Shown piece by piece: positions 1 through 57,922 of a stretch of 57,922 bases of DNA. Position 1 is the first letter of the stretch; each line of letters begins with the position of its first letter. The stretch comes from a virus. Position numbers and translations under genes: made by a program. The stretch covers positions 1-57,922 of IMG/VR virus record IMGVR_UViG_3300029787_000044, one strand, 5' to 3'. A model generated the notes under the pieces. The model was not told where the DNA came from and ran no database searches. It saw only the letters and a list, made by a program, of their open reading frames with translations.

Positions 1-2
1 AG

Positions 3-212
3 GCAAAAGAGCAAGGTCAGATATCCGCAGCCATCACAGCAGAGGTCCATCGAGGCAAAGCAGGTGGACTCTACATTGATAGACGCGAGATACTTACCGC
101 GAAGATCGACTTGATGTCTAAGGACGATCTACTCACTCGACTCGAAACACTGATCAAGAAGCGAGCGACTGAGTCCAATGTGATCGAGGGAGAGTTTGCA
201 CCCAAAGATTGA
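3..212 (+). CDS. Small terminase subunit, C-terminal part (start outside window)
   Basis: Partial gene: 69 codons are visible before a TGA at 210-212. The segment RGKAGGLYIDRREI, followed by IDLMSKDDLLTRLETL, matches the C-terminal end of a small-terminase type common in marine tailed phages, where it follows the oligomerisation helices. The protein would recognise phage DNA for packaging together with TerL at 3750-5276. The DNA-binding N-terminus is not in the window, so the call is provisional. GC is about 50%, well above the roughly 35% of the late genes and like the other genes near both window ends. The reading frame is continuous with the truncated gene at 57742 if the ends are joined. 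Confidence 0.55.
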   Translation, partial: AKEQGQISAAITAEVHRGKAGGLYIDRREILTAKIDLMSKDDLLTRLETLIKKRATESNVIEGEFAPKD

Positions 213-223
213 TTGGTATTAAT

Positions 224-300
224 CGCTCTACTCTACTCTACTCACTCTACTCTATCCGTCAGTCCCTGTCCCCGTCCCTGTCCCCGTCCTTCTTTCCGTC
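224..300. repeat. Polypyrimidine tract with CTCTA pentamers
   Basis: Nearly purine-free top strand. It holds several CTCTA pentamers and two exact copies of the 12-mer GTCCCTGTCCCC at 262-273 and 274-285, plus a partial third. An open frame runs through it but has no ribosome binding site and a simple-sequence composition, so it is not called as a gene. The same CTCTACTCTA units recur at 776-850. The function is unknown; such tracts can form unusual DNA structure or act in replication or packaging. Confidence 0.7.
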
Positions 301-356
301 TATCATTGGCTGTGTTTCATAGTTTACTCTCCGATTTTACAGCTTCTTTATACTGC

Positions 357-385
357 TTTACTTTGGTACCAATCCTTAGTATACT
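357..385 (+). promoter_or_regulatory. Early-type promoter for 436 gene
   Basis: -35 TTTACT (357-362) and -10 TATACT (380-385) with a 17-base spacer. The -35 lies in the context TGCTTTACTTTGG, which recurs before five other early transcription units. The spacer holds the 10-base palindrome TTGGTACCAA (363-372). CTTAGT (375-380) and ACTAAG (392-397) form an inverted repeat around the -10, which may be an operator. Confidence 0.7.
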
Positions 386-435
386 TGTTGGACTAAGTAG
401 GTAATTAAGCCGACTTATTAGAAAGGAGAAAGACT

Positions 436-732
436 ATGAAAATAGATACTAACTACAAAGCAGGAACTCAAAGAGGTTCTGCAAACTATGGAGCAGTGAT
501 CACTCTGATTGCTACGCCTAAAGGAAAGTTTCCAGCACAGGCTGGAAAGATTATCGAAGCTCTGCTTGCTGCGAAGGACCACACGCTTACAGTTGGTGAG
601 TTGGTTGGGACTGATGGCTCGACTGAGAGTGCTTTAGATAAAGCTGGATTGGTAACAGTCCAGACTCCTGCGGATATCTGGTCTTATTACAGAAACAGAC
701 TTATCGAGGAAGGATTGGTAACAGTTAGCTAG
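436..732 (+). CDS. Small early protein of unknown function
   Basis: 98 residues, not recognised. The start has a strong ribosome binding site (GAAAGGAGAAAG) of the type used by the early genes at 43184, 48504, 56368 and 57742. The middle and C-terminal part (an alanine-rich helix, a turn with GELV, then IWSYYRNRLIEEGLV) has the look of a small helical or winged-helix-like domain, but no key residues identify it. It has its own promoter (357-385) and terminator (749-775), so it is an independent, probably strongly expressed unit. A weak resemblance in layout to the product of 1085-1453 (helix with K-Q/A-x-x-x-I, then a T-rich turn) suggests distant relatedness. Confidence 0.8.
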   Translation: MKIDTNYKAGTQRGSANYGAVITLIATPKGKFPAQAGKIIEALLAAKDHTLTVGELVGTDGSTESALDKAGLVTVQTPADIWSYYRNRLIEEGLVTVS

Positions 733-748
733 ACCGCTGACTGGTTCC

Positions 749-775
749 AAAGGGCGACTTCGGTCGCCTTTTTTT
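749..775 (+). terminator. Rho-independent terminator after 436 gene
   Basis: GGGCGAC-TTCG-GTCGCCT hairpin, extended by three A-T pairs and followed by seven T. The stable TTCG loop and T run make this a textbook intrinsic terminator. It closes the single-gene unit 436-732. Confidence 0.93.
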
Positions 776-980
776 GTGCTCGCTCTACTCTACTCTATCG
801 CTCGCTCGCTCTACTCTATCCACTCTACTCTATCACTCTATCAAATCCCTCGCTCCCTCACTCCCGTCCCTCCGTCCCCCGTTCTAACTCCCGTCGTTCG
901 CGTCGCTCTTGTTAATTAACCTAAGCTAAGCTAACCTAGTCTAACTAACTGACTAACTAATTAAATTAACTAATTGACTA
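776..980. repeat. Low-complexity tract: polypyrimidine then CTAA-rich
   Basis: No gene is seen in 733-1084. From 776 to about 910 the top strand is C/T-rich, built from CTCTA, CTCGCT and TCCCTC units, the same units as 224-300. From about 911 to 980 it changes to short CTAA, TAAC and TTAA repeats. The two polypyrimidine tracts bracket the 436 gene. The repeated, strand-asymmetric composition is unlike anything else in the window. It could be a replication or packaging site or simply expanded simple sequence; nothing visible decides this. Confidence 0.7.
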
Positions 981-987
981 TATACCC

Positions 988-1015
988 TAGACATTAGACT
1001 AAATATGCTTATAAT
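988..1015 (+). promoter_or_regulatory. Sigma70-like promoter for 1085 gene
   Basis: -35 TAGACA (988-993) and consensus -10 TATAAT (1010-1015), spacer 16. Transcription would start near 1022, giving a leader of about 60 bases. This promoter lacks the GCTTTACTTT context of the other early promoters. Confidence 0.6.
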
Positions 1016-1084
1016 AAGAGTTAAGTAATTAAATAAAGGGCGTTAATTACTTACTTTAAAAACTAGCCCTAAGGAAATAGAACT

Positions 1085-1453
1085 ATGAAACAATCAGAAG
1101 AAATGAAAGCGGTCTTAAAAAGACTTGAAGAAGCTAAACCACCTGTAGGCGGTAGCTCTAACTCAATTAGTGTTGATCTAAAGGTTACACTAATAGACGG
1201 TGTAGATACTACTAACCTACCTAAACAGGTACAGTTAATAGCTAACTACATTAAGGCGTTAGGCGGTACTACTACAGTACGTGATATTAATGATCTAGGT
1301 AGTATTGCTAAAGGTGCTCAAGCATGGGCTAGAGCTGACGGTACACCTTATGAGCAATCACCACAACGTGTTCTAGCTCATTACTTTAATAAGTGTAACG
1401 GCTCTGTAGCATGGACACCTAGCAAGGGTATTAAAGCTATATTAACTAGCTAG
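1085..1453 (+). CDS. Small early protein of unknown function
   Basis: 122 residues, not recognised. The N-terminal third is charged and flexible. The C-terminal 75 residues (LPKQVQLIANYIKALGG, then a T-rich turn and a QRVLAHYFNKCNG helix) look like a compact helical domain. The start is preceded by AAGGAAAT at a good distance. Its own promoter (988-1015) and strong terminator (1473-1498) make it a single-gene unit like 436-732. The gene is rich in CTA and TAG-type triplets, as is the DNA around it. Small, independently expressed phage proteins in such positions are often host-takeover or regulatory factors; that is inference only. Confidence 0.8.
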   Translation: MKQSEEMKAVLKRLEEAKPPVGGSSNSISVDLKVTLIDGVDTTNLPKQVQLIANYIKALGGTTTVRDINDLGSIAKGAQAWARADGTPYEQSPQRVLAHYFNKCNGSVAWTPSKGIKAILTS

Positions 1454-1472
1454 TCTTAACCTACGCTTATCT

Positions 1473-1498
1473 AAGGGCTACTAACGTAGCCCTTTTTT
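1473..1498 (+). terminator. Rho-independent terminator after 1085 gene
   Basis: Nine-base stem AAGGGCTAC / GTAGCCCTT with loop TAAC, running into a T tract (TTTTTTA). It closes the unit 1085-1453. Confidence 0.93.
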
Positions 1499-1647
1499 AT
1501 TGCCTAAGGTTTAGCCCTATCTACTAACCTATATCAATACACACGCTTAGAACCCCTATACCCCCCTATTGACATTGTGCCCTCCTACCCTTCGCCACAC
1601 CTTAGGTTCACGTCCTTAATTGCAACTACTTTACAAATTTAAAAATT

Positions 1648-1675
1648 TTGCAAAAAAATTTTTTTCGATTATACT
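1648..1675 (+). promoter_or_regulatory. Promoter giving a leaderless message for 1682 gene
   Basis: -35 TTGCAA (within the palindrome TTTGCAAA, 1647-1654) and -10 TATACT (1670-1675), spacer 16. The ATG at 1682 lies six bases after the -10, where transcription should start, so the mRNA would be leaderless. The same arrangement occurs before 2753. The preceding 1499-1647 holds no gene; it is C-rich and then AT-rich, with CCTAAGG at 1503 matched by CCTTAGG further on. Confidence 0.6.
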
Positions 1676-1681
1676 TTTACC

Positions 1682-1918
1682 ATGGGATTTATAAATTTGT
1701 TAAAGAAAATCCTTAGATGGGTCATACAGCAGCTTAAAAAACGGTATAAAGTAACAGTATCCTTTAACAAAGAATATGGTGATTCAGACGATACAACACA
1801 TATAACTAAAAAGATTATTGTGCAAAAAGAAAATCACCTAAAGTTCCGTAACGAAGCAGGCAAAGAAATAGAATATCGCAGCTCTGGTGGACTTAATTAC
1901 ATTATAGAGGAACTTTAA
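1682..1918 (+). CDS. Conserved small marine-phage protein, unknown function
   Basis: 78 residues: a basic amphipathic N-terminus (LLKKILRWVIQQLKKRYK) followed by a beta-rich part containing KKIIVQKENHLKFRN and ending GLNYIIEEL. Small proteins with this ending precede spanin-like genes in other marine phages as I remember them, but no function is known to me. The basic helix could lie on the inner membrane. It overlaps the next ATG by one base (TAATG), so it is the first gene of the spanin operon. No ribosome binding site is present, in line with a leaderless message from 1648-1675. Confidence 0.8.
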   Translation: MGFINLLKKILRWVIQQLKKRYKVTVSFNKEYGDSDDTTHITKKIIVQKENHLKFRNEAGKEIEYRSSGGLNYIIEEL

Positions 1919-2301
1919 TGCAACAAATTTTTATAGGTATTATATTAGTTTTAGGCTTTTCTACATACACCCTTTATAATCAAAACAAAACATTAGCTAC
2001 GAACAATCAGTTATTAGAAAGTTCTATCGCCCAACAAAACGAGGCTATTAAACAACATCTCGAAAACGCTAAACAACTACAAGATAAAAACAATAAATTA
2101 GCTTCGCAAAGCCAAGATTCGTTACGCGAGGTCAACAAACTCAGAAGTACTTTTGCTAACCATGATCTAGATGCTCTTGCACTAGCCAAACCAGGATTAG
2201 TAGAAATTAAAGTTAATAAAGCGGTTAAACGGCTAAAAGACGAACTAGTGGAAATAACCGACCCAACTCAATTTGATGATGAAGAAGATAGCGATTCTTA
2301 G
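1918..2301 (+). CDS. Rz-like inner-membrane spanin candidate
   Basis: 127 residues. Residues 1-20 form one membrane segment (IFIGIILVLGFSTYTLY), followed by a long Q/N/K-rich coiled coil (about 25-80) and a conserved-looking end, DLDALALAKPGLVEIKVNKA. This N-in, periplasmic coiled-coil layout is that of Rz-type i-spanins, which join an o-spanin to fuse inner and outer membranes in the last step of lysis. The next gene starts inside its 3' end and encodes a lipoprotein, which is the usual Rz/Rz1 arrangement. The acidic tail (DDEEDSDS) overlaps the start of the partner. Confidence 0.75.
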   Translation: MQQIFIGIILVLGFSTYTLYNQNKTLATNNQLLESSIAQQNEAIKQHLENAKQLQDKNNKLASQSQDSLREVNKLRSTFANHDLDALALAKPGLVEIKVNKAVKRLKDELVEITDPTQFDDEEDSDS

Positions 2302-2650
2302 TGCTATAGGTGTCCTTTGTACAGGATGTTCTATGTTACCTTCTTCGGTTAAACCTGTGGAAGTTATCACGATAGCAGAATCAATTCCTATGTACCATCC
2401 TCCTCTCCCCTTGGAAGTACAGTTAGTAGATGTAGATTGGTCTGTATTAACCCCCGAACTGATGCAAGAATATTTGTTAGCTTTGGAAGAAGGTTCTGCT
2501 CCGCGATCCGCGTATTATTCACTTACAACTAAAGAATACGAAAACCTGTCCATGAACATGGCAGAACTAAAACGTTACCTAAAAGACTCTTTACATATTA
2601 TCGAATACTATCGAGAATACGATAACGAAGAAGAATCCGAAGACAACTAA
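2276..2650 (+). CDS. Outer-membrane spanin candidate (lipoprotein)
   Basis: 124 residues from the ATG at 2276. A start at 2279 is equally possible, while a TTG at 2273 is unlikely. The N-terminus MMKKIAILSAIGVLCTGC is a lipoprotein signal with the acceptor Cys at residue 18. A proline-containing stretch (YHPPLPLEV) and a predicted helix ending in acidic residues follow. It overlaps the i-spanin candidate by 26 bases. At about 107 mature residues it is longer than the classic Rz1 but fits the spanin-like lipoproteins of marine phages. It should pair with the 1918-2301 product in the periplasm. Confidence 0.7.
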   Translation: MMKKIAILSAIGVLCTGCSMLPSSVKPVEVITIAESIPMYHPPLPLEVQLVDVDWSVLTPELMQEYLLALEEGSAPRSAYYSLTTKEYENLSMNMAELKRYLKDSLHIIEYYREYDNEEESEDN

Positions 2651-2717
2651 ACGCAATCCGCGGACCAAGGATACCACCCCTCCCCCCTTCTCCTTTACTT
2701 TATTTTTCTGGTTTGCT

Positions 2718-2746
2718 TTGCAAACACTTAATGTTTAGCTTATACT
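2718..2746 (+). promoter_or_regulatory. Promoter giving a leaderless message for 2753 gene
   Basis: -35 TTGCAA (inside TTTGCAAA, 2717-2724) and -10 TATACT (2741-2746), spacer 17. The ATG at 2753 is six bases downstream of the -10, as for 1682. An additional TTTACTTT at 2694-2701 resembles the early -35 context but has no good -10 at 17 bases. Confidence 0.6.
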
Positions 2747-2752
2747 TCGAAG

Positions 2753-3760
2753 ATGGCTGAACCTACAGGAACAATAGAACCTATTCCGTTATACGACCGA
2801 AAAGATTTAAGTCTTTTAGGGGGGCTTGGTGAAATGTTTTCTAATTACATTAATCAACCATTAAACACAGAAGACCCTTTACAAAATCTGGTGAGCGGAT
2901 TAAGTCAAAATGTTAGTGAATATGATTTCGCTATGGGTGGAGGAACTAAATTAGCTTCAGGATTTCTTGTAGCTAGAGAAGCAGCAATAAAAGAAATAAA
3001 AAAGTTACAAGCTGCTGCACGAAGACAACGAGAAATTATAGACAGATCAATCGATCCTAACGAACTACAAGGAGCAAGCACTAAACTAGCTTCAATAGAA
3101 AAACAATTAAAGTTTAAAATAGATAAACAAGCCCTTGCGGATAAAAAGAACGCTGTTGCAGATGCCACAAGTAAAACAGGACAAACACTTTTTCACGGTA
3201 GCAGTGAAAAAGGTATTAAAAGTTTAGAAATACCTAAACAAATTTTTGATAAAACAGGAAAAGAAATAGTCACAAAAAATTCTACAGGAGGAATTTATTC
3301 AGTAGCTGATCCATCAGATCCTAGATTTAAATCTTTTTCTAAAGGGTTTGCTAGTAAAAGTGGCGGTGGCAAAGGCTCTGGTTATGTTTTAAAAGCTGAT
3401 TTTAAAAAACCATTAGATATGGACGATATGCCTGATGATATGTTAGACGTTTTAAAAAATATGGAACAATACCGAGGACGTCCTAGTAGAGGAGCAGATA
3501 CAAAATTAGATTTTGATATAAACTCCATATTACATGGAAATAGAATGTTGGGAGGCAAGGCTCCCTCAATAATAGATAAAGAGTTTGCTGATATTTTTAA
3601 AACAAGAGGTTACGACGCTTTACGTTTTCCACCTAGAAGAAAAATGGGAGGGGAAGGAAGTACATTCGTTTCACTAGACCCAAGTAATTTAAAAATTACC
3701 GATGAAATACCGTATGATGATTTAGATGATTTTATAAGAGCGTATCTTAGTGGTAAGTAA
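2753..3760 (+). CDS. ADP-ribosyltransferase-like phage protein
   Basis: 335 residues. The N-terminal half is helical with a K/A/Q-rich coiled coil (about 80-130). From about residue 143 the pattern is that of ART-fold domains: TLFHGSSEKG, then GGIYSVADPSD, SGYVLKADFKKPLDMDD, RGYDALRFPPRR and TFVSLDPSNLKI. The HG-S, strand-A and F-V-x-x-DP elements match phage mono-ADP-ribosyltransferase-like domains. The acidic catalytic residue normally just before the last strand is not in its usual place (GEGSTFVSLDP), so activity is uncertain. The gene overlaps terL by 11 bases and may encode a virion or late protein that modifies host targets. Start: ATG 2753 on a predicted leaderless mRNA. Confidence 0.5.
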   Translation: MAEPTGTIEPIPLYDRKDLSLLGGLGEMFSNYINQPLNTEDPLQNLVSGLSQNVSEYDFAMGGGTKLASGFLVAREAAIKEIKKLQAAARRQREIIDRSIDPNELQGASTKLASIEKQLKFKIDKQALADKKNAVADATSKTGQTLFHGSSEKGIKSLEIPKQIFDKTGKEIVTKNSTGGIYSVADPSDPRFKSFSKGFASKSGGGKGSGYVLKADFKKPLDMDDMPDDMLDVLKNMEQYRGRPSRGADTKLDFDINSILHGNRMLGGKAPSIIDKEFADIFKTRGYDALRFPPRRKMGGEGSTFVSLDPSNLKITDEIPYDDLDDFIRAYLSGK

Positions 3761-5276
3761 AACAGACAAGCTAAAGTCTTTAAAAAACATAGACCTTTCG
3801 CATTTAACTAAAGCAGAAGCTAAAGAATTTACTATTCTTTTAGAAGAATTAGAAAAACGTGAGTTTCAAGAAAAAGCCACAGGCACTTTTATGGATTTTG
3901 TAAAATCTATTTGGGCAGAGTTCATTAACGGTGACCACCACGTAAAAATGGCAAAAGCTTTTGACGATATAGCTAGTGGTAAATTAAAACGTCTTATTAT
4001 CAACATGCCGCCTAGACATACTAAGTCTGAGTTTGCATCGCATTTGTTCCCTGCTTATTTATTAGGTAAAAACCCTAAATTAAAAATTATAGAAGCAACC
4101 CACACCGCTGACCTTGCGGTTAACTTTGGACGTAAAGTTAGGGATTTAATTGACGGGGAAGAATATAGAGAACTGTTTCCCGATACCGAGCTAAAAGCTG
4201 ATAGCCGTTCTGCAGGTAAATGGTTAACAAATAAAGGCGGTGAATACTACGCTGCTGGTATAGGTGGTGCGTTAGCGGGAAGGGGTGCTGATTTGTTTAT
4301 TATTGATGATCCTCATTCAGAACAAGATGCTATGTCAGATAAAGCTATGGACGAAGCTTATGAATGGTTTATGGCAGGTCCTCGTCAAAGGTTACAGCCT
4401 GGAGGTGCAATCGTTATAGTTATGACGCGTTGGAACAAAAAAGATTTAACAGGCAGATTAACTAAGAAAATGGCGCAAGACGAAGGTGCAGATCAATGGG
4501 AGATTATAGAATTCCCTGCAATATTACCTAGCGGTACTCCGCTTTGGGAAAATTATTGGAAGTTAGAAGAACTAGAAAGTATTAAAGCTTCGGTTAGTCC
4601 AGCAAAATGGGCGGCGCAGTATATGCAAAGACCAACAGGTGAAGGTATTTCAATTATACCTAAAGAATGGTTTACCATTTGGGACGAAAATCAACCTCCG
4701 AAATGTGATTATTTAATACAAAGTTACGATACTGCATTTTTAAAATCAGAAAGAGCCGACTTCACAGCTATTACAACATGGGGAGTTTTTTATCCTGAAG
4801 GTAAAATAGGTGAAGAAATATATCACGGTAACGAAGCCCATTTAATTTTAATAGACTGTATTAAAGAACGTTTTGATTTTCCTGAATTAAAAGCAGAAGC
4901 TTTACGCCTGTATGAGTATTGGACTCCCGATACCGTAATTATCGAAGCTAAAGCTAGTGGTATACCTTTAGTTCAAGAATTACGTAGAGTAGGTATTCCT
5001 GTAAATACTTTTAGTCCAGGAAAAGGACAAGATAAAATTGCTAGATTAAATTCTGTATCTCCTATTTTCCAAGATGGTAGAGTCTGGGTACCCGACAACA
5101 GATTCGGTGAAGAACTTATGGAAGAAGTTTCTGACTTTCCTGCGGGTGAAAATGATGACCTTGTTGATGCTACAACTTTAGCTTTAGCTAGATTCAGGGA
5201 AGGTGGATTTTTACAACTAACAAGTGATTATTTTGAAGAAGAAGAATCCTTTCATGGACAAAGGGTTTATTATTAA
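3750..5276 (+). CDS. terL: Terminase large subunit
   Basis: 508 residues, GTG start inside the previous gene. It is the ATPase-nuclease motor that cuts and pumps DNA into the prohead through the portal. Walker A-like INMPPRHTKS lies at about 84-93 and Walker B LFIIDD at 182-187. The C-terminal RNase H-like nuclease has acidic residues in SYDTAFLKSERADFTA (about 325-340), VIIEAKASG (about 395) and ENDDLVDATT (about 471-480). Length and motif order are normal for the family. It is followed directly by the portal gene. Confidence 0.95.
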   Translation: MVSKTDKLKSLKNIDLSHLTKAEAKEFTILLEELEKREFQEKATGTFMDFVKSIWAEFINGDHHVKMAKAFDDIASGKLKRLIINMPPRHTKSEFASHLFPAYLLGKNPKLKIIEATHTADLAVNFGRKVRDLIDGEEYRELFPDTELKADSRSAGKWLTNKGGEYYAAGIGGALAGRGADLFIIDDPHSEQDAMSDKAMDEAYEWFMAGPRQRLQPGGAIVIVMTRWNKKDLTGRLTKKMAQDEGADQWEIIEFPAILPSGTPLWENYWKLEELESIKASVSPAKWAAQYMQRPTGEGISIIPKEWFTIWDENQPPKCDYLIQSYDTAFLKSERADFTAITTWGVFYPEGKIGEEIYHGNEAHLILIDCIKERFDFPELKAEALRLYEYWTPDTVIIEAKASGIPLVQELRRVGIPVNTFSPGKGQDKIARLNSVSPIFQDGRVWVPDNRFGEELMEEVSDFPAGENDDLVDATTLALARFREGGFLQLTSDYFEEEESFHGQRVYY

Positions 5277-5290
5277 GTAAAATCATACTA

Positions 5291-5303
5291 TGATGTATAA
5301 CTA
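5291..5303 (+). promoter_or_regulatory. Possible late promoter motif before portal
   Basis: TGATGTATAACTA is a relaxed match to the TGATATAyAATCA motif seen at 11558, 15744 and 31608. It abuts the portal start codon at 5303, so any message from it would lack a leader. No good -35 box is visible. This is the weakest member of the set. Confidence 0.3.
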
Positions 5304-7738
5304 TGGCTATTGAAAAACAACCATTGCAAGCCGTTTCTAATTCTCAAGAAGCTGTTGAGCTTGAAATCATGGAACAACCTGAAGAAGAAACTGAACTTTT
5401 TGTTCAACCTGACGGCTCTGTTATTCGAGGCAGTGAAATGCCAGAACAAATCCCTTCTAAGTTTGGAGCAAATTTAGCCGAAGATTTAGACGAGCGAGAA
5501 TTAGCTACTATCGCAACAGAATTAGTAGGACTTTACGAAGACGATTTAGATTCTCGTTCTGATTGGTTTTCTACTTACACTGAAGGATTAGATTTATTAG
5601 GTATTAATGCTGATTCTAGATCCCAACCTTTTGTTGGAGCCTCAGGAGTACACCATCCAATATTAGCAGAAGCCGTAACCCAGTTTCAAGCACAAGCTTA
5701 TAAAGAAATGTTACCTGCAGGCGGACCTGTTGATACAGAAGTTTTAGGAATGACCGATAACGCTAAAATGGAAAAAGCAAATCGTGTTAAAAACTTCATG
5801 AATTATCAAATCACGTATAAAATGGAAGAATACGATCCTGAAATGGATCAGCTTTTATTTTATTTACCTTTATCAGGCTCTGCATTTAAAAAAGTTTACT
5901 ATGATCCTGCAGTTGGACGTGCAGTAGCCCGTTTTGTTAAAGCAGAAGACCTAGTAGTACCTTACTATGCCGTAGATTTACTAACTTCGCCTAGAATTAC
6001 CCACGTAATTCACATGACAGAAAACGAATTACGTAAATTACAGCTTTCAGGCTTCTATAGAGACACTGAAATGTCGTCTCCAGGAACAGATTTAGAAAGA
6101 ACAGACGTTGATGACAAGATAGATGAGCTACAAGGACTAACTAGAACTATAAATGATGAAGAATTTACCCTTTTAGAGATGCATGTAGACTTAGATTTAG
6201 AAGGTTATCAAGATATAGACGAAAATGGCGAAGAAACAGGGCTAGGTTTACCGTATATTGTAACTATTTGCAAAGATAACAACGAAATTCTTGCAATTAG
6301 ACCGAATTATGATGAAAATGACCCCATGCGTAAGAAAATTGAGTATTTTACGCATTATAAGTTCCTTCCTGGACTAGGATTCTATGGTTTTGGGTTAATT
6401 CACATGATGGGTGGATTAACTAAGTCAGTTACTGCGATTTTACGTCAATTAATAGACGCAGGGACCCTTTCTAACCTTCCCGCAGGATTTAAATCCCGTG
6501 GATTAAACATTCAAAAGCATGATGATCCGTTACAGCCAGGAGAATGGCGAGATGTCGATGCTCCAGGAGGCAGATTACAAGATGCTTTCCTTCCGTTACC
6601 TTATAAAGAACCTAGCGGTACTTTAGCTAGTTTATTAGGTTCATTAGTTGATTCTGGTAAAAGATTTGCAGCAACAGTAGAAGATCCAACAGGAGACGGT
6701 AATTCTGAAGCTCCTGTGGGTACTACAGTAGCCCTTATGGAGAAAGGACAAAGAGTTATGTCTGCTATCCATAAAAGATTGCATTATGCACAAAGATGCG
6801 AGTTTAAAATTTTAAAAAGAGTGTTTAGCGAATTTTTACCGCCTGAATACCCTTATCAAGTACAAGGTGCTTCAGAAAATGTATTTAAGGAGGATTTTGA
6901 TAGTTCTGTAGATGTTATACCTGTTAGCGACCCAAATATTTTTAGTATGACGCAAAGAATTACTTTAGCACAAACACAACTACAAATGGCGCAAGCTGCA
7001 CCTCAATTACATGATTTACGAGAATCTTACCGAAAAATGTATTTAGCGTTAAATATTAAAGATATTGACTCATTATTACCTCCAGAAGCAGAAGTTCCTG
7101 CAAGAGATCCGATATCGGAACAACAAGCGGTATTAACAGGTAATCCTATAAAAGCTTACGAGTTTCAAAACCATGAAGCTTATATCGCTAGCCATAGTGC
7201 ATTTATGCAAAATCCAATGGTGCAATCTAATCCTGTGGCTACCCAAGCGATAGGAGCTAATATACAAGAACATCAGGCGATGTTGTACAGACAACAAATA
7301 GAACAAGCAATGGGTCAACCGCTTCCACAAATAGCTGAAGGACAAATGCCTCCAGAAGTTATGAATCAAATTGCAGCACAAGCCGCACAAGCGACTCAAC
7401 AAGTTACAGGTCAAGCACAAGCCATGGCAGAAGCCGCAGCAGCAGCACAACAAAATCCACAAATGGAAATGTTCCAACAACAACTGCAATTAGAAAAAGA
7501 ACAATTAATGCAAAAATCAGAAGATGATATGCGAGACGCGGAAGTAGCTATGACTAAAGCACAACTAGATGCGCAAATTAAACGTGAAAAGATAGAAGCA
7601 GATCTTAGAGTTGCTGATACTAAAACAGCAGTTGAATTACAAGAATTAGAGCAAAAAGCAAAAGCTGATGCAGAAAAGAACTACACCGAGCTAGTAAAAA
7701 CAGTTAGGGAAAGTAGAAAACAAAACGGAGAAAAATAA
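5303..7738 (+). CDS. Portal protein
   Basis: 811 residues. It forms the dodecameric ring at the packaging vertex. The conserved-looking N-terminal part includes QPFVGASGVHHPILAEAV and YKEMLPAGGPVDTEVLG, typical of the large portals of marine podovirus-like phages, and a glycine-rich stretch GLGFYGFGLIHMMGG lies near residue 355. From about 650 onward the chain is Q/A-rich and then a charged coiled coil (LEKEQLMQKSEDDMRDAE), longer than in siphovirus portals and like the barrel extension of P22-type portals. It sits in the canonical place between terL and the scaffold/capsid genes. Confidence 0.9.
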   Translation: MAIEKQPLQAVSNSQEAVELEIMEQPEEETELFVQPDGSVIRGSEMPEQIPSKFGANLAEDLDERELATIATELVGLYEDDLDSRSDWFSTYTEGLDLLGINADSRSQPFVGASGVHHPILAEAVTQFQAQAYKEMLPAGGPVDTEVLGMTDNAKMEKANRVKNFMNYQITYKMEEYDPEMDQLLFYLPLSGSAFKKVYYDPAVGRAVARFVKAEDLVVPYYAVDLLTSPRITHVIHMTENELRKLQLSGFYRDTEMSSPGTDLERTDVDDKIDELQGLTRTINDEEFTLLEMHVDLDLEGYQDIDENGEETGLGLPYIVTICKDNNEILAIRPNYDENDPMRKKIEYFTHYKFLPGLGFYGFGLIHMMGGLTKSVTAILRQLIDAGTLSNLPAGFKSRGLNIQKHDDPLQPGEWRDVDAPGGRLQDAFLPLPYKEPSGTLASLLGSLVDSGKRFAATVEDPTGDGNSEAPVGTTVALMEKGQRVMSAIHKRLHYAQRCEFKILKRVFSEFLPPEYPYQVQGASENVFKEDFDSSVDVIPVSDPNIFSMTQRITLAQTQLQMAQAAPQLHDLRESYRKMYLALNIKDIDSLLPPEAEVPARDPISEQQAVLTGNPIKAYEFQNHEAYIASHSAFMQNPMVQSNPVATQAIGANIQEHQAMLYRQQIEQAMGQPLPQIAEGQMPPEVMNQIAAQAAQATQQVTGQAQAMAEAAAAAQQNPQMEMFQQQLQLEKEQLMQKSEDDMRDAEVAMTKAQLDAQIKREKIEADLRVADTKTAVELQELEQKAKADAEKNYTELVKTVRESRKQNGEK

Positions 7739-7932
7739 TGCATAGAAATAAAGACTACCCGTCGCCTTCTAAGAAGGTTAATAGAGCTGCTCCTAGTGAG
7801 CCAAAAATGGTAGATAGTACTAAAACACAATCTGTTAAAGCAGGTGAGTGTTTAGATAAACCTGAAGAGGCTAAAGTTAAAGCAGCTTACGGTCAAACTA
7901 AAGGACTTCTTTGGTATAGGTCAATTAAATAA
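7738..7932 (+). CDS. Small head-region protein, unknown
   Basis: 64 residues, basic and without recognisable domains, ending AAYGQTKGLLWYRSIK. It overlaps the portal stop by one base (TAATG), so it is translationally coupled. Position suggests a virion or assembly role. Confidence 0.75.
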   Translation: MHRNKDYPSPSKKVNRAAPSEPKMVDSTKTQSVKAGECLDKPEEAKVKAAYGQTKGLLWYRSIK

Positions 7933-7944
7933 GTGGACTATATC

Positions 7945-8133
7945 ATGGCTACGGAGCATTTGCTTCGTAAATATCGTGAGAGGATAGAAGCTCTCACGCA
8001 AACGCTTGCTTCTGGGAGTATTGAAGATTTTCAACAATACCAAAGGATAGTGGGTGAAATAACAGGTTTGAGGATCGCCGAACAGGAGATTCAAACCTTA
8101 CATTCTAATATGGAGGATGCATATGACGACTAA
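7945..8133 (+). CDS. Small helical protein in head operon
   Basis: 62 residues from ATG 7945; a GTG at 7933 would add four residues. Almost wholly helical: MATEHLLRKYRERIEALTQ, then a second helix with QQYQRIVGEITGLRIAEQEI. Short proteins of this kind between portal and scaffold occur in related marine phages as I recall; the role is unknown. Its 3' end overlaps the GroES start. Confidence 0.7.
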   Translation: MATEHLLRKYRERIEALTQTLASGSIEDFQQYQRIVGEITGLRIAEQEIQTLHSNMEDAYDD

Positions 8134-8578
8134 AGTCGAAAGAAAAACTGTTCCAGATAGGGTATTAAGGGATTTTGGAAGTGATAAAGCTGCTATTTTA
8201 CAAAAAGAAGCAGAACCTACAATCACTCCTGAAAACTTAGACTCTCATGCAGAATCGCTACCACGTCCAACGGGGTATCGTATTTTAATATTACCTTTTA
8301 CACAATCTAGTATAACTAAAGGTGGCATACATTTAACTAAAGAACTGGTTGACAAAGAAAGAATTGCAACTGTTGTTGGTTATGTTGTCGCGTTAGGACC
8401 AGATGCGTATAGTGACCCACATAAGTTTCCTGCGGGAGCTTGGTGTAAACAAGGTGATTGGGTAATCTTTGGCAGATATGCTGGAGCTCGTTTTCAAATA
8501 GAAGGTGGCGACATGCGTCTTTTAAATGATGATGAGATTCTAGCCTGTATAGACGATCCCGAAGCAATTTTATCATAA
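8123..8578 (+). CDS. Phage GroES-like co-chaperonin
   Basis: 151 residues. GroES-fold features: GYRILILPF as the first strand, then a mobile-loop region TQSSITKGGIHLTKELVDKE, VGYVVALGPDAY, GDWVIFGRYAGARFQIEG and LLNDDEILACI at the C-terminus. It would cap host GroEL, as T4 gp31 does, to help fold the capsid protein. The GGAGG at 8112-8116 touches an ATG at 8117 but stands six bases from the ATG at 8123, so 8123 is preferred. The N-terminal 45 residues are an extension not found in bacterial GroES. It lies directly before the scaffold and capsid genes. Confidence 0.8.
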   Translation: MTTKVERKTVPDRVLRDFGSDKAAILQKEAEPTITPENLDSHAESLPRPTGYRILILPFTQSSITKGGIHLTKELVDKERIATVVGYVVALGPDAYSDPHKFPAGAWCKQGDWVIFGRYAGARFQIEGGDMRLLNDDEILACIDDPEAILS

Positions 8579-8596
8579 CAATCTTGAGGAGGACTC

Positions 8597-9502
8597 ATGC
8601 AAAATAACGAAGCAGAAAAAATAGAACTAGAATTAGAACTTCCTGAAGGGGAAGTAGATGTTAGGGAAGCTGATGTAGATACATCGATTCCAGATAATAT
8701 TCAACAAGAAGAAACAGTTGTTGAGGAAACAAAAGCTGAAACAAGTAAAGAATTAGATGAGATTAGTGAGTCAGTACAAAAACGTATTGATAAATTAACT
8801 TATAAGATGCGAGAAGCAGAAAGACAGCGAGATGAAGCTGTTACTTATGCTCAAAGTGTTAATCAAACAGCTACTGATTTAAAAGAAAAGTTAAAGAATT
8901 CTGATTCTTCCCTTTTCAAAGAGTACGATAACAGGGTACAATCAGAGATTGAAAGAGCAAAAGCTCTTTTAAAAGAGGCGCAGGATGCTGGAGACGGAGA
9001 AGCTGTTGCAAATGCAACTGAAATGCTTTCTAGAGCGAGTGCTGAAGCAACTAATTTAAAAAGGTTAGCTATTCAGCAGCAAGTTAAGCAAAAACAACAG
9101 CCTGAAGAAGTTCCTGTTGAGCCTTATCAGCCGACTTTACACCCTCAGGCGGCGGGACCAGATCCTAAAGCAGAGGAATGGGCGGCTAAAAATAAATGGT
9201 TTGGAGATGATCAAGCAATGACTTTCGCAGCTTTTGGAATACATAAACAGTTAGTAGAGGAAGGAATTGATCCTGCTAGTGATACGTATTACTCAGAAGT
9301 TGATAAAAGAATGCAAGAAAATTTCCCACACAAGTTTTCTAACGAGCAATCTGCCCCCGTGCAACAGGTTGCTGCTTCTAGCAGAGGTGCTAGTGGTAAA
9401 AAATCATCACGCAAAATAAAATTGACACCTAGTCAAGTAGCAATAGCTAAAAGACTAAACGTGCCATTAGAAGAATATGCTAAGCATATCGAAGGAGTAT
9501 AA
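8597..9502 (+). CDS. Scaffolding protein
   Basis: 301 residues, acidic N-terminus (EKIELELELPEGEVDVREAD), a long charged helical middle (about 50-160), and a basic C-terminal segment (GKKSSRKIKLTPSQVAIAKR). This composition and the place between portal and capsid genes are typical of scaffold proteins that guide prohead assembly and then leave. The segment AEEWAAKNKWFGDDQAM is also seen in scaffolds of this phage type. The ribosome binding site GAGGAGG precedes the ATG. Confidence 0.8.
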   Translation: MQNNEAEKIELELELPEGEVDVREADVDTSIPDNIQQEETVVEETKAETSKELDEISESVQKRIDKLTYKMREAERQRDEAVTYAQSVNQTATDLKEKLKNSDSSLFKEYDNRVQSEIERAKALLKEAQDAGDGEAVANATEMLSRASAEATNLKRLAIQQQVKQKQQPEEVPVEPYQPTLHPQAAGPDPKAEEWAAKNKWFGDDQAMTFAAFGIHKQLVEEGIDPASDTYYSEVDKRMQENFPHKFSNEQSAPVQQVAASSRGASGKKSSRKIKLTPSQVAIAKRLNVPLEEYAKHIEGV

Positions 9503-9504
9503 AA

Positions 9505-10002
9505 ATGACTGAAGATAATAAAACAACAGAGGTCAGTACTGATCGTAACTCACGATCTGCAGAGACACGAGACTCTCAAACTCGCAGAACGCCTTGGGCA
9601 CCCCCATCCATGTTGGATGCACCCGAACCACCTCCTGGATACCAGTTCAGGTGGATAAGAGAAGCTACTAGAGGGATTGAGGATAAATCTAATATGTCTA
9701 AACGTATTAGAGAAGGATATGAGCCTGTGAGAGCAGAAGATTACCCTGAATTTGAAGCCCCCACTATTGATAGTGGTAGTAACTCTGGAGTCATTGGTGT
9801 TGGAGGATTAATTCTTGCTAAAGTTCCAGTTGAAACAGCTAACGAACGAAATGCTTACTTTAAAGATCAAGCAGATTCGGCGATGCAAGGTGTAGATCAA
9901 AACTTTATGCGAGAAAGCGACGCTAGAATGCCTATAAAAGATAGTGATATCCAAAGGACTTCTAAAGTTGCGTTTGGTAGTAAACCTACCAAAAACGGAT
10001 AA
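9505..10002 (+). CDS. Head-assembly protein, conserved, unknown
   Basis: 165 residues. The first 35 are polar and disordered-looking. PEPPPGYQFRWIRE then begins a conserved part containing SGVIGVGGLILAKVP and a final charged helix. Proteins with a PPGYxxRWIR segment sit next to the scaffold in many marine phages. The role is not known to me; a minor head component or assembly factor is likely. Two bases separate it from the scaffold gene. Confidence 0.75.
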   Translation: MTEDNKTTEVSTDRNSRSAETRDSQTRRTPWAPPSMLDAPEPPPGYQFRWIREATRGIEDKSNMSKRIREGYEPVRAEDYPEFEAPTIDSGSNSGVIGVGGLILAKVPVETANERNAYFKDQADSAMQGVDQNFMRESDARMPIKDSDIQRTSKVAFGSKPTKNG

Positions 10003-10011
10003 TAATAACAA

Positions 10012-10023
10012 TGTATATAACCA
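10012..10023 (+). promoter_or_regulatory. Possible late promoter before head genes
   Basis: TGTATATAACCA, a near match to TGATATAyAATCA, 12 bases before the ribosome binding site and start of the 10036 gene. It would drive the decoration and major capsid genes. Confidence 0.4.
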
Positions 10024-10035
10024 AAGGAGACAATC

Positions 10036-10575
10036 ATGGCTAATACAAATAAACCAGATGGTTTTACTCCAGCATATCATATGTACGGTGGTGTTATTCG
10101 TCCTGCTAAAATGAGAATCGCAAGTGCAACTAACGCATCAATCTTTTCAGGTGATGTAGTTAATTTATCTAGCGGATATGTCATTCAAGGCACGGCGACT
10201 GGTACTCCTATCGGCGTATTTTACGGGGTATACTATACCGCAACTGACGGTACTCCAACTTTTTCTAAAGTTTGGACTGCTGACACTGCGACACTCGGCG
10301 GAGACGATGCGGAAGCTCTCGTTTATAATGATCCTGCGATCGTTTACGAAGCTCAATTTACAGCAGGTACACCTGCAGTAAGTTTTATCGGCTCTAAATA
10401 CACTCTTTCAACTACAGCTGGTTCAACAACCAACGGTAGGTCTAAAGAGGGTGTGACTGCAACAACATCAAGTGGTGTAGCGTTATGTGTAGGATTCGCT
10501 TCGCAACCAAGCAACTCAATAGGTGCTTATGCGAGAGGATTGTTTACATTCCCGACTAACACATTTGCTGTATAA
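10036..10575 (+). CDS. Capsid decoration/stabilisation protein candidate
   Basis: 179 residues, rich in T, S, G and A and beta-strands, starting MANTNKPDGFTPAYHMYGG. The gene sits immediately before the major capsid gene with its own strong ribosome binding site (AAAGGAG). Size, composition and position fit a head decoration or head-fibre base protein; no specific fold is recognised. Confidence 0.65.
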   Translation: MANTNKPDGFTPAYHMYGGVIRPAKMRIASATNASIFSGDVVNLSSGYVIQGTATGTPIGVFYGVYYTATDGTPTFSKVWTADTATLGGDDAEALVYNDPAIVYEAQFTAGTPAVSFIGSKYTLSTTAGSTTNGRSKEGVTATTSSGVALCVGFASQPSNSIGAYARGLFTFPTNTFAV

Positions 10576-10592
10576 TCTAAGGAGAATAAATA

Positions 10593-11501
10593 ATGGCAAT
10601 TAATAGAGCCCAACTAGTTAAAGAACTAGTACCAGGACTCCATGCTCTCTTTGGATTAGAGTATGAGAGATATAATAATGAACACGAAGACATCTTCGAT
10701 ACCGAGAGTTCTGAAAGAGCGTTCGAGGAAGAAGTAATGTTAAGTGGGTTTGGTGAAGCACCGACTAAAGGAGAAGGAGCAGCGGTTATTTATGACACAG
10801 CTCAAGAATCTTGGACATCGCGTTTTACTCATGAAACAATAGCATTAGCGTTTGCGTTAACTGAAGAAGCTATCGAAGATAATCTTTACGATACACTTTC
10901 TTCAAGATACACAAGAGCTTTAGCTAGATCTATGCAACAAACTAAACAAGTGAAGGCTGCTAACGTATTAAACAATGCGTTTAGTTCTTCATATGTTGGT
11001 GGAGATGGAAAAGAGCTTTGCGCTACAGACCATCCAACGGTTGCTAATGTTGACTTGAGAAACGAGCTTTCTACAGCAGCAGACTTAAATGAAACTTCAT
11101 TAGAGCAAGCGTTAATTGATATCGCTGACTTTAAAGATGAAAGAAATTTAAAAGTCAATGCACAAGCAAAGAAATTAATTATTCCACCTGCTTTGCAATT
11201 TGTAGCTGATAGATTACTGGAAACTCCAGGAAGAGTCGGTACTTCAGATAATGACATCAACGCAATTAGAAACATGGGAATGATTTCTGAAGGCTATGTT
11301 GTAAATCATTATCTAACAGATACTGATGCTTTCTTCATCAAAACTGACGTACCTAACGGAATGAAACATTTTGTTAGAACGCCTGTATCAACTAGTATGG
11401 AAGGTGACTTCGAAACTGGTAATGTAAGATATAAGGCTAGAGAACGTTATAGCTTTGGTTGGAGTGATTGGAGAGGAATCTTCGGTTCACCAGGAGCGTA
11501 A
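10593..11501 (+). CDS. Major capsid protein (Mu gpT-like)
   Basis: 302 residues. The N-terminal LVKELVPGLHALFGLEYERY and the following EVMLSGFGEAPTKGEGAAVIYD, with RFTHETIALAFALTEEAIEDN, fit the Mu-like gpT type of HK97-fold major capsid proteins. It builds the icosahedral shell. The strong ribosome binding site (TAAGGAGAA) and the terminator placed directly after it (11521-11543) fit a highly expressed gene. The GroES at 8123-8578 may serve its folding. Confidence 0.88.
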   Translation: MAINRAQLVKELVPGLHALFGLEYERYNNEHEDIFDTESSERAFEEEVMLSGFGEAPTKGEGAAVIYDTAQESWTSRFTHETIALAFALTEEAIEDNLYDTLSSRYTRALARSMQQTKQVKAANVLNNAFSSSYVGGDGKELCATDHPTVANVDLRNELSTAADLNETSLEQALIDIADFKDERNLKVNAQAKKLIIPPALQFVADRLLETPGRVGTSDNDINAIRNMGMISEGYVVNHYLTDTDAFFIKTDVPNGMKHFVRTPVSTSMEGDFETGNVRYKARERYSFGWSDWRGIFGSPGA

Positions 11502-11520
11502 TTCATTAATTTGAATAATT

Positions 11521-11543
11521 AAAGGGAGCTTCGGCTCCCTTTT
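11521..11543 (+). terminator. Rho-independent terminator after capsid gene
   Basis: AAAGGGAGC-TTCG-GCTCCCTTT hairpin followed by T-rich DNA. It sits 20 bases after the capsid stop and just before the next promoter motif, separating the head and neck transcription units. Confidence 0.92.
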
Positions 11544-11557
11544 CTTTTGTAGGCGAA

Positions 11558-11570
11558 TGATATACAATCA
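11558..11570 (+). promoter_or_regulatory. Late promoter motif and leader for neck genes
   Basis: TGATATACAATCA, the TGATATAyAATCA motif with an extended -10 look (TG-A-TATACA). It lies 15 bases after the capsid terminator. An 85-base leader follows, including ACAGACTGACCTAGCAGAC and the ribosome binding site CTTAGGAGG before ATG 11656. The CTGACCTA core of the leader recurs before the 21521 gene. Confidence 0.55.
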
Positions 11571-11655
11571 GAAGACTAGGATTTATTAACTTGTTCTACA
11601 GACTGACCTAGCAGACAAGCCGAGACGGTAGAACTTATTTCCTTAGGAGGAAATT

Positions 11656-12204
11656 ATGGCAAATTCAACATTTAACGGACCAGTTAGGTCTGAAAATGGT
11701 TTTAAAGTAATATCGATTAATAGTACAACAGGCGCAGAAACTGATGTAGCGACTATTGCGTCTACAGGTATTGTTACTGATAAATACGTAAAACACGTAG
11801 GTTTTGCAACTGGAGTAACAGTTAATACTACAGCGGGAGATTCACCTGCTATAGGAGAGTTTACACAGCCTGCAAACACTATTATTACAGATATTAAAGT
11901 CTTTTGCGCTACTGCACCAGTTATAGGAACAGGAGACATAGGATATGAAGTTGGTACTTCAAGTTCAGGTGCACAAATCGTTGCAGCTCAAACAGATGAA
12001 ATTCTTGATGGCGGTACTACTGTAGTGGTGGGTAACGTTACTTTAACTTCTCTTGTTGTTCAAACTCAAGATGCAACTACTGCACCAGCTTCAGTTCAAT
12101 ACACATCTGCTGAAAGAACTATCTACTGTAATATTACTAATACAGTTGACGCAACTACTGCGGGTTCTTTTACATTTATTATTGAATACGTACAAATCGC
12201 TTAA
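11656..12204 (+). CDS. Beta-rich virion protein
   Basis: 182 residues, T/V/G/A-rich, predicted almost entirely beta. It contains a conserved-looking N-terminus (FNGPVRSENGFKVI) and a middle with VGFATGVTV. Proteins starting like this follow the capsid gene in many marine phages and are detected as virion proteins; a decoration or head-completion role is likely. First gene of the neck unit, with a strong ribosome binding site. Confidence 0.75.
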   Translation: MANSTFNGPVRSENGFKVISINSTTGAETDVATIASTGIVTDKYVKHVGFATGVTVNTTAGDSPAIGEFTQPANTIITDIKVFCATAPVIGTGDIGYEVGTSSSGAQIVAAQTDEILDGGTTVVVGNVTLTSLVVQTQDATTAPASVQYTSAERTIYCNITNTVDATTAGSFTFIIEYVQIA

Positions 12205-12216
12205 TAGGAGTAAATT

Positions 12217-12633
12217 ATGGCAGACGCAGTCACCAGTCAAAAAATTATTGATAATGACAGGAAGCTAGTTTATAAATTTACTAATATCTCTGACGGTACT
12301 GGAGAGTCTTCTGTTCAAAAAGTAGACGTTTCAGGACTAAACACTAACAATGAAGGAGAAACGTGTACAAGAGTAACCTTATCGCAACTATGGTACGACA
12401 TAGGCGGTATACGAGTCACTCTTGAATGGGACGCGACTTCTAATGTTGTATGTACGGTTTTAGGGGGTAGTGCGGCAGCAGGAGTAGTCTCAGGTCATAT
12501 GGACTTTAGAGAATGGGGCGGTCTCCCGAATAACGCAGGTAGTGGTATAACAGGCGATCTGGATTTAACTACTCATGGACACACTAACCATGACCATTAT
12601 ACGATAGTAGCCGAATTTGTTAAAAGTTATTAA
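12217..12633 (+). CDS. Conserved virion protein, unknown
   Basis: 138 residues, beta-rich, starting MADAVTSQKIIDNDRKLVYKF and including WYDIGGIRVTLEWD and DLDLTTHGH. No specific family name is known to me. Tight spacing (12 bases before, 2 after) puts it in the neck operon, so a head-tail structural role is likely. Confidence 0.75.
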   Translation: MADAVTSQKIIDNDRKLVYKFTNISDGTGESSVQKVDVSGLNTNNEGETCTRVTLSQLWYDIGGIRVTLEWDATSNVVCTVLGGSAAAGVVSGHMDFREWGGLPNNAGSGITGDLDLTTHGHTNHDHYTIVAEFVKSY

Positions 12634-12635
12634 TA

Positions 12636-13307
12636 ATGGCAACTTCAGGAACTCGTACATTTAGTTTAGATGTAGCGACCGCAATAGAAGAAGCATACGA
12701 GCTTGCAGGACTGGAAGCTCGTACTTCTTATGATGCTGTTACAGCTAGACGTTCTTTAAATATTATGTTTGCCGATTGGTCAAACAGAGGTATTCAAATG
12801 TGGGAAATAACTAAGGTAGAACTTAGTCTCACTGAAGGAACTAATGAATACACTATAAATGCTTTTGATATTGATATTTTAGATGCATACATTCAAAGAA
12901 CAGTCAATGACACAGTTACTGATCTTCCTTTAGACAGAATAGACCGTAATGAATTTGTAGGAATTCCTAATAAAACAACTAAAGCAAGATCAACTGAATA
13001 TTGGTTAGAACGTTTAAAAACCCCTGTTATTCATTTATACCCAACACCAGAGAACTCAACTGACAAACTCATTTACTATGTTTGGCGTAGAATAGAAGAC
13101 GCTACAGCGCAAACTAACGATATAGACATACCTAGTAGGTTTATGCCTTGTTTAGTTTCAGGGTTAGCTTACTATTTGTGTTTAAAAAAGAATGTGCAAA
13201 AACTAGGTATAATGAAAGAACAATACGAACAAGATTTAGCGAATGCGTTAAGATACGATGAAGACCGTTCCCCTTTAAGACTTGTTCCTAAACATGAGTA
13301 TATATAA
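12636..13307 (+). CDS. P22 gp4-like head-completion/DNA-stabilising protein
   Basis: 223 residues. The N-terminal SLDVATAIEEAYELAGLE and SLNIMFADWSNRGIQMWEI are typical of the gp4-like head-tail joining proteins of P22-type phages, which bind under the portal and hold packaged DNA in. The later part is beta-rich with WLERLKTPVIHLYPTPE, and RFMPCLVSGLAYYLC lies in the C-terminal helix. It overlaps the next start by one base. Confidence 0.75.
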   Translation: MATSGTRTFSLDVATAIEEAYELAGLEARTSYDAVTARRSLNIMFADWSNRGIQMWEITKVELSLTEGTNEYTINAFDIDILDAYIQRTVNDTVTDLPLDRIDRNEFVGIPNKTTKARSTEYWLERLKTPVIHLYPTPENSTDKLIYYVWRRIEDATAQTNDIDIPSRFMPCLVSGLAYYLCLKKNVQKLGIMKEQYEQDLANALRYDEDRSPLRLVPKHEYI

Positions 13308-13645
13308 TGGCATACGCTTCAGGTAAATACGCTTACTTTATATGTGATAATTGCGGTTTTAAATACCCGTATAAAACTGCGTCTATTTCATGGGATAATT
13401 TTAGAGTATGTGAAGAATGCTATGAGCCTAAACATCCTCAACTAGATCCTCCACCTGTTTCAGTCGACGCAGAAACTTTATGGAAGCCTCGTCCTGAAAC
13501 AACTATACCAAAAAGTGCAAACGGAATTGTAAGTACAACAAATCTTTCAGCAGGTGGAATGACTTTTCACTCAGATCCTATAGGAACTGTTTTTGAAGGT
13601 TATGAAGCTACAACAACTTTAGGTACTATAACGGTGGTTACATAA
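13307..13645 (+). CDS. Zinc-ribbon-like small structural-region protein
   Basis: 112 residues. C13-DN-C16 and C35-EE-C38 are spaced as in a zinc ribbon (CxxC, 18 residues, CxxC). Then comes a proline-rich linker and a variable, T-rich tail. The gene is locked between two neck genes by one-base overlaps, so it is made with them. The function is unknown; similar proteins occur at this place in other marine podovirus-like phages. Confidence 0.75.
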   Translation: MAYASGKYAYFICDNCGFKYPYKTASISWDNFRVCEECYEPKHPQLDPPPVSVDAETLWKPRPETTIPKSANGIVSTTNLSAGGMTFHSDPIGTVFEGYEATTTLGTITVVT

Positions 13646-14313
13646 TGGCAGGATTTACATACAGTGGGTTAAAAACAGCAGTTCAAAACTATTTAGATAA
13701 TACAGAAACTACTTTCGTAAACACCTTAGATACATTTATACAAACAGCAGAAGAGCGCATTTTAAAAGGAGTTGAATTACCTGTTTTCCGTAAAAACGTG
13801 ACTGGAAGTCTCACTACAGGAAATACTTATTTAGCTATGCCTACTGATTTTTTATCTCCGTACAGTTTAGCTTTAATCGACTCATCTAGTAATTACAGTT
13901 ATTTATTATTAAAACACGTTTCTTGGATTAGGGATTACACTCCAGCAGTAGCCACAACAGGCAAACCCCTTTACTATGCACAGTTTGATGAAGATAGTTT
14001 TATTATAGCTCCTACCCCTGATGCCAATTATTCTGTAGAATTACATTATAATTACAGACCTAATTCTTTAACTACAGTAGGAGATAGTAATCAAAGTTGG
14101 TTATCGGAAAATGCTCCGAACGCTATGTTATACGGTGCTTTAGTAGAAGGAGCAGTGTTTATGAAATCAGCTCCTGATGTTATTATGTTATACGAACAAA
14201 AATTTCAAGAAGCATTAGCGATGTTAAAACTATTAGGTGAGTTTAAAGATGTTAGAGATGAAGCAAGACATGACCAAGTAAAAATAATCGCTCCTGGAGG
14301 TGCAAATGTTTAG
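13645..14313 (+). CDS. Head-tail adaptor protein
   Basis: 222 residues. TYSGLKTAVQNYLDN, TFIQTAEERILKGVELPVFR and YLAMPTDFLSPYSLAL, followed by KPLYYAQFDEDSFIIAPTPD, are typical of the adaptor/tail-tube-A-like proteins of short-tailed marine phages (SU10-type adaptor). It would sit below the portal and connect the gp4-like ring to the tail hub. Confidence 0.75.
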   Translation: MAGFTYSGLKTAVQNYLDNTETTFVNTLDTFIQTAEERILKGVELPVFRKNVTGSLTTGNTYLAMPTDFLSPYSLALIDSSSNYSYLLLKHVSWIRDYTPAVATTGKPLYYAQFDEDSFIIAPTPDANYSVELHYNYRPNSLTTVGDSNQSWLSENAPNAMLYGALVEGAVFMKSAPDVIMLYEQKFQEALAMLKLLGEFKDVRDEARHDQVKIIAPGGANV

Positions 14314-14596
14314 TGTAGACACTGAAACAACAATAGGACAAGTAAATGTTCAAACAACGGATAATAAAGGATTAAGTCCAGAATACTGGGCTCAAAGAAT
14401 AATGGAACGACTAATAGCTGTAAGCGATAACGCTGATCCTATGGTTAAGGCGCAAGCTGAAGCATTTAAAGATCATATACATGCTGTCGTTTTATTGTAT
14501 ATGAAACAGGCTATTGTTAGCGACAGAGCTACTGTAGCAGGTTTATTAGATAAACAAGGTCATAGTGATATGGCTGATATAATAAGGAGACTGTAA
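14306..14596 (+). CDS. Small helical protein, unknown
   Basis: 96 residues from ATG 14306, which has GGAGG five bases upstream (14296-14300); a GTG at 14300 would overlap the ribosome binding site. The C-terminal two thirds is helical (AEAFKDHIHAVVLLYMKQAIVSD). It overlaps both neighbours. Likely an assembly factor or minor virion protein. Confidence 0.7.
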   Translation: MFSVDTETTIGQVNVQTTDNKGLSPEYWAQRIMERLIAVSDNADPMVKAQAEAFKDHIHAVVLLYMKQAIVSDRATVAGLLDKQGHSDMADIIRRL

Positions 14597-15027
14597 TGGC
14601 AATAACCCAAGCAATGTGTACGTCTTTCAAAAAAGAACTTTTGGAAGCAGTACATAATTTTAAAAACTCAGGCGGTAACGATTTTAAATTAGCCCTATAC
14701 ACTAGTTCAGCTAGTTTAGGAGCTTCTACTACTGCATACACAACAAGTAATGAGGCAAGTGGAACGAACTACACTGCAAAAGGAGCTTCGCTAACGCGAG
14801 TAGATCCTTCAAGTTCAGGTACTACTGCTTTAACCGATTTTGCTGATTTAACTTTTAGTTCAGCAACTATTACTGCAAACGGAGCTATGATTTTTAATGA
14901 TACTGCATCAGGAGATCCTGCTGTTTGTGTTTTAGCATTCGGTGGAGATAAAACTTCAACTAATGGCGATTTTACTATTCAATTTCCTGCAGCAGATGCT
15001 TCTAACGCTATTATAAGAATAGCTTAG
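14596..15027 (+). CDS. Conserved tail/virion protein
   Basis: 143 residues beginning MAITQAMCTSFKKELLEAVHNF, followed by FKLALYTSSASLGASTTAYT. This start is widespread in marine phage structural modules. The rest is beta-rich and ends FTIQFPAADASNAIIRIA. The exact part of the virion is not known to me. Confidence 0.8.
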   Translation: MAITQAMCTSFKKELLEAVHNFKNSGGNDFKLALYTSSASLGASTTAYTTSNEASGTNYTAKGASLTRVDPSSSGTTALTDFADLTFSSATITANGAMIFNDTASGDPAVCVLAFGGDKTSTNGDFTIQFPAADASNAIIRIA

Positions 15028-15033
15028 TAGCCT

Positions 15034-15729
15034 ATGGCTAATTTAACGGGTTGGGGTAGAGGTACTTGGGGTCAACTGACCTTTGGTGAACCAATACCCG
15101 CAGTAGTCACAGGAGTTGCAAGTACTTCCGCACTAGGAAGTGAAACTGTTGTTGCTACAGCTGTTATTGCAGTTACAGGAGTTGCAGGTACTTCCGCACT
15201 AGGAAGTGAAACTGTTGTTGCTACAGCTACCCTAGCAGTAACAGGTAACGTAGGTACTTCTACGTTGGGTAGTGAAACCGTTGCCGCAGAAGCAAACATT
15301 TCCGCTTCTGGTAACGCAGGTACTTCCGCACTAGGTAACGCCATTACAGCAGGTGCGGCAGTCACAGGAGTTTCAGGTTCGGCTTCAGCAGGAGAACTAG
15401 GCGATGAGTCGGTTACTGCAGGAGCTACCGTACTTGTAACAGGAAATGCAGCTACTTCAGGATTAGGAAGTGTTACAACTACATCAGCTAACGTGCTTAC
15501 AGTTACAGGAGTATCTAGCACAGGAACATTAGGTTCTATAACAGTTTTAGCAAATAATGTAATAGTTGTTGAAGGAGTTTTTGGTACAGGAACAGCAGCT
15601 AGAGTGAATGTTTGGGGTCTTGTGCCCGATAGTCAAACACCTAGTTACAGTGAAGTAAGTGTTTCACAAACACCTAGCTATACTAATGTTACTGATAATC
15701 AAACTCCTGATTGGAAAGAAGTTGCTTAA
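15034..15729 (+). CDS. Repetitive virion protein (VTG...TSALGSE repeats)
   Basis: 231 residues. After a tryptophan-containing start (LTGWGRGTWGQLTFGEP) there are about seven imperfect repeats of about 20 residues with the core VTGxAxTSALGSETVVATA; two are nearly identical at DNA level (about 15108-15233). The C-terminus has three short repeats, QTPSYSEV, QTPSYTNV and QTPDWKEV. Low-complexity beta-repeat proteins of this kind lie next to fibre genes in marine phages and may be fibre attachment or decoration proteins. Confidence 0.75.
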   Translation: MANLTGWGRGTWGQLTFGEPIPAVVTGVASTSALGSETVVATAVIAVTGVAGTSALGSETVVATATLAVTGNVGTSTLGSETVAAEANISASGNAGTSALGNAITAGAAVTGVSGSASAGELGDESVTAGATVLVTGNAATSGLGSVTTTSANVLTVTGVSSTGTLGSITVLANNVIVVEGVFGTGTAARVNVWGLVPDSQTPSYSEVSVSQTPSYTNVTDNQTPDWKEVA

Positions 15730-15743
15730 TTTTTAAAAGAATA

Positions 15744-15756
15744 TGATATATAATCA
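15744..15756 (+). promoter_or_regulatory. Late promoter motif before tail fibre
   Basis: TGATATATAATCA, identical to the copy at 31608. The ribosome binding site TTGGAGAAT and the fibre ATG at 15772 follow within 16 bases. A conventional -35 is weak, so recognition may rely on the extended -10 or on a phage factor. Confidence 0.55.
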
Positions 15757-15771
15757 AATTGGAGAATAACA

Positions 15772-18700
15772 ATGGCAAGTACATACGTAAATAACCTAAG
15801 ACTAAACGAAATGGGCACAGGTGATGCCAGTGGTACTTGGGGCAACACAACTAATACAAATTTAGAGTTAATTGGAGAAGCTTTAGGATACGGCACAAGA
15901 GCTATAGCCAATGCTTCTACTGATAATATAACTATCGCAGACGGAGCATCTGATGCAGATAGATCGATGTATCTTAAACTTACTGGAGGCGGACAAGCCT
16001 GTACAGTAACTTTATTACCTAATACGGTTTCTAAAGTATGGATAATAGAAAACGCTACTTCTTATACTCTTACATTTACCGCAGGTAGTGGAGCTAATGT
16101 TGCAATAGCCGCAGGTCAAGTAAAAGCAATAGCTACTGATGGTGGTGGTTCTGGTGGAGTTGTTTACGATCTTTTTACAGATTTAGAGTTAACAGGAAAC
16201 ATTACTGCTTCTACTTCAGTAACAGCTCCTTTAATAGAAGCCTCAACTTCAGTACAAACACCTCTTATAGAATTTTCAGACGGTGATGATGCTATTACTA
16301 TTGCTGATGGCGGTGGTACTACTTTTGCAGCAGCAGCTACTTTTAGTAGTTCTATTACTGCGGCTTCACTAGACATATCTGGCGATATAGACGTAGACGG
16401 CACGACTAACCTAGATGTAGTAGATATAGATGGTGCTGTAGATATGGCTTCTACTTTAGGAGTTACTGGTGTAGTAACAGCCAACGCAGGTGTAGTAGTA
16501 GATACCATGACTTTAGATGCAGCAACGCTTACAGCTACAGGTGATTTTACTATTGACGCAGCAGGAGACATCGTTCTTGATGGAGATGGTGCGGATATTT
16601 TATTCAAAGATGCAGGAAGTTTAATTGGCTTTTTAAGTATGGCTAGTAGCAATCTTAATCTTACAAATAATGCTTCTGATGGCGATATTATATTTACTGG
16701 TAATGATGGTGGCTCTAGTGTAACAGCCCTCACCCTTGATATGTCAGCGGCAGGTGCAGCTACTTTTAACAGCACAATCAATGGTGCAGGTATATTATCT
16801 AACGCTGCTAATTTTGGTGAAGGTCTTTTAATTAGTCAAGATGCTGGTACAGGTACACTTTCATCTGCTAATAGAAATACAGGGTTTGGTTATGAAGTTT
16901 TTGATGACTTAACATCTGGTGACGATAATACAGCTTTTGGTCAACAAGCGTTAGCTGCATTAACAACAGCTGGACATAATACAGCTGTAGGCTCTAATGC
17001 ATTAGAAGCTAACACTACAGGTGCTCAAAACGTAGCAGTTGGCTCTTTAGCTTTAGACTCTGCTACAACAGCAGATAATAATGTTGCAGTTGGTTATGGT
17101 TCTTTAGGCGTAAACACTACAGGTGCTCAAAATATAGCTATAGGTTCATTTTCTTTAGATGCTAATACTACAGCATCAAACAATGTTGCTATTGGTTACG
17201 CATCTTTAGGCTCAAACACTACAGCTTCAGATAATACAGCAGTTGGCAAATTTTCTTTAACAGCAAACACTACAGGTACTCAAAACACAGTTATTGGTGC
17301 TAGTGCAGGGGTAGCTTTAACAACTGGTGGAAATAATGTTGCGGTAGGTTTTGAGGCTTTAAAAAATGAAGATGCACATGGTCTTAATACCGCAATAGGA
17401 ACTCAGGCTTTATTTACACAAAATGCAGGAGCAGATGCTTACAATGTAGGAGTTGGTTATCAAGCAGGAGCTGCAATAACCACAGGTACAAACAACACTA
17501 TTATAGGTGGTCTTGCAGGTGACGCTACTACTACAGGTGAAAGAAATACCGCAGTTGGTACCTCGTCTTTAACAACAAATACAACAGGTAGTGGAAACTC
17601 AGCTTTCGGTTATAAGTCTTTAGAAAACAGTACCACTGCTTCTAACAATACAGCTTTTGGTCAAGATACTCTTAGAGCAACTACCACTGGTGCTGAAAAT
17701 ACTGCTGTTGGTTTAGATACTTTAGACGCTAATACTACAGGAACTAGTAATGTAGCTATGGGTAATGATGCTCTAGGTGGTAACACTACTGGTAGTTATA
17801 ATATTGCAATAGGTAGAGTAGCTCTTACATCTAATACAACAGCTGATAATAATATAGCAATCGGATATAACACTTTAAATGCTAATTCAACTGGAGCTTT
17901 AAATGTTGGAATCGGCAACTATGTTTTAGACGCTAACACTACAGCTAGTAATAATGTTGGTATTGGTTACAATTCTTTATCAGCAAATACAACAGGTGCT
18001 TTTAACACCGCAGTTGGTTCTGTAACACTAGACGCTAATACCACAGCTTCAAACAATACTGGAATTGGTTATAATGCTTTAGGAGCTAACACTACAGGTG
18101 CTGCAAATACAGCTCTTGGATATAATGCTTTAGATGATAATACTACTGCTTCAAATAACGTAGCTATTGGTTCACAAGCTTTAACAGCAAATACTACAGG
18201 TACAGCTAATACTGCTGTAGGTACTCTTGCTTTACTAGCAAATACAACTGCTAATGACAATACAGCAATGGGTACAAGCTCTTTAGCTGCAAACACTACA
18301 GGTACTAGAAATACAGCATTAGGTAGAAGTGCTTTAACAGCAAACACTACAGGTGACTATAACACAGCAGTTGGAACTTTTGCTTTGGATTCAACTACAA
18401 CAGCAGATGGTAACACAGCAGTTGGATATGGTGCGATGGATGTTAATACTACAGGAGCTAATAATGTAGCTATTGGTATGCAAGCACTAGACGCTAACAC
18501 TACAGCTTCTAACAACACCGCAGTTGGTTATAACTCTTTAACAGCAAACACTACAGGTAATCTAAACATAGCTGTTGGTAATGAGTCATTAGCAACAAAT
18601 ACAGTAGGCGATAGAAACGTAGCTATAGGTTATCAAGCCTTAACAACTTTTAACCCTGCATCAAATGTTGATGCTTATAACACAGCAATGGGTCATGTAG

Positions 18701-21165
18701 CATTAAAAGCTCTGACTACAGGTACTCTTAATACAGCTATTGGTGGTCAATCTATGGAAAGTGCTACAACAGGTGGTAGTAATACTGCTATGGGCTATGG
18801 TGCTTTAAATGCTAATACAACTGCTTCAAATAACACCGCAGTTGGCAAATCTGCTTTAGGAGCAAACACCACAGGTGCTGATAATACAGCTATAGGTTTT
18901 CAAGCTTTAGATGCTAATACTACTGGTAATTACAACACTGCAGTTGGTTTAAATGCTTTATCAAGTAATACAACCGCAGATACTAATACAGCAGTTGGAT
19001 ACGCTTCTCAGTTTTTAAATACTACAGGTGCTGGAAATACCTCACAAGGTTATGTAGCACTTTATGCAAACACTACAGGTGCAGGTAATTCAGCATTTGG
19101 TAGAGGTTCTTTAGAAGCAAATACTGAAGGTGATTATAATACTGCTGTAGGAAGAACAGCTTTAGGAGCAAACACTACAGGTATTAATAATGTAGCATTA
19201 GGTACTTTTGCTTTAGACGCAAACACTACAGCTAATTCAAACATAGCAGTTGGTTATAACTCTTTGAGCAATAACACCACTGGAAATACTAATACAGCAG
19301 TGGGTACAAGTGCTTTATTTACTAATACAGTAGGTGATAGAAACGTAGCTATTGGACACCAAACTTTGTACTATACTATACCTGATTCAAATGTTGATAT
19401 GTACAATGTCGCTGTTGGTTATGAAGCTTTGTTACAAAACACTACAGGTACTAATAATGTTGCCATAGGTGGTTTAGCATTAGATGCAAACACTACCGCA
19501 AGTAATAATACCGCAGTTGGTAAATCTGCTTTAGGAGCAAATACTACAGGTACTAGAAATAACGCCTTTGGTTCTTTATCTTTAGACGCTACAACAACAG
19601 GTTCTTATAATAATGCTTTTGGTTATAGCTCTTTAAGTTCAAACACAACAGGTGCTGAAAATATTGCAGTTGGTGATAATTCTTTGTTAGACAATACAAC
19701 TGGCGACAAAAACACAGCATTAGGTACAAGTTCTTTAGCAAACAACACAACAGCAGACAACAACACAGCCGTAGGTTATTCAGCTTTAAATGCAAACACA
19801 ACTGGTGCTAATAACACTGGTATTGGTGGAAGTGCTTTAGCAGCAAACACCACCGCACATAATAATGTGGCTATGGGATATTTTGCAATGGCATTAAATA
19901 CCACAGGAACAGACAATGTAGCAATGGGTTTTGCTGCCCTAGATGCAAATACAACTGGTGATGACAATACTGCTATTGGAGATAATGCTCTTGGTGCTAA
20001 TACCACAGCAGATAGCAACACAGCAGTTGGCAGCTCTGCTTTAGGAACTAACACAACAGGTGCTGAAAATGTAGCTATGGGAACTTTTTGTTTAGAAAAT
20101 AATACGACAGGTTCTCAAAATACTGCTATTGGGCATAGAGCTTTAGATGCTAATACTACAGCAGCAAGCAACACCGCAGTAGGTTTTGCATGTTTAGGAG
20201 CAAATACTACCGCAACTAGTAACACCGCAGTTGGCAAATCTGCTTTAGGAGCAACCACAGTAGCAGGCAGTAATACAGCTGTTGGTTATAACGCACTAGA
20301 TACTAATACTACTGGAGCAAGTAATACGGCTGTTGGTGCTGAAGCTTTAGATGCTAACACTACAGCTTCTTATAATGTTGCAGTTGGTGAAGTTGCAATG
20401 CGTCTTACTACAACTGGTGCTGCTAATGTAGCGGTTGGTAGAGCTTCTTTTTATACTAATACTACAGGTAGTGACAATACAGCTGTTGGTAATGCGGCTT
20501 TATATAGTGCTACCACAGCATCAAATAATACAGCAGTTGGACATGATGCAGGATTATCAGTAACCACAGGTGCTAATAATACATTAATCGGTTCTTTAGC
20601 AGGCGATGCTATTACAGAAGGCTCAAATAACATTATGATTGGTTATCAAGCAGAAGTTGGTGCTGCTACAGGGAGCAATCAAATATGTATTGGTATTGAT
20701 ATAAATGCTGGTGGAGATAATAATTTTAGTTTTGGTAAAGCCAGTAATGTTGTTACCAACGATTTTGATGCTGATGCAGATTGGTCACGAAGTTCTGATG
20801 TTAGATTAAAAAGAAATATTGAAGATACAACATTAGGTTTAAGTTTTATTAATGATTTAAGACCTATAAAATTTCAATGGAAGCCATCTAATGAAGTCCC
20901 AGAAATAATGACTTCAGAATACAATAAAGAAAATCAAAAGAATTTAGATTATATTAATCATGGTTTTATAGCACAAGAAGTTAAAGAAGCTATAGATAAT
21001 CATGGAGATACAACTTTTGGTGGTTGGCATATTGATGAAAACGACAATGAAACTCAAAGAATTAAAAAGAATATGTTTATTATGCCTTTAATTAAGGCAG
21101 TACAAGAACTGTCTACGCAAGTAGATGAATTAAAACAAGAGTTAAAAACTCTAAAAGGAGAATAA
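15772..21165 (+). CDS. Giant tail fibre with S74 self-cleaving chaperone
   Basis: 1797 residues. Residues 1-80 are a conserved N-terminal attachment part (STYVNNLRLNEMGTGD). Residues 80-368 are beta-rich with GDITL-type strands. Residues 369-1636 hold 74 tandem units of 17 residues with consensus N-T/V-A-V-G-x-x-A-L-x-A-N-T-T-G/A, the YadA-head/Hep_Hag left-handed beta-roll pattern. The C-terminus is a peptidase S74-type intramolecular chaperone: SSDVRLKRNI gives the Ser1675-Lys1680 dyad, followed by FINDLRPIKFQW, HGFIAQEVKEAI and a closing coiled coil. Self-cleavage before Ser1675 would release about 123 residues after trimerisation. It should be the host-recognition fibre. Confidence 0.93.
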   Translation: MASTYVNNLRLNEMGTGDASGTWGNTTNTNLELIGEALGYGTRAIANASTDNITIADGASDADRSMYLKLTGGGQACTVTLLPNTVSKVWIIENATSYTLTFTAGSGANVAIAAGQVKAIATDGGGSGGVVYDLFTDLELTGNITASTSVTAPLIEASTSVQTPLIEFSDGDDAITIADGGGTTFAAAATFSSSITAASLDISGDIDVDGTTNLDVVDIDGAVDMASTLGVTGVVTANAGVVVDTMTLDAATLTATGDFTIDAAGDIVLDGDGADILFKDAGSLIGFLSMASSNLNLTNNASDGDIIFTGNDGGSSVTALTLDMSAAGAATFNSTINGAGILSNAANFGEGLLISQDAGTGTLSSANRNTGFGYEVFDDLTSGDDNTAFGQQALAALTTAGHNTAVGSNALEANTTGAQNVAVGSLALDSATTADNNVAVGYGSLGVNTTGAQNIAIGSFSLDANTTASNNVAIGYASLGSNTTASDNTAVGKFSLTANTTGTQNTVIGASAGVALTTGGNNVAVGFEALKNEDAHGLNTAIGTQALFTQNAGADAYNVGVGYQAGAAITTGTNNTIIGGLAGDATTTGERNTAVGTSSLTTNTTGSGNSAFGYKSLENSTTASNNTAFGQDTLRATTTGAENTAVGLDTLDANTTGTSNVAMGNDALGGNTTGSYNIAIGRVALTSNTTADNNIAIGYNTLNANSTGALNVGIGNYVLDANTTASNNVGIGYNSLSANTTGAFNTAVGSVTLDANTTASNNTGIGYNALGANTTGAANTALGYNALDDNTTASNNVAIGSQALTANTTGTANTAVGTLALLANTTANDNTAMGTSSLAANTTGTRNTALGRSALTANTTGDYNTAVGTFALDSTTTADGNTAVGYGAMDVNTTGANNVAIGMQALDANTTASNNTAVGYNSLTANTTGNLNIAVGNESLATNTVGDRNVAIGYQALTTFNPASNVDAYNTAMGHVALKALTTGTLNTAIGGQSMESATTGGSNTAMGYGALNANTTASNNTAVGKSALGANTTGADNTAIGFQALDANTTGNYNTAVGLNALSSNTTADTNTAVGYASQFLNTTGAGNTSQGYVALYANTTGAGNSAFGRGSLEANTEGDYNTAVGRTALGANTTGINNVALGTFALDANTTANSNIAVGYNSLSNNTTGNTNTAVGTSALFTNTVGDRNVAIGHQTLYYTIPDSNVDMYNVAVGYEALLQNTTGTNNVAIGGLALDANTTASNNTAVGKSALGANTTGTRNNAFGSLSLDATTTGSYNNAFGYSSLSSNTTGAENIAVGDNSLLDNTTGDKNTALGTSSLANNTTADNNTAVGYSALNANTTGANNTGIGGSALAANTTAHNNVAMGYFAMALNTTGTDNVAMGFAALDANTTGDDNTAIGDNALGANTTADSNTAVGSSALGTNTTGAENVAMGTFCLENNTTGSQNTAIGHRALDANTTAASNTAVGFACLGANTTATSNTAVGKSALGATTVAGSNTAVGYNALDTNTTGASNTAVGAEALDANTTASYNVAVGEVAMRLTTTGAANVAVGRASFYTNTTGSDNTAVGNAALYSATTASNNTAVGHDAGLSVTTGANNTLIGSLAGDAITEGSNNIMIGYQAEVGAATGSNQICIGIDINAGGDNNFSFGKASNVVTNDFDADADWSRSSDVRLKRNIEDTTLGLSFINDLRPIKFQWKPSNEVPEIMTSEYNKENQKNLDYINHGFIAQEVKEAIDNHGDTTFGGWHIDENDNETQRIKKNMFIMPLIKAVQELSTQVDELKQELKTLKGE
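16876..20679 (+). repeat. 74 tandem 51-base repeats inside fibre gene
   Basis: Counting by eye gives 74 in-frame units of 51 bases, except units 11 (19 residues) and 35 and 49 (21 residues each). Units 33-37 (from 18514) and 47-51 (from 19240) align with each other, including the long NVD-x-Y unit, which indicates duplication of a 14-unit block of about 726 bases. Such DNA can change length by recombination. Confidence 0.9.
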
Positions 21166-21166
21166 A

Positions 21167-21442
21167 ATGGCACAAACAGTAACAGAATGTTTAGCAGCAG
21201 GAACTGATAGCGTAAACTTAATTGATGGTGTAAAAGCTGGAAGTTGGGACGTTGAAGGAATGACACAAGCTGAAATAAACGAGATGGTTCAAAGAAACGT
21301 AGACCACTTATCTACAATCTTACTATACGAACCAGTTGATTCTGATGATGACACTCCAGATGTAAAAGGTGCAGCAAGCAGTAAAAAAACTACTCACGTT
21401 GCAGCAGTTACAACTGGTACTGATTACATCGCAGCAAATTAA
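21167..21442 (+). CDS. Small protein after fibre gene, unknown
   Basis: 91 residues, one base after the fibre stop. It starts MAQTVTECLAAGTDSVNLI and has a helix (TQAEINEMVQRNVDHLSTILL) and a flexible tail with KKTTHVAAVTTG. It may be a fibre assembly helper or minor tail protein; no family is recognised. Confidence 0.7.
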   Translation: MAQTVTECLAAGTDSVNLIDGVKAGSWDVEGMTQAEINEMVQRNVDHLSTILLYEPVDSDDDTPDVKGAASSKKTTHVAAVTTGTDYIAAN

Positions 21443-21520
21443 TTTAATAAGTGTAACAATCACAGCTGACCTAAGGGTTGAGGTGTGCAAACTCAAACTA
21501 AACCTGAGGAGGTAAATTAA

Positions 21521-21769
21521 ATGAGTAATAAAGAAGAAGATAATAAAGCAGTAATCGGGGATAAAGAAATTTTAGAGTCAGAAATGACAGAACAACAAAA
21601 ATATCTTGCTAACCAAATAACTGATTTAAGAAATAAAGAAGCTAAATTAAAATTTGATTTAGATCAAATAGTAGCCGCTTTAAATGTTTTTCAAAATACC
21701 TTTATAGCTTCGACGCAAGAAGTTGCAGATGAAGTATTAACCGAAAAAGATAAGGGAGATAAAGAATGA
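21521..21769 (+). CDS. Small coiled-coil protein
   Basis: 82 residues. A charged N-terminus, then a long helix (EQQKYLANQITDLRNKEAKL) with heptad-like spacing. GAGGAGG gives a strong ribosome binding site. The intergenic 21443-21520 holds TGTAACAATCA (late-motif-like), CTGACCTA as in the 11571-11655 leader, and a TTGAG/CTCAA hairpin, so this gene probably has its own late leader. It overlaps the next gene by four bases. Confidence 0.7.
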   Translation: MSNKEEDNKAVIGDKEILESEMTEQQKYLANQITDLRNKEAKLKFDLDQIVAALNVFQNTFIASTQEVADEVLTEKDKGDKE

Positions 21770-21921
21770 TAGAATTAGTAATGTGGATTACCACAATAAT
21801 CGCGGTTGCTTCACTAATAGCCGCTTCAACACCAACACCGAAAGATGACAAATGGATTGGTAAATTTTATAAATTTATTGATTTATTAGCCTTAAACATA
21901 GGTAAAGCCAAAGATAAGTAA
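21766..21921 (+). CDS. Small one-span membrane protein
   Basis: 51 residues. One membrane segment (WITTIIAVASLIAAS), then TPTPKDDKWIGKFYKFIDLLALNIGKAK. The TPTPKDD...NIGKAK pattern is common in small proteins of marine phages. It overlaps the genes on both sides by a few bases. A holin-like or tail-associated role is possible; nothing decides it. Confidence 0.75.
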   Translation: MIELVMWITTIIAVASLIAASTPTPKDDKWIGKFYKFIDLLALNIGKAKDK

Positions 21922-22103
21922 TGGTCACGGTAAAGGATGCTTTAGCAGAACTTAACGCACATGAAAGAGAGTGCGCTATTCGATACGAATATATTGAAAA
22001 ACGTCTCGATGAGGGTTCTGCTAAATTTAAAAGATTAGAAATGTTGTTATGGGGGGTTTATCCATTTATACTAGGTTCTATAGTTTTTGCTGCCTTTATC
22101 TAG
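21921..22103 (+). CDS. Small XhlA/holin-like membrane protein
   Basis: 60 residues: a charged helix (ECAIRYEYIEKRLDEGSAKF) followed by one C-terminal membrane segment (LLWGVYPFILGSIVFAAFI). This layout resembles haemolysin XhlA-type proteins found in phage lysis cassettes. It is coupled to the previous small membrane protein by a one-base overlap. The lysozyme lies two genes further on. Confidence 0.65.
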   Translation: MVTVKDALAELNAHERECAIRYEYIEKRLDEGSAKFKRLEMLLWGVYPFILGSIVFAAFI

Positions 22104-22112
22104 GAGAGAACA

Positions 22113-24005
22113 GTGCCTTTACAAAAATTTGTTTTTAGACCAGGAATAAACAAAGAATCGACAGCTTACGCTAATGAAGGAGGTTGGTTTGATTCTAATT
22201 TAGTGCGTTTTCGTAAAGGTTTGCCTGAAAAAATAGGGGGTTGGACTAAAGCTACTGGAACTACTTTTAAATCTACAGGACGAGCAATGCATGCTTGGAC
22301 GGATAACGATGGAACTAGATTAATCGGTTTAGGTACAACTTGGAAATACTATGCGGTAGAAGGACAAGTTTATTACGATGTAACACCTATTCGAGCAACG
22401 ACAACTGACGGAATTACTTTTGCTGCTACTGACGGCAGTTCAACTATAACAGCTACTGACAGTAATCATCAAGTTGTTCTTAATGACTTTGTTACAATAA
22501 GCGGAGCAGTTAGTTTAGGCGGGCTTGTTACGGCTGCTGTATTAAATCAAGAATATCAAGTAACTTCAGTACCCACCGCAAATACTTTTACTTTTACAGC
22601 TAAAGATACTAGTGATAACACAGTTACTGCTAATTCTAGCGATTCAGGTAATGGTGGGTCTAGTGCAGATGCTGCATATCAAATAAATGTGGGTTTAGAT
22701 GTTTACGTGCCGTCCACAGGGTGGGGTTCTGATTATTGGGGTTCAGGAACTTGGGGCAGTGTTTCTGCTTTAGGAGCTAATAATCAATTACGTATTTGGT
22801 CACATGATAACTTCGGTGAAGATTTAATTATGAATGTTCGCGGAGCAGGTGTTTATTATCACGACGTAGGGGGAGGAGTTTCTAATAGAGCAGTGGCTCT
22901 TTCTGCACTTACTGATTCTAATTTAGCTCCTACCGTAGCCTTACAAGTTTTAGTTTCTGATATAGATAGACATGTTATTTGTTTTGGAGCAGATCCAATA
23001 AGTGCTTCAGGAGTGACTAGAACAAACGTAGTTGATCCGATGTTTATAGCTTGGAGTGATCAAGAAAATGCAGAACAATGGGAACCTTTACCGACTAACA
23101 CGGCAGGATCTTTTAGACTTTCAGCAGGATCTTCAATTATAGGAGCTCTTAGAGCAAGACAAGAAACTTTAGTTTGGACAGATACTTCATTATATTCAAT
23201 GTCTTTTGTAGGACAACCATTTACTTTTGCAGTTAATTTAGTTAATGAAGGAGTTGGGTTAGTTGGACCTAATGCTATGATAAACACCCCTAAAGGAGTG
23301 TTTTGGATGGATAAAAAAGGTTTTTATTCTTACACAGGTCAAATACAACAAATGCCTTGCACCGTTGATGAGTATGTTTTTACTGATATAAACCAAACAC
23401 AAAGTTATCAAATATTTGCTTTTCTAAATAAAGCTTTCGATGAGGTAGGTTGGTTTTATTGTTCAGGAACAAACAACGTTATTGATAAATATGTTACTTA
23501 TAATTACGAAGAAAATGTTTGGATGATTGGAGAACTTTCTAGAACTTGTTGGTTAGATGAAGGAGTTTTTCCTGATCCTAAAGCTACCTCATCTACAAAC
23601 GATGTAGGTTATTTATATAATCATGAAACAGGAGACGATAACGATGGCACCGCGATGACTAATGTGTTTATAGAGTCTAGTGACTTTGATCTTGATCCTG
23701 CAGGGGAAGATTTCCAGTCCATAAGTAGAATAATCCCCGACATTAAATTCACAGGAGACGCTAGTTTAGGCAGTGAGGGTCAAAAAGTAGACATAGTTTT
23801 AAAAAGAAGAAATTTTCCTGGAGAGGAATTAACTACCGCAGTAACAAGTTCTTGTACTTCAGTTACTACTAAAATAGATACAAGAGTAAGGGGAAGACAA
23901 GCAGTTTTACGTATTCAATCTAACGATGATAACACCAACGTTATAGGTACATCGTTCAGAATAGGAGCTATGCGTATGGATGTAAAGCCTGATGGAAAAA
24001 GATAA
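22113..24005 (+). CDS. P22 gp10-like tail hub/DNA-stabilising protein
   Basis: 630 residues, GTG start with AGGAGAGA upstream. The N-terminus (LQKFVFRPGINKESTAYAN) and RFRKGLPEKIGGW are typical of a large structural protein present in most marine podovirus-like phages. A middle part with MINTPKGVFWMDKKGFYSYT and a closing beta part (RQAVLRIQSNDD) recall the beta-propeller and C-terminal barrel of P22 gp10. This would close the tail tube below the gp4-like protein. The likeness to gp10 is architectural and by memory. Confidence 0.7.
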   Translation: MPLQKFVFRPGINKESTAYANEGGWFDSNLVRFRKGLPEKIGGWTKATGTTFKSTGRAMHAWTDNDGTRLIGLGTTWKYYAVEGQVYYDVTPIRATTTDGITFAATDGSSTITATDSNHQVVLNDFVTISGAVSLGGLVTAAVLNQEYQVTSVPTANTFTFTAKDTSDNTVTANSSDSGNGGSSADAAYQINVGLDVYVPSTGWGSDYWGSGTWGSVSALGANNQLRIWSHDNFGEDLIMNVRGAGVYYHDVGGGVSNRAVALSALTDSNLAPTVALQVLVSDIDRHVICFGADPISASGVTRTNVVDPMFIAWSDQENAEQWEPLPTNTAGSFRLSAGSSIIGALRARQETLVWTDTSLYSMSFVGQPFTFAVNLVNEGVGLVGPNAMINTPKGVFWMDKKGFYSYTGQIQQMPCTVDEYVFTDINQTQSYQIFAFLNKAFDEVGWFYCSGTNNVIDKYVTYNYEENVWMIGELSRTCWLDEGVFPDPKATSSTNDVGYLYNHETGDDNDGTAMTNVFIESSDFDLDPAGEDFQSISRIIPDIKFTGDASLGSEGQKVDIVLKRRNFPGEELTTAVTSSCTSVTTKIDTRVRGRQAVLRIQSNDDNTNVIGTSFRIGAMRMDVKPDGKR

Positions 24006-24346
24006 TGGCTAAACTATTAGAAACGAAACTGCCTTACGCTGTTTCGCCTGTTACTTCAGTTACTGCAGCTTTGTTGTTTAATCGTTTAGTAAGGATTTTA
24101 GAATTAAGTCTAGGTCGGGTAGATATTGGAGCGACAATAAATGTTAATGAAACACAAAGAAACATAAACCAATTCAATAAAGGCGATGTTATTTGGAATT
24201 TATCCACACAACAGCTACAATTATGGACAGGAGAACAATGGGTAGATATCTATCAAGGTTCCGAAAAAGGAGTAGAGGGGGTTACAGCATTAGGAAATGT
24301 CTCAATTTCTACAGGTGGTTCAACAACAATAATATTAGGAGAGTAA
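24005..24346 (+). CDS. Small virion-region protein
   Basis: 113 residues overlapping the previous stop by one base. Helical first part (VTAALLFNRLVRILELSLG), then a beta part with NQFNKGDVIWNLSTQQLQLW that resembles the small carbohydrate-contact beta modules of tail proteins. The function is unknown. Confidence 0.7.
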   Translation: MAKLLETKLPYAVSPVTSVTAALLFNRLVRILELSLGRVDIGATINVNETQRNINQFNKGDVIWNLSTQQLQLWTGEQWVDIYQGSEKGVEGVTALGNVSISTGGSTTIILGE

Positions 24347-24348
24347 GT

Positions 24349-24795
24349 ATGAACATAGATAAACTTAGAGAAGAATTAACATTTGACGAAGGATGTATTA
24401 ATAAAATATATCTTGATCATTTAGATTACCCTACTTTTGGAATAGGTCATTTAGTATTAAAATCTGATCCAGAACATGGGAAAGACATAGGAACTCCTGT
24501 TTCAGAAAAAAGAATAAAAGAATGTTTCGAAAAAGACATACAAAATGTTATAAATGATTTAGATAGAAATATGACATGGTGGAAAGATTTACCAGAAGAT
24601 TTACAAAGAGTTATGGCTAATATGTGTTTTAACTTAGGTATAACTAGGTTATTAAAATTTAAAAAGTTTTTAAGTGCGATGGAAGAACATAAATGGGATA
24701 AAGCCGCAGTTGAAATGTTAGATAGTCGTTGGGCTATACAAGTAGGTCCAAGAGCTATAAGATTGAAAGATAGAGTATTAAAACAAGGAGACTAA
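24349..24795 (+). CDS. Endolysin, T4-type lysozyme (GH24)
   Basis: 148 residues from ATG 24349, with TTAGGAGAG upstream; the frame is open further 5' but lacks a better start. The T4 lysozyme catalytic triad is intact: Glu14 in TFDEGC, Asp23 in KIYLDH, and Thr29 in YPTFGIGHL. The later helices (MANMCFNLGITRLLKFKKF, DSRWAIQVGPRA) match the family. It cleaves the N-acetylmuramic acid-N-acetylglucosamine bond of peptidoglycan. No signal sequence is present, so it needs a holin (candidate 25757-26149). Confidence 0.93.
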   Translation: MNIDKLREELTFDEGCINKIYLDHLDYPTFGIGHLVLKSDPEHGKDIGTPVSEKRIKECFEKDIQNVINDLDRNMTWWKDLPEDLQRVMANMCFNLGITRLLKFKKFLSAMEEHKWDKAAVEMLDSRWAIQVGPRAIRLKDRVLKQGD

Positions 24796-24796
24796 A

Positions 24797-24892
24797 ATGC
24801 CACACGGACCAGGATCATACGGAACTACAAGAGGCAGACCGCCTAAAAAGAAGATGAAGAAGATAAAGAAAAAGAAAAAGACAAAGAAATAA
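24797..24892 (+). CDS. Tiny lysine-rich protein
   Basis: 31 residues: MPHGPGSYGTTRGRPPKKK followed by a run of lysines. It has a one-base overlap with the next gene and an AAGGAGA ribosome binding site inside the lysozyme end. Short K-rich proteins with this start recur in marine phages, which argues against a chance frame. A DNA- or RNA-binding or virion-internal role is possible. Confidence 0.65.
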   Translation: MPHGPGSYGTTRGRPPKKKMKKIKKKKKTKK

Positions 24893-25080
24893 TGCCAGCA
24901 AAAAAGAAAACACATAAAACTAAAGACGGCAGAACCGCTAGAAAAGGTCTTTATTACTATATAAATAAAAAGAAAAAAGAAGGCAGAAAGCCTCGTAAAA
25001 AAGGAGCTAAAGGTGCCCCTACAAGGGAGGCTTTTATACGTTCTGCTAAAACAGCAAAAAAACCTAAAAAGAAAAAATAA
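24892..25080 (+). CDS. Small basic protein (GLYYYINKKKK type)
   Basis: 62 residues, about half Lys or Arg. The core RKGLYYYINKKKKEG and APTREAFIRSAKTAKK resemble a family of very small basic phage proteins of unknown function. It is coupled by one-base overlaps to both neighbours. Confidence 0.75.
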   Translation: MPAKKKTHKTKDGRTARKGLYYYINKKKKEGRKPRKKGAKGAPTREAFIRSAKTAKKPKKKK

Positions 25081-25373
25081 TGCCTCGTAAAAAAGAAAAG
25101 TCTATAAGACGTACTACAGGTAAAGGCGGTAATTATCGCAAAACTAAATCTGGCGCAGGCATGACTAAGAAAGGCGTTAAGGCTTATAGAAGAAAAAATC
25201 CAGGAAGTAAATTAAAAACAGCAGTTACGGGAAAAGTTAAAAAAGGTAGTAAGGCTGCAAAAAGGAGAAAATCTTACTGTGCTAGAAGTGCAGGACAAAT
25301 GAAGAAATTTCCTAAAGCAGCTAAAAACCCTAACTCAAGATTACGTCAAGCACGTAAAAGGTGGAAATGTTAA
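25080..25373 (+). CDS. Small basic protein (SKLKTAVTGKVKKGSKAAKRR type)
   Basis: 97 residues, strongly basic. GAGMTKKGVKAYRRKNPGSK and the ending SRLRQARKRWKC, with a Cys in RKSYCARS, match a conserved family of unknown function (DUF6321-like, by memory) common in marine phages. Probably nucleic-acid-binding. Third of three basic genes in a row. Confidence 0.8.
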   Translation: MPRKKEKSIRRTTGKGGNYRKTKSGAGMTKKGVKAYRRKNPGSKLKTAVTGKVKKGSKAAKRRKSYCARSAGQMKKFPKAAKNPNSRLRQARKRWKC

Positions 25374-25757
25374 ATGGCTAAAAAAGCACCAGATGCGTTT
25401 GTATACAACGCTACATTAGAAAGAATAGTAGATGGAGACACTTTTGATTGTTGTCTTGATTTAGGTTTTGATGTAAAACTACATAAACAACGAGTAAGGC
25501 TTTCTGGAATAGATACCCCAGAATCAAGAACACGTGACTTAGAAGAAAAGAAACTTGGTCTTGCTGCAAAGGCTCGATTAAAAGAACTTTGTGAAGGTAA
25601 ACTTAAAATAAAATCTTTAGGCAAAGGCAAGTACGGTCGTATTCTCGGTATTCCGTACACAAAAGATGGCAAAGATATTTGTCAAATATTAATTGATGAA
25701 GGTCACGCAGTTGAATATGATGGCGGGACTAAAACTAAAATTTGGGGTGCATACTAA
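25374..25757 (+). CDS. Thermonuclease-like (SNase fold) nuclease
   Basis: 127 residues, close to the minimal staphylococcal nuclease domain. Hand alignment finds the active-site set: Asp22 (VDGDTF), Arg42, Asp47, Thr48 and Glu50 (VRLSGIDTPE), and Arg89 (GKYGRILG). It should be a Ca-dependent, sugar-nonspecific nuclease. No signal peptide is visible, so it acts in the cytoplasm or virion. Within the late lysis region it may degrade host DNA or act at lysis. Confidence 0.88.
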   Translation: MAKKAPDAFVYNATLERIVDGDTFDCCLDLGFDVKLHKQRVRLSGIDTPESRTRDLEEKKLGLAAKARLKELCEGKLKIKSLGKGKYGRILGIPYTKDGKDICQILIDEGHAVEYDGGTKTKIWGAY

Positions 25758-26149
25758 TGAATGATGGAAGCGGAAGATTTGGCGGCGATATGGATAGAAA
25801 TGAAGTAGAGATGGATCTTAATAAGTTCATGGCTATGATTCAAGAAATTGGCGAACTTAAAGATAAAATAAGAACTTTAGAAGATACAACTAATGTAAAT
25901 CCTTGGCAAAAAGTAATTCATTTAGCACAAGCTGTAGATTCTTGGAGATTATTTCCTAGAGCTTTTCTTAGTATTTATATGTATCTTTTGTATTACACAA
26001 CATTTTGGTTTATGGCATTAGAGTCACCTACTTTTGAACAGTCAGGATTAATATCAATAGTAGTAGGAGCAGGTGCTGCTTGGTTTGGTTTATACGCAGG
26101 CACTTCTGGATCGAGTAAGTCTTTTAAAGGTGAGGCTAATAAAGAATAG
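25757..26149 (+). CDS. Holin candidate
   Basis: 130 residues from ATG 25757 (overlapping the nuclease stop); a TTG at 25742 would extend it by five. A charged N-terminal helix is followed by two membrane segments, about 78-97 (LSIYMYLLYYTTFWFMAL) and about 105-122 (LISIVVGAGAAWFGLYAG). The WRLFPRAFLSIYMYLLYY segment is familiar from putative holins of marine phages. It would release the lysozyme of 24349-24795. Confidence 0.7.
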   Translation: MNDGSGRFGGDMDRNEVEMDLNKFMAMIQEIGELKDKIRTLEDTTNVNPWQKVIHLAQAVDSWRLFPRAFLSIYMYLLYYTTFWFMALESPTFEQSGLISIVVGAGAAWFGLYAGTSGSSKSFKGEANKE

Positions 26150-26150
26150 T

Positions 26151-26348
26151 ATGGCTATAGATGGTAAAAAGATCTATTTAACTGAATTTAAAGTAGGCAC
26201 TGTAGTTTATGAGGGACCTTATATTTATGCTAATTCGTTTGAGGAAGCTGATATAGAAGCAGTAGATTTCGGAGTAGTTATAGTAGGAGAAGCCGCTATA
26301 GTTAAAAAAGATAATAACGAAGAAGAATGGAACAGAGTTTTACATTAA
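26151..26348 (+). CDS. Small protein of unknown function
   Basis: 65 residues from ATG 26151, one base after the previous stop. Beta-type: KIYLTEFKVGTVVYEGPYIY, then a helix FEEADIEAVDF and VVIVGEAAIV. No family recognised. It overlaps the next gene by 22 bases. Confidence 0.7.
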   Translation: MAIDGKKIYLTEFKVGTVVYEGPYIYANSFEEADIEAVDFGVVIVGEAAIVKKDNNEEEWNRVLH

Positions 26349-26623
26349 TAGCTGAACTTGGTTTACCTGTGGCAGGTGGACTTATTATGGCTTACTTCAT
26401 CTTTTTAATCATGAAACAGCTTATGGGGCAATTAGTTAATGATATAAAAACCGTTGAAGGCATTACTAAAATGTTAATTACTAGAGCCTCTATAATGAAC
26501 AACGATATTATACGAATAGATACCAGTGTTTCAAGTGCTTTAAATTTGAAACCTGATTTAAATAGGATAGCTAGAGCAGAAAATTTTGTAGAAGATGGAA
26601 AGATAGACGCTAGGAGAGATTAA
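26327..26623 (+). CDS. One-span membrane protein, paralogue A
   Basis: 98 residues. One N-terminal membrane segment (LPVAGGLIMAYFIFLIM), then a helix with ITRASIMNNDIIRIDTSVSS. Its layout and several positions (GxPV near the start, LxxxxQDMIR/NNDIIRID in the helix) match the next gene, so the two look like a tandem duplication. Their place between the lysis genes and csgF leaves both a lysis role and a role in the secretion cassette open. Confidence 0.75.
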   Translation: MEQSFTLIAELGLPVAGGLIMAYFIFLIMKQLMGQLVNDIKTVEGITKMLITRASIMNNDIIRIDTSVSSALNLKPDLNRIARAENFVEDGKIDARRD

Positions 26624-26892
26624 TGGACATAGTCCAACTAGTTTCCGAGTTTGGATTTCCTGTAGTAATGGTAGTTGGGTTAGGTTATTTCGTTTATTTT
26701 GTTTGGCAAACGGTAACTAAAGTCATAGATCCTGCTGTAGGTGAAATGAAGAAAACTATAATACGCCTAACCGATCAATTACGTTTATTAGACCAAGACA
26801 TGATAAGACTACAACAAAAAGTAAACACAGTATTAGAACTTAAAGAACAGGAGGCATTAGATAATGACAACAAAAAAGAAAAAACTAAATAA
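26623..26892 (+). CDS. One-span membrane protein, paralogue B
   Basis: 89 residues. Membrane segment FPVVMVVGLGYFVYFVW, followed by a coiled coil (LTDQLRLLDQDMIRLQQKV) and a basic end. It is related in layout to 26327-26623. Its end overlaps csgF by 29 bases, so it is translationally coupled to the curli cassette. Confidence 0.75.
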   Translation: MDIVQLVSEFGFPVVMVVGLGYFVYFVWQTVTKVIDPAVGEMKKTIIRLTDQLRLLDQDMIRLQQKVNTVLELKEQEALDNDNKKEKTK

Positions 26893-27364
26893 TTCTCAAA
26901 AATCACCTACGGTTAGTATAGCCGTAACTATTGGAGTTATTTTATTAGTAGGAATTTTTGGACAAGATCTGTGGGCTGATCAAATAACGCATAAATTTAA
27001 ATCACCCTCTTTTAGTGGCATTAATACATCTAGTCATTATCTTACGATTGAAAACCAAGAGTTTAATAGACGACAAACAATTAAAGATGAACTTAAAGCT
27101 GCTATAGAAGAAGCAGAAAGAGATAAAGAAAATTCTACAGTACAAAGATTTATTCGTAACTTTGAGTCAAGAGTCTACGCTGAATTATCAAGACAACTTA
27201 TAGCTAACTTATTTGGAGAAACTCCACAAGATAGCGGAACTATAACCTTAGAAGGTAATACGATAGAATATAGTTCAGATGGAACTTATTTAACCCTTAA
27301 AATAACTGAGGCTGATGGAACAATCACTCATATTACGATTCCTATTGGTAGCTTCACTTTCTAG
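26864..27364 (+). CDS. csgF: CsgF-like curli secretion accessory protein
   Basis: 166 residues. A basic start and hydrophobic segment (SIAVTIGVILLVGIFG) end in LWA-DQ, a likely signal-peptidase site. The mature start DQITHKFKSPSFSGINTSS matches the E. coli CsgF start (TMTFQFRNPNFGG), the part that plugs into the CsgG beta-barrel. The rest keeps the family pattern: a helix (FESRVYAELSRQLIANLFG), then TITLEGNTIEYSSDGTYLTL and a strand ITHITIPIGSFTF. The ribosome binding site is AGGAGG (26849-26854). CsgF narrows the CsgG channel and links it to fibre nucleation at the cell surface. First gene of the cassette. Confidence 0.87.
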   Translation: MTTKKKKLNNSQKSPTVSIAVTIGVILLVGIFGQDLWADQITHKFKSPSFSGINTSSHYLTIENQEFNRRQTIKDELKAAIEEAERDKENSTVQRFIRNFESRVYAELSRQLIANLFGETPQDSGTITLEGNTIEYSSDGTYLTLKITEADGTITHITIPIGSFTF

Positions 27365-28187
27365 TTGTTCTATCTTTGACCAGTTTGAAGATACTTATGA
27401 ACAAAGATTTAAAGCTCACGATATAGTTAAAATAGAAGAACTACATTCTAAAGAATTAGCTTTAGTAAATAAACCTATGATTCAGCCCATAGTTGCTGTA
27501 TATCCTACATCATTTACAGATCAAACAGGACAAAGAAAAAGTAATAGTGAGTTTGCTTTATTTTCTACAGCAGTCACACAAGCACCCCATACTTTATTAA
27601 TTAGAGCACTTAAACACGCAAGTAATGGTGAATTTTTTAGAGTTGTAGAAAGAATTGGTTTAGATAATTTAACTAAAGAACGTCAGCTTATAAGATCAGC
27701 TAGAGAGCAATTTGCCACAGATGAGGAAAAAAAGAAACAGCTTGCTCCTTTGTTATTTGCAGGAGTGTTGCTTGAAGGTGCAGTTATAAGCTATGATAGT
27801 AACTTAACCACTGGTGGCATCGGTGCACGGTATCTCGGTATAGGTACTAGTATTCAATACAGAGAGGATAACATTACAGTAAGTTTGAGGATGGTATCTG
27901 TAGCAACTGGTGAAATACTTATAGAAGTATTAAGCCAAAAAACCATATTCAGTTATGGTAAGTCAGAAGACATTTTCAGATTCATTGAAATGGGAACCGA
28001 ACTTGTAGAAGTCGAGTTAGGAAACTCGCGTAACGAGTCTACGACGATAGCCCTAATGAAAGCTATCGAAGGGGCAGTTTTAGAACTTATTACTATCGGT
28101 TACGATAGAGGATTTTGGAAACATGAAGAACTTAAAATTAATGAGCCTGATTGTGATGCTAAGTGCATTGCCAACATTCGCGGCTGA
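27315..28187 (+). CDS. csgG: CsgG-like outer-membrane secretion channel
   Basis: 290 residues; E. coli CsgG has 277. Lipoprotein signal FLLVASLSSC, acceptor Cys18. Clear family segments by memory of E. coli CsgG: FSTAVTQAPHTLLIRAL, VVERIGLDNLTKERQLIR, LLEGAVISYDSN, TGGIGARYLGIG, TVSLRMVSVATGEIL and a final FIEMGTELVEVE helix region. CsgG forms a nine-subunit lipoprotein pore that exports curlin subunits. In the constriction loop Phe56 is kept (FSTAV), but the neighbouring Asn55 is replaced by Leu, and the loop seems one residue longer. The first 50 bases, coding the signal peptide, lie inside csgF. Confidence 0.92.
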   Translation: MEQSLILRFLLVASLSSCSIFDQFEDTYEQRFKAHDIVKIEELHSKELALVNKPMIQPIVAVYPTSFTDQTGQRKSNSEFALFSTAVTQAPHTLLIRALKHASNGEFFRVVERIGLDNLTKERQLIRSAREQFATDEEKKKQLAPLLFAGVLLEGAVISYDSNLTTGGIGARYLGIGTSIQYREDNITVSLRMVSVATGEILIEVLSQKTIFSYGKSEDIFRFIEMGTELVEVELGNSRNESTTIALMKAIEGAVLELITIGYDRGFWKHEELKINEPDCDAKCIANIRG

Positions 28188-28854
28188 TAACGAAATATAT
28201 TTAGACCAAAGCGGTACTACACTTAATTTAGATATAGAACAACTAGGTATCTCTAACATTATAGGTGGCTTGCAATCTACAGCAGGCAGTCTTACAGCTT
28301 TTGATATTGATGGTACAAGTATGACTATTGATATTAATATGATTGGAAACACTAACAAGTTTCTTGGTGATATATGGGCAGATAGCTTTACTGGTTTTTA
28401 TGAATTCACTGGTAATAGCAATACTTTTACAATACAAGTTGACCCAAGTAACACCTTTGGTGCTGACAGTTCTAATCAAAATATAGCTGTTACTGGATCA
28501 AGTAATACTTTTACTTTAAATCAAGGTACTACTGCATTAGCAGGAACTTTAGATTTAGATTGGATTATTCAAGGTTCTAACAACACAGTTGTATCTAATA
28601 TTAATATTGATGGTGCAACTAACTATATGGATATAGATGGTTCTGATAATACAGTTAATTATACTGGAACAGGAGTAACAGCTTCAGCAGGCGGATATTT
28701 TTGGCTAGATCACACAGGTGGACAAAGAACATTTAATATTCAACAACTGAGTACACAAGATAATGACTGGCTTAAAGTTATATCGGTTGGCGGGAACGCT
28801 GCTTCTACTGTTTGTATTATTCAAAACGACCAAGGTACAAGCACAAGCTGCTGA
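28123..28854 (+). CDS. Curlin-like secreted repeat protein
   Basis: 243 residues with a Sec signal (MKNLKLMSLIVMLSALPTFA-AD); a start at 28141 would keep a shorter signal. The mature part is rich in N, T, D, G and I with irregular repeats such as IYLDQSGTTLNLDIEQLG, GNSNTFTI, GSSNTFTLNQG, GSNNTVV and GSDNTVNYTG, a beta-solenoid pattern like curlin repeats (Q-x-G-x-x-N). It ends VCIIQNDQGTSTSC with two cysteines. Placed after csgG, it is the obvious export substrate, in the role of CsgA or CsgB. The classic S-x5-QxGxGNxA repeat is degenerate, so amyloid formation is inference. Overlaps csgG by 65 bases. Confidence 0.75.
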   Translation: MKNLKLMSLIVMLSALPTFAADNEIYLDQSGTTLNLDIEQLGISNIIGGLQSTAGSLTAFDIDGTSMTIDINMIGNTNKFLGDIWADSFTGFYEFTGNSNTFTIQVDPSNTFGADSSNQNIAVTGSSNTFTLNQGTTALAGTLDLDWIIQGSNNTVVSNINIDGATNYMDIDGSDNTVNYTGTGVTASAGGYFWLDHTGGQRTFNIQQLSTQDNDWLKVISVGGNAASTVCIIQNDQGTSTSC

Positions 28855-29881
28855 TATTGGGGATATATCTGAACTAAATGGTTCAGCGCAAATAGTAAGA
28901 GATGAGCCTTTAGACGCTACTTTAAAGTTTGCTATTCAAAGCAATGATGAAGCTATTACTACTAACGGTAGAATGGCTATAACTTTTCTTGATGATTCTA
29001 CAGTTAAACTAACTGAACACTCACAACTTTTAATAGATGAATATATCTATGATCCCGATCCTTCTAAAGCTAAAATGGCACTTACGTTTGGACTCGGTAC
29101 AGCTCGATTTATTACGGGTAATTTAAACAAAATAGATAAACAAAATATATCTTTAAAAACACCTACAGCAAACATAGCGATTCGTGGGACAGATTTCACG
29201 GCTACCGTTGACGAGCTAGGACGTTCACTTATTATTTTACTCCCCGATTCTTTTGGGTTGTCTAGCGGGGAAATAGAAGTGGTTACTGCTATGGGTAGCG
29301 TATTACTTAATAAACCTTATCAAGCCACAACAGTAAGTGTTTTTGAATCTAAGCCCAGTAAACCTGTTGTATTAGATTTAACTTTAGACATTATAGACAA
29401 CATGTTAATTGTTACGCCTCCTAAAGAAGAAATCACTCAAACAGAAGAAGTAGCAAGTAATACAAAAGCTAACATATTAGATTTTAATGATCTTGATATA
29501 GACTATTTAGATGAAGACTTTTTTGCTGAAGATGAATTAGAGTTTACAGAATTAGATATAAATTATTTAGATGTAAATTTTCTTGAAGATCTATTAAATA
29601 TATTAGACTCATTAGCGATTTCGGAAGATGAAGACGTTTTAGCAGATGCAGGCAGCATAACTCTTAGCGGAACTAAAATAGGACAAGACCCAGACACACA
29701 AATAACCACCTTAGTTACAGGTAATGTAATTAGTCTTAGACGAAAAGTAAATGATTCAGTTAGATTAGACTTAGACAGTGGTGGAGCATACACAGTTATT
29801 ATTATTCAAGATGGAGTTAGTAATGTAGTAAAAATAAATGGTGGTGGCGATTCTAATATAACCATAACGCAAAGTGAATAA
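28763..29881 (+). CDS. FecR-domain protein with curlin-like tail
   Basis: 372 residues. Signal peptide 1-28 (AGTLLLLFVLFKTTKVQAQA). FecR domain about 35-165: NGSAQIVRDE, TNGRMAITFLDDSTVKLTEH, KTPTANIAIRGTDFTATVDE. A very acidic segment (about 230-290) has DIDYLDEDF/DINYLDVNF repeats. The last 50 residues (RLDLDSGGAYTVIIIQDG, then VVKINGGGDSNITITQ) look like curlin repeat units. FecR domains act in the periplasm as sensors or bind extracellular polymers. The tail suggests contact with, or co-export of, the curlin-like protein. The start and whole signal peptide lie inside the previous gene (92-base overlap). Confidence 0.85.
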   Translation: MTGLKLYRLAGTLLLLFVLFKTTKVQAQAADIGDISELNGSAQIVRDEPLDATLKFAIQSNDEAITTNGRMAITFLDDSTVKLTEHSQLLIDEYIYDPDPSKAKMALTFGLGTARFITGNLNKIDKQNISLKTPTANIAIRGTDFTATVDELGRSLIILLPDSFGLSSGEIEVVTAMGSVLLNKPYQATTVSVFESKPSKPVVLDLTLDIIDNMLIVTPPKEEITQTEEVASNTKANILDFNDLDIDYLDEDFFAEDELEFTELDINYLDVNFLEDLLNILDSLAISEDEDVLADAGSITLSGTKIGQDPDTQITTLVTGNVISLRRKVNDSVRLDLDSGGAYTVIIIQDGVSNVVKINGGGDSNITITQSE

Positions 29882-31610
29882 ACTTTTATTACCTATATTA
29901 ATATTACTTAGTTTACCTTTGGTGTTTCAAAGCACGCCAACAGAAATACTTAAATTAAAAACTTTTGATAGTTTAATTAAACAACAAGAGCCCAGTGGTA
30001 ATTTTGTAATACTTAACATTACAGAAGAAGATATAGAACGTGAAGGTGGATATCCTTTACCTAGAACAAGATTAGCTGATATCCAAATAGAATTATTAAG
30101 TAAAGGTGCTATAGGTGTTGGTTGGGTAATTAGTTTTCCGCAAGCGGATAGGTTAGATGGAGATAAAGATTTTGCTAGGTCACTGGGCTACGCTCCTGCA
30201 GTTCTTGCAATGTTTGAAGACGGTAAAGGCATTTATCCTGCTAGTCCAGGAACAGTAGTTTTAGGTGAAAACACAGGAGGTATTAACAGTTCGGGAGTGA
30301 AAGCTAATCACACATCATATGATGATGTTCTGCAGGGATTAGCTATAGCTCCCACCGATGTAGATTTACTTGTAAGAAGAATGCCTTTGTTAGTAAAAAC
30401 TCCTAATAACGAATGGATACCTAGTTTTGGTACACAAATATATAAAGCTTTGTTTGGTATAAAAACATATATTATCAAAACTAACGAAAACGGTATACAG
30501 GAAATAGCGATACGCGGAATACCGCCTGTTAAAACAGATAGTTTAGGTCGTAAATGGATTTCATGGGTTAATACACAACAAACAGATTTACAAGAAATGG
30601 AAGTAAACGGTAAATTTGTTATAGTAGGTGTAACAGCTAATGGGGTTATGCCACAGATAGCCACGCCTATTGGACTTGTTGAGCCGCATAAAATACAAAC
30701 GGCTCTTGCAGAATCTATCCTAATACAAGATAGTCCTTACATACCTGATTATTCTTTAGCTTTAGAACTTCTTATATATTTAGTTTCTGTAAGCCTCGTA
30801 TGGGCTTTTATAAGCTATTTAGGGATAACTTGGGGTATTTCTCTAGCTTTAATTACGATGGCTTTAACGGGCTTCTACGGTTATTACACAATAACTACAG
30901 GAATCCTTATAGATATAACTTGGTCGTTAGTCTCACAATTTATAACAGGAGCTATAGCTTTTTATTTAAGGTTTAGAGAACAATATAAATTAAGACAACA
31001 GATTAAAAAACAGTTTGAACATTACTTAGATCCTAGACAAGTAAAACGTTTACAAAAAGACCCTGATTTATTAAAACTAGGTGGAGAAAAAAGAAGATGT
31101 ACTTTCTTGTTCACAGACGTTAGAGGATTTACAGCTCTTTCTGAAACGTTACCTCCTGAAGAAGTTACTGAAATAATGAATAAAGCATTAACTGTTCAAG
31201 TTGAGTGTGTACAAAAAAGAGGAGGCATGGTAGATAAATTCATTGGTGACGCAATGATGGCTATCTTTAATGCACCTATGGATTTAGAACAACACGAAGA
31301 ACTAGCGGTTCAATGCGCTAAAGAAATACAAGAAAATATAAATAAAGCAAACATTGGAATAGCTATTGGGGTTGGGGTTAATACTGGAGAAGCTGTGATA
31401 GGCAACATGGGCAGTGACACTAGATTCGATTATTCGGCTATTGGGGATGCGGTTAATACGGCGGCTAGGCTAGAGTCTGCTACTAAAGAAGCAGGTGTAA
31501 ACATACTTATTGGAGAAGAAACTAAGAAATATTGTGGTATTTCCTTAAAACGATTAAAACCTATAAAAGTAAAAGGTAAAGAAAAACCTTTAAAAATATA
31601 CACGTTTTGA
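29874..31610 (+). CDS. CHASE2-domain class III adenylate cyclase
   Basis: 578 residues. N-terminal membrane segment (LLLPILILLSLPLVF), a periplasmic CHASE2 sensor about 25-285 (IDIV-type NITEEDIEREGGYPLPR, FVIVGVTANGV), three membrane segments about 295-365, then a cytoplasmic cyclase domain about 395-578. Catalytic residues are present: metal-binding Asp415 (LFTDVRGFT) and Asp459, base-contacting Lys455 (VDKFIGD), Ser in DYSAIGD, and Asn528/Arg532 (VNTAARLE). It should make cAMP on a periplasmic signal. It overlaps fecR by eight bases. A full membrane signalling cyclase is very unusual in a phage. Confidence 0.92.
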   Translation: MNKLLLPILILLSLPLVFQSTPTEILKLKTFDSLIKQQEPSGNFVILNITEEDIEREGGYPLPRTRLADIQIELLSKGAIGVGWVISFPQADRLDGDKDFARSLGYAPAVLAMFEDGKGIYPASPGTVVLGENTGGINSSGVKANHTSYDDVLQGLAIAPTDVDLLVRRMPLLVKTPNNEWIPSFGTQIYKALFGIKTYIIKTNENGIQEIAIRGIPPVKTDSLGRKWISWVNTQQTDLQEMEVNGKFVIVGVTANGVMPQIATPIGLVEPHKIQTALAESILIQDSPYIPDYSLALELLIYLVSVSLVWAFISYLGITWGISLALITMALTGFYGYYTITTGILIDITWSLVSQFITGAIAFYLRFREQYKLRQQIKKQFEHYLDPRQVKRLQKDPDLLKLGGEKRRCTFLFTDVRGFTALSETLPPEEVTEIMNKALTVQVECVQKRGGMVDKFIGDAMMAIFNAPMDLEQHEELAVQCAKEIQENINKANIGIAIGVGVNTGEAVIGNMGSDTRFDYSAIGDAVNTAARLESATKEAGVNILIGEETKKYCGISLKRLKPIKVKGKEKPLKIYTF

Positions 31611-31620
31611 TATATAATCA
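31608..31620 (+). promoter_or_regulatory. Late promoter motif after cyclase
   Basis: TGATATATAATCA, identical to the copy before the fibre; its first three bases are the cyclase stop codon. A 73-base leader follows with CAGCTTGTGCTGCAGCTTA (self-complementary) and GCTGGAGAAAAG before ATG 31694. It should start the internal virion protein unit. Confidence 0.55.
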
Positions 31621-31693
31621 ATATATCAGCTTGTGCTGCAGCTTACGGGGTGGGCTTTAACTCGCAAATACGTTTAAATACGCTGGAGAAAAG

Positions 31694-31801
31694 ATGACTG
31701 GAGTTGATAAAAAAGCATATCTAAAGAAGAAGGGACGCCGTTCCGACTTCGTCGTATACTCATCTAAAGGCAAGAAGACTAAAACTAGGAGTAGGTTCTA
31801 A
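31694..31801 (+). CDS. Tiny basic protein, unknown
   Basis: 35 residues, K/R-rich: KKAYLKKKGRRSDFVVYSS and a basic end. It has a strong ribosome binding site (GGAGAAAAG), a one-base overlap with the next gene and a better GC content than its surroundings. It is first behind the late promoter, so it is probably real. Confidence 0.6.
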   Translation: MTGVDKKAYLKKKGRRSDFVVYSSKGKKTKTRSRF

Positions 31802-32697
31802 TGCCTTGGAATCTTCTTATCCCTGCATTAGCTTCTTTAGTTGGTATGAAATACCAATCCAATATAGCTAACGATCCTAAAGGTCCTATAGGCAGCGGAA
31901 CATCTCCAAGCATGAATCCAGGAGACGCAAGTGATTTTGCTCCTGTACAAGGAAGCGACGTTAAAGAGTTTGCAGATTTTTCTTACGAAGATGTAACTAA
32001 ACCTAACACAGAAGGTAGTCCAGAAGAAGAACAATTATTACAAATGTTAATGGAAGCAGGAATAAATCCTGAAGATTTCGGTATTATGGGACTAGCTTTC
32101 GGCGGTCCTTTAAAAAGAGCAGGCGGTGGAGGTATCGGTAGTCTTCTTTCGATGTTAGATATTGAACTTCCTGAAATAATAGACCCCCAAGAATTTATTA
32201 CAGGTCCTTTAGAAACTTTAGGTATCAACGCAAAAGACAAAATAAACACAAAAATGCAAGGTCTTGAAGCTTATGCAGAAGCTAATCCTGAAATGTTTAA
32301 AGCATTAATAGATGCAGGACTTATTACAGGTAAAAATTTAATGAATAAACCAAAAGAACAAAAAGGTTCTATAGTAAGTACAAACACTCTTCCAGGAAAC
32401 GCGGCTCGAAGAAGAAGTCAGTTTGATAAAATAACTCCTTTAAGTGGTTCTGAAATTACTTTTGCTAAAGAAGGTTCTGCTTTAAATAGAAAAATGTTTA
32501 TGGATAATCAAATGCCTAACGGCGGTGCTATGCACGGTCCTGGCGGTCCTAAGGATGATTTAATACCAGTAATGGCAAGTAACGGAGAGTACATGCTCTC
32601 AAAAGCAGCAGTAGACGCAGCAGGTGACGGTAGTCATGCTATGGGGATTGCTAGATTAGAAAAATTTAATGATATGGGGAATAGACGATATGGCTAA
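31801..32697 (+). CDS. Virion protein, conserved in marine phages
   Basis: 298 residues. N-terminal PWNLLIPALASLVGMKYQS may insert in membrane or pack in the virion. The C-terminus has NGGAMHGPGGPKDDLIPVMA followed by SNGEYMLSKAAVDAAGDG, a segment recurrent in marine phage structural proteins. It is likely an internal or tail-associated virion protein. It begins a coupled run of six genes ending at 41441. Confidence 0.75.
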   Translation: MPWNLLIPALASLVGMKYQSNIANDPKGPIGSGTSPSMNPGDASDFAPVQGSDVKEFADFSYEDVTKPNTEGSPEEEQLLQMLMEAGINPEDFGIMGLAFGGPLKRAGGGGIGSLLSMLDIELPEIIDPQEFITGPLETLGINAKDKINTKMQGLEAYAEANPEMFKALIDAGLITGKNLMNKPKEQKGSIVSTNTLPGNAARRRSQFDKITPLSGSEITFAKEGSALNRKMFMDNQMPNGGAMHGPGGPKDDLIPVMASNGEYMLSKAAVDAAGDGSHAMGIARLEKFNDMGNRRYG

Positions 32698-33805
32698 ACG
32701 AGAAGATCAAGAATATTCAAGTCAGGCTCCCGCACCGTATATAGGGCAGCTTTTATCTGGAGGAATTTTTCCTTACGCAAGCCAGTTTTTAAACCAACAA
32801 TTTCAAAACTATGGTTCAGAAAATTCAAGCCCTTATACTTACACAGGTCCTAGAGTTGCGGGGTTCGACCCAAGAGAACGTTATGGTATGCAACTTGCAG
32901 ATCAGGCTATTGGTAGTTATAGACCTTATTTAGGACAACAAGCTAATTTATTAAATCAAGCAGCGCAAAAAACTAGAGATAGTTTTAAACGTTATGACCC
33001 TAATAGTGCAAAAAGATATTACAACCCTTACGAAGATCAAGTAGTTGACCAAACAATGAAAGACGTTAGAGAAGGATTAGCTATGGGTGACATGGCTATG
33101 CGAGACGACGCAGTAAGCGGTGGGGCATTTGGTGGTGCTAGATCAAGATTAAGACGTAGCGAATTAGGAGCAGATACTGCACGAGGAGCAGCAGAACAAA
33201 TAGGAGCTATCCGTAGTCAAGGTTATCAAGATGCACAAAATAGATCACAACAAGCATTTGAATCACAACAACAAAGACAATTAGCAGGAGCAGGAGCTTT
33301 AGCAGGATTTGGTGGACAATACGGCGGTATGGCTAGTTTATTACCTCAATTACAACAACAAGATATTGCGTCTATGATGGGTATGGGCGGCATGGGCAGA
33401 GGTAGACAACAATCTTTAATGGATTTAAATTACCAAAACTTTGTAGGTCAATACAATTTACCTATGCAAACGTTACAAAACGTTGGAGCACTTACAGCTT
33501 CCCTTGGACCTATGGCGGGTGGTTATGGTTATGCTGGTGGAGATCCTGCAAGTCAAGCAGGCGTTTATACTCCTGACAATTACATGCAGGGTAGTTCAAC
33601 TGCTAATAGATATGGTATGCCTTATAACACGCCTCATCCAGACTCTTATTCTCAACCAAATTACACAGGTATGGGCGGTACAGGAGAAACTGCTCCAGGA
33701 GCCGATAAGCAAACAGGCGGTGGAGCTAGTGCTACAAGCGTAAGAGCTAGTGGGCTTCCTGGAATTTATGGTGGTTTTAGCGGTAACTTTGGAAGCTACT
33801 TCTAA
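32690..33805 (+). CDS. Internal virion protein candidate (Q/G-rich)
   Basis: 371 residues from ATG 32690; the frame opens at 32669 but the start overlapping the previous stop by eight bases is preferred. Contains YASQFLNQQFQNYGSENSS, an Ala/Gln-rich helical middle (SGGAFGGARSRLRRSELGAD) and a Gly/Tyr/Pro-rich C-terminus. Such proteins in podovirus-like phages are packaged in the head and ejected with the DNA. Confidence 0.65.
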   Translation: MAKREDQEYSSQAPAPYIGQLLSGGIFPYASQFLNQQFQNYGSENSSPYTYTGPRVAGFDPRERYGMQLADQAIGSYRPYLGQQANLLNQAAQKTRDSFKRYDPNSAKRYYNPYEDQVVDQTMKDVREGLAMGDMAMRDDAVSGGAFGGARSRLRRSELGADTARGAAEQIGAIRSQGYQDAQNRSQQAFESQQQRQLAGAGALAGFGGQYGGMASLLPQLQQQDIASMMGMGGMGRGRQQSLMDLNYQNFVGQYNLPMQTLQNVGALTASLGPMAGGYGYAGGDPASQAGVYTPDNYMQGSSTANRYGMPYNTPHPDSYSQPNYTGMGGTGETAPGADKQTGGGASATSVRASGLPGIYGGFSGNFGSYF

Positions 33806-35463
33806 TGGCTATGTTACCTTTCCCAACTTTCGGAGGACCGCAACAAGGCGGTGGCATAATGAATGTTAAGTTACCTGCTAGCCAAATGAGGTTTCCAGTT
33901 GCTAGACGCCCTGCACCAAGACGTACTCCTGAACCTACAACAAAAGAAACTTTAGCGGGTTTTTTACCTTTAGCGGTAGAAGGTATTATGGGGTTGTTTA
34001 AAGATAGTCCTGAAAAACTTACCGATGATCAATTTATGGAAACTTTAGGTGGGTTAAATGAAGGAACTGATTTACAAAGCACTTTAGCTAATAAAAAGAA
34101 GTTAGCTCAATTACAAACATACCAACAATTTGGAGAACCTGAACAAAAAGATACTTTTGGTATGGACGAAATTGTTAATATGATTGTAGCTAGTCAAATG
34201 GGTAGAGGTGCAAAAGATTATCTTACAACTTCTAGAGCTATTGATAAAGCTAAAGAAACTTCTAGGTTAACTAAAGAAACAAATAGAGCATCTTTTTTAA
34301 AAGATGCAATAAAAGATACAACTAATTTACAATTTAAAAATTTTGAAGACGCAGATAAAGCTAGACTAGGTGTTAACGATTACCGTAGTGGTTTTGTTGA
34401 TCCTTCGGGAGCTATTTATGTGTTAAATGATGGTAAAACAGGTTACGAAAACGTAACTGAGTTAGAGGGTAATTGGGTAGAACGACTCGCTAGACCAACA
34501 ACATCATTATCTACGCAATTAAAAGACCCACGTTTAGTTGATTTAAATAAAAAAGACGCAGACTTAAACCCTAAAGATACAGCGTTATTAGGAACAATGA
34601 CTCTTACTAATGAAATGGTTGCAATGCTTGATAAAGGTATAGCAGACCCTAAACAAAATCCATTAACTACTGTTACTAGTATAGGTAATTTTTTCAACAG
34701 TGCTACGGCTAACGCAAACCAAGTTTTATCTTATATGGGTAATGGAAATGCTTTAAGAGCTTTTGCCACTGCCTCCGATATACAAGAAGGATTAGCGGGA
34801 TCAACAGGTAGAGAAGGTTCTGGTCAATTAGCTAAACAGTTATATCAAGCTATAAACTCTGGAGACGATGAACAAATGTTAGCAGCTATGGCAGCTTTTG
34901 AAGAAGGCAATCCAGAAGTTAGTTTTAAAGCTTCTTTAGGTGATATGGCGTATAACAATGTAAGAACTAGAGCAACGATGCTACAGTTAGCTTATGCTGC
35001 GGCAGCAGCTAACGGGCAAACAGGTAGAACTTTATCTGATAAAGATTTAGCTTTCCATTTACAAATGGTTGGTTTCGGGGCTACACAAGATGCACAAACC
35101 GCTAAAGACAATATTTTAGGTTTTGTAGATACGTTAATTAGACAAACAGATAATGTAGTACAAGGAACTATTTCATTAAATAATATACAAGCAGGACGAT
35201 ATCCTTTAGACGATCCGTTATTTACAAGTATTATTGCAGGATACTGGCAGCCTCCTGTGGTTGATGGAACACCTGATTTTACTCAAAGTAATAAGTATGA
35301 ATTTAAAAACTTTTATCAACGTTACGGTAAAGTACCTGATGTAATCCGTTATCAAAAACATAAAAGACGTCCAGGAACAGAGTTTAATCCTGCTCAAACA
35401 ACTACAATAAATCCGAGCACTCGATTGGAAGAGGATTTAAAAGCACTAGAAAACATGTATTAA
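33805..35463 (+). CDS. Internal virion protein candidate
   Basis: 552 residues, mostly helical, with a proline/arginine-rich start (SQMRFPVARRPAPRRTPEPT) and helical segments such as LQLAYAAAAANGQTGRTLSD. No enzyme motif seen. Position between the two neighbouring putative ejection proteins suggests the same class. One-base overlap with the previous gene. Confidence 0.65.
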   Translation: MAMLPFPTFGGPQQGGGIMNVKLPASQMRFPVARRPAPRRTPEPTTKETLAGFLPLAVEGIMGLFKDSPEKLTDDQFMETLGGLNEGTDLQSTLANKKKLAQLQTYQQFGEPEQKDTFGMDEIVNMIVASQMGRGAKDYLTTSRAIDKAKETSRLTKETNRASFLKDAIKDTTNLQFKNFEDADKARLGVNDYRSGFVDPSGAIYVLNDGKTGYENVTELEGNWVERLARPTTSLSTQLKDPRLVDLNKKDADLNPKDTALLGTMTLTNEMVAMLDKGIADPKQNPLTTVTSIGNFFNSATANANQVLSYMGNGNALRAFATASDIQEGLAGSTGREGSGQLAKQLYQAINSGDDEQMLAAMAAFEEGNPEVSFKASLGDMAYNNVRTRATMLQLAYAAAAANGQTGRTLSDKDLAFHLQMVGFGATQDAQTAKDNILGFVDTLIRQTDNVVQGTISLNNIQAGRYPLDDPLFTSIIAGYWQPPVVDGTPDFTQSNKYEFKNFYQRYGKVPDVIRYQKHKRRPGTEFNPAQTTTINPSTRLEEDLKALENMY

Positions 35464-35464
35464 T

Positions 35465-38400
35465 ATGGAAGTAACTAATCAACAAATGGAAGAGTTTTAC
35501 GCTTTAAGAGAAGCCGCAGCAAAAAGTTTAGCGAATAAACCTCTTAAAGATAATCCAAATGTTACTTACGGACAGTTGTTATCTCCTTTAGAATTAGAGT
35601 TCGCGGCTCACGTATACAGTCCTGAAGTTAAAACAAAAGCTTCTACGATATTTACTCCCGAAGAAATTACTCAAATAGAATCTGCAGTAAATTGGCAAGA
35701 AAGAGTTTCTCCATATAATAGACCTGCTGTTGAGTATAACATGTATGAACGTCATCCTGAGTATCAAAGACGTTTAGATAGTTATAACGAGTTTCAAAAC
35801 GATCCTATAAACCAAGTTCAACAAGCAGATACTTATAATATTTTAGACCAACGTGAAATAGATAAAAGAACTGAACCTTTAGCTCCTTTTGGATTAGAAA
35901 AATCTAAAGAAATAGCACGTCTCGGTTTTGATCCTTCTCCTGATAATCAAATACAATTTAAAAAATCAGAAGACCAAGGAACTTTTAATAAAATGGTTGC
36001 GTTATCTCCTCGTAATATGTCAATAAGTAATTATAAATTTATTGGAGATAAATTAGGACTACAAGGAGAATTTATTTATATAAATCCTAGCAAACCTTCG
36101 TTAGGTATCGCATTTAAACCAGAAGGCGAAGAAAACTATAGAGTTGTAAACTCTCCTGAAGTAACAGTAGACGATACAGCACAGTTTTTAGCTCAAGAAT
36201 TTCCTGCTATAGCAGGGGATATTGCTGCAACCGTTTATGGTGGTAAAAAATTTGGGTTTGGTAAAACTGGTCCTGCAGGAGGATTAGTTACAAAAACTGG
36301 AAAAGTATTAGGACTATCAGGTGCTTCTGCTATAGGAGCAGCGGGTGGTGATCTTGCACGTTTATACGCAGGTAAAAAATTAGGCTACCATGATTTAAAT
36401 GAAATAGAAATGCTAGAAGAAGCGGGAGTAATAGGTGCTTGGGCTTTTGGAGGTACTGCTGCTATAACTTTATCTTCTAGAGCTATTGTAAAATTATATA
36501 AAGGTATTTTTAATAAAGACGCTCCTGACGCAATATTTGAAGCAATAGATGATGCCTTACAAGCGTCTAGACAAACAGATGCAGCCACTCCTGGATTATT
36601 ATATGGCGATGATATTTCTGTAAAACAAATACAAAATCAAATAAACGAGTTAACTGATAGATATGCTGCTGAATTTGGACAAGGATATAACCCAACAATG
36701 ACTACACAAGCAGGAACTGTAGGGGCAGCTGATTTAGAAGCGGTGTTTTTAAAAAATGCAGATGATGCTGGACTAACAGAAACTTATGACGAAATAAGAA
36801 AAGGTAATCAAACGGTAATCGATGAGTTCGTAAGAGTATTAAGTGAAAAAATTGGACCTTCTATTAGTGGAGTAGGGGATGCAACAGGAGCAACAGTTTC
36901 AGAAGGTCTTAGAGTATTGGCTCAAAAAGATATAGACGCTTTTAACGAACAAGCTGTAGAAATGATAAATCAAATAAGACGTCAAGTTGGTGGTGCTGAT
37001 GATGCGGTCGTTGCTGGAGAGGCTGTATTAAAACAAGTAGATAATCCACAAGCGTCTAGCGGTCCTATCTTTCAAAGAACGCAAACAAGAATAAATGAAA
37101 TTAGAAAAAGTTATTTAGAACCTTTTAATCAGGCTTGGAACGATGCTTTAGCAAACCCACGATATACTAATTTAAAAACGGGAGCAGGATATACTAGAGC
37201 TCCTACTCAACGATGGTTAAACGCAAGAAAAGGAGAAGCAGGTCAACTTATACGTAGAGCTGATGGAGACGAAGCAGTTAGAGAATTATACAATTTAATT
37301 CCTGCAGGAAGTAGAAACACTATAAAAAGATTAACAGGTAAAGGGGAAAAGGGTAAATTTGAAAAACCTAATTTTACTTTAAATGAATTAAACTCTGCGA
37401 GAGTTGCTTTAAATGATTTTGCTAGTAATTTACCTGATGGCAAACGAGGCATTGCTAGATTGGCTAGAGACTTAGAACGTGGATTAGAAGATCAGATGAA
37501 TGTTTTAATAAGAGAAGGAGCTTCTGCTGAATCAGGAATACCTATGTCTGATAGAGTTTTTAACATTAAAACATTAAATAAATGGATAGAAAATAATAAT
37601 TACGGCGATGATTTAAGACAAGCCTGGAGTGCACAAAAAGAAGCATTAGAACTATCTAATAGCCAAGCAGTACGTTCTATTTTACAACAAGAACGTCCTG
37701 AAAAAGTAGCTGAATATATTTTTAATACGGTTGCTAAAGGTAGTAAACAAAATAAACCTATGACGGATTTAATGGATCTTTTACAAAGAGAAGGTTCTGA
37801 TGAAATATTACAAATACAAGAAGGACTAGCGGCGTATATACAAAGAGAAGTATTAGACGCTCCTGATTTACCTCCATTAACAATCGCTAGAAATTATAGA
37901 CAATTTGTTAAAGACAATGAAGGAGCTTTACGAGCTGTGTTTGGTGATGAAAACTTTGTATCAAGATTCTCTAACCCAAAAAGTTTTAATAAAGTTATAA
38001 AAGGATTAGAAAAAACTAATGAAGACATACTTAGAATACAAGCTCGTTTTGGTATGGTAAAAACAGGCGATCCTGATAAACGAGTAACTAATATTGTTGA
38101 AAGTATTTTAGCTACAGGTAAAACACAAAAACAATCAGGACTTGTTTTAGATGATATTGAATACCTTGCATCTATTACTAAAAACAATCCTGAATTAAAA
38201 AATCAAGTAGCACAAGTTACTAAAAGATATTTATTACAAGATATTATTACCCCTAGACAAGGCGGTGGTTTTCAAATAGATGCAGCAGGATTAGATAAAT
38301 TATTAAAAGATGGTTTTGGTCCTGAAGAAGTTATTGGTCAAAGATTAACTTTCGATAGTTTTATGACTCCTTTACTAGGTAAAAAAGAAGGTAAAGAATT

Positions 38401-38887
38401 TATTAAAAATTTAAAAATTTTAAATAGTATGGTGCAACGAAAAGTTGGAACAGCTCCTTCTGAACGTGTTGCAGGAGCATTAGCTAAAGGTGAGTACGGT
38501 CCAGGAGCAAACATAGAGGGTGCTAGAATGTTGATGAGGTTATTAATACCTCCTTTAACACAAACAGGTAGACGAGCCACAGCTATAACAAATAGACAAG
38601 CAGAAAACTCGCGTAAGTTTATTGGTCGAATGTTATTAGATCCAGTTCTTTTTGAAAGATCTATGCGATTTGCACAAGGCAGAGAAAGTACACAAAAATT
38701 CATAAGTTTTTTAACTTCATATAATATGGTGGTTGCTAACGACATCGGAAACGAAATGAAGTATTATGATACAACAGATAAATTACAAAAAACTCCAGAA
38801 AAACCAGATAGAGTACAAAACTTAACTCCTCCTGTTCCTGAGAGACTTAACAGACTTATAGAAATGACAACAGGAGCTATAAACTAA
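35465..38887 (+). CDS. Large internal/ejection virion protein
   Basis: 1140 residues. A glycine-rich hydrophobic block (about 250-345: GAAGGDLARLYAGKKLG, GVIGAWAFGGTAAITLSS) could insert in membranes. The rest is charged and helical, for example EAIDDALQASRQTD and VAEYIFNTVAKGSKQNKPM. No lytic transglycosylase motif is visible. Size and context match the largest ejection proteins of T7-like and P22-like phages, which form a channel across the cell envelope during DNA entry. The function is inferred from position. Confidence 0.7.
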   Translation: MEVTNQQMEEFYALREAAAKSLANKPLKDNPNVTYGQLLSPLELEFAAHVYSPEVKTKASTIFTPEEITQIESAVNWQERVSPYNRPAVEYNMYERHPEYQRRLDSYNEFQNDPINQVQQADTYNILDQREIDKRTEPLAPFGLEKSKEIARLGFDPSPDNQIQFKKSEDQGTFNKMVALSPRNMSISNYKFIGDKLGLQGEFIYINPSKPSLGIAFKPEGEENYRVVNSPEVTVDDTAQFLAQEFPAIAGDIAATVYGGKKFGFGKTGPAGGLVTKTGKVLGLSGASAIGAAGGDLARLYAGKKLGYHDLNEIEMLEEAGVIGAWAFGGTAAITLSSRAIVKLYKGIFNKDAPDAIFEAIDDALQASRQTDAATPGLLYGDDISVKQIQNQINELTDRYAAEFGQGYNPTMTTQAGTVGAADLEAVFLKNADDAGLTETYDEIRKGNQTVIDEFVRVLSEKIGPSISGVGDATGATVSEGLRVLAQKDIDAFNEQAVEMINQIRRQVGGADDAVVAGEAVLKQVDNPQASSGPIFQRTQTRINEIRKSYLEPFNQAWNDALANPRYTNLKTGAGYTRAPTQRWLNARKGEAGQLIRRADGDEAVRELYNLIPAGSRNTIKRLTGKGEKGKFEKPNFTLNELNSARVALNDFASNLPDGKRGIARLARDLERGLEDQMNVLIREGASAESGIPMSDRVFNIKTLNKWIENNNYGDDLRQAWSAQKEALELSNSQAVRSILQQERPEKVAEYIFNTVAKGSKQNKPMTDLMDLLQREGSDEILQIQEGLAAYIQREVLDAPDLPPLTIARNYRQFVKDNEGALRAVFGDENFVSRFSNPKSFNKVIKGLEKTNEDILRIQARFGMVKTGDPDKRVTNIVESILATGKTQKQSGLVLDDIEYLASITKNNPELKNQVAQVTKRYLLQDIITPRQGGGFQIDAAGLDKLLKDGFGPEEVIGQRLTFDSFMTPLLGKKEGKEFIKNLKILNSMVQRKVGTAPSERVAGALAKGEYGPGANIEGARMLMRLLIPPLTQTGRRATAITNRQAENSRKFIGRMLLDPVLFERSMRFAQGRESTQKFISFLTSYNMVVANDIGNEMKYYDTTDKLQKTPEKPDRVQNLTPPVPERLNRLIEMTTGAIN

Positions 38888-40788
38888 TGCCAAACAATCC
38901 TTTTAAACAAGCACTTAATCCACAAAGAATGGTTATGGACCCTGCAGCAGCGCAAGCGATGGCTATGCGAAAAGAAGCCAACATGGCAACTAATGCTGCT
39001 ACTGATCAATATGAAGCTGATGTTGCTGCTTTTAAAAATTCACAAGCAACTGAAGCAGAACAAGGCATTGGTTCGCTACCTCAGTATCTTGCTGTCGGTG
39101 GAAGAGCTCGACCTGTACAAGGTAGACCTGTACAAGTTGAACAGCCTAAAAAAGACCCTGTAGTTACTAATCCAGGAAGTCCTGGGGGCTATGATGATAG
39201 TGATTTAAGAAAACTTATAGCTGATTTACAAAAACAAGCTGATCAATTTTCTCCTTACGATGATAATGAACTAAGAAGTCTTATAGAAAATATTCCAGGG
39301 TTTGATGATTCAGCTCTTAGAGATTTGATTAACCAAAATAAACAAGGACTAGGTAGTTTACAAAATTATGATGATTCAGGTTTAAGAGATCAATTTCAAG
39401 GATTACAAGACAGATTCGATGATTTTAATCCTTATGATGATTCTGAAATTAGAGATCGGTTATTAGCACTACAAAAAAGACAAGATGATTTTAATCCTTA
39501 CGATGATACAGATTTAAGAGGTCAATTTTCAGGGTTAAAAGATATTGTTGATGGTTTATCTAATTATGATGATACTGAATTAAGAGGGTTAATAGACGGT
39601 TTATCTAACTATGATGATACTGAATTAAGAAAACTTATAGGAGACTATGAAAATTACGACGACTCTGCTTTAAGAGAACTTATAGAAGGTAATAAAAACG
39701 CTATAAGTCAAATAGAAGGATACGATGATTCAGCTATCCGAGGTGATCTTTCAACACTTCAACAAAGATTTGATGATTTTGAACCTTATGATGATAGTGA
39801 AATTCAAGATTTATTAACAGCATTACAAAAAAGACAAGACGAGTTTATCCCTTACGATGACACAAATATACAGGGTTTAATAAGTGGATTACAAGATAAA
39901 ATAGGTAATTTTGATCCAGAAATAATATCTTCATTGCAAGACAGGTTAGCGGCGTTACAACAAGAATTTGCAAACTTTCCTCCTTACCCTGATTTTAATC
40001 CTGAAGATTATATGTTTGATCCTTCTGGTCTACAAGATCAAATAGCATCATTACAAGACCAGTTTGGGAACTTTAATCCTGAAGATTATATGTTTGATCC
40101 AACAGGAATGCAAGATCAAATAGCAGCCTTACAAGACCAGTACCAAAACTATACTCCTTATGACGACACAAACGTCATGGGCACGATGGATGAGTTAAGA
40201 GCATTAATCGAAGCTAACCAAGAACAGATTGAAGGTTTCTCAGGTCAGTTATTACAACCGCCTCCAGGATTAGATCCAGATCCAGATCCAAAACCTAAAC
40301 CAGATCCAGATCCAGATCCAGATCCAGGAAAAGATCCAGATCCAATACAACCGCCTGATCCTAGACCAAGACCGTTAAATCCGTACACGGGTTATTACGT
40401 GCAAAATCCGTATGTTGGACCGAACCCTTACCAAAATACTGGAGTACCTTTTGACCCTGAATATGGATACCCTGAGTATAATAATGTTATAAACCCTGTA
40501 GATTTTGGTTATGCTCCAGGATTTGGACCGCAAAAATTTCCAATAGGTCCTCCAGATGATGGAATACCTCCGATAAAACCTGATCCTCCAGATGATGGAA
40601 TACCTCCAGGACAATTACCTCCAGGAAAAGGAGGACCAAAACCAGGACCAAAACCTCAACCAGTTTTTCCGATGTACGCAAATCAAGGGCAATATTTAAA
40701 CAATGGTATATCACAGTTGCCGATGGGAGGACAAGGTGATACACTAACAACACAGGTGTTCCAAGCGGGATTCCGACCAAGGAGATAA
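38887..40788 (+). CDS. YDD-repeat coiled-coil virion protein
   Basis: 633 residues. Between residues 100 and 430 there are 13 copies of a G/N/P-Y-D-D-S/T-x-L/I-R motif, each followed by a 10-25 residue helix (for example YDDTELRKLIGDYEN). Then FNPEDYMFDP occurs twice. A D-P/K-P dipeptide tract follows at about 463-490, and a P/G/Y-rich C-terminus. YDD-x-LR repeats occur in phage fibre-like coiled coils. It may be a needle, whisker or ejected rod. Codes on the unit with the large ejection protein (one-base overlap). Confidence 0.7.
   Translation: MPNNPFKQALNPQRMVMDPAAAQAMAMRKEANMATNAATDQYEADVAAFKNSQATEAEQGIGSLPQYLAVGGRARPVQGRPVQVEQPKKDPVVTNPGSPGGYDDSDLRKLIADLQKQADQFSPYDDNELRSLIENIPGFDDSALRDLINQNKQGLGSLQNYDDSGLRDQFQGLQDRFDDFNPYDDSEIRDRLLALQKRQDDFNPYDDTDLRGQFSGLKDIVDGLSNYDDTELRGLIDGLSNYDDTELRKLIGDYENYDDSALRELIEGNKNAISQIEGYDDSAIRGDLSTLQQRFDDFEPYDDSEIQDLLTALQKRQDEFIPYDDTNIQGLISGLQDKIGNFDPEIISSLQDRLAALQQEFANFPPYPDFNPEDYMFDPSGLQDQIASLQDQFGNFNPEDYMFDPTGMQDQIAALQDQYQNYTPYDDTNVMGTMDELRALIEANQEQIEGFSGQLLQPPPGLDPDPDPKPKPDPDPDPDPGKDPDPIQPPDPRPRPLNPYTGYYVQNPYVGPNPYQNTGVPFDPEYGYPEYNNVINPVDFGYAPGFGPQKFPIGPPDDGIPPIKPDPPDDGIPPGQLPPGKGGPKPGPKPQPVFPMYANQGQYLNNGISQLPMGGQGDTLTTQVFQAGFRPRR
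39190..40185 (+). repeat. 13 YDD-motif repeats in virion protein gene
   Basis: Imperfect in-frame repeats built around codons for Y-D-D-S/T. Units 7 and 8 (about 39565-39625) are near-identical in DNA (TCTAATTATGATGATACTG against TCTAACTATGATGATACTG). Spacing varies, so this is older than the fibre repeat. Confidence 0.8.
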
Positions 40789-40790
40789 AA

Positions 40791-41441
40791 ATGGATGCAA
40801 ATGCAAAATTAACAGGAATACAACAGTTGCCGATGGGACAACAAATGGCTGGCGGACCCCCTATGAGAGGTAAACCCCCAATGGCACCTCCAATGGCACC
40901 TCCAATGACTAAACCCCCTATGGGACCTGCAACTCCACCACCCCCTATGTCCCCTCCAATGGGTGAACCTGAGATGATGGCAATGGATGAACCTGAAATG
41001 AACCCACAACAAGACGCAGCTATGTTAGCAGAAGCTGTTGTAGATAAAACACGTGGTAATGTAGAAGCAGCAATAACCCTATTAGACACTTCTAAGGCTA
41101 TGTTGATGCAAGCTACAGGCGGTGGTCAAGATCCTATGATGGCTAATATGGGAGGACCTTTAATGATGAATCAGGGCGGACCTTTAAAGGCTGTCCCTAG
41201 TAATAATAAAGGATTAAGTAAACTTCCCCAAAACGTTAGGAACAAAATGGGTTTTATGAACATGGGTGGACCTTTGTATCGTGAAGATGGAGGAACTATG
41301 TCTGATACAGATATATTACGTCAAATGATTATGGATAGTTTAGCTGATTCAGGCAGAACTATGTCTGATAAAGATATGTCAGGTAGAACTATGTCTAATG
41401 TTGATGCTTTAAACACTCTTATGAATTATAAAATGAGTTAA
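40791..41441 (+). CDS. Pro/Met-rich virion-region protein
   Basis: 216 residues. Residues 20-70 are made of PPM units (KPPMAPPMAPPMTKPPMGP). Then comes a helix NVEAAITLLDTSKAMLMQA and GGPL repeats (MGGPLMMNQGGPLK, NMGGPLYREDGG). The end has repeated RTMSDKDMSGRTMSN. Similar MGGPL-repeat proteins end structural modules in marine phages. The function is unknown. Its 3' end overlaps the converging helicase gene by four bases. Confidence 0.7.
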   Translation: MDANAKLTGIQQLPMGQQMAGGPPMRGKPPMAPPMAPPMTKPPMGPATPPPPMSPPMGEPEMMAMDEPEMNPQQDAAMLAEAVVDKTRGNVEAAITLLDTSKAMLMQATGGGQDPMMANMGGPLMMNQGGPLKAVPSNNKGLSKLPQNVRNKMGFMNMGGPLYREDGGTMSDTDILRQMIMDSLADSGRTMSDKDMSGRTMSNVDALNTLMNYKMS

Positions 41442-42880
41442 CCTATCCAGTCTTTCCACTTCTCGTCGCCTAGTACCTCTTGTGCTAGGTCAAGTTTGTT
41501 TCTAAGAGCCTTAACGATCTTTTCATCTACGGTGCCTTTAGCAACAAGATCTATATAAGTTACTTTATTAGTTTGACCTATACGATGAGCACGGTCTTCA
41601 GACTGTAAGCGTTTTTCAAGGTCGTAGTTATTGCTGTAATAAATAACATTACTTGCTTCCGTAAGAGTAATACCATAGCCACCTGTTTGTGTGTTACTTA
41701 TTAAGTATTTTAATTCTGAATTAGGATCTTGAAAACGTCTAATTATTTCTTGTCTATCTTCGTCAGGAGTTTCTCCGTAGTAAGTAGCAACGCTTTCTAC
41801 CCCTGTTATGTCATGAAGTTTCTTTAGAATTCTTTTTATATCGTATTGGTAGTTAGCCCATATAATAGTTTTACCCTGTACTTCTTGTAAAATATTAATT
41901 AATTCATCGAGACGGTTACTTGGTATTTCTACTTCGTCGCCTTGGTCTTGTCTAACAAATCCACAGACGACTTGATGCAGTCTTAATATTTGAGTAAGCA
42001 CTGAAGTTACACTAACTAGTTCATGCGAAGCAAGCTCTGCTATCGCGTAGTCTTTTAATTGTTTATAAACTTTCTTTTGTTCTGTTGTTAGTTCCACTTC
42101 CCTACGTTGATAAACTTTATCAGGCAGGTCTAAACATTCTTTCTTTAATACCCTGTAAGAAAAGTCTGCAACGCGTCCTGTTAGTTCTTCTAAATTTTGA
42201 TATCCTACTACTTGTCTAAAAGTTCTAGCCCCCATGTTCCTATTGATTACTTTTGCGTACCTGTTTTGGAAAGAGTAAAAAGAATTAAACCCTATAAGAT
42301 CTGTGGATAAAAAAGCACTTTGACTATATAAATCTAACGGTGATTGAGTAACAGGGAATCCTGTTAGTATCCTGCGATATTTAGTGTTCAAAGCTAACTT
42401 CAGTAAGTTCTTAGTTCTTTGTGCTTTAGGGTTTTTTATTGTAGTTGATTCATCTACAGCTATTAGCACATTATGAGCAAGAATAAATTTTTCTACAAAA
42501 GCTACGCCTTTCTTAGTACTGAAAGCTTCTACATTAATAACTAATATTTTTAAATCATCTGTTACTTCGAACAATTTCATTAGTTCATGTTTTTGTTTTT
42601 TAGTGGGAGCAGGATTCCATACGGCTATTTGTTTTTCTATATGGTCAGGCATGTGTGCAGGTATTTCTTTTTCAGACCAGTTTCTGTATACGCCTTTAGG
42701 TGCTATGATGATAGCTGAGTTGATGCCGCCTTTATCATAAAGCACAGAAATGTTATCTATCAATACTTTAGATTTACCAGTACCCATTTCCATAAAATAA
42801 GCATATTCTTTTTTATTCCATGATTTAGTTAACGCCGTCAACTGATGCTCATATGGTTTTGTTTTAAACTTATATTTCAT
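41438..42880 (-). CDS. SNF2-family DEAD-like helicase/ATPase
   Basis: 480 residues, the only minus-strand gene. Walker A MGTGKSK (Gly33-Ser37), motif II VDESTTIKN, motif III RILTGFPVTQS, motif V LISNTQTGGYGITLTEAS and motif VI RAHRIGQTNKV; the RxHRIGQ box is the SNF2 hallmark. It is compact, lacking large insertions, like the SNF2-type helicases of many phages that act in replication or recombination. It converges on the structural genes and diverges from the replication genes, with its own promoter at 42906-42933. Confidence 0.92.
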   Translation of the reverse strand: MKYKFKTKPYEHQLTALTKSWNKKEYAYFMEMGTGKSKVLIDNISVLYDKGGINSAIIIAPKGVYRNWSEKEIPAHMPDHIEKQIAVWNPAPTKKQKHELMKLFEVTDDLKILVINVEAFSTKKGVAFVEKFILAHNVLIAVDESTTIKNPKAQRTKNLLKLALNTKYRRILTGFPVTQSPLDLYSQSAFLSTDLIGFNSFYSFQNRYAKVINRNMGARTFRQVVGYQNLEELTGRVADFSYRVLKKECLDLPDKVYQRREVELTTEQKKVYKQLKDYAIAELASHELVSVTSVLTQILRLHQVVCGFVRQDQGDEVEIPSNRLDELINILQEVQGKTIIWANYQYDIKRILKKLHDITGVESVATYYGETPDEDRQEIIRRFQDPNSELKYLISNTQTGGYGITLTEASNVIYYSNNYDLEKRLQSEDRAHRIGQTNKVTYIDLVAKGTVDEKIVKALRNKLDLAQEVLGDEKWKDWIG

Positions 42881-42905
42881 ATTACCTTTCTAATTTCTAG
42901 ACTCC

Positions 42906-42933
42906 ATTATATATTACAAATAGGTAAAATAAA
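42906..42933 (-). promoter_or_regulatory. Minus-strand promoter for helicase
   Basis: Read on the minus strand: GGGCTTTATTTT context with -35 TTTATT (42933-42928), spacer 16, -10 TATAAT (42911-42906), then GAAAGG as ribosome binding site before the ATG at 42880. The -35 context resembles the plus-strand early promoters. The divergent region 42881-43183 (303 bases) otherwise holds only AT-rich DNA with no gene seen; it is a candidate for an origin. Confidence 0.6.
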
Positions 42934-43123
42934 GCCCAAAACAAAATAATTCCCTGTGCCCTCTAATAGAAGTAATATTGATCAGACTAAATTTAATAAC
43001 TTTAGATCCTCTTAGATACTCTATAAACTGAAGGTCAGTATTAATCTATTAACGATATTAGTAGTTTTATAAATTTTTTTAGGTTAAAGTTTTTCTTTTT
43101 AAAAAGTATATATAAGTAATAGC

Positions 43124-43152
43124 TTTACTTTGGCGTTTTTTATATTTATTAT
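43124..43152 (+). promoter_or_regulatory. Early promoter for replication operon
   Basis: AGCTTTACTTTGGCG context; -35 TTTACT (43124-43129), spacer 17, -10 TATTAT (43147-43152). Drives the plus-strand operon starting with the GTG at 43184, whose ribosome binding site is AGAAAGGAGAAA. Confidence 0.7.
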
Positions 43153-43183
43153 TTATTAACTAGAAATAAGAAAGGAGAAAAAA

Positions 43184-43510
43184 GTGACAGTATATGTTGT
43201 ACAAGAAGTTCCAGGACGCAATATAGCCTCTGCTAGACAGTATGGTGATTTTGAAGTTCTTTTACCTTCTAACACACAAATAATGTTAAGTGCTGCTCCG
43301 TCTGTTCGTAGAATGAAAAAAGTTCTACAGGACTATAAAGAGGAGGATTACTTATTGTTAATCGGCGACCCCGCCGCTATTGGCGTAGCGTGTTCTATCG
43401 CTGCATATTATAACCAAGGAAGATATAGTATCCTTAAATGGGATAGACAGGAAGGTATGTACTACCCTGTCGATATCGACCTTAACCAGAAAGGAGAAAT
43501 AAATGACTAA
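43184..43510 (+). CDS. Conserved early phage protein, unknown
   Basis: 108 residues, GTG start with AAAGGAGAAA. The segment DYLLLIGDPAAIGVACSIAA followed by YSILKWDRQEGMYYPV is highly typical of small early proteins in T7-like and marine podoviruses; function unknown to me. First gene of the replication operon; overlaps the next by eight bases. Confidence 0.85.
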   Translation: MTVYVVQEVPGRNIASARQYGDFEVLLPSNTQIMLSAAPSVRRMKKVLQDYKEEDYLLLIGDPAAIGVACSIAAYYNQGRYSILKWDRQEGMYYPVDIDLNQKGEIND

Positions 43511-44075
43511 ACCAACTTTTGAGGACTTAATAGGTACAGAAGATGTTCAGGAATGGACTAATGATGTAACCGATGGAGAACTCAGTATAGTTTCCAACTT
43601 AGCCAATAAACAGTTAAAGCTTGCTACTGAAGTAGCTGAGCTAGAAGCTAGTTTGAAAGCTAAGAAGGAAGAACTTCGTTTGACTTCGGAGCAAGAGCTA
43701 CCTGATGCTATGCAACAGGCAGGATTAACTCAAATAAAATTAAGTAGTGGAGAAAACATATCTATTAATGAATTTTATAACGCTCATATATCGAAAGCAA
43801 ACCAAGAAAAAGCGTATGGATGGCTAGTTGCTAATGGTCACGAAGGACTAATAAAGAACGAGGTTCTTTTAAAGTTCGGACGTGAGGAAACTGGAGTAGT
43901 TGATGAAACTGTTTCGGCGTTACAATCCAGAGGACTATCACCTGAAGTACGTCAGAGTGTTCACCCTAGTACACTAAAAGCTTTTGTTAAAGAGCAGTTT
44001 ACTACGGGGAATGATATACCAACCGAGCCTTTTGGTATTTACATCGGTACCAAAGCTATTATTAAAAAGGATTAA
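43503..44075 (+). CDS. Conserved early phage protein, coiled coil
   Basis: 190 residues. A coiled coil at about 35-65 (LATEVAELEASLKAKKEEL), then SSGENISINEFYNAHISKA, WLVANGHEGLIKNEV, and VHPSTLKAFVKEQFTTG. This arrangement recurs in marine phages directly before the next gene. The function is unknown; a partner of the single-strand-binding candidate is possible from context. Confidence 0.8.
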   Translation: MTKPTFEDLIGTEDVQEWTNDVTDGELSIVSNLANKQLKLATEVAELEASLKAKKEELRLTSEQELPDAMQQAGLTQIKLSSGENISINEFYNAHISKANQEKAYGWLVANGHEGLIKNEVLLKFGREETGVVDETVSALQSRGLSPEVRQSVHPSTLKAFVKEQFTTGNDIPTEPFGIYIGTKAIIKKD

Positions 44076-44079
44076 TATT

Positions 44080-44829
44080 ATGGCAGATGACAAAAATGAA
44101 ATAGCTGAACAAGGTTCTACCTCTATCAGCACTTTTGACGATACTTTATTGTCAGGCGGTACAGGTTTAGAAGAAACTACTACAGAGGATTTCGCGATCC
44201 CTTTTATTAGAGTCTTACAACCTATGTCACCACAACTACAAAAACAACACGGAGGCTATGTAGCAGGTGCTAGTGCAGGTGATCTGTACAACACTGTTAC
44301 TGGAGAAGCTTACGATGGTGAGAAAGGAATAATCATAGTTCCATGTGCTTATAATAAAAAGTACATTGAATGGATTCCTAGAGAAAAAGGTGGCGGACTT
44401 GTAAACGCTAACCATGATATATCTGTATTATCTAGTTGTACTAGAGACTCAGAGTCTAGAAGGTATTACACACCTGAGGGTAATGAGATAGTAGAGACGG
44501 CACAATTCTTTATCTTAGTGTTAGATGGCGAAACTGCACAACAAGCAGTTCTTGCATTTACTTCAACACAGTTAGGAGTTGCTAGAAAATGGCTAACCAT
44601 GTTAAGAATGGCTAGGGTACAAAACAGCAAAGGAGAGTCTGTAGAAGCTCCTATGTTCGCATATAACTATAAACTAACCACAACTACTCAGTCTAATGAT
44701 AAAGGCAGTTGGAACGCTTATAGTGTTAACCAAGCAGGTGCTACAGATATGGCTACGGCTATGATGGCTAAAGATTTTATGTCTGCAGCTAGATCAGGCG
44801 ATGTCGCGGTAAAAGAAGAACAGCAATAA
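44080..44829 (+). CDS. Conserved early protein, possible DNA-binding
   Basis: 249 residues from ATG 44080; the frame is open further 5' in the previous gene. DFAIPFIRVLQPMSPQL, then GDLYNTVTGEAY and IIIVPCAYNKKYIEWIPR, with VLAFTSTQLGVARKW, form a beta-rich protein family common near phage primases and recombinases. A single-strand DNA-binding or recombination-mediator role is a guess from context. The acidic C-terminal stretch is short (VKEEQQ). Confidence 0.75.
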   Translation: MADDKNEIAEQGSTSISTFDDTLLSGGTGLEETTTEDFAIPFIRVLQPMSPQLQKQHGGYVAGASAGDLYNTVTGEAYDGEKGIIIVPCAYNKKYIEWIPREKGGGLVNANHDISVLSSCTRDSESRRYYTPEGNEIVETAQFFILVLDGETAQQAVLAFTSTQLGVARKWLTMLRMARVQNSKGESVEAPMFAYNYKLTTTTQSNDKGSWNAYSVNQAGATDMATAMMAKDFMSAARSGDVAVKEEQQ

Positions 44830-44840
44830 GGGAGTAACCT

Positions 44841-46364
44841 ATGTCGTTAGCAGAGAATTTTGCTAAACGCTATGCGGGATTACGCTCAGCTTATGGAACT
44901 TTTACGGCAAGTAATGACACCAGAGAAGATGGCAAGGCAAGTGGTAAAAACATAACAATATCCAAGGAGTTGTCTGATAAAGACCTCCTTGGACTGTGGG
45001 AAAATCACTTGTCTGGTCAGCAAAGCGTAGGGATCGTAGCGATAGATGAGACAAACAGTTGTGTTTGGGGAGCTATCGATGTTGATGAGTATCAGCTCGA
45101 CCTTAAAGACTTAGCTATAAAAATAGCCAAACAAGAATTACCTCTTGTACTTTGCCGTAGTAAAAGTGGAGGAGCTCATCTATATATATTTCTTAATGAG
45201 CCTATTGCTGCTTCTATGTTACAAAGAAAACTAAGACAAATAGCCGCATCAATCGGATACGGGCAAGCAGAAATATTTCCAAAACAAACTAAACTATTAC
45301 TAGACAGAGGAGACAGAGGAAGTACATTAAACATGCCATATTTTGGTGGAGAAAACTCTACTAGATATGCTTACGGTAAAGAAGGAGAAGCACTAAGCCC
45401 ACAAGAATTTTTAAACTATATAGAAACTATAGAACTAACACCTAATCAATTAGAAAAACTAGAAGCAAGTCCGTTAACTGAGTCAGTCGAATGGTTAGAC
45501 CAAGCTCCGCCTTGTATCCAACATTTAATAGTGCAGGGTTTTCCTAAAGGCACGAGAAACTCAGGTTTGTTTAATGTAGGAGTTTTCTTACGTAAGAAGT
45601 TTCCTGACGATTGGGAAAAACGATTAGAAGATGTTAATATTCAATACATGCAACCCCCATTAGGAGCACAAGAAGTTTTAACGATAGGTAAACAGTTACA
45701 AAGAAAAGATTATTTCTATAAATGTAATGACCAACCTATAGCTAGTCACTGCAATAGTCCGTTATGTAGAACACGTAAGTTTGGTATTGGTGCTAACGGT
45801 GGCACACCTTTATTTAGTAACTTAACAAAACAAGACAGCGATCCCCCTATATGGTTTTTAGATGTTGAGGGAGGACGTTTAGAATTAGAGACAGATGATC
45901 TACTAAACCAAAATAGATTTCAGCGTAAATGTATGGACGCTTTAAACAAGATACCACCTAAAGTAAAAGAAAATGTGTGGCGTCAGATTATACAACAGTT
46001 ACTCGATGTTATCACTATTGTAGAAGTTCCTATGGAAAGTTCTACTGAAGGACATTTTATGGAGCTGTTGGAAGCTTTTTGCACAGAAAGACCTGCTAGA
46101 GAAAGAGACGAATTATTATTACATAAACCTTGGACAGACAAAGGCAGGACTTACTTTAGGTTATTAGATTTAATGGATTATTTACATAGAAATAATTTTA
46201 AAGAGTATCAAAGAAATAAACTAACATCAAAATTAAAACAGCTTCACGGAGAACCTTATTTTTTCAACATAAAAGGCAAAGGGGTAAACGTGTGGTTTAT
46301 AGAAGAATTTAAAACCCAAGACGAACCTCACGACTTACCTGATTTTAATGATAATTTATTATGA
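44841..46364 (+). CDS. Archaeo-eukaryotic-type primase (TOTE-like)
   Basis: 507 residues. The N-terminal half shows the AEP active site: Asp80 and Asp82 in GAIDVDEY, then CRSKSGGAHLYIFL with His113, and STLNMPYFGG. The order and wording match the primase domain of TOTE-type systems. The middle (APPCIQHL, GTRNSGLFNVGVFLRKKFP) and a Cys-rich part (YKCNDQPIASHCNSPLCRT) resemble the zinc-binding C-terminal domain of phage primases. It would make primers for DNA polymerase I (52954-54822). ATGA overlap with the next gene. Confidence 0.82.
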   Translation: MSLAENFAKRYAGLRSAYGTFTASNDTREDGKASGKNITISKELSDKDLLGLWENHLSGQQSVGIVAIDETNSCVWGAIDVDEYQLDLKDLAIKIAKQELPLVLCRSKSGGAHLYIFLNEPIAASMLQRKLRQIAASIGYGQAEIFPKQTKLLLDRGDRGSTLNMPYFGGENSTRYAYGKEGEALSPQEFLNYIETIELTPNQLEKLEASPLTESVEWLDQAPPCIQHLIVQGFPKGTRNSGLFNVGVFLRKKFPDDWEKRLEDVNIQYMQPPLGAQEVLTIGKQLQRKDYFYKCNDQPIASHCNSPLCRTRKFGIGANGGTPLFSNLTKQDSDPPIWFLDVEGGRLELETDDLLNQNRFQRKCMDALNKIPPKVKENVWRQIIQQLLDVITIVEVPMESSTEGHFMELLEAFCTERPARERDELLLHKPWTDKGRTYFRLLDLMDYLHRNNFKEYQRNKLTSKLKQLHGEPYFFNIKGKGVNVWFIEEFKTQDEPHDLPDFNDNLL

Positions 46365-46945
46365 TAAGATACATTAAAAAATATTTTAAAGAAATTAATC
46401 CGTACATAGAAGAGTGGGATAAGCCTAGAGAAAGAGAGTTCAATGGCTCTATGGTTAAAGGCAGACCTACGAAAGGGTTTGGCAGTTCTTCTTTTAACTA
46501 TGCAGGTAAATTGTATAAACCCACACCATGGACTCCTGCCATGTACAATCTTAAACAAGAAGCAGAACGTTTAGTTTGGGAGGAGTTAGGTATCGACAAA
46601 CAGTTCACGTTTTGTTTATGCGGTTACTATGGGGTAGACGGAAAAGGCATACCGCATCACTCAGATACAGTACCTACACTAGATGACATAGTGGTTTCAA
46701 TATCGTTAGGTGCTCCTAGAGTATTTGTACAACGCACCTATCAAAACAATGTAAAAACACATACGGACACTAGCGAAATAGAAACTAAAATAGAGAATTT
46801 TATAATAGATGAAAAACATTATATTTTAGAGGACGGAGATGTACTTATTTTTGATGGGCATAATCAAATGAAGTCTACCCACGCCGTACCTGATTTAGAA
46901 AAAGCAGGAACAAGAATCAATTTAACTTTTAGGAGTGGTTTGTGA
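46361..46945 (+). CDS. AlkB-like 2-oxoglutarate/Fe(II) dioxygenase
   Basis: 194 residues. Iron ligands His100 and Asp102 (IPHHSDTV) and distal His174 (KSTHAVP); 2-oxoglutarate-binding RINLTFR (Arg185, Asn187, Arg191). FNYAGKLYKPTPWTPAM is the substrate-lid region of AlkB. It repairs methylated bases or, less likely, oxidises DNA bases as a modification step. It lies between primase and helicase genes with four-base overlaps on both sides. Confidence 0.88.
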   Translation: MIRYIKKYFKEINPYIEEWDKPREREFNGSMVKGRPTKGFGSSSFNYAGKLYKPTPWTPAMYNLKQEAERLVWEELGIDKQFTFCLCGYYGVDGKGIPHHSDTVPTLDDIVVSISLGAPRVFVQRTYQNNVKTHTDTSEIETKIENFIIDEKHYILEDGDVLIFDGHNQMKSTHAVPDLEKAGTRINLTFRSGL

Positions 46946-48438
46946 CATTACCTAGTCATACACAAGTTATTCTTGGACCTCCAGGAACAGGAAAGACGAG
47001 CACTTTACTGGGTTTGATAGAAGATGAATTAGAAAGTGGCACACAACCAGAAGGTATAGGTTTTTTTACTTTTACTAAAAAAGCTGTAAAAGAAGGCAAA
47101 GAACGAGCAATAAATAGGTTTAATATAAGCAACAAAGAGCTACCTTTTTTCAGAACTTTACATTCTTTAGCTTTTAGACAACTAGGATTAACTAGAGAAA
47201 GCGTAGTTAGTCATACAGATATAAAAGATCTAAATGAAAAACTTAATTTAAAATTAACAGGCAGAACAACTTCTGATGACGGTCATTTATTCGGTATGAC
47301 ACACGATGACAGATTAGCGTTTATAGAAAATCTTGCTCGTATGCGAGACATACCTTTAGAACAACAATGGCATGAAGTTGATGATGCGGTAGGTTGGTTC
47401 GAACTAGAACGATTTGCTAGAGGATTACGGTTATTTAAAGAAGACAGATTATTAGTTGATTATACAGACATGTTACAAAAATTTCTTGTAGAAGGAGATG
47501 TGCCTCGACTCGATGTAATGTTTGTAGACGAGGCTCAAGATTTATCTCCTTTGCAGTGGGCGGTGGTGCGTAAGTTAGCAGAAAACTCTAAAAAGATTTA
47601 TGTAGCGGGAGATGATGATCAAGCTATTTATAAGTGGGCAGGGGCTGATGTAGATTATTTAATTAAAAATTCTAAAGACGCCATGATATTAAAACAATCG
47701 TATCGTGTTCCATCTTCTGTACATACGGTAGCTAAACAGTGTATTGGACAAGTTCGTTCTCGAATATATAAGGAATGGACTCCTAGAAAAGAAGAAGGAT
47801 TAGTGCGTTGGGAACCTAATATAGAATTAGTAAACATGGAAGAAGGAGACTGGCTTGTTTTAGCTAGAACTAATTATTTGTTAGAAGAAGTTGATGAGTA
47901 TTGTAGAAACGAGGGTTGGTTTTTTGAAGTAAAAGGTAGACCTAGTATATCAGAAGCCAAAGTACGAGCAGTAATCCATTGGGAAAGTTTATCTAAAGGA
48001 CAAAGCGTATCTTTGAACGAGTGCGCTAATATTTTAAAATACATTAAAGTTGACAAACCTAAAAAATTAGACATGCTAGATTCTGATTTAACTCTACAGT
48101 ACCAAGATTTTAAATCTCATTTTCCTGACCTGCCTGATGGTCATTGGTATGATGTTTTTAATTTATTAAGTGCTAAAGAGATTAGTTACATAAGAGCTAT
48201 GTTACGTAGAGGAGAAAAGATAACCAAACTTCCTAGAATACGTTTATCTACTATCCATGCTGCTAAAGGCGGCGAGGCTACCAACGTAGTATTGTTAACA
48301 GATATAACTTCAAGAGTGTATAAAAATTATCAACAAAACCCTGATGATGAAAACAGGGTGTTTTATGTAGGAGTAACAAGGACTAAAGAAAACCTCTATT
48401 TAATAGAGCCTAAAACAACACGCTGCTATCAGTTGTAA
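46942..48438 (+). CDS. UvrD/PcrA-like SF1 helicase
   Basis: 498 residues, GTG start. Walker A LGPPGTGKTST (about 11-21), motif Ia FFTFTKKAV, motif II MFVDEAQDLSPLQW, motif III GDDDQAIYKWAGAD, motif IV LKQSYRVPSSV, motif V LSTIHAAKGGEATNV, motif VI VFYVGVTRTKENLYLI. A compact superfamily 1A helicase, likely the replicative or recombination helicase since no DnaB-type helicase is seen. Confidence 0.93.
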   Translation: MTLPSHTQVILGPPGTGKTSTLLGLIEDELESGTQPEGIGFFTFTKKAVKEGKERAINRFNISNKELPFFRTLHSLAFRQLGLTRESVVSHTDIKDLNEKLNLKLTGRTTSDDGHLFGMTHDDRLAFIENLARMRDIPLEQQWHEVDDAVGWFELERFARGLRLFKEDRLLVDYTDMLQKFLVEGDVPRLDVMFVDEAQDLSPLQWAVVRKLAENSKKIYVAGDDDQAIYKWAGADVDYLIKNSKDAMILKQSYRVPSSVHTVAKQCIGQVRSRIYKEWTPRKEEGLVRWEPNIELVNMEEGDWLVLARTNYLLEEVDEYCRNEGWFFEVKGRPSISEAKVRAVIHWESLSKGQSVSLNECANILKYIKVDKPKKLDMLDSDLTLQYQDFKSHFPDLPDGHWYDVFNLLSAKEISYIRAMLRRGEKITKLPRIRLSTIHAAKGGEATNVVLLTDITSRVYKNYQQNPDDENRVFYVGVTRTKENLYLIEPKTTRCYQL

Positions 48439-48444
48439 AAGTCC

Positions 48445-48474
48445 TTTACTTTGCATATAATTATAAAGTATATT
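48445..48474 (+). promoter_or_regulatory. Early promoter for 48504 operon
   Basis: TCCTTTACTTTGC context; -35 TTTACT (48445-48450), spacer 18, -10 TATATT (48469-48474). AAAGAAAGGAGAAA precedes ATG 48504. Confidence 0.6.
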
Positions 48475-48503
48475 ATTTAAGTGTTTAAAGAAAGGAGAAA
48501 ACA

Positions 48504-49004
48504 ATGAACATATTTTATTTTAACAAAGACCCTGAGGTTTCTGCTAAAGCACAACCTGACAAGATGTTAGTCAAAATGCCTTTAGAAACCGCACAGATGT
48601 TATGCACAGCTCATCGTATATTAGATGGAGACGAGTATGCAGACGAAGTTGGTTTATATAAAAAAGCTTACATGAACCATCCGTGCACTATATGGGCTAG
48701 AGAATGCAGTGGTAATTACTGGTGGCTCTATAAACATTTTTTAGCGTTAGGTAATGAATATACTTATCGCTACAATCGTAATCACCTTAGTTTGGATAAA
48801 CTAGCTGATGCCTTATACGTGATGCCTAAAAACATTACTAAAGGTCTTATGACCGACGTAGCACAAGCTATGCCTGATGAGTACAAAAACGAGGACTCTA
48901 CTCTCGCTTACCGTAATTACGTTATCAATGAAAAACATTACGCTAAATGGGAGAAGGGTAGAAATAAACCAAGTTGGTGGGAGGTAAATCAATGTCATCA
49001 ATAA
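48504..49004 (+). CDS. Conserved early protein, unknown (MNIF...TAQML type)
   Basis: 166 residues. MNIFYFNKDPEVSAKA, VKMPLETAQMLCTAHRIL and SGNYWWLYKHFLALGNEYTY, with a KHYAKWEKG C-terminal part, belong to a family common in marine phages. Most relatives I recall have CDKH before VKM; here the place reads PDKM, so a possible metal or catalytic Cys/His pair is missing. First gene of the second early operon. Confidence 0.8.
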   Translation: MNIFYFNKDPEVSAKAQPDKMLVKMPLETAQMLCTAHRILDGDEYADEVGLYKKAYMNHPCTIWARECSGNYWWLYKHFLALGNEYTYRYNRNHLSLDKLADALYVMPKNITKGLMTDVAQAMPDEYKNEDSTLAYRNYVINEKHYAKWEKGRNKPSWWEVNQCHQ

Positions 49005-49843
49005 GAAAGAAACTGCTCGTTAATGAAAACGACAGTAAAAATACTAGAATGGATATAGCTAGTGCGGGTGTATTAGCAAACTGGCGACCTGATGAAATAG
49101 CTCATATGAGCCGTTTCGATAATATAGCTTCTATGTGTATAGAAGAAGCTAAACGATTAGGTAGACCATTAGATACTTTTGAAGTAGGTTGTGGAGAGTG
49201 CTGGACTTTAAGAAATTTGTATAAAGCATATGTCATCAAGAAATCAGATGTCATTAGCTCTTATTATGGTTACGATATAGATCCTGCGTGTGAAATGGAA
49301 AATCCTTTTTGGTCTAATGCAGGTAATCCATTAAAAGACTCTACGTGGTTCAAGAATTTTAATGGTGAAATACGTATTCAAGATTTAACGACTAATCCTG
49401 TATTTGATTTAAAAGACGAAAGCATCGATTTCTTTTGGACTACTGAAGTTATAGAGCACATGGGTAAAGAGTTTATTTCTGCATGGTTAGATGATGCGGC
49501 TAGGGTTATACGACCTAACGGATTAATTTTTGTTTCTACTCCTAATCATGAAGGCTCTAACGACAAGTTACCTGAAGACCATGTATATGAATGGGGTTTT
49601 AAAGAACTTAAAGATGAATTAGAAAGGAATTTTAAGCTAATAGATGTAACAGGAACGTTTATACAACTTCCTAATTTAAAGAAAGCTATAAAAGAAGACT
49701 CTAATTTTCCTTCAAGAGGATGGAGTTTAGAGCAACTAGAAATGCTTAAAGCTAGGTATGGTAGACAGTTTCTACGTGTAGTAGCAGCAGCACCCTACCC
49801 TGAGTACGCTAATAATTGTTCATGGATATTAAGGAAAAAATAA
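48992..49843 (+). CDS. SAM-dependent methyltransferase
   Basis: 283 residues from ATG 48992 (GGGAGGT upstream). Class I Rossmann signature FEVGCGECWTLRNL (about 64-77), acidic partner YGYDIDP, and TEVIEHMGKEFISAWLDDAA followed by RVIRPNGLIFVSTPNHEG. This is the UbiE/small-molecule or glycan type rather than a DNA adenine or cytosine type, since no DPPY or PC motif is seen. The substrate is unknown. Confidence 0.85.
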   Translation: MSSIRKKLLVNENDSKNTRMDIASAGVLANWRPDEIAHMSRFDNIASMCIEEAKRLGRPLDTFEVGCGECWTLRNLYKAYVIKKSDVISSYYGYDIDPACEMENPFWSNAGNPLKDSTWFKNFNGEIRIQDLTTNPVFDLKDESIDFFWTTEVIEHMGKEFISAWLDDAARVIRPNGLIFVSTPNHEGSNDKLPEDHVYEWGFKELKDELERNFKLIDVTGTFIQLPNLKKAIKEDSNFPSRGWSLEQLEMLKARYGRQFLRVVAAAPYPEYANNCSWILRKK

Positions 49844-49845
49844 TT

Positions 49846-50022
49846 ATGAAACTTAATTTTGAAACGAAAAAACCTAACACCACAGGAATTCAATTTAGAA
49901 TTGATCCAGACACTAAGAAAAAGTTAAATGCTTTGAAAAAGTTTTATGGAGTAGGTACAGGGGTTTTAATTAAACAAATGATTACTGAATGTCATCTTTC
50001 ATTAGCGGACATAGACAAATAA
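49846..50022 (+). CDS. Small ribbon-helix-helix-like regulator
   Basis: 58 residues from ATG 49846 (AAGGAAAA upstream). IQFRIDPDTKKKLNALKKFY followed by GVLIKQMITE matches a short beta strand plus two helices, as in CopG/Arc-type dimers. It probably binds DNA as a phage regulator. Confidence 0.65.
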   Translation: MKLNFETKKPNTTGIQFRIDPDTKKKLNALKKFYGVGTGVLIKQMITECHLSLADIDK

Positions 50023-50024
50023 CC

Positions 50025-50930
50025 ATGTTTATTCAAGAAGAACTGGATCGTTATTGCTATTGGCAAGTAGAACGAGAGAATATACGTCTACAAAAAGAGA
50101 TATCAAAACTCCCGTCTCCGTGGACTGATGATCCAATTCTTCGCGAGTTTAAATTTTGCCAAGTTTTTAGAGAAGACGACAGAACTACTCGATGGTTTAG
50201 AACACATATAAGAGAACCTTTGTATTATTCTCCTGATGTTTTTATGGCTACTATTATATTTCGTTGGTTTAATTTTATAGACACAGGAAGAACTTTGATA
50301 GAACATGATTTATTACTAAACTGGGACAGGAAAAAAGCAATAAATGAAATAACTAAACAACCTAAATGGATAACTGGAGCTTATATCGTTAAAACACCTA
50401 ACGGTATGGATAAAGTTACAGGAGTTTCTGAGTGTATTTCTCATATGTGGAATGATAGAAAAAAGCTAGTTGATAAAATTAGTCAATGCGATTTATTAGA
50501 AGAAACATGGGAACTATTAAGAGATTATCCATACATGGGACCTTTCATGGCTTATGAGGTGGTTACTGATTTAAGGCATACTTATCTATTAGGCAACGCT
50601 AAAGACGTGCTTACATGGGCTAACGCAGGTCCAGGAGCTATGCGAGGATTAAATAGATTAACAGGCAGAGAGCTAGGTTATTCTAAACGTAGCCATGATT
50701 GGGTAGGTGAGATGAGAGCTTTATACAAAGAGGTACAGGCTAAACTTCCTGCTCACATCTTAAATAGAAATGAAATGAACTATGAAATGCGTGAAATAGA
50801 AGGAGGACTTTGTGAGTTTGATAAGTATTCGAGGATACTAAAAGGCGAAGGTAGAACAAGGTCTGTATATAAACCGAATGATCTTCCAATAGTAGAAGAT
50901 TTAATAGAAGGAGAAAGTAAATATGGGTAG
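50025..50930 (+). CDS. hmdU-modification-type protein (HMUDK helical/aGPT-Pplase-like)
   Basis: 301 residues from ATG 50025. REFKFCQVFREDDRTTRWF, RWFNFIDTGRTL, YMGPFMAYEVVTDLRHTYLL and GPGAMRGLNRLTGREL match the helical protein family linked to phage thymine hypermodification (5-hydroxymethyl-dU kinase helical domain / alpha-glutamyl-putrescinyl-thymine pyrophosphorylase-like). A thymidylate-synthase homologue follows at 51237, as in such pathways. The exact reaction is not settled for the family. Start chosen because it directly follows the previous stop. Confidence 0.75.
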   Translation: MFIQEELDRYCYWQVERENIRLQKEISKLPSPWTDDPILREFKFCQVFREDDRTTRWFRTHIREPLYYSPDVFMATIIFRWFNFIDTGRTLIEHDLLLNWDRKKAINEITKQPKWITGAYIVKTPNGMDKVTGVSECISHMWNDRKKLVDKISQCDLLEETWELLRDYPYMGPFMAYEVVTDLRHTYLLGNAKDVLTWANAGPGAMRGLNRLTGRELGYSKRSHDWVGEMRALYKEVQAKLPAHILNRNEMNYEMREIEGGLCEFDKYSRILKGEGRTRSVYKPNDLPIVEDLIEGESKYG

Positions 50931-51144
50931 AGTCAATGAATACTCAGTAGAACTATTAGAAGATTGGGGCGACTCAGTTGATATATATTACACACAATTT
51001 TTAGAGGTAGCATTCTTTTTAAGAGTACCTGCATCACAAGATATGGCTATCGCTTTTGTAAAAAGAAAGCTTCCGCGTCTATCGGAAAGTGAAATAAACT
51101 TTTTAATTGGAGAAATTATAGAGGGCTATCACAGCACTTTATAA
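50923..51144 (+). CDS. Small early protein, unknown
   Basis: 73 residues, helical, overlapping the previous gene by eight bases. It contains SQDMAIAFVKRKLPRLSESE and ends LIGEIIEGYHSTL. No family recognised. Confidence 0.7.
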   Translation: MGRVNEYSVELLEDWGDSVDIYYTQFLEVAFFLRVPASQDMAIAFVKRKLPRLSESEINFLIGEIIEGYHSTL

Positions 51145-51151
51145 GAAAACA

Positions 51152-51250
51152 ATGTTAGAGTATTTAAGTAAATTAATAGACAGATTATTAGAGTTATCGT
51201 TAAAAAGAACTGCTAATAAAATGTCAAGGAGAAAGAATGAAGGTAATTAA
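51152..51250 (+). CDS. Tiny helical peptide
   Basis: 32 residues: MLEYLSKLIDRLLELSLKR and a basic end. It ends inside the next gene (14-base overlap). No clear ribosome binding site, and it is short, so it may be no more than an open frame, but it fills an otherwise unexplained gap in a tightly packed operon. Confidence 0.35.
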   Translation: MLEYLSKLIDRLLELSLKRTANKMSRRKNEGN

Positions 51251-52277
51251 TGCACGAAATGTAAACGACGCTCTACTTTTAGGCATAGATTTATTTAATG
51301 ATAAAACTAATTATAGAGTTCAAGAAAGCCGTAATGGAGATACTTATGAAGCAATAGATCCAGTGACAACTGTTTATAACCATCCTTGGGAAAGGGTTTG
51401 TTTAATAACAGAACGGGACGCTAATCCATTTTTTCATTACATAGAAGGTTTGTGGATGCTAGCAGGACGTAAAGATTTAAAACCATTAACTTTTTTTGTT
51501 AACTCTATGAAAGATTTTTCAGATGATGGCAAAACTTTATGGGGAGCTTATGGTTGGAGATGGAGAGACTACTTCCATAAAGACCAATTAGATATTATTA
51601 TTACTATGTTAAAAACAAATCCTGATGATAGACGTTGTGTTTTGCAGATGTGGGATGCTAATAAAGATTTAAATAGGCAAGGCAAAGATGTTCCTTGTAA
51701 TACTAATATTTATTTTAAAGTTAGAGACAATAGATTGCACATGACTGTTTGTAACAGATCTAACGACATGTTGTGGGGGGCTTATGGAGCTAATGTAGTA
51801 CACATGTCAATGCTTCAGGAGTATATAGCCTCTATGATAGGAGTGTCTATGGGAGTGTACAGGCAGGTTAGTGATAGTTTTCATGTGTACTTAAATCCTG
51901 TTTGGGATAAAGTTAAAGACATAGAAATAGACATATACACTCAACGTGAGGTAAAAAACCCTTACGACAGCTTAGACGAACATGTTGCTTTAATTACTGA
52001 CTGTGATAGTTTTGACAGAGAGTTAAAAAGATTTTTTAATATTAATCCTATGGATTTTGATGTTGTTGATTATGGTTGGCAAAATGCAGCCTTTATTGAC
52101 ATAGCTATACCTATGATGCAATGTTACGCTGCTTACAAAATAGGTGAATTTGATTATGCTTATGAAAAAGCAGGAAATATTAAAGCTCACGATTGGAAAA
52201 AGGCATGTCTCGAATGGATCCGCAAGAGAGAGATGTCACTTATTAATAAAGCGGATATAGGAGGAACTCATGAGTAA
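51237..52277 (+). CDS. Thymidylate synthase/dUMP hydroxymethylase family
   Basis: 346 residues; ribosome binding site AAGGAGAAAG. Family residues: Cys154 as nucleophile (DVPCNTNIYF), then NRSNDMLWGAYGAN with the Arg-Ser and Asp of the substrate loop, and Asn186 where dUMP-specific enzymes have Asn and dCMP enzymes have Asp. SDSFHVYLN is the late substrate-binding segment. The WGAYGWRWR and PCN variants are as in hydroxymethylase-like phage members. It makes dTMP or, given the neighbour at 50025, hydroxymethyl-dUMP. Plain thymidylate synthase remains possible. Confidence 0.85.
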   Translation: MKVINARNVNDALLLGIDLFNDKTNYRVQESRNGDTYEAIDPVTTVYNHPWERVCLITERDANPFFHYIEGLWMLAGRKDLKPLTFFVNSMKDFSDDGKTLWGAYGWRWRDYFHKDQLDIIITMLKTNPDDRRCVLQMWDANKDLNRQGKDVPCNTNIYFKVRDNRLHMTVCNRSNDMLWGAYGANVVHMSMLQEYIASMIGVSMGVYRQVSDSFHVYLNPVWDKVKDIEIDIYTQREVKNPYDSLDEHVALITDCDSFDRELKRFFNINPMDFDVVDYGWQNAAFIDIAIPMMQCYAAYKIGEFDYAYEKAGNIKAHDWKKACLEWIRKREMSLINKADIGGTHE

Positions 52278-52632
52278 ATGGGAAAAAATGAAAGATATCG
52301 CTCAAAACGATTTATCAGCTCTACAAAAAGCTGAGACGTCTTATGGCGACTCTTGGAGACGTCGTGGAGGTGTTGGTGCCTTTATGATGTTAGCACGTAA
52401 ATTCGATAGAATCGAGCATCAGTCGCAAAAGCACGGGTGGGACGTATTCGAGGCAGGTGAAGTCTATGTGGGCGAAGCAGGTCTACTCGATGATATTAGA
52501 GATTTACGTAGATATTTATTATTAGTTGAAGAATACATCTTAGACAACACCGTAACAAAATACGAAGATCTTCCTTATGAAGAAGTTGACGATGTAAATT
52601 ATTCTGCCGAAGATGGCAGAGAGGAGGATTAA
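52270..52632 (+). CDS. Nucleotide-modification-associated-like small protein
   Basis: 120 residues. YGDSWRRRGGVGAFMMLARK, FDRIEHQ and DDIRDLRRYLLLVEEYI form a conserved-looking helical domain common in phages near thymidylate synthase homologues, reminiscent of the DUF1599/Nmad1 and MazG-like helical folds. Acidic C-terminus. Overlaps the synthase gene by eight bases, so a role in the deoxynucleotide pool is likely but unproven. Confidence 0.6.
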   Translation: MSKWEKMKDIAQNDLSALQKAETSYGDSWRRRGGVGAFMMLARKFDRIEHQSQKHGWDVFEAGEVYVGEAGLLDDIRDLRRYLLLVEEYILDNTVTKYEDLPYEEVDDVNYSAEDGREED

Positions 52633-52633
52633 T

Positions 52634-52957
52634 ATGGGATTTTGGGCAAAATTTATTGCGTTTATAACACCACCACCCACTGAAAAGAAAGTGGACGAGG
52701 TTATGAAAGCTAAAGTAATTAAATCAGCTGTACAAACAGCTACAGTAACATTAGATAAATTTGATGATGCTTCTGTTGTTAAAGCAAAACCTAAAAGAGC
52801 TAGAACCAAAAAAGGCACTTACAAAGCCGATAATAAATCTACGCCTGATGTAAATGAGGCTTGGGTAGGTGGTAAAGCTCCGACTAAAAAGAAAAAGACC
52901 ACAACAAAAACGAAGAAGCCTAAAGCTAAAACAGTTAAGGTTACTAAGAAAAAGTGA
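52634..52957 (+). CDS. Lysine-rich early protein
   Basis: 107 residues from ATG 52634, with GAGGAGG upstream. A hydrophobic start (MGFWAKFIAFITPPP), then a basic chain with KPKRARTKKGTYKADNK and a C-terminal tail that is mostly K, T and P. Probably nucleic-acid-binding. It ends in a GTGA overlap with the polymerase gene. Confidence 0.7.
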   Translation: MGFWAKFIAFITPPPTEKKVDEVMKAKVIKSAVQTATVTLDKFDDASVVKAKPKRARTKKGTYKADNKSTPDVNEAWVGGKAPTKKKKTTTKTKKPKAKTVKVTKKK

Positions 52958-54822
52958 TCTTACAACAGCCAATTTTTACTCCTAAAAGCGATTGGTCAGT
53001 ACCTGATGTTTTTCCTCAGTTCTCTGAGACAGAAACAATAGCTATTGATTTAGAAACTTACGATCCGCATCTCATGACTTGCGGTCCTGGATGGGCTACA
53101 AGTCGTGGGCATGTTGTGGGCATAGGAATAGCTACTAAAGATTGGCAAGGTTATTTTCCTATACGTCATTTAGGCGGAGGAAATTTAGATGAAGGTTTAG
53201 TTATACGTTGGTTGACTAACACACTCGCTTCCGAAAAACGGGACGTGGTTTTTCACAATTCACTCTACGATGTAGGGTGGTTAAAAAGAGAAGGTGTTGA
53301 AGTTAAAGGCAGGATATTAGATACCATTGTTGCTGCTCCTCTTGTTAATGAAAATAGATATTCTTATTCTTTAGATAATCTAGGTGAGTTTTACTGCGAT
53401 GAAAAGAAAGATGAGTCTTTGTTACAAGATGCAGCTTTATCTTTTGGAGTTAATCCTAAATCAGAGATGTATAAACTACATTCTAAATATGTTGGACCTT
53501 ATGGTGAGCAAGACGCAGCCTTGACTTTAAAACTTTGGGATAAGTTAAAAGTAGAGATTGCTGAGCAAAACTTAGAACAGATATTAGATATGGAGTGTAG
53601 GCTTATACCTTTGTTATTAGAAATGCGTTGGAGAGGAGTTAGGGTAGATGAAGAAAAAGCAGATACCATAAGCAAACAACTCTCTATGCAAGAGCAAAAG
53701 ATATTGGTGGAGATTAAAAGACAGTATGGTGCTGAAGTAAATCTTTGGGCTAATGCTTCTTTACAGGCTATTTTTGAAAAGAATAAAATCTGGTATCCTA
53801 GAACAGCAAAAGGTATGGCAAGTTTTCAAAAAGAATGGCTAGAAGGACATGAGCATGAATTACCTCAACTTATTGTTAAAGCACGAAAGCTAAATAAAGC
53901 TAGAACGACTTTTATTGATAAGATGATTAAAGACCATTGTTTTAATGGTAGAATACACGCGGAAGCTCATGCTATGCGTAACGATCGTGGTGGCACAGTT
54001 AGTGGCAGGTTCAGTTATAGTAACCCTAATCTACAACAAGTCCCTGCACGCGACCCAGAAATAGGTAATTTGATACGATCTTTATTTATTCCTGAAGAAG
54101 GGTGTCAGTGGGGTGTTTTTGATTATTCACAACAAGAACCTAGACTTACCGTGCATTATGCTGATCAGATGAATTTAAACGGTGCTAAGAATGCAGTTTC
54201 TCAATATAGAGACGATAATGCAGACTTTCACCAAATAGTCGCAGACATGGCTAAAATACCACGTAAACAAGCTAAAACAATTAATTTAGGATTAAGTTAT
54301 GGAATGGGTAAAGAAAAACTTATTAATGAATTAGGCATAGATGATATAGAAGCTGAGAAATTATTTCAGCAGTATCATGCTAACGTGCCTTTTATCCGAG
54401 CTCTACAAGATCAATGTGCAAGAGTAGCAATGGATAGAGGTTATATAAAAACATTTGCAGGTAGGCGTTGCCGTTTCGATCTATGGGAAAGTAGATATGA
54501 ACGCACTCTACCTTTACCTCTTGAAGAGGCAAGAGAAAAATACGGTGATAATTTAAAACGATCATATACTTACAAAGCTCTGAATCGTTTAATCCAAGGC
54601 TCAGCCGCTGACATGACAAAGTTAGCTATGTTGGGTTTATGGGAGGAAGGAATAGTTCCTCACCTACAAGTTCACGATGAAGTTGATATTTCAATAGAGA
54701 ACACTGAACAAGCTAATACAGTAGCCAACATAATGGAAAACTGTGTACAACTTGCAGTTCCCCTATTAGTGGACATGGAACTCGGAAGTTCATGGGGCGA
54801 AACAAAGGACATAAAAAGATGA
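52954..54822 (+). CDS. DNA polymerase I (family A) with 3'-5' exonuclease
   Basis: 622 residues, GTG start. Exonuclease motifs: AIDLETYD (Asp32, Glu34), FHNSLYDVGW and YGEQDAALTL. Polymerase motif A VFDYSQQEPRL (Asp390), motif B RKQAKTINLGLSYGMG (Arg437-Gly452), motif C LQVHDEVD (Asp575). The position equal to E. coli Phe762 is Leu445. The 5'-3' exonuclease domain is absent, as in T7-type enzymes. It is the replicative polymerase, working with the primase and helicases upstream. Confidence 0.95.
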   Translation: MILQQPIFTPKSDWSVPDVFPQFSETETIAIDLETYDPHLMTCGPGWATSRGHVVGIGIATKDWQGYFPIRHLGGGNLDEGLVIRWLTNTLASEKRDVVFHNSLYDVGWLKREGVEVKGRILDTIVAAPLVNENRYSYSLDNLGEFYCDEKKDESLLQDAALSFGVNPKSEMYKLHSKYVGPYGEQDAALTLKLWDKLKVEIAEQNLEQILDMECRLIPLLLEMRWRGVRVDEEKADTISKQLSMQEQKILVEIKRQYGAEVNLWANASLQAIFEKNKIWYPRTAKGMASFQKEWLEGHEHELPQLIVKARKLNKARTTFIDKMIKDHCFNGRIHAEAHAMRNDRGGTVSGRFSYSNPNLQQVPARDPEIGNLIRSLFIPEEGCQWGVFDYSQQEPRLTVHYADQMNLNGAKNAVSQYRDDNADFHQIVADMAKIPRKQAKTINLGLSYGMGKEKLINELGIDDIEAEKLFQQYHANVPFIRALQDQCARVAMDRGYIKTFAGRRCRFDLWESRYERTLPLPLEEAREKYGDNLKRSYTYKALNRLIQGSAADMTKLAMLGLWEEGIVPHLQVHDEVDISIENTEQANTVANIMENCVQLAVPLLVDMELGSSWGETKDIKR

Positions 54823-55157
54823 AAGGTATTTCAGAAATAAAAGCAAAAGAAAATTCAGTTAAATATAGAACCATGTATGAACAGTGGTTAGAACAAAAAG
54901 TTACTTTAGAACAGCTTGGTAAAAAACACGACATAACTAAGCAACGTATGTGGCAAATAGTCACACGTTGTAAACTTGGGGAAGGTGATTATTATTATGG
55001 AGTGCAAATAGCTAGGAATAAATGGTCAGAATTTAAGTCACTCTACTCTGATGTTAACCAAACTCAACGAGCTTTTAATGAATGGTTAAAAGAAAAAGAC
55101 GTTAAATTAACAGCAAACAATCAAAAAGTTGCTCCGCATACAGGATGGGACTGGTAA
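54819..55157 (+). CDS. Helix-turn-helix protein
   Basis: 112 residues from ATG 54819 (ATGA overlap with the polymerase stop). Residues 29-53, YEQWLEQKVTLEQLGKKHD followed by ITKQRMWQIV, form a helix-turn-helix like that of sigma region 4 or small phage regulators. The rest is not recognised. It may control the downstream early promoters. Confidence 0.6.
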   Translation: MKGISEIKAKENSVKYRTMYEQWLEQKVTLEQLGKKHDITKQRMWQIVTRCKLGEGDYYYGVQIARNKWSEFKSLYSDVNQTQRAFNEWLKEKDVKLTANNQKVAPHTGWDW

Positions 55158-55169
55158 GCTATAAAATAG

Positions 55170-55252
55170 CCGATTTCCAAAAAATCGGTCTCCTCAGACG
55201 CCACAGGTTAAACGATCTAAGGTTAAGTAAGGGCTTAGCCTTAGAAGAACCT
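55170..55252 (+). other. Two hairpins between operons
   Basis: CCGATTT (55170-55176) pairs with AAATCGG (55182-55188) around a five-base loop. AGGTT...TAAGG (55220-55232) pairs with CCTTA...AACCT (55239-55252). There is no T run, so these are not standard terminators. They may be RNA processing or attenuation structures, or part of a small RNA, in the 167-base gap 55158-55324. Confidence 0.4.
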
Positions 55253-55289
55253 CTATTTAAAAGGATAATCTCTACTAAACCCCTAGTGC

Positions 55290-55318
55290 TTTACTTTGGC
55301 GTTTATCTCCTTTACCCT
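55290..55318 (+). promoter_or_regulatory. Early promoter, leaderless message for 55325 gene
   Basis: GTGCTTTACTTTGGCG context; -35 TTTACT (55290-55295), spacer 17, weak -10 TACCCT (55313-55318). The ATG at 55325 is six bases after the -10 and has no ribosome binding site, so the message would be leaderless, as predicted for 1682 and 2753. Confidence 0.5.
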
Positions 55319-55324
55319 ATATAA

Positions 55325-55942
55325 ATGTCTAAAACTTACGAAATATCCAACTTTGAGTACACGAATTTAGAGCCGTGTGCTTTAGAAGAATGTAATAACC
55401 CAGTACAAGGTGCTAGAAACAAATACTGTAGCGAAAAATGCAGAACAACGTGGCATGGTAGAAATCAAAATAAACTCAATAAACAAGTTCATAAAAGAAT
55501 AGGCAGTGCTCCGAGAGCAATAGTGAGCGAAAGTTCTATAGACCGTTCTGAAAGTTTTGTATCAGGTAACGGAGCATATGTAATTGACGATTACGCAATA
55601 GATCCTGATGTTTTTGCAATAGCTGAACTTAACCACGAAATTGCAGTAGAGGCTAGAAATGAACATGAAGCAAGAGTAGTTATAGATGGATTAGCAGAAT
55701 TTACTAAAGTTTACAATAAAAATCATACAGAACCTTATGCTAATAAATATAGTAAGATAAATTATCAAAAAAGAAAAAATGATATAAATTTTATAGAAAA
55801 GAACAAAAAAAGCAGTAAGGCTTATTATCAAAGAAATAAAGAAAAATTAAAAGCAAAAAGAAAAGCAAAATATTTTTATATTAAACAACCTGATTTATAC
55901 AAACACGAAAAATGGCTAAAGAAAAAAATCTTTGGCTGTTAA
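55325..55942 (+). CDS. Zinc-finger protein, basic tail
   Basis: 205 residues. N-terminal Cys set PCALEECNNPVQGARNKYC followed by SEKCRTTWH fits a treble-clef or CxxC-type zinc finger. The C-terminal third is K/N/Y-rich (KKSSKAYYQRNKEKLKAKRK), like the linkers found in phage HNH endonucleases, but no HNH triad is seen. Probably DNA-binding. Its end overlaps the next gene by 31 bases. Confidence 0.7.
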   Translation: MSKTYEISNFEYTNLEPCALEECNNPVQGARNKYCSEKCRTTWHGRNQNKLNKQVHKRIGSAPRAIVSESSIDRSESFVSGNGAYVIDDYAIDPDVFAIAELNHEIAVEARNEHEARVVIDGLAEFTKVYNKNHTEPYANKYSKINYQKRKNDINFIEKNKKSSKAYYQRNKEKLKAKRKAKYFYIKQPDLYKHEKWLKKKIFGC

Positions 55943-56301
55943 TGAGAACTAATCTACCTCAGATCCATTTACAAAGGATTGAAACAGGTATGACAGGAGC
56001 AGGTGTTCCTGATGTTAACGGCTGTGCTAAAGGCAAAGAGTTTTGGGTAGAGTTAAAAGAAATACATTCAGGTAATACACTTACTCTACGCCCCATGCAA
56101 ATTTCATGGTTAGCTAAACGAGCCTCACACGGCGGTCAAGTATTCGTTATGGCTAGGAAACAAGATGAGATCAAACTCTATCATATAGACAGTTTAACAG
56201 GCATACAGGATCTTGTAAAAACAGGATATAAATCTAAAGCCCTCGTTACTCTAACAATCCCTTACGATTGGGACGTTCTTGCTACTGCTTTACTTTCGTA
56301 A
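55912..56301 (+). CDS. PD-(D/E)XK nuclease (VRR-NUC-like)
   Basis: 129 residues. RIETGMTGAGVPDVNG gives the E...GxPD part and FWVELKEIHSG the ExK part of the nuclease core, followed by LRPMQISWLAKRA. This is the small VRR-NUC/Holliday-junction-resolvase-like nuclease common in phages, acting on branched DNA before packaging. It overlaps the previous gene and carries the next promoter's -35 in its last codons. Confidence 0.8.
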   Translation: MAKEKNLWLLMRTNLPQIHLQRIETGMTGAGVPDVNGCAKGKEFWVELKEIHSGNTLTLRPMQISWLAKRASHGGQVFVMARKQDEIKLYHIDSLTGIQDLVKTGYKSKALVTLTIPYDWDVLATALLS

Positions 56302-56317
56302 CTTTGCTACCTATAAT
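56289..56317 (+). promoter_or_regulatory. Strong early promoter for 56368 gene
   Basis: CTGCTTTACTTTCG context; -35 TTTACT (56289-56294), spacer 17, perfect -10 TATAAT (56312-56317). AGAAAGGAGAAA stands before ATG 56368. Confidence 0.75.
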
Positions 56318-56349
56318 GGTCTTAGTAGTAATAAGGCTACGACCATTAT
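56313..56349. promoter_or_regulatory. Inverted repeat overlapping -10 (operator candidate)
   Basis: ATAATGGTC (56313-56321) and GACCATTAT (56341-56349), a perfect nine-base inverted repeat with a 19-base centre. The left arm covers the -10 box and the right arm the early leader. It could bind a phage repressor or activator. Confidence 0.55.
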
Positions 56350-56367
56350 TTTAGAAAGGAGAAATAT

Positions 56368-57396
56368 ATGGCACATAAAATAGAAACAATGGCGTGGGCA
56401 GGTGAAAAACCTTGGCACGGATTAGGTGTTGAAGTTGACGCTAACCTTACCCCATTGCAAATGCAGGAGGCTGCACGGCTTGACTGGACAGTTAGTAAAC
56501 GTCCTAGTTATACGCTAGATGCCCCTGAGTGGAGCGACGATGTAGGTATAATCCAAGCGGAGAATACTTTTCACATCGTTCGTGATTCTGATAACCGAAT
56601 ACTATCGCATTGTGGTAAGGATTATATCCCTATTCAAAACGCGGACGTATTCAAATTCTTTAAACGCTTTACGGATGCTGGTCACATGACTATGGAAACC
56701 GCAGGTAGTTTAAAAGATGGTGGAGAAATTTGGGGTTTAGCTAAAATCTCAGAAGACTTCGAATTGGCGGGAGACGACCTTATAAAAGGTTATCTTCTTA
56801 TTAATCAACCCCACATCGTTGGTAAATCGATGACCATTAAGCTTACGCCTATAAGAGTTGTATGTAACAATACGCTTACGATGGCTTTACAGCAAGGTGG
56901 AACAGCATCTTTCCGTATGCCTCACGTTAGACAGTTCGGTGACGACGTTATAAAAATTGCAGAAGAAGCTTTAGGTTTATCTGCAACAGCTATGACTGAG
57001 TTTAGAAATAACGCTACTCTACTGTCTAAGACAAAAGCTAAGCACTCAGACGTGCTTGATTATGTCGGTGAAATATACCAACCTGCTATGATTGCAGAGT
57101 ACAGGCTACATGAACAGCTCAAAGCTGCAGGTAAAGCCGTAGGTATGCAAGAACCATTAAAAGATAAACTTAATAAGTTTCCTTCATTAGTGGTAGATGC
57201 TCTAGAACACAGTCCAGGTGCAAACTTGAAGTCTGCTAGAGGTACATGGTGGGGTGCATTAAATGCAGTAACCTATGTTGAAGACCATTTACGTGAGTCA
57301 CAAACAGCAGGTAATGCGTTACATAGTGCATGGTTCGGAGCAGCAGCAAACCGTAAAAGCAAAGCGTTAGAGCTTGCTTTATTGAGGGCTGCATAA
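56368..57396 (+). CDS. DUF932-family protein
   Basis: 342 residues. The start (HKIETMAWAGEKPWHGLGVE) and VSKRPSYTLDAPE, FHIVRDSDNRILSHCGKDY, IPIQNADVFKFF, LTPIRVVCNNTLTMAL and RMPHVRQFGDDV are classic DUF932 (phage/plasmid-like protein TIGR03299) segments. The biochemical role is unknown, but it is often an abundant early protein. GC is higher than the genome average. It has its own strong promoter. Confidence 0.92.
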   Translation: MAHKIETMAWAGEKPWHGLGVEVDANLTPLQMQEAARLDWTVSKRPSYTLDAPEWSDDVGIIQAENTFHIVRDSDNRILSHCGKDYIPIQNADVFKFFKRFTDAGHMTMETAGSLKDGGEIWGLAKISEDFELAGDDLIKGYLLINQPHIVGKSMTIKLTPIRVVCNNTLTMALQQGGTASFRMPHVRQFGDDVIKIAEEALGLSATAMTEFRNNATLLSKTKAKHSDVLDYVGEIYQPAMIAEYRLHEQLKAAGKAVGMQEPLKDKLNKFPSLVVDALEHSPGANLKSARGTWWGALNAVTYVEDHLRESQTAGNALHSAWFGAAANRKSKALELALLRAA

Positions 57397-57626
57397 TGGC
57401 AAATCCTAAACAATACAAAATAGACGCTGATGTCTTAGGTATGGTTTGGGCGTCACTCTACGAGTCAGCTAACGATGAGTTGGCTCGTGTAGTGTCTGAA
57501 ACCATGATTGCACAAGGTTGTCAGGAGTTAGTGGGTGTTGATGACCCATCATTGATATTAATGTTTTGGAAAGATTATTTAGAAGAAAATGATTTAGTTT
57601 CTTTTAAAGATCCTGAAGTACATTAA
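57396..57626 (+). CDS. Small early protein, unknown
   Basis: 76 residues, coupled to DUF932 by a one-base overlap. Helical: LGMVWASLYESANDELARVV; no family recognised. Confidence 0.75.
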   Translation: MANPKQYKIDADVLGMVWASLYESANDELARVVSETMIAQGCQELVGVDDPSLILMFWKDYLEENDLVSFKDPEVH

Positions 57627-57631
57627 TGGTC

Positions 57632-57686
57632 TGCCTATGTGCTGTATGGCATACTGCTTTACTTTCGTAAAGTTCATAGGCATACT
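57632..57686 (+). promoter_or_regulatory. Early promoter with nested inverted repeats
   Basis: CTGCTTTACTTTCG context; -35 TTTACT (57658-57663), spacer 17, -10 CATACT (57681-57686). TGCCTATG (57632-57639) and CATAGGCA (57675-57682) flank it as an eight-base inverted repeat. CTTTAC-TTTC-GTAAAG (57657-57672) is nested inside. AAAGAAAGGAGAAAG precedes ATG 57742. Confidence 0.6.
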
Positions 57687-57741
57687 TGTATTTGGTTCTA
57701 CCGCAAGGTAGATTTTATTAATATAAAGAAAGGAGAAAGAT

Positions 57742-57922
57742 ATGCAAACAGCAACATCTACGCCCTCTAAAAAGAGAGCACCTATTGCAAGCACTAAAGT
57801 GACTGCAAAACCTTTAAGCAAGGCTAAAGTCAACGCTATACCAAGACCTATGAAAACAGGTAAAGGTGCAGCTAGAAAGCTTTACAAGTTCATAGGAACT
57901 TTGCCTGATGCTAAAGGCTTTA
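57742..57922 (+). CDS. Early gene, truncated by window end
   Basis: 60 codons visible, no stop. Basic start (STPSKKRAPIASTKVTAKP), then RKLYKFIGTLPDAKGF, which looks like the beginning of a small helical domain in the style of the 436 and 1085 products. If the window ends are joined, the frame continues without a stop into 3-212. Function unknown. Confidence 0.65.
   Translation, partial: MQTATSTPSKKRAPIASTKVTAKPLSKAKVNAIPRPMKTGKGAARKLYKFIGTLPDAKGF

Follow-up and report, generated by a model that had tools for sequence, protein, structure and literature searches.

Organization of the Module

The window analysed here is the full 57,922-nucleotide stretch of the viral record IMGVR_UViG_3300029787_000044. 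The three open reading frames that a sequence-only reading had singled out as a possible thymine hypermodification module are all present on the plus strand and encode an HMUDK_hel protein, a thymidylate synthase (TS) homologue, and a small protein of 120 residues (Table 1). These module genes are genuine and conserved, chance being excluded as the source of the gene set by the E-values of the matches and by conservation in ~80 contigs. The HMUDK_hel frame opens further upstream than had been assumed, and position 50025, its earlier assigned start, corresponds to an internal Met13. A fourth gene, encoding a methyltransferase whose conserved start is probably Met7 (48992), had been overlooked because the marked interval begins just downstream of it. 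The 73-residue frame within the module has no significant family in Pfam or PHROG profile searches. The polymerase gene 3′ of the module is conserved alongside it: 82 of the 85 loci gave hits, among them hits to the region annotated as DNA polymerase in phages M6 and PaMx11. The window phage belongs to a largely metagenomic clade, and no DNA-level match of the window was found in the phage collection.

Table 1. Genes of the module and the adjoining polymerase gene
Feature	Position	Strand	Match or conservation
Hen1-like SAM-dependent methyltransferase, candidate 5hmU O-methyltransferase	48974..49843	+	Pfam Methyltransf_23/11
HMUDK_hel protein (PF18723), putative 5hmU-DNA recognition partner	49989..50930	+	PF18723 E=3e-45 (155 bits, cut-off 25)
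73-aa ORF between HMUDK_hel and hydroxymethylase	50923..51144	+	matches in 53/85 loci
TS-superfamily dUMP-type pyrimidine hydroxymethylase (predicted; D151, C154, N186)	51237..52277	+	phrog_5131 E=2e-111 (profile search)
120-aa small protein, perhaps Nmad1-like	52270..52632	+	relative of Pam3_54 and of the Goe26 gene product encoded after the TS-like gene
DNA polymerase A family protein	52954..54822	+	3′ of module, conserved alongside

Active Site of the TS Homologue

In addition to its PHROG match, the TS homologue is recognized by the PF00303 profile (E = 5e-24). The PCN motif comprises residues 153–155, which makes Cys154 the catalytic cysteine, and Asn186, located in the sequence GANVV, forms a uracil-type base-recognition site, as the sequence-only reading had described. 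Three residues N-terminal of the nucleophile is Asp151. An Asp at this Cys−3 position is a signature of hydroxymethylation, the corresponding residue of thymidylate synthase being Leu (PMC6400193). Both the D.PCN motif and the base-site Asn are kept in 156 of 156 clade loci. The top PDB match is the CMP 5-hydroxymethylase MilA (4e-19), which ranks above every thymidylate synthase, and the protein is 46% identical to the M6 enzyme. Taken from these residues and matches, the enzyme is very probably a dUMP-type pyrimidine hydroxymethylase, and annotations of such phage genes as “thymidylate synthase” are misleading.

Two other assignments fit the sequence poorly. It departs from a T4-type dCMP hydroxymethylase in that Asn186, which occupies the position of the specifying Asp in dCMP enzymes, and Ala104 replace the equivalents of the T4-type Asp179 and Ser94. 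A canonical thymidylate synthase would have Leu in place of Asp151, and the TIGR03284 score of 55.6 bits falls below the cut-off of 108.35.

HMUDK_hel and the Absence of Kinase and Transferase

The HMUDK_hel protein also matches phrog_2396 (E = 2e-63), and its AF2 model has a pLDDT of 92.9. Comparisons of this model by VIA-align gave a Z-score of 11.2 for the HhH glycosylase match, 3knt (rmsd 3.7, 187 residues aligned), and of 10.8 for 8z2n, PaMx11 gp46 (rmsd 4.0, 223 residues aligned); a Z of ~11 is only moderate for a mostly helical model, since such models often reach these values. A Foldseek search of the PDB with the model returned no match below 1e-3. HMUDK_hel is a helical protein with a predicted fold that may be glycosylase-like, and it is not a kinase. 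The protein has no P-loop and no PF18724 match, by which it is rejected as a kinase or amino-acid transferase itself.

In M6, PaMx11, and Pam3, HMUDK_hel is a separate gene adjoining the kinase gene. Elsewhere it adjoins glycosyltransferases, two of which are nearest to PF20691 TAGT, or PIG-L deacetylases. Residues that are invariant in the kinase-associated copies are retained in HMUDK_hel of the window clade, which indicates that the protein is not decaying. On the more tentative reading that the methyltransferase family decorates 5-hydroxymethyl-pyrimidines in phage DNA, HMUDK_hel would serve as a generic reader of 5hmU, paired in the course of evolution with one catalytic partner or another: a kinase, a glycosyltransferase, or a methyltransferase.

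Neither the P-loop 5hmdU DNA kinase (PF18748) nor the amino acid:DNA transferase (PF18724) was found in any of the 43 clade contigs, comprising the window and 42 relatives, and both profiles detected the controls M6 and PaMx11. Among window open reading frames longer than 80 residues, the Walker-A pattern occurs only in a UvrD helicase, and PF00534 glycosyltransferases have no match in the window or in 15 long relatives. As the contig may be incomplete, a distant kinase is strictly possible. The earlier remark that no separate kinase or amino-acid transferase is visible, and that the pathway may therefore be short or different, agrees with these searches.

A Hen1-like Methyltransferase in Place of the Kinase

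The methyltransferase is present in 80 of 81 clade loci and directly adjoins HMUDK_hel in all 156 scored loci, where the order and strand of methyltransferase, HMUDK_hel, and TS homologue are likewise kept without exception, with a median gap of 0. Across HMUDK_hel loci, 159 have the methyltransferase only, 81 have the kinase only, and none has both; clustering at 90% identity gives 40 clusters with the methyltransferase, 58 with the kinase, and again none with both. The HMUDK_hel proteins that accompany the methyltransferase fall into a single clade, with one change on the tree, so the swap from kinase to methyltransferase is a single event and the large counts are not independent.

Hen1/HENMT1 proteins make up the five best matches in a profile search of the PDB, followed by UbiG; both groups are O-methyltransferases. 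An ExxEH...HxxE metal motif is found in all 242 copies of the methyltransferase (158/158 and 84/84). Structural Z-scores are tied across many subfamilies, including CmoA and CmoM, and the assignment consequently rests on the sequence profile and the motif. Class I methyltransferases as a group are versatile. From its family and its location, the methyltransferase is the likely decorating enzyme of the module.

Outside the clade, the only phage-database homologues of this methyltransferase that were found all stand beside hydroxymethylases. More broadly, of 83 further viral loci of the type seen in phage AXL3, 75 place the family beside a pyrimidine hydroxymethylase, and nearly all of these enzymes carry the dCMP-type Asp. 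Eight AXL3-type loci have no hydroxymethylase, three of which (L349, L354, and L355) are not plainly cut short. HMUDK_hel occurs in just one of the 83, and the window and AXL3-type methyltransferases are only 19–28% identical.

Comparison with Known Modification Systems

Known 5hmU hypermodifications of M6-type phages proceed via a DNA kinase. The window shares HMUDK_hel, a TS-like deoxyuridylate hydroxymethylase, a DNA polymerase, and their order with M6 and PaMx11 (Mesyanzhinovviridae). The latter phages additionally own a P-loop 5hmU DNA kinase, an amino acid:DNA transferase, and further tailoring enzymes, whereas the window clade is without the first two and has a methyltransferase instead. 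M6 DNA carries 5-NedU, for which 5hmdU is the presumed intermediate (PMC6449724).

The modules of AXL3, PW916, and ct3Et533 also place a member of the methyltransferase family beside a TS-superfamily hydroxymethylase, but they differ in that this hydroxymethylase is of the dCMP type, with a base-site Asp, and in encoding an NTP pyrophosphohydrolase, a P-loop kinase, and a dCMP deaminase. SPO1-group phages have a TS-like enzyme with PCN and Asn as in the window, and in Goe26 it is followed by a homologue of the 120-residue protein; no HMUDK_hel or methyltransferase is annotated in Goe26 across the 6 kb that surround the TS-like gene. In SPO1, T is replaced by plain 5hmU (PMC6400193; PMC4528723), whereas decoration is proposed for the window phage. 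Among proteins of solved structure, the RNA 3′-terminal 2′-O-methyltransferases Hen1/HENMT1 are nearest to the methyltransferase by profile and share its ExxEH...H residues; unlike bacterial Hen1, the window enzyme has no Pnkp or RNA ligase partner in the window or in 15 long relatives, its context being pyrimidine hydroxymethylation.

The 120-residue protein shares ~44% identity with Pam3_54, which carries the annotation “nucleotide modification”, and ~36% with the protein encoded directly after the TS-like gene of Goe26. It has no Pfam match of its own, PF07659 included, and the Goe26 homologue matches PF07659 (Nucleotide modification associated domain 1) only weakly, below the cut-off (E = 0.02). 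The only PRA-PH match in the alignment comes from an unrelated NTP-PPase of one locus, L090, and MazG membership was rejected. Of the “Nmad/MazG-like” label given to the protein earlier, the Nmad-like half is plausible and the MazG-like half finds no match.

Proposed Pathway and Alternatives

We propose that the module carries out thymine replacement and hypermodification with a methyltransferase in place of the 5hmU DNA kinase, a reading to which we assign a probability of roughly 0.5. The TS-like enzyme, consistent with its active-site residues, would turn dUMP into 5-hydroxymethyl-dUMP. Kinases absent from the window, presumably those of the host, would raise this product to the triphosphate, from which the phage DNA polymerase would build 5hmdU into DNA. 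HMUDK_hel, given its predicted HhH-like fold and gene context, may bind the DNA and present the 5hmU base, and the Hen1-like metal-dependent methyltransferase, judging from its motif and neighbours, may then methylate the exocyclic hydroxyl to yield 5-methoxymethyl-deoxyuridine. The 120-residue protein might adjust the nucleotide pool. Such a modification would shield the phage DNA from restriction. The individual parts differ in strength: 5hmU is probably present in the phage DNA, a role of the methyltransferase in the 5hmU pathway is rather likely, and a 5-methoxymethyl base as the product has about an even chance. The earlier suggestion that this gene set makes hydroxymethyl-dU and decorates it has good support by inference.

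The least probable alternative takes the TS homologue for a standard thymidylate synthase, with normal thymine in the phage DNA. Asn186 is also the residue of thymidylate synthases and many such genes are annotated accordingly, but the Asp at Cys−3, TS equivalog scores well below their cut-offs, the HMUDK_hel partner gene, and the identity to the enzyme of the 5-NedU phage M6 make this option very improbable. Plain 5hmU, as in SPO1, would leave HMUDK_hel as a general hmU-DNA binder or a leftover and have the methyltransferase act elsewhere. Although the Goe26-like arrangement of the TS-like gene and the small gene after it, and the lack of a kinase or transferase, would suit such DNA, we regard it as unlikely given the HMUDK_hel residues shared with kinase-associated copies and the invariable placement beside HMUDK_hel of a methyltransferase family tied elsewhere to hydroxymethylases.

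Two further alternatives, each less probable than plain 5hmU, concern the methyltransferase. It could be a true Hen1-type enzyme that 2′-O-methylates RNA 3′ ends, for example of repaired tRNA, against host ribonucleases, its neighbourhood reflecting a shared early-gene location. The top PDB profile matches and the identical metal motif agree with an RNA substrate; however, the Pnkp ligase (PF16542) and RNA ligase (PF09414) are found in none of 16 records (the window and 15 long relatives), and the recurrence of the family beside pyrimidine hydroxymethylases in unrelated phage contigs is not what RNA repair predicts. Use of another SAM-derived donor or another site, such as carboxy-SAM or ring methylation, would give a decorated 5hmU other than 5-methoxymethyl-dU. 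Carboxy-SAM has a precedent in phage base modification (CmoX, PMC12783734), and fold comparison alone, with CmoA and CmoM among the tied neighbours, cannot fix donor or acceptor; the conserved ExxEH...H motif, on the other hand, points to O-methylation.

Implications

If the proposed pathway is correct, a widespread viral clade adds a new chemical branch to 5hmU hypermodification, having dropped the kinase and amino-acid transferase and paired HMUDK_hel with an O-methyltransferase; with this would come what is probably a new DNA base and a further way of evading restriction. No mention of 5-methoxymethyl-dU or 5-methoxymethyl-dC as a phage DNA base was found in the literature searched. More tentatively, and at somewhat less than even odds, the Hen1-related family may O-methylate phage 5hmU to 5-methoxymethyl-dU, here with HMUDK_hel presenting the base, and, in phages of the AXL3 type, 5hmC to 5-methoxymethyl-dC. 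This proposal assigns a role that can be put to the test to HMUDK_hel and to the AXL3 gp31 family, both so far unexplained. AXL3 DNA is resistant to 35 of 37 restriction enzymes (PMC7504290); 5hmC by itself, or other genes, could account for this resistance. As AXL3 is a cultured phage, part of the proposal is open to checking.

Architecture of the Module

The module is best explained as a kinase-less 5hmU hypermodification system that acts via a Hen1-like methyltransferase and whose product is predicted. The window, a linear IMG/VR virus sequence of 57,922 bp, contains the three ORFs of the thymine hypermodification module proposed in the sequence-only reading, at the positions given there, and profile searches place HMUDK_hel in PF18723 (E=3e-45) and the thymidylate synthase (TS)-like enzyme in the TS superfamily (PF00303, E=5e-24; phrog_5131, E=2e-111). 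A class I SAM methyltransferase gene, overlooked in that reading, lies immediately upstream of HMUDK_hel.

Features of the module and of other regions of the window
Feature	Position	Strand	Remarks
CsgG-domain, FecR-domain, CHASE2 and guanylate-cyclase proteins	27315-31610		grouped
SNF2-like helicase	41438-42880	-	longest minus-strand gene
Two genes matching Pfam families based on Pam3	43184-44829		gp32, gp34
AlkB-like 2OG oxygenase	46361-46945		just upstream of module; matches in 57/85 loci
Pyrimidine-dimer-glycosylase-like protein (phrog_624)	48504-49004		just upstream of module; matches in 40/85 loci
Class I SAM methyltransferase	48974-49843	+
HMUDK_hel	49989-50930	+
TS-like hydroxymethylase (most likely)	51237-52277	+
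120-aa protein	52270-52632	+	family without Pfam name

The TS-like Enzyme

The PCN nucleophile site (Cys154) and Asn186 described earlier for the TS homologue were both verified. Hydroxymethylases carry a signature Asp at the third position ahead of their catalytic Cys, where thymidylate synthases have Leu (PMC6400193); the window enzyme reads D151-V-P-C154. The dCMP enzymes are marked by Asp at the base-recognition site (PMC6400193), and the window enzyme has Asn instead, such that dUMP fits as its substrate. D.PCN together with this Asn is found in 156/156 loci of the clade to which the window belongs. Among solved structures, the CMP hydroxymethylase MilA is the best sequence match, above all thymidylate synthases, and TS equivalog models score far under their cut-offs. 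Ser94, the other mark of T4 dCMP hydroxymethylase, is missing in the window enzyme, as it is at the same alignment position in MilA. The enzyme of Pseudomonas phage M6, whose DNA contains 5-NedU with 5hmdU as its thought intermediate (PMC6449724), is 46% identical to the window enzyme. Judged by sequence, the window synthase is most likely a hydroxymethylase.

Comparison with Kinase-dependent Systems

M6, Pseudomonas phage PaMx11, and cyanophage Pam3 share a gene order in which a transferase precedes a P-loop kinase (PF18748), HMUDK_hel, TS, and DNA polymerase; the transferase of M6 and PaMx11 is PF18724, and its Pam3 counterpart is annotated aGPT-Pplase2. The previously noted lack of an hmdU kinase or amino-acid transferase held in profile searches: PF18748 and PF18724 were both detected in the positive controls M6 and PaMx11 (the PaMx11 PF18748 match being clear although under cut-off), and neither was detected in the window or in 42 contigs that encode close relatives of its HMUDK_hel. 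Among window proteins longer than 80 aa, only UvrD has a Walker A motif. Since two defining parts were searched for and not found, the module is not an M6-type kinase-dependent system, although it is alike at the first step. The original observation is confirmed, and its interpretation is supported in part. M6 and PaMx11 each have a probable 5hmU DNA kinase (L081 6716-7279; L082 7393-7962) whose public annotation reads "terminase small subunit," probably a spreading misannotation.

The methyltransferase is present in 80/81 clade loci of a first set, and the sole exception, L005, ends just before HMUDK_hel. The order and strand of the methyltransferase, HMUDK_hel, and TS genes are identical in 156/156 loci (median gap 0), which represent ~75 distinct HMUDK_hel sequences from two scans that share contigs. 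In a wide sample of HMUDK_hel loci, 159 have the methyltransferase only, 81 the kinase only (61 of them also with the transferase), and 0 both. The methyltransferase-paired HMUDK_hel proteins form one clade (SH-aLRT 99) with one change on the tree, so this split is a single replacement event seen repeatedly, a single origin that limits the weight of the counts; the module is known here from sequence and predicted structure.

The Methyltransferase and Its Relatives

Against PDB sequences, the top five matches of the family profile are Hen1/HENMT1 (best 1.6e-10), and UbiG, an O-methyltransferase, comes next. The AF2 model (pLDDT 84.5) confirms a class I fold, and structural comparison gives no ranking of subfamilies. 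The family ExxEH and later HxxE align with the same stretch in Hen1, where these residues bind the metal required for 2'-O-methylation. E158, E161, H162, H203, and E206 are invariant in 53/53 aligned methyltransferases, and the ExxEH...HxxE pattern is found in 158/158 and 84/84. That a metal-dependent O-methyltransferase adjoins enzymes making 5-hydroxymethyl-pyrimidines suggests the hydroxymethyl group as its acceptor.

Only five matches to the methyltransferase were found among 50,697 phage records; for background, just 2,184 of these records (4%) have any match to the window TS-like protein. In the three of five neighborhoods opened (AXL3, ct3Et533, and ctUtU524), the order is methyltransferase, NTP pyrophosphohydrolase, P-loop kinase, TS-like hydroxymethylase, and dCMP deaminase. 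The published PW916 gene table lists, in one stretch, a methyltransferase, NTP pyrophosphohydrolase, deoxyuridylate hydroxymethyltransferase, and dCMP deaminase. Of 37 restriction enzymes, only 2 cut AXL3 genomic DNA, and the recognition sites of both consist of A/T alone (PMC7504290). In a wider scan of viral contigs, a hydroxymethylase, with the dCMP-type Asp in nearly all, is near the methyltransferase in 75/83 of these AXL3-type loci; of the other eight, five stop shortly past the methyltransferase and L349, L354, and L355 not clearly so. HMUDK_hel occurs in just 1/83 of these mostly dCMP-type loci, which associates it with uracil, not cytosine. Searched with a window-clade-only profile, the AXL3-type loci give matches to each of their 84 methyltransferases (E 1e-23 to 3e-9) and to no other ORF; P276, N281, and W284, C-terminal residues outside the SAM-binding core, are common to both groups. 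Residue 202, beside the invariant His203, is Asp in 21/21 window-clade and Asn in 32/32 AXL3-type sequences (alignment A9), a split that parallels the division of the partner hydroxymethylases into uracil and cytosine types.

HMUDK_hel

The AF2 model of HMUDK_hel is confident (pLDDT 92.9), and the top rows of its fold search are mostly HhH DNA glycosylases, with Z scores that are only moderate for helical proteins for the nearest solved folds, those of such glycosylases (3knt, Z 11.2, 187 aligned) and of the PaMx11 gp46 glycinyltransferase (8z2n, Z 10.8, 223 aligned). GPG 214-216 is invariant. At other HMUDK_hel loci without a kinase of the searched family, glycosyltransferases (two near PF20691, the TET-associated glycosyltransferase) or PIG-L deacetylases adjoin. 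From its fold, GPG, and varied enzyme neighbors, we infer that HMUDK_hel recognizes 5hmU-DNA and works with catalytic partners that can be exchanged; the name would derive from the context in which the protein was first found.

At L223, L225, L232, L234, L244, L246, L247, L249, and L259, where no kinase of the searched family is present, HMUDK_hel is accompanied by glycosyltransferases, PIG-L deacetylases, radical-SAM/SPASM, or FkbM methyltransferases, which probably represent further 5hmU decorations. Solitary HMUDK_hel homologues are found on Patescibacteria and Bacillota MAG contigs (L261-L292), nearly all lacking a TS-like gene nearby.

Neighboring Genes

In the SPO1-group phage Goe26, a relative of the 120-aa protein directly follows a TS-like gene with PCN and Asn, and this copy weakly matches PF07659, "Nucleotide modification associated domain 1" (E=0.02). 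By this analogy, the gene pair appears tied to 5hmU biology, with a putative activity for the 120-aa protein. The AlkB-like oxygenase and the phrog_624 protein might act on modified bases. The gp32 and gp34 matches hint at replication genes common to Pam3-like phages, and the window also carries the SNF2-like helicase. The CsgG/FecR/CHASE2 cluster, in a phage genome, is either unusual cargo or a foreign insertion.
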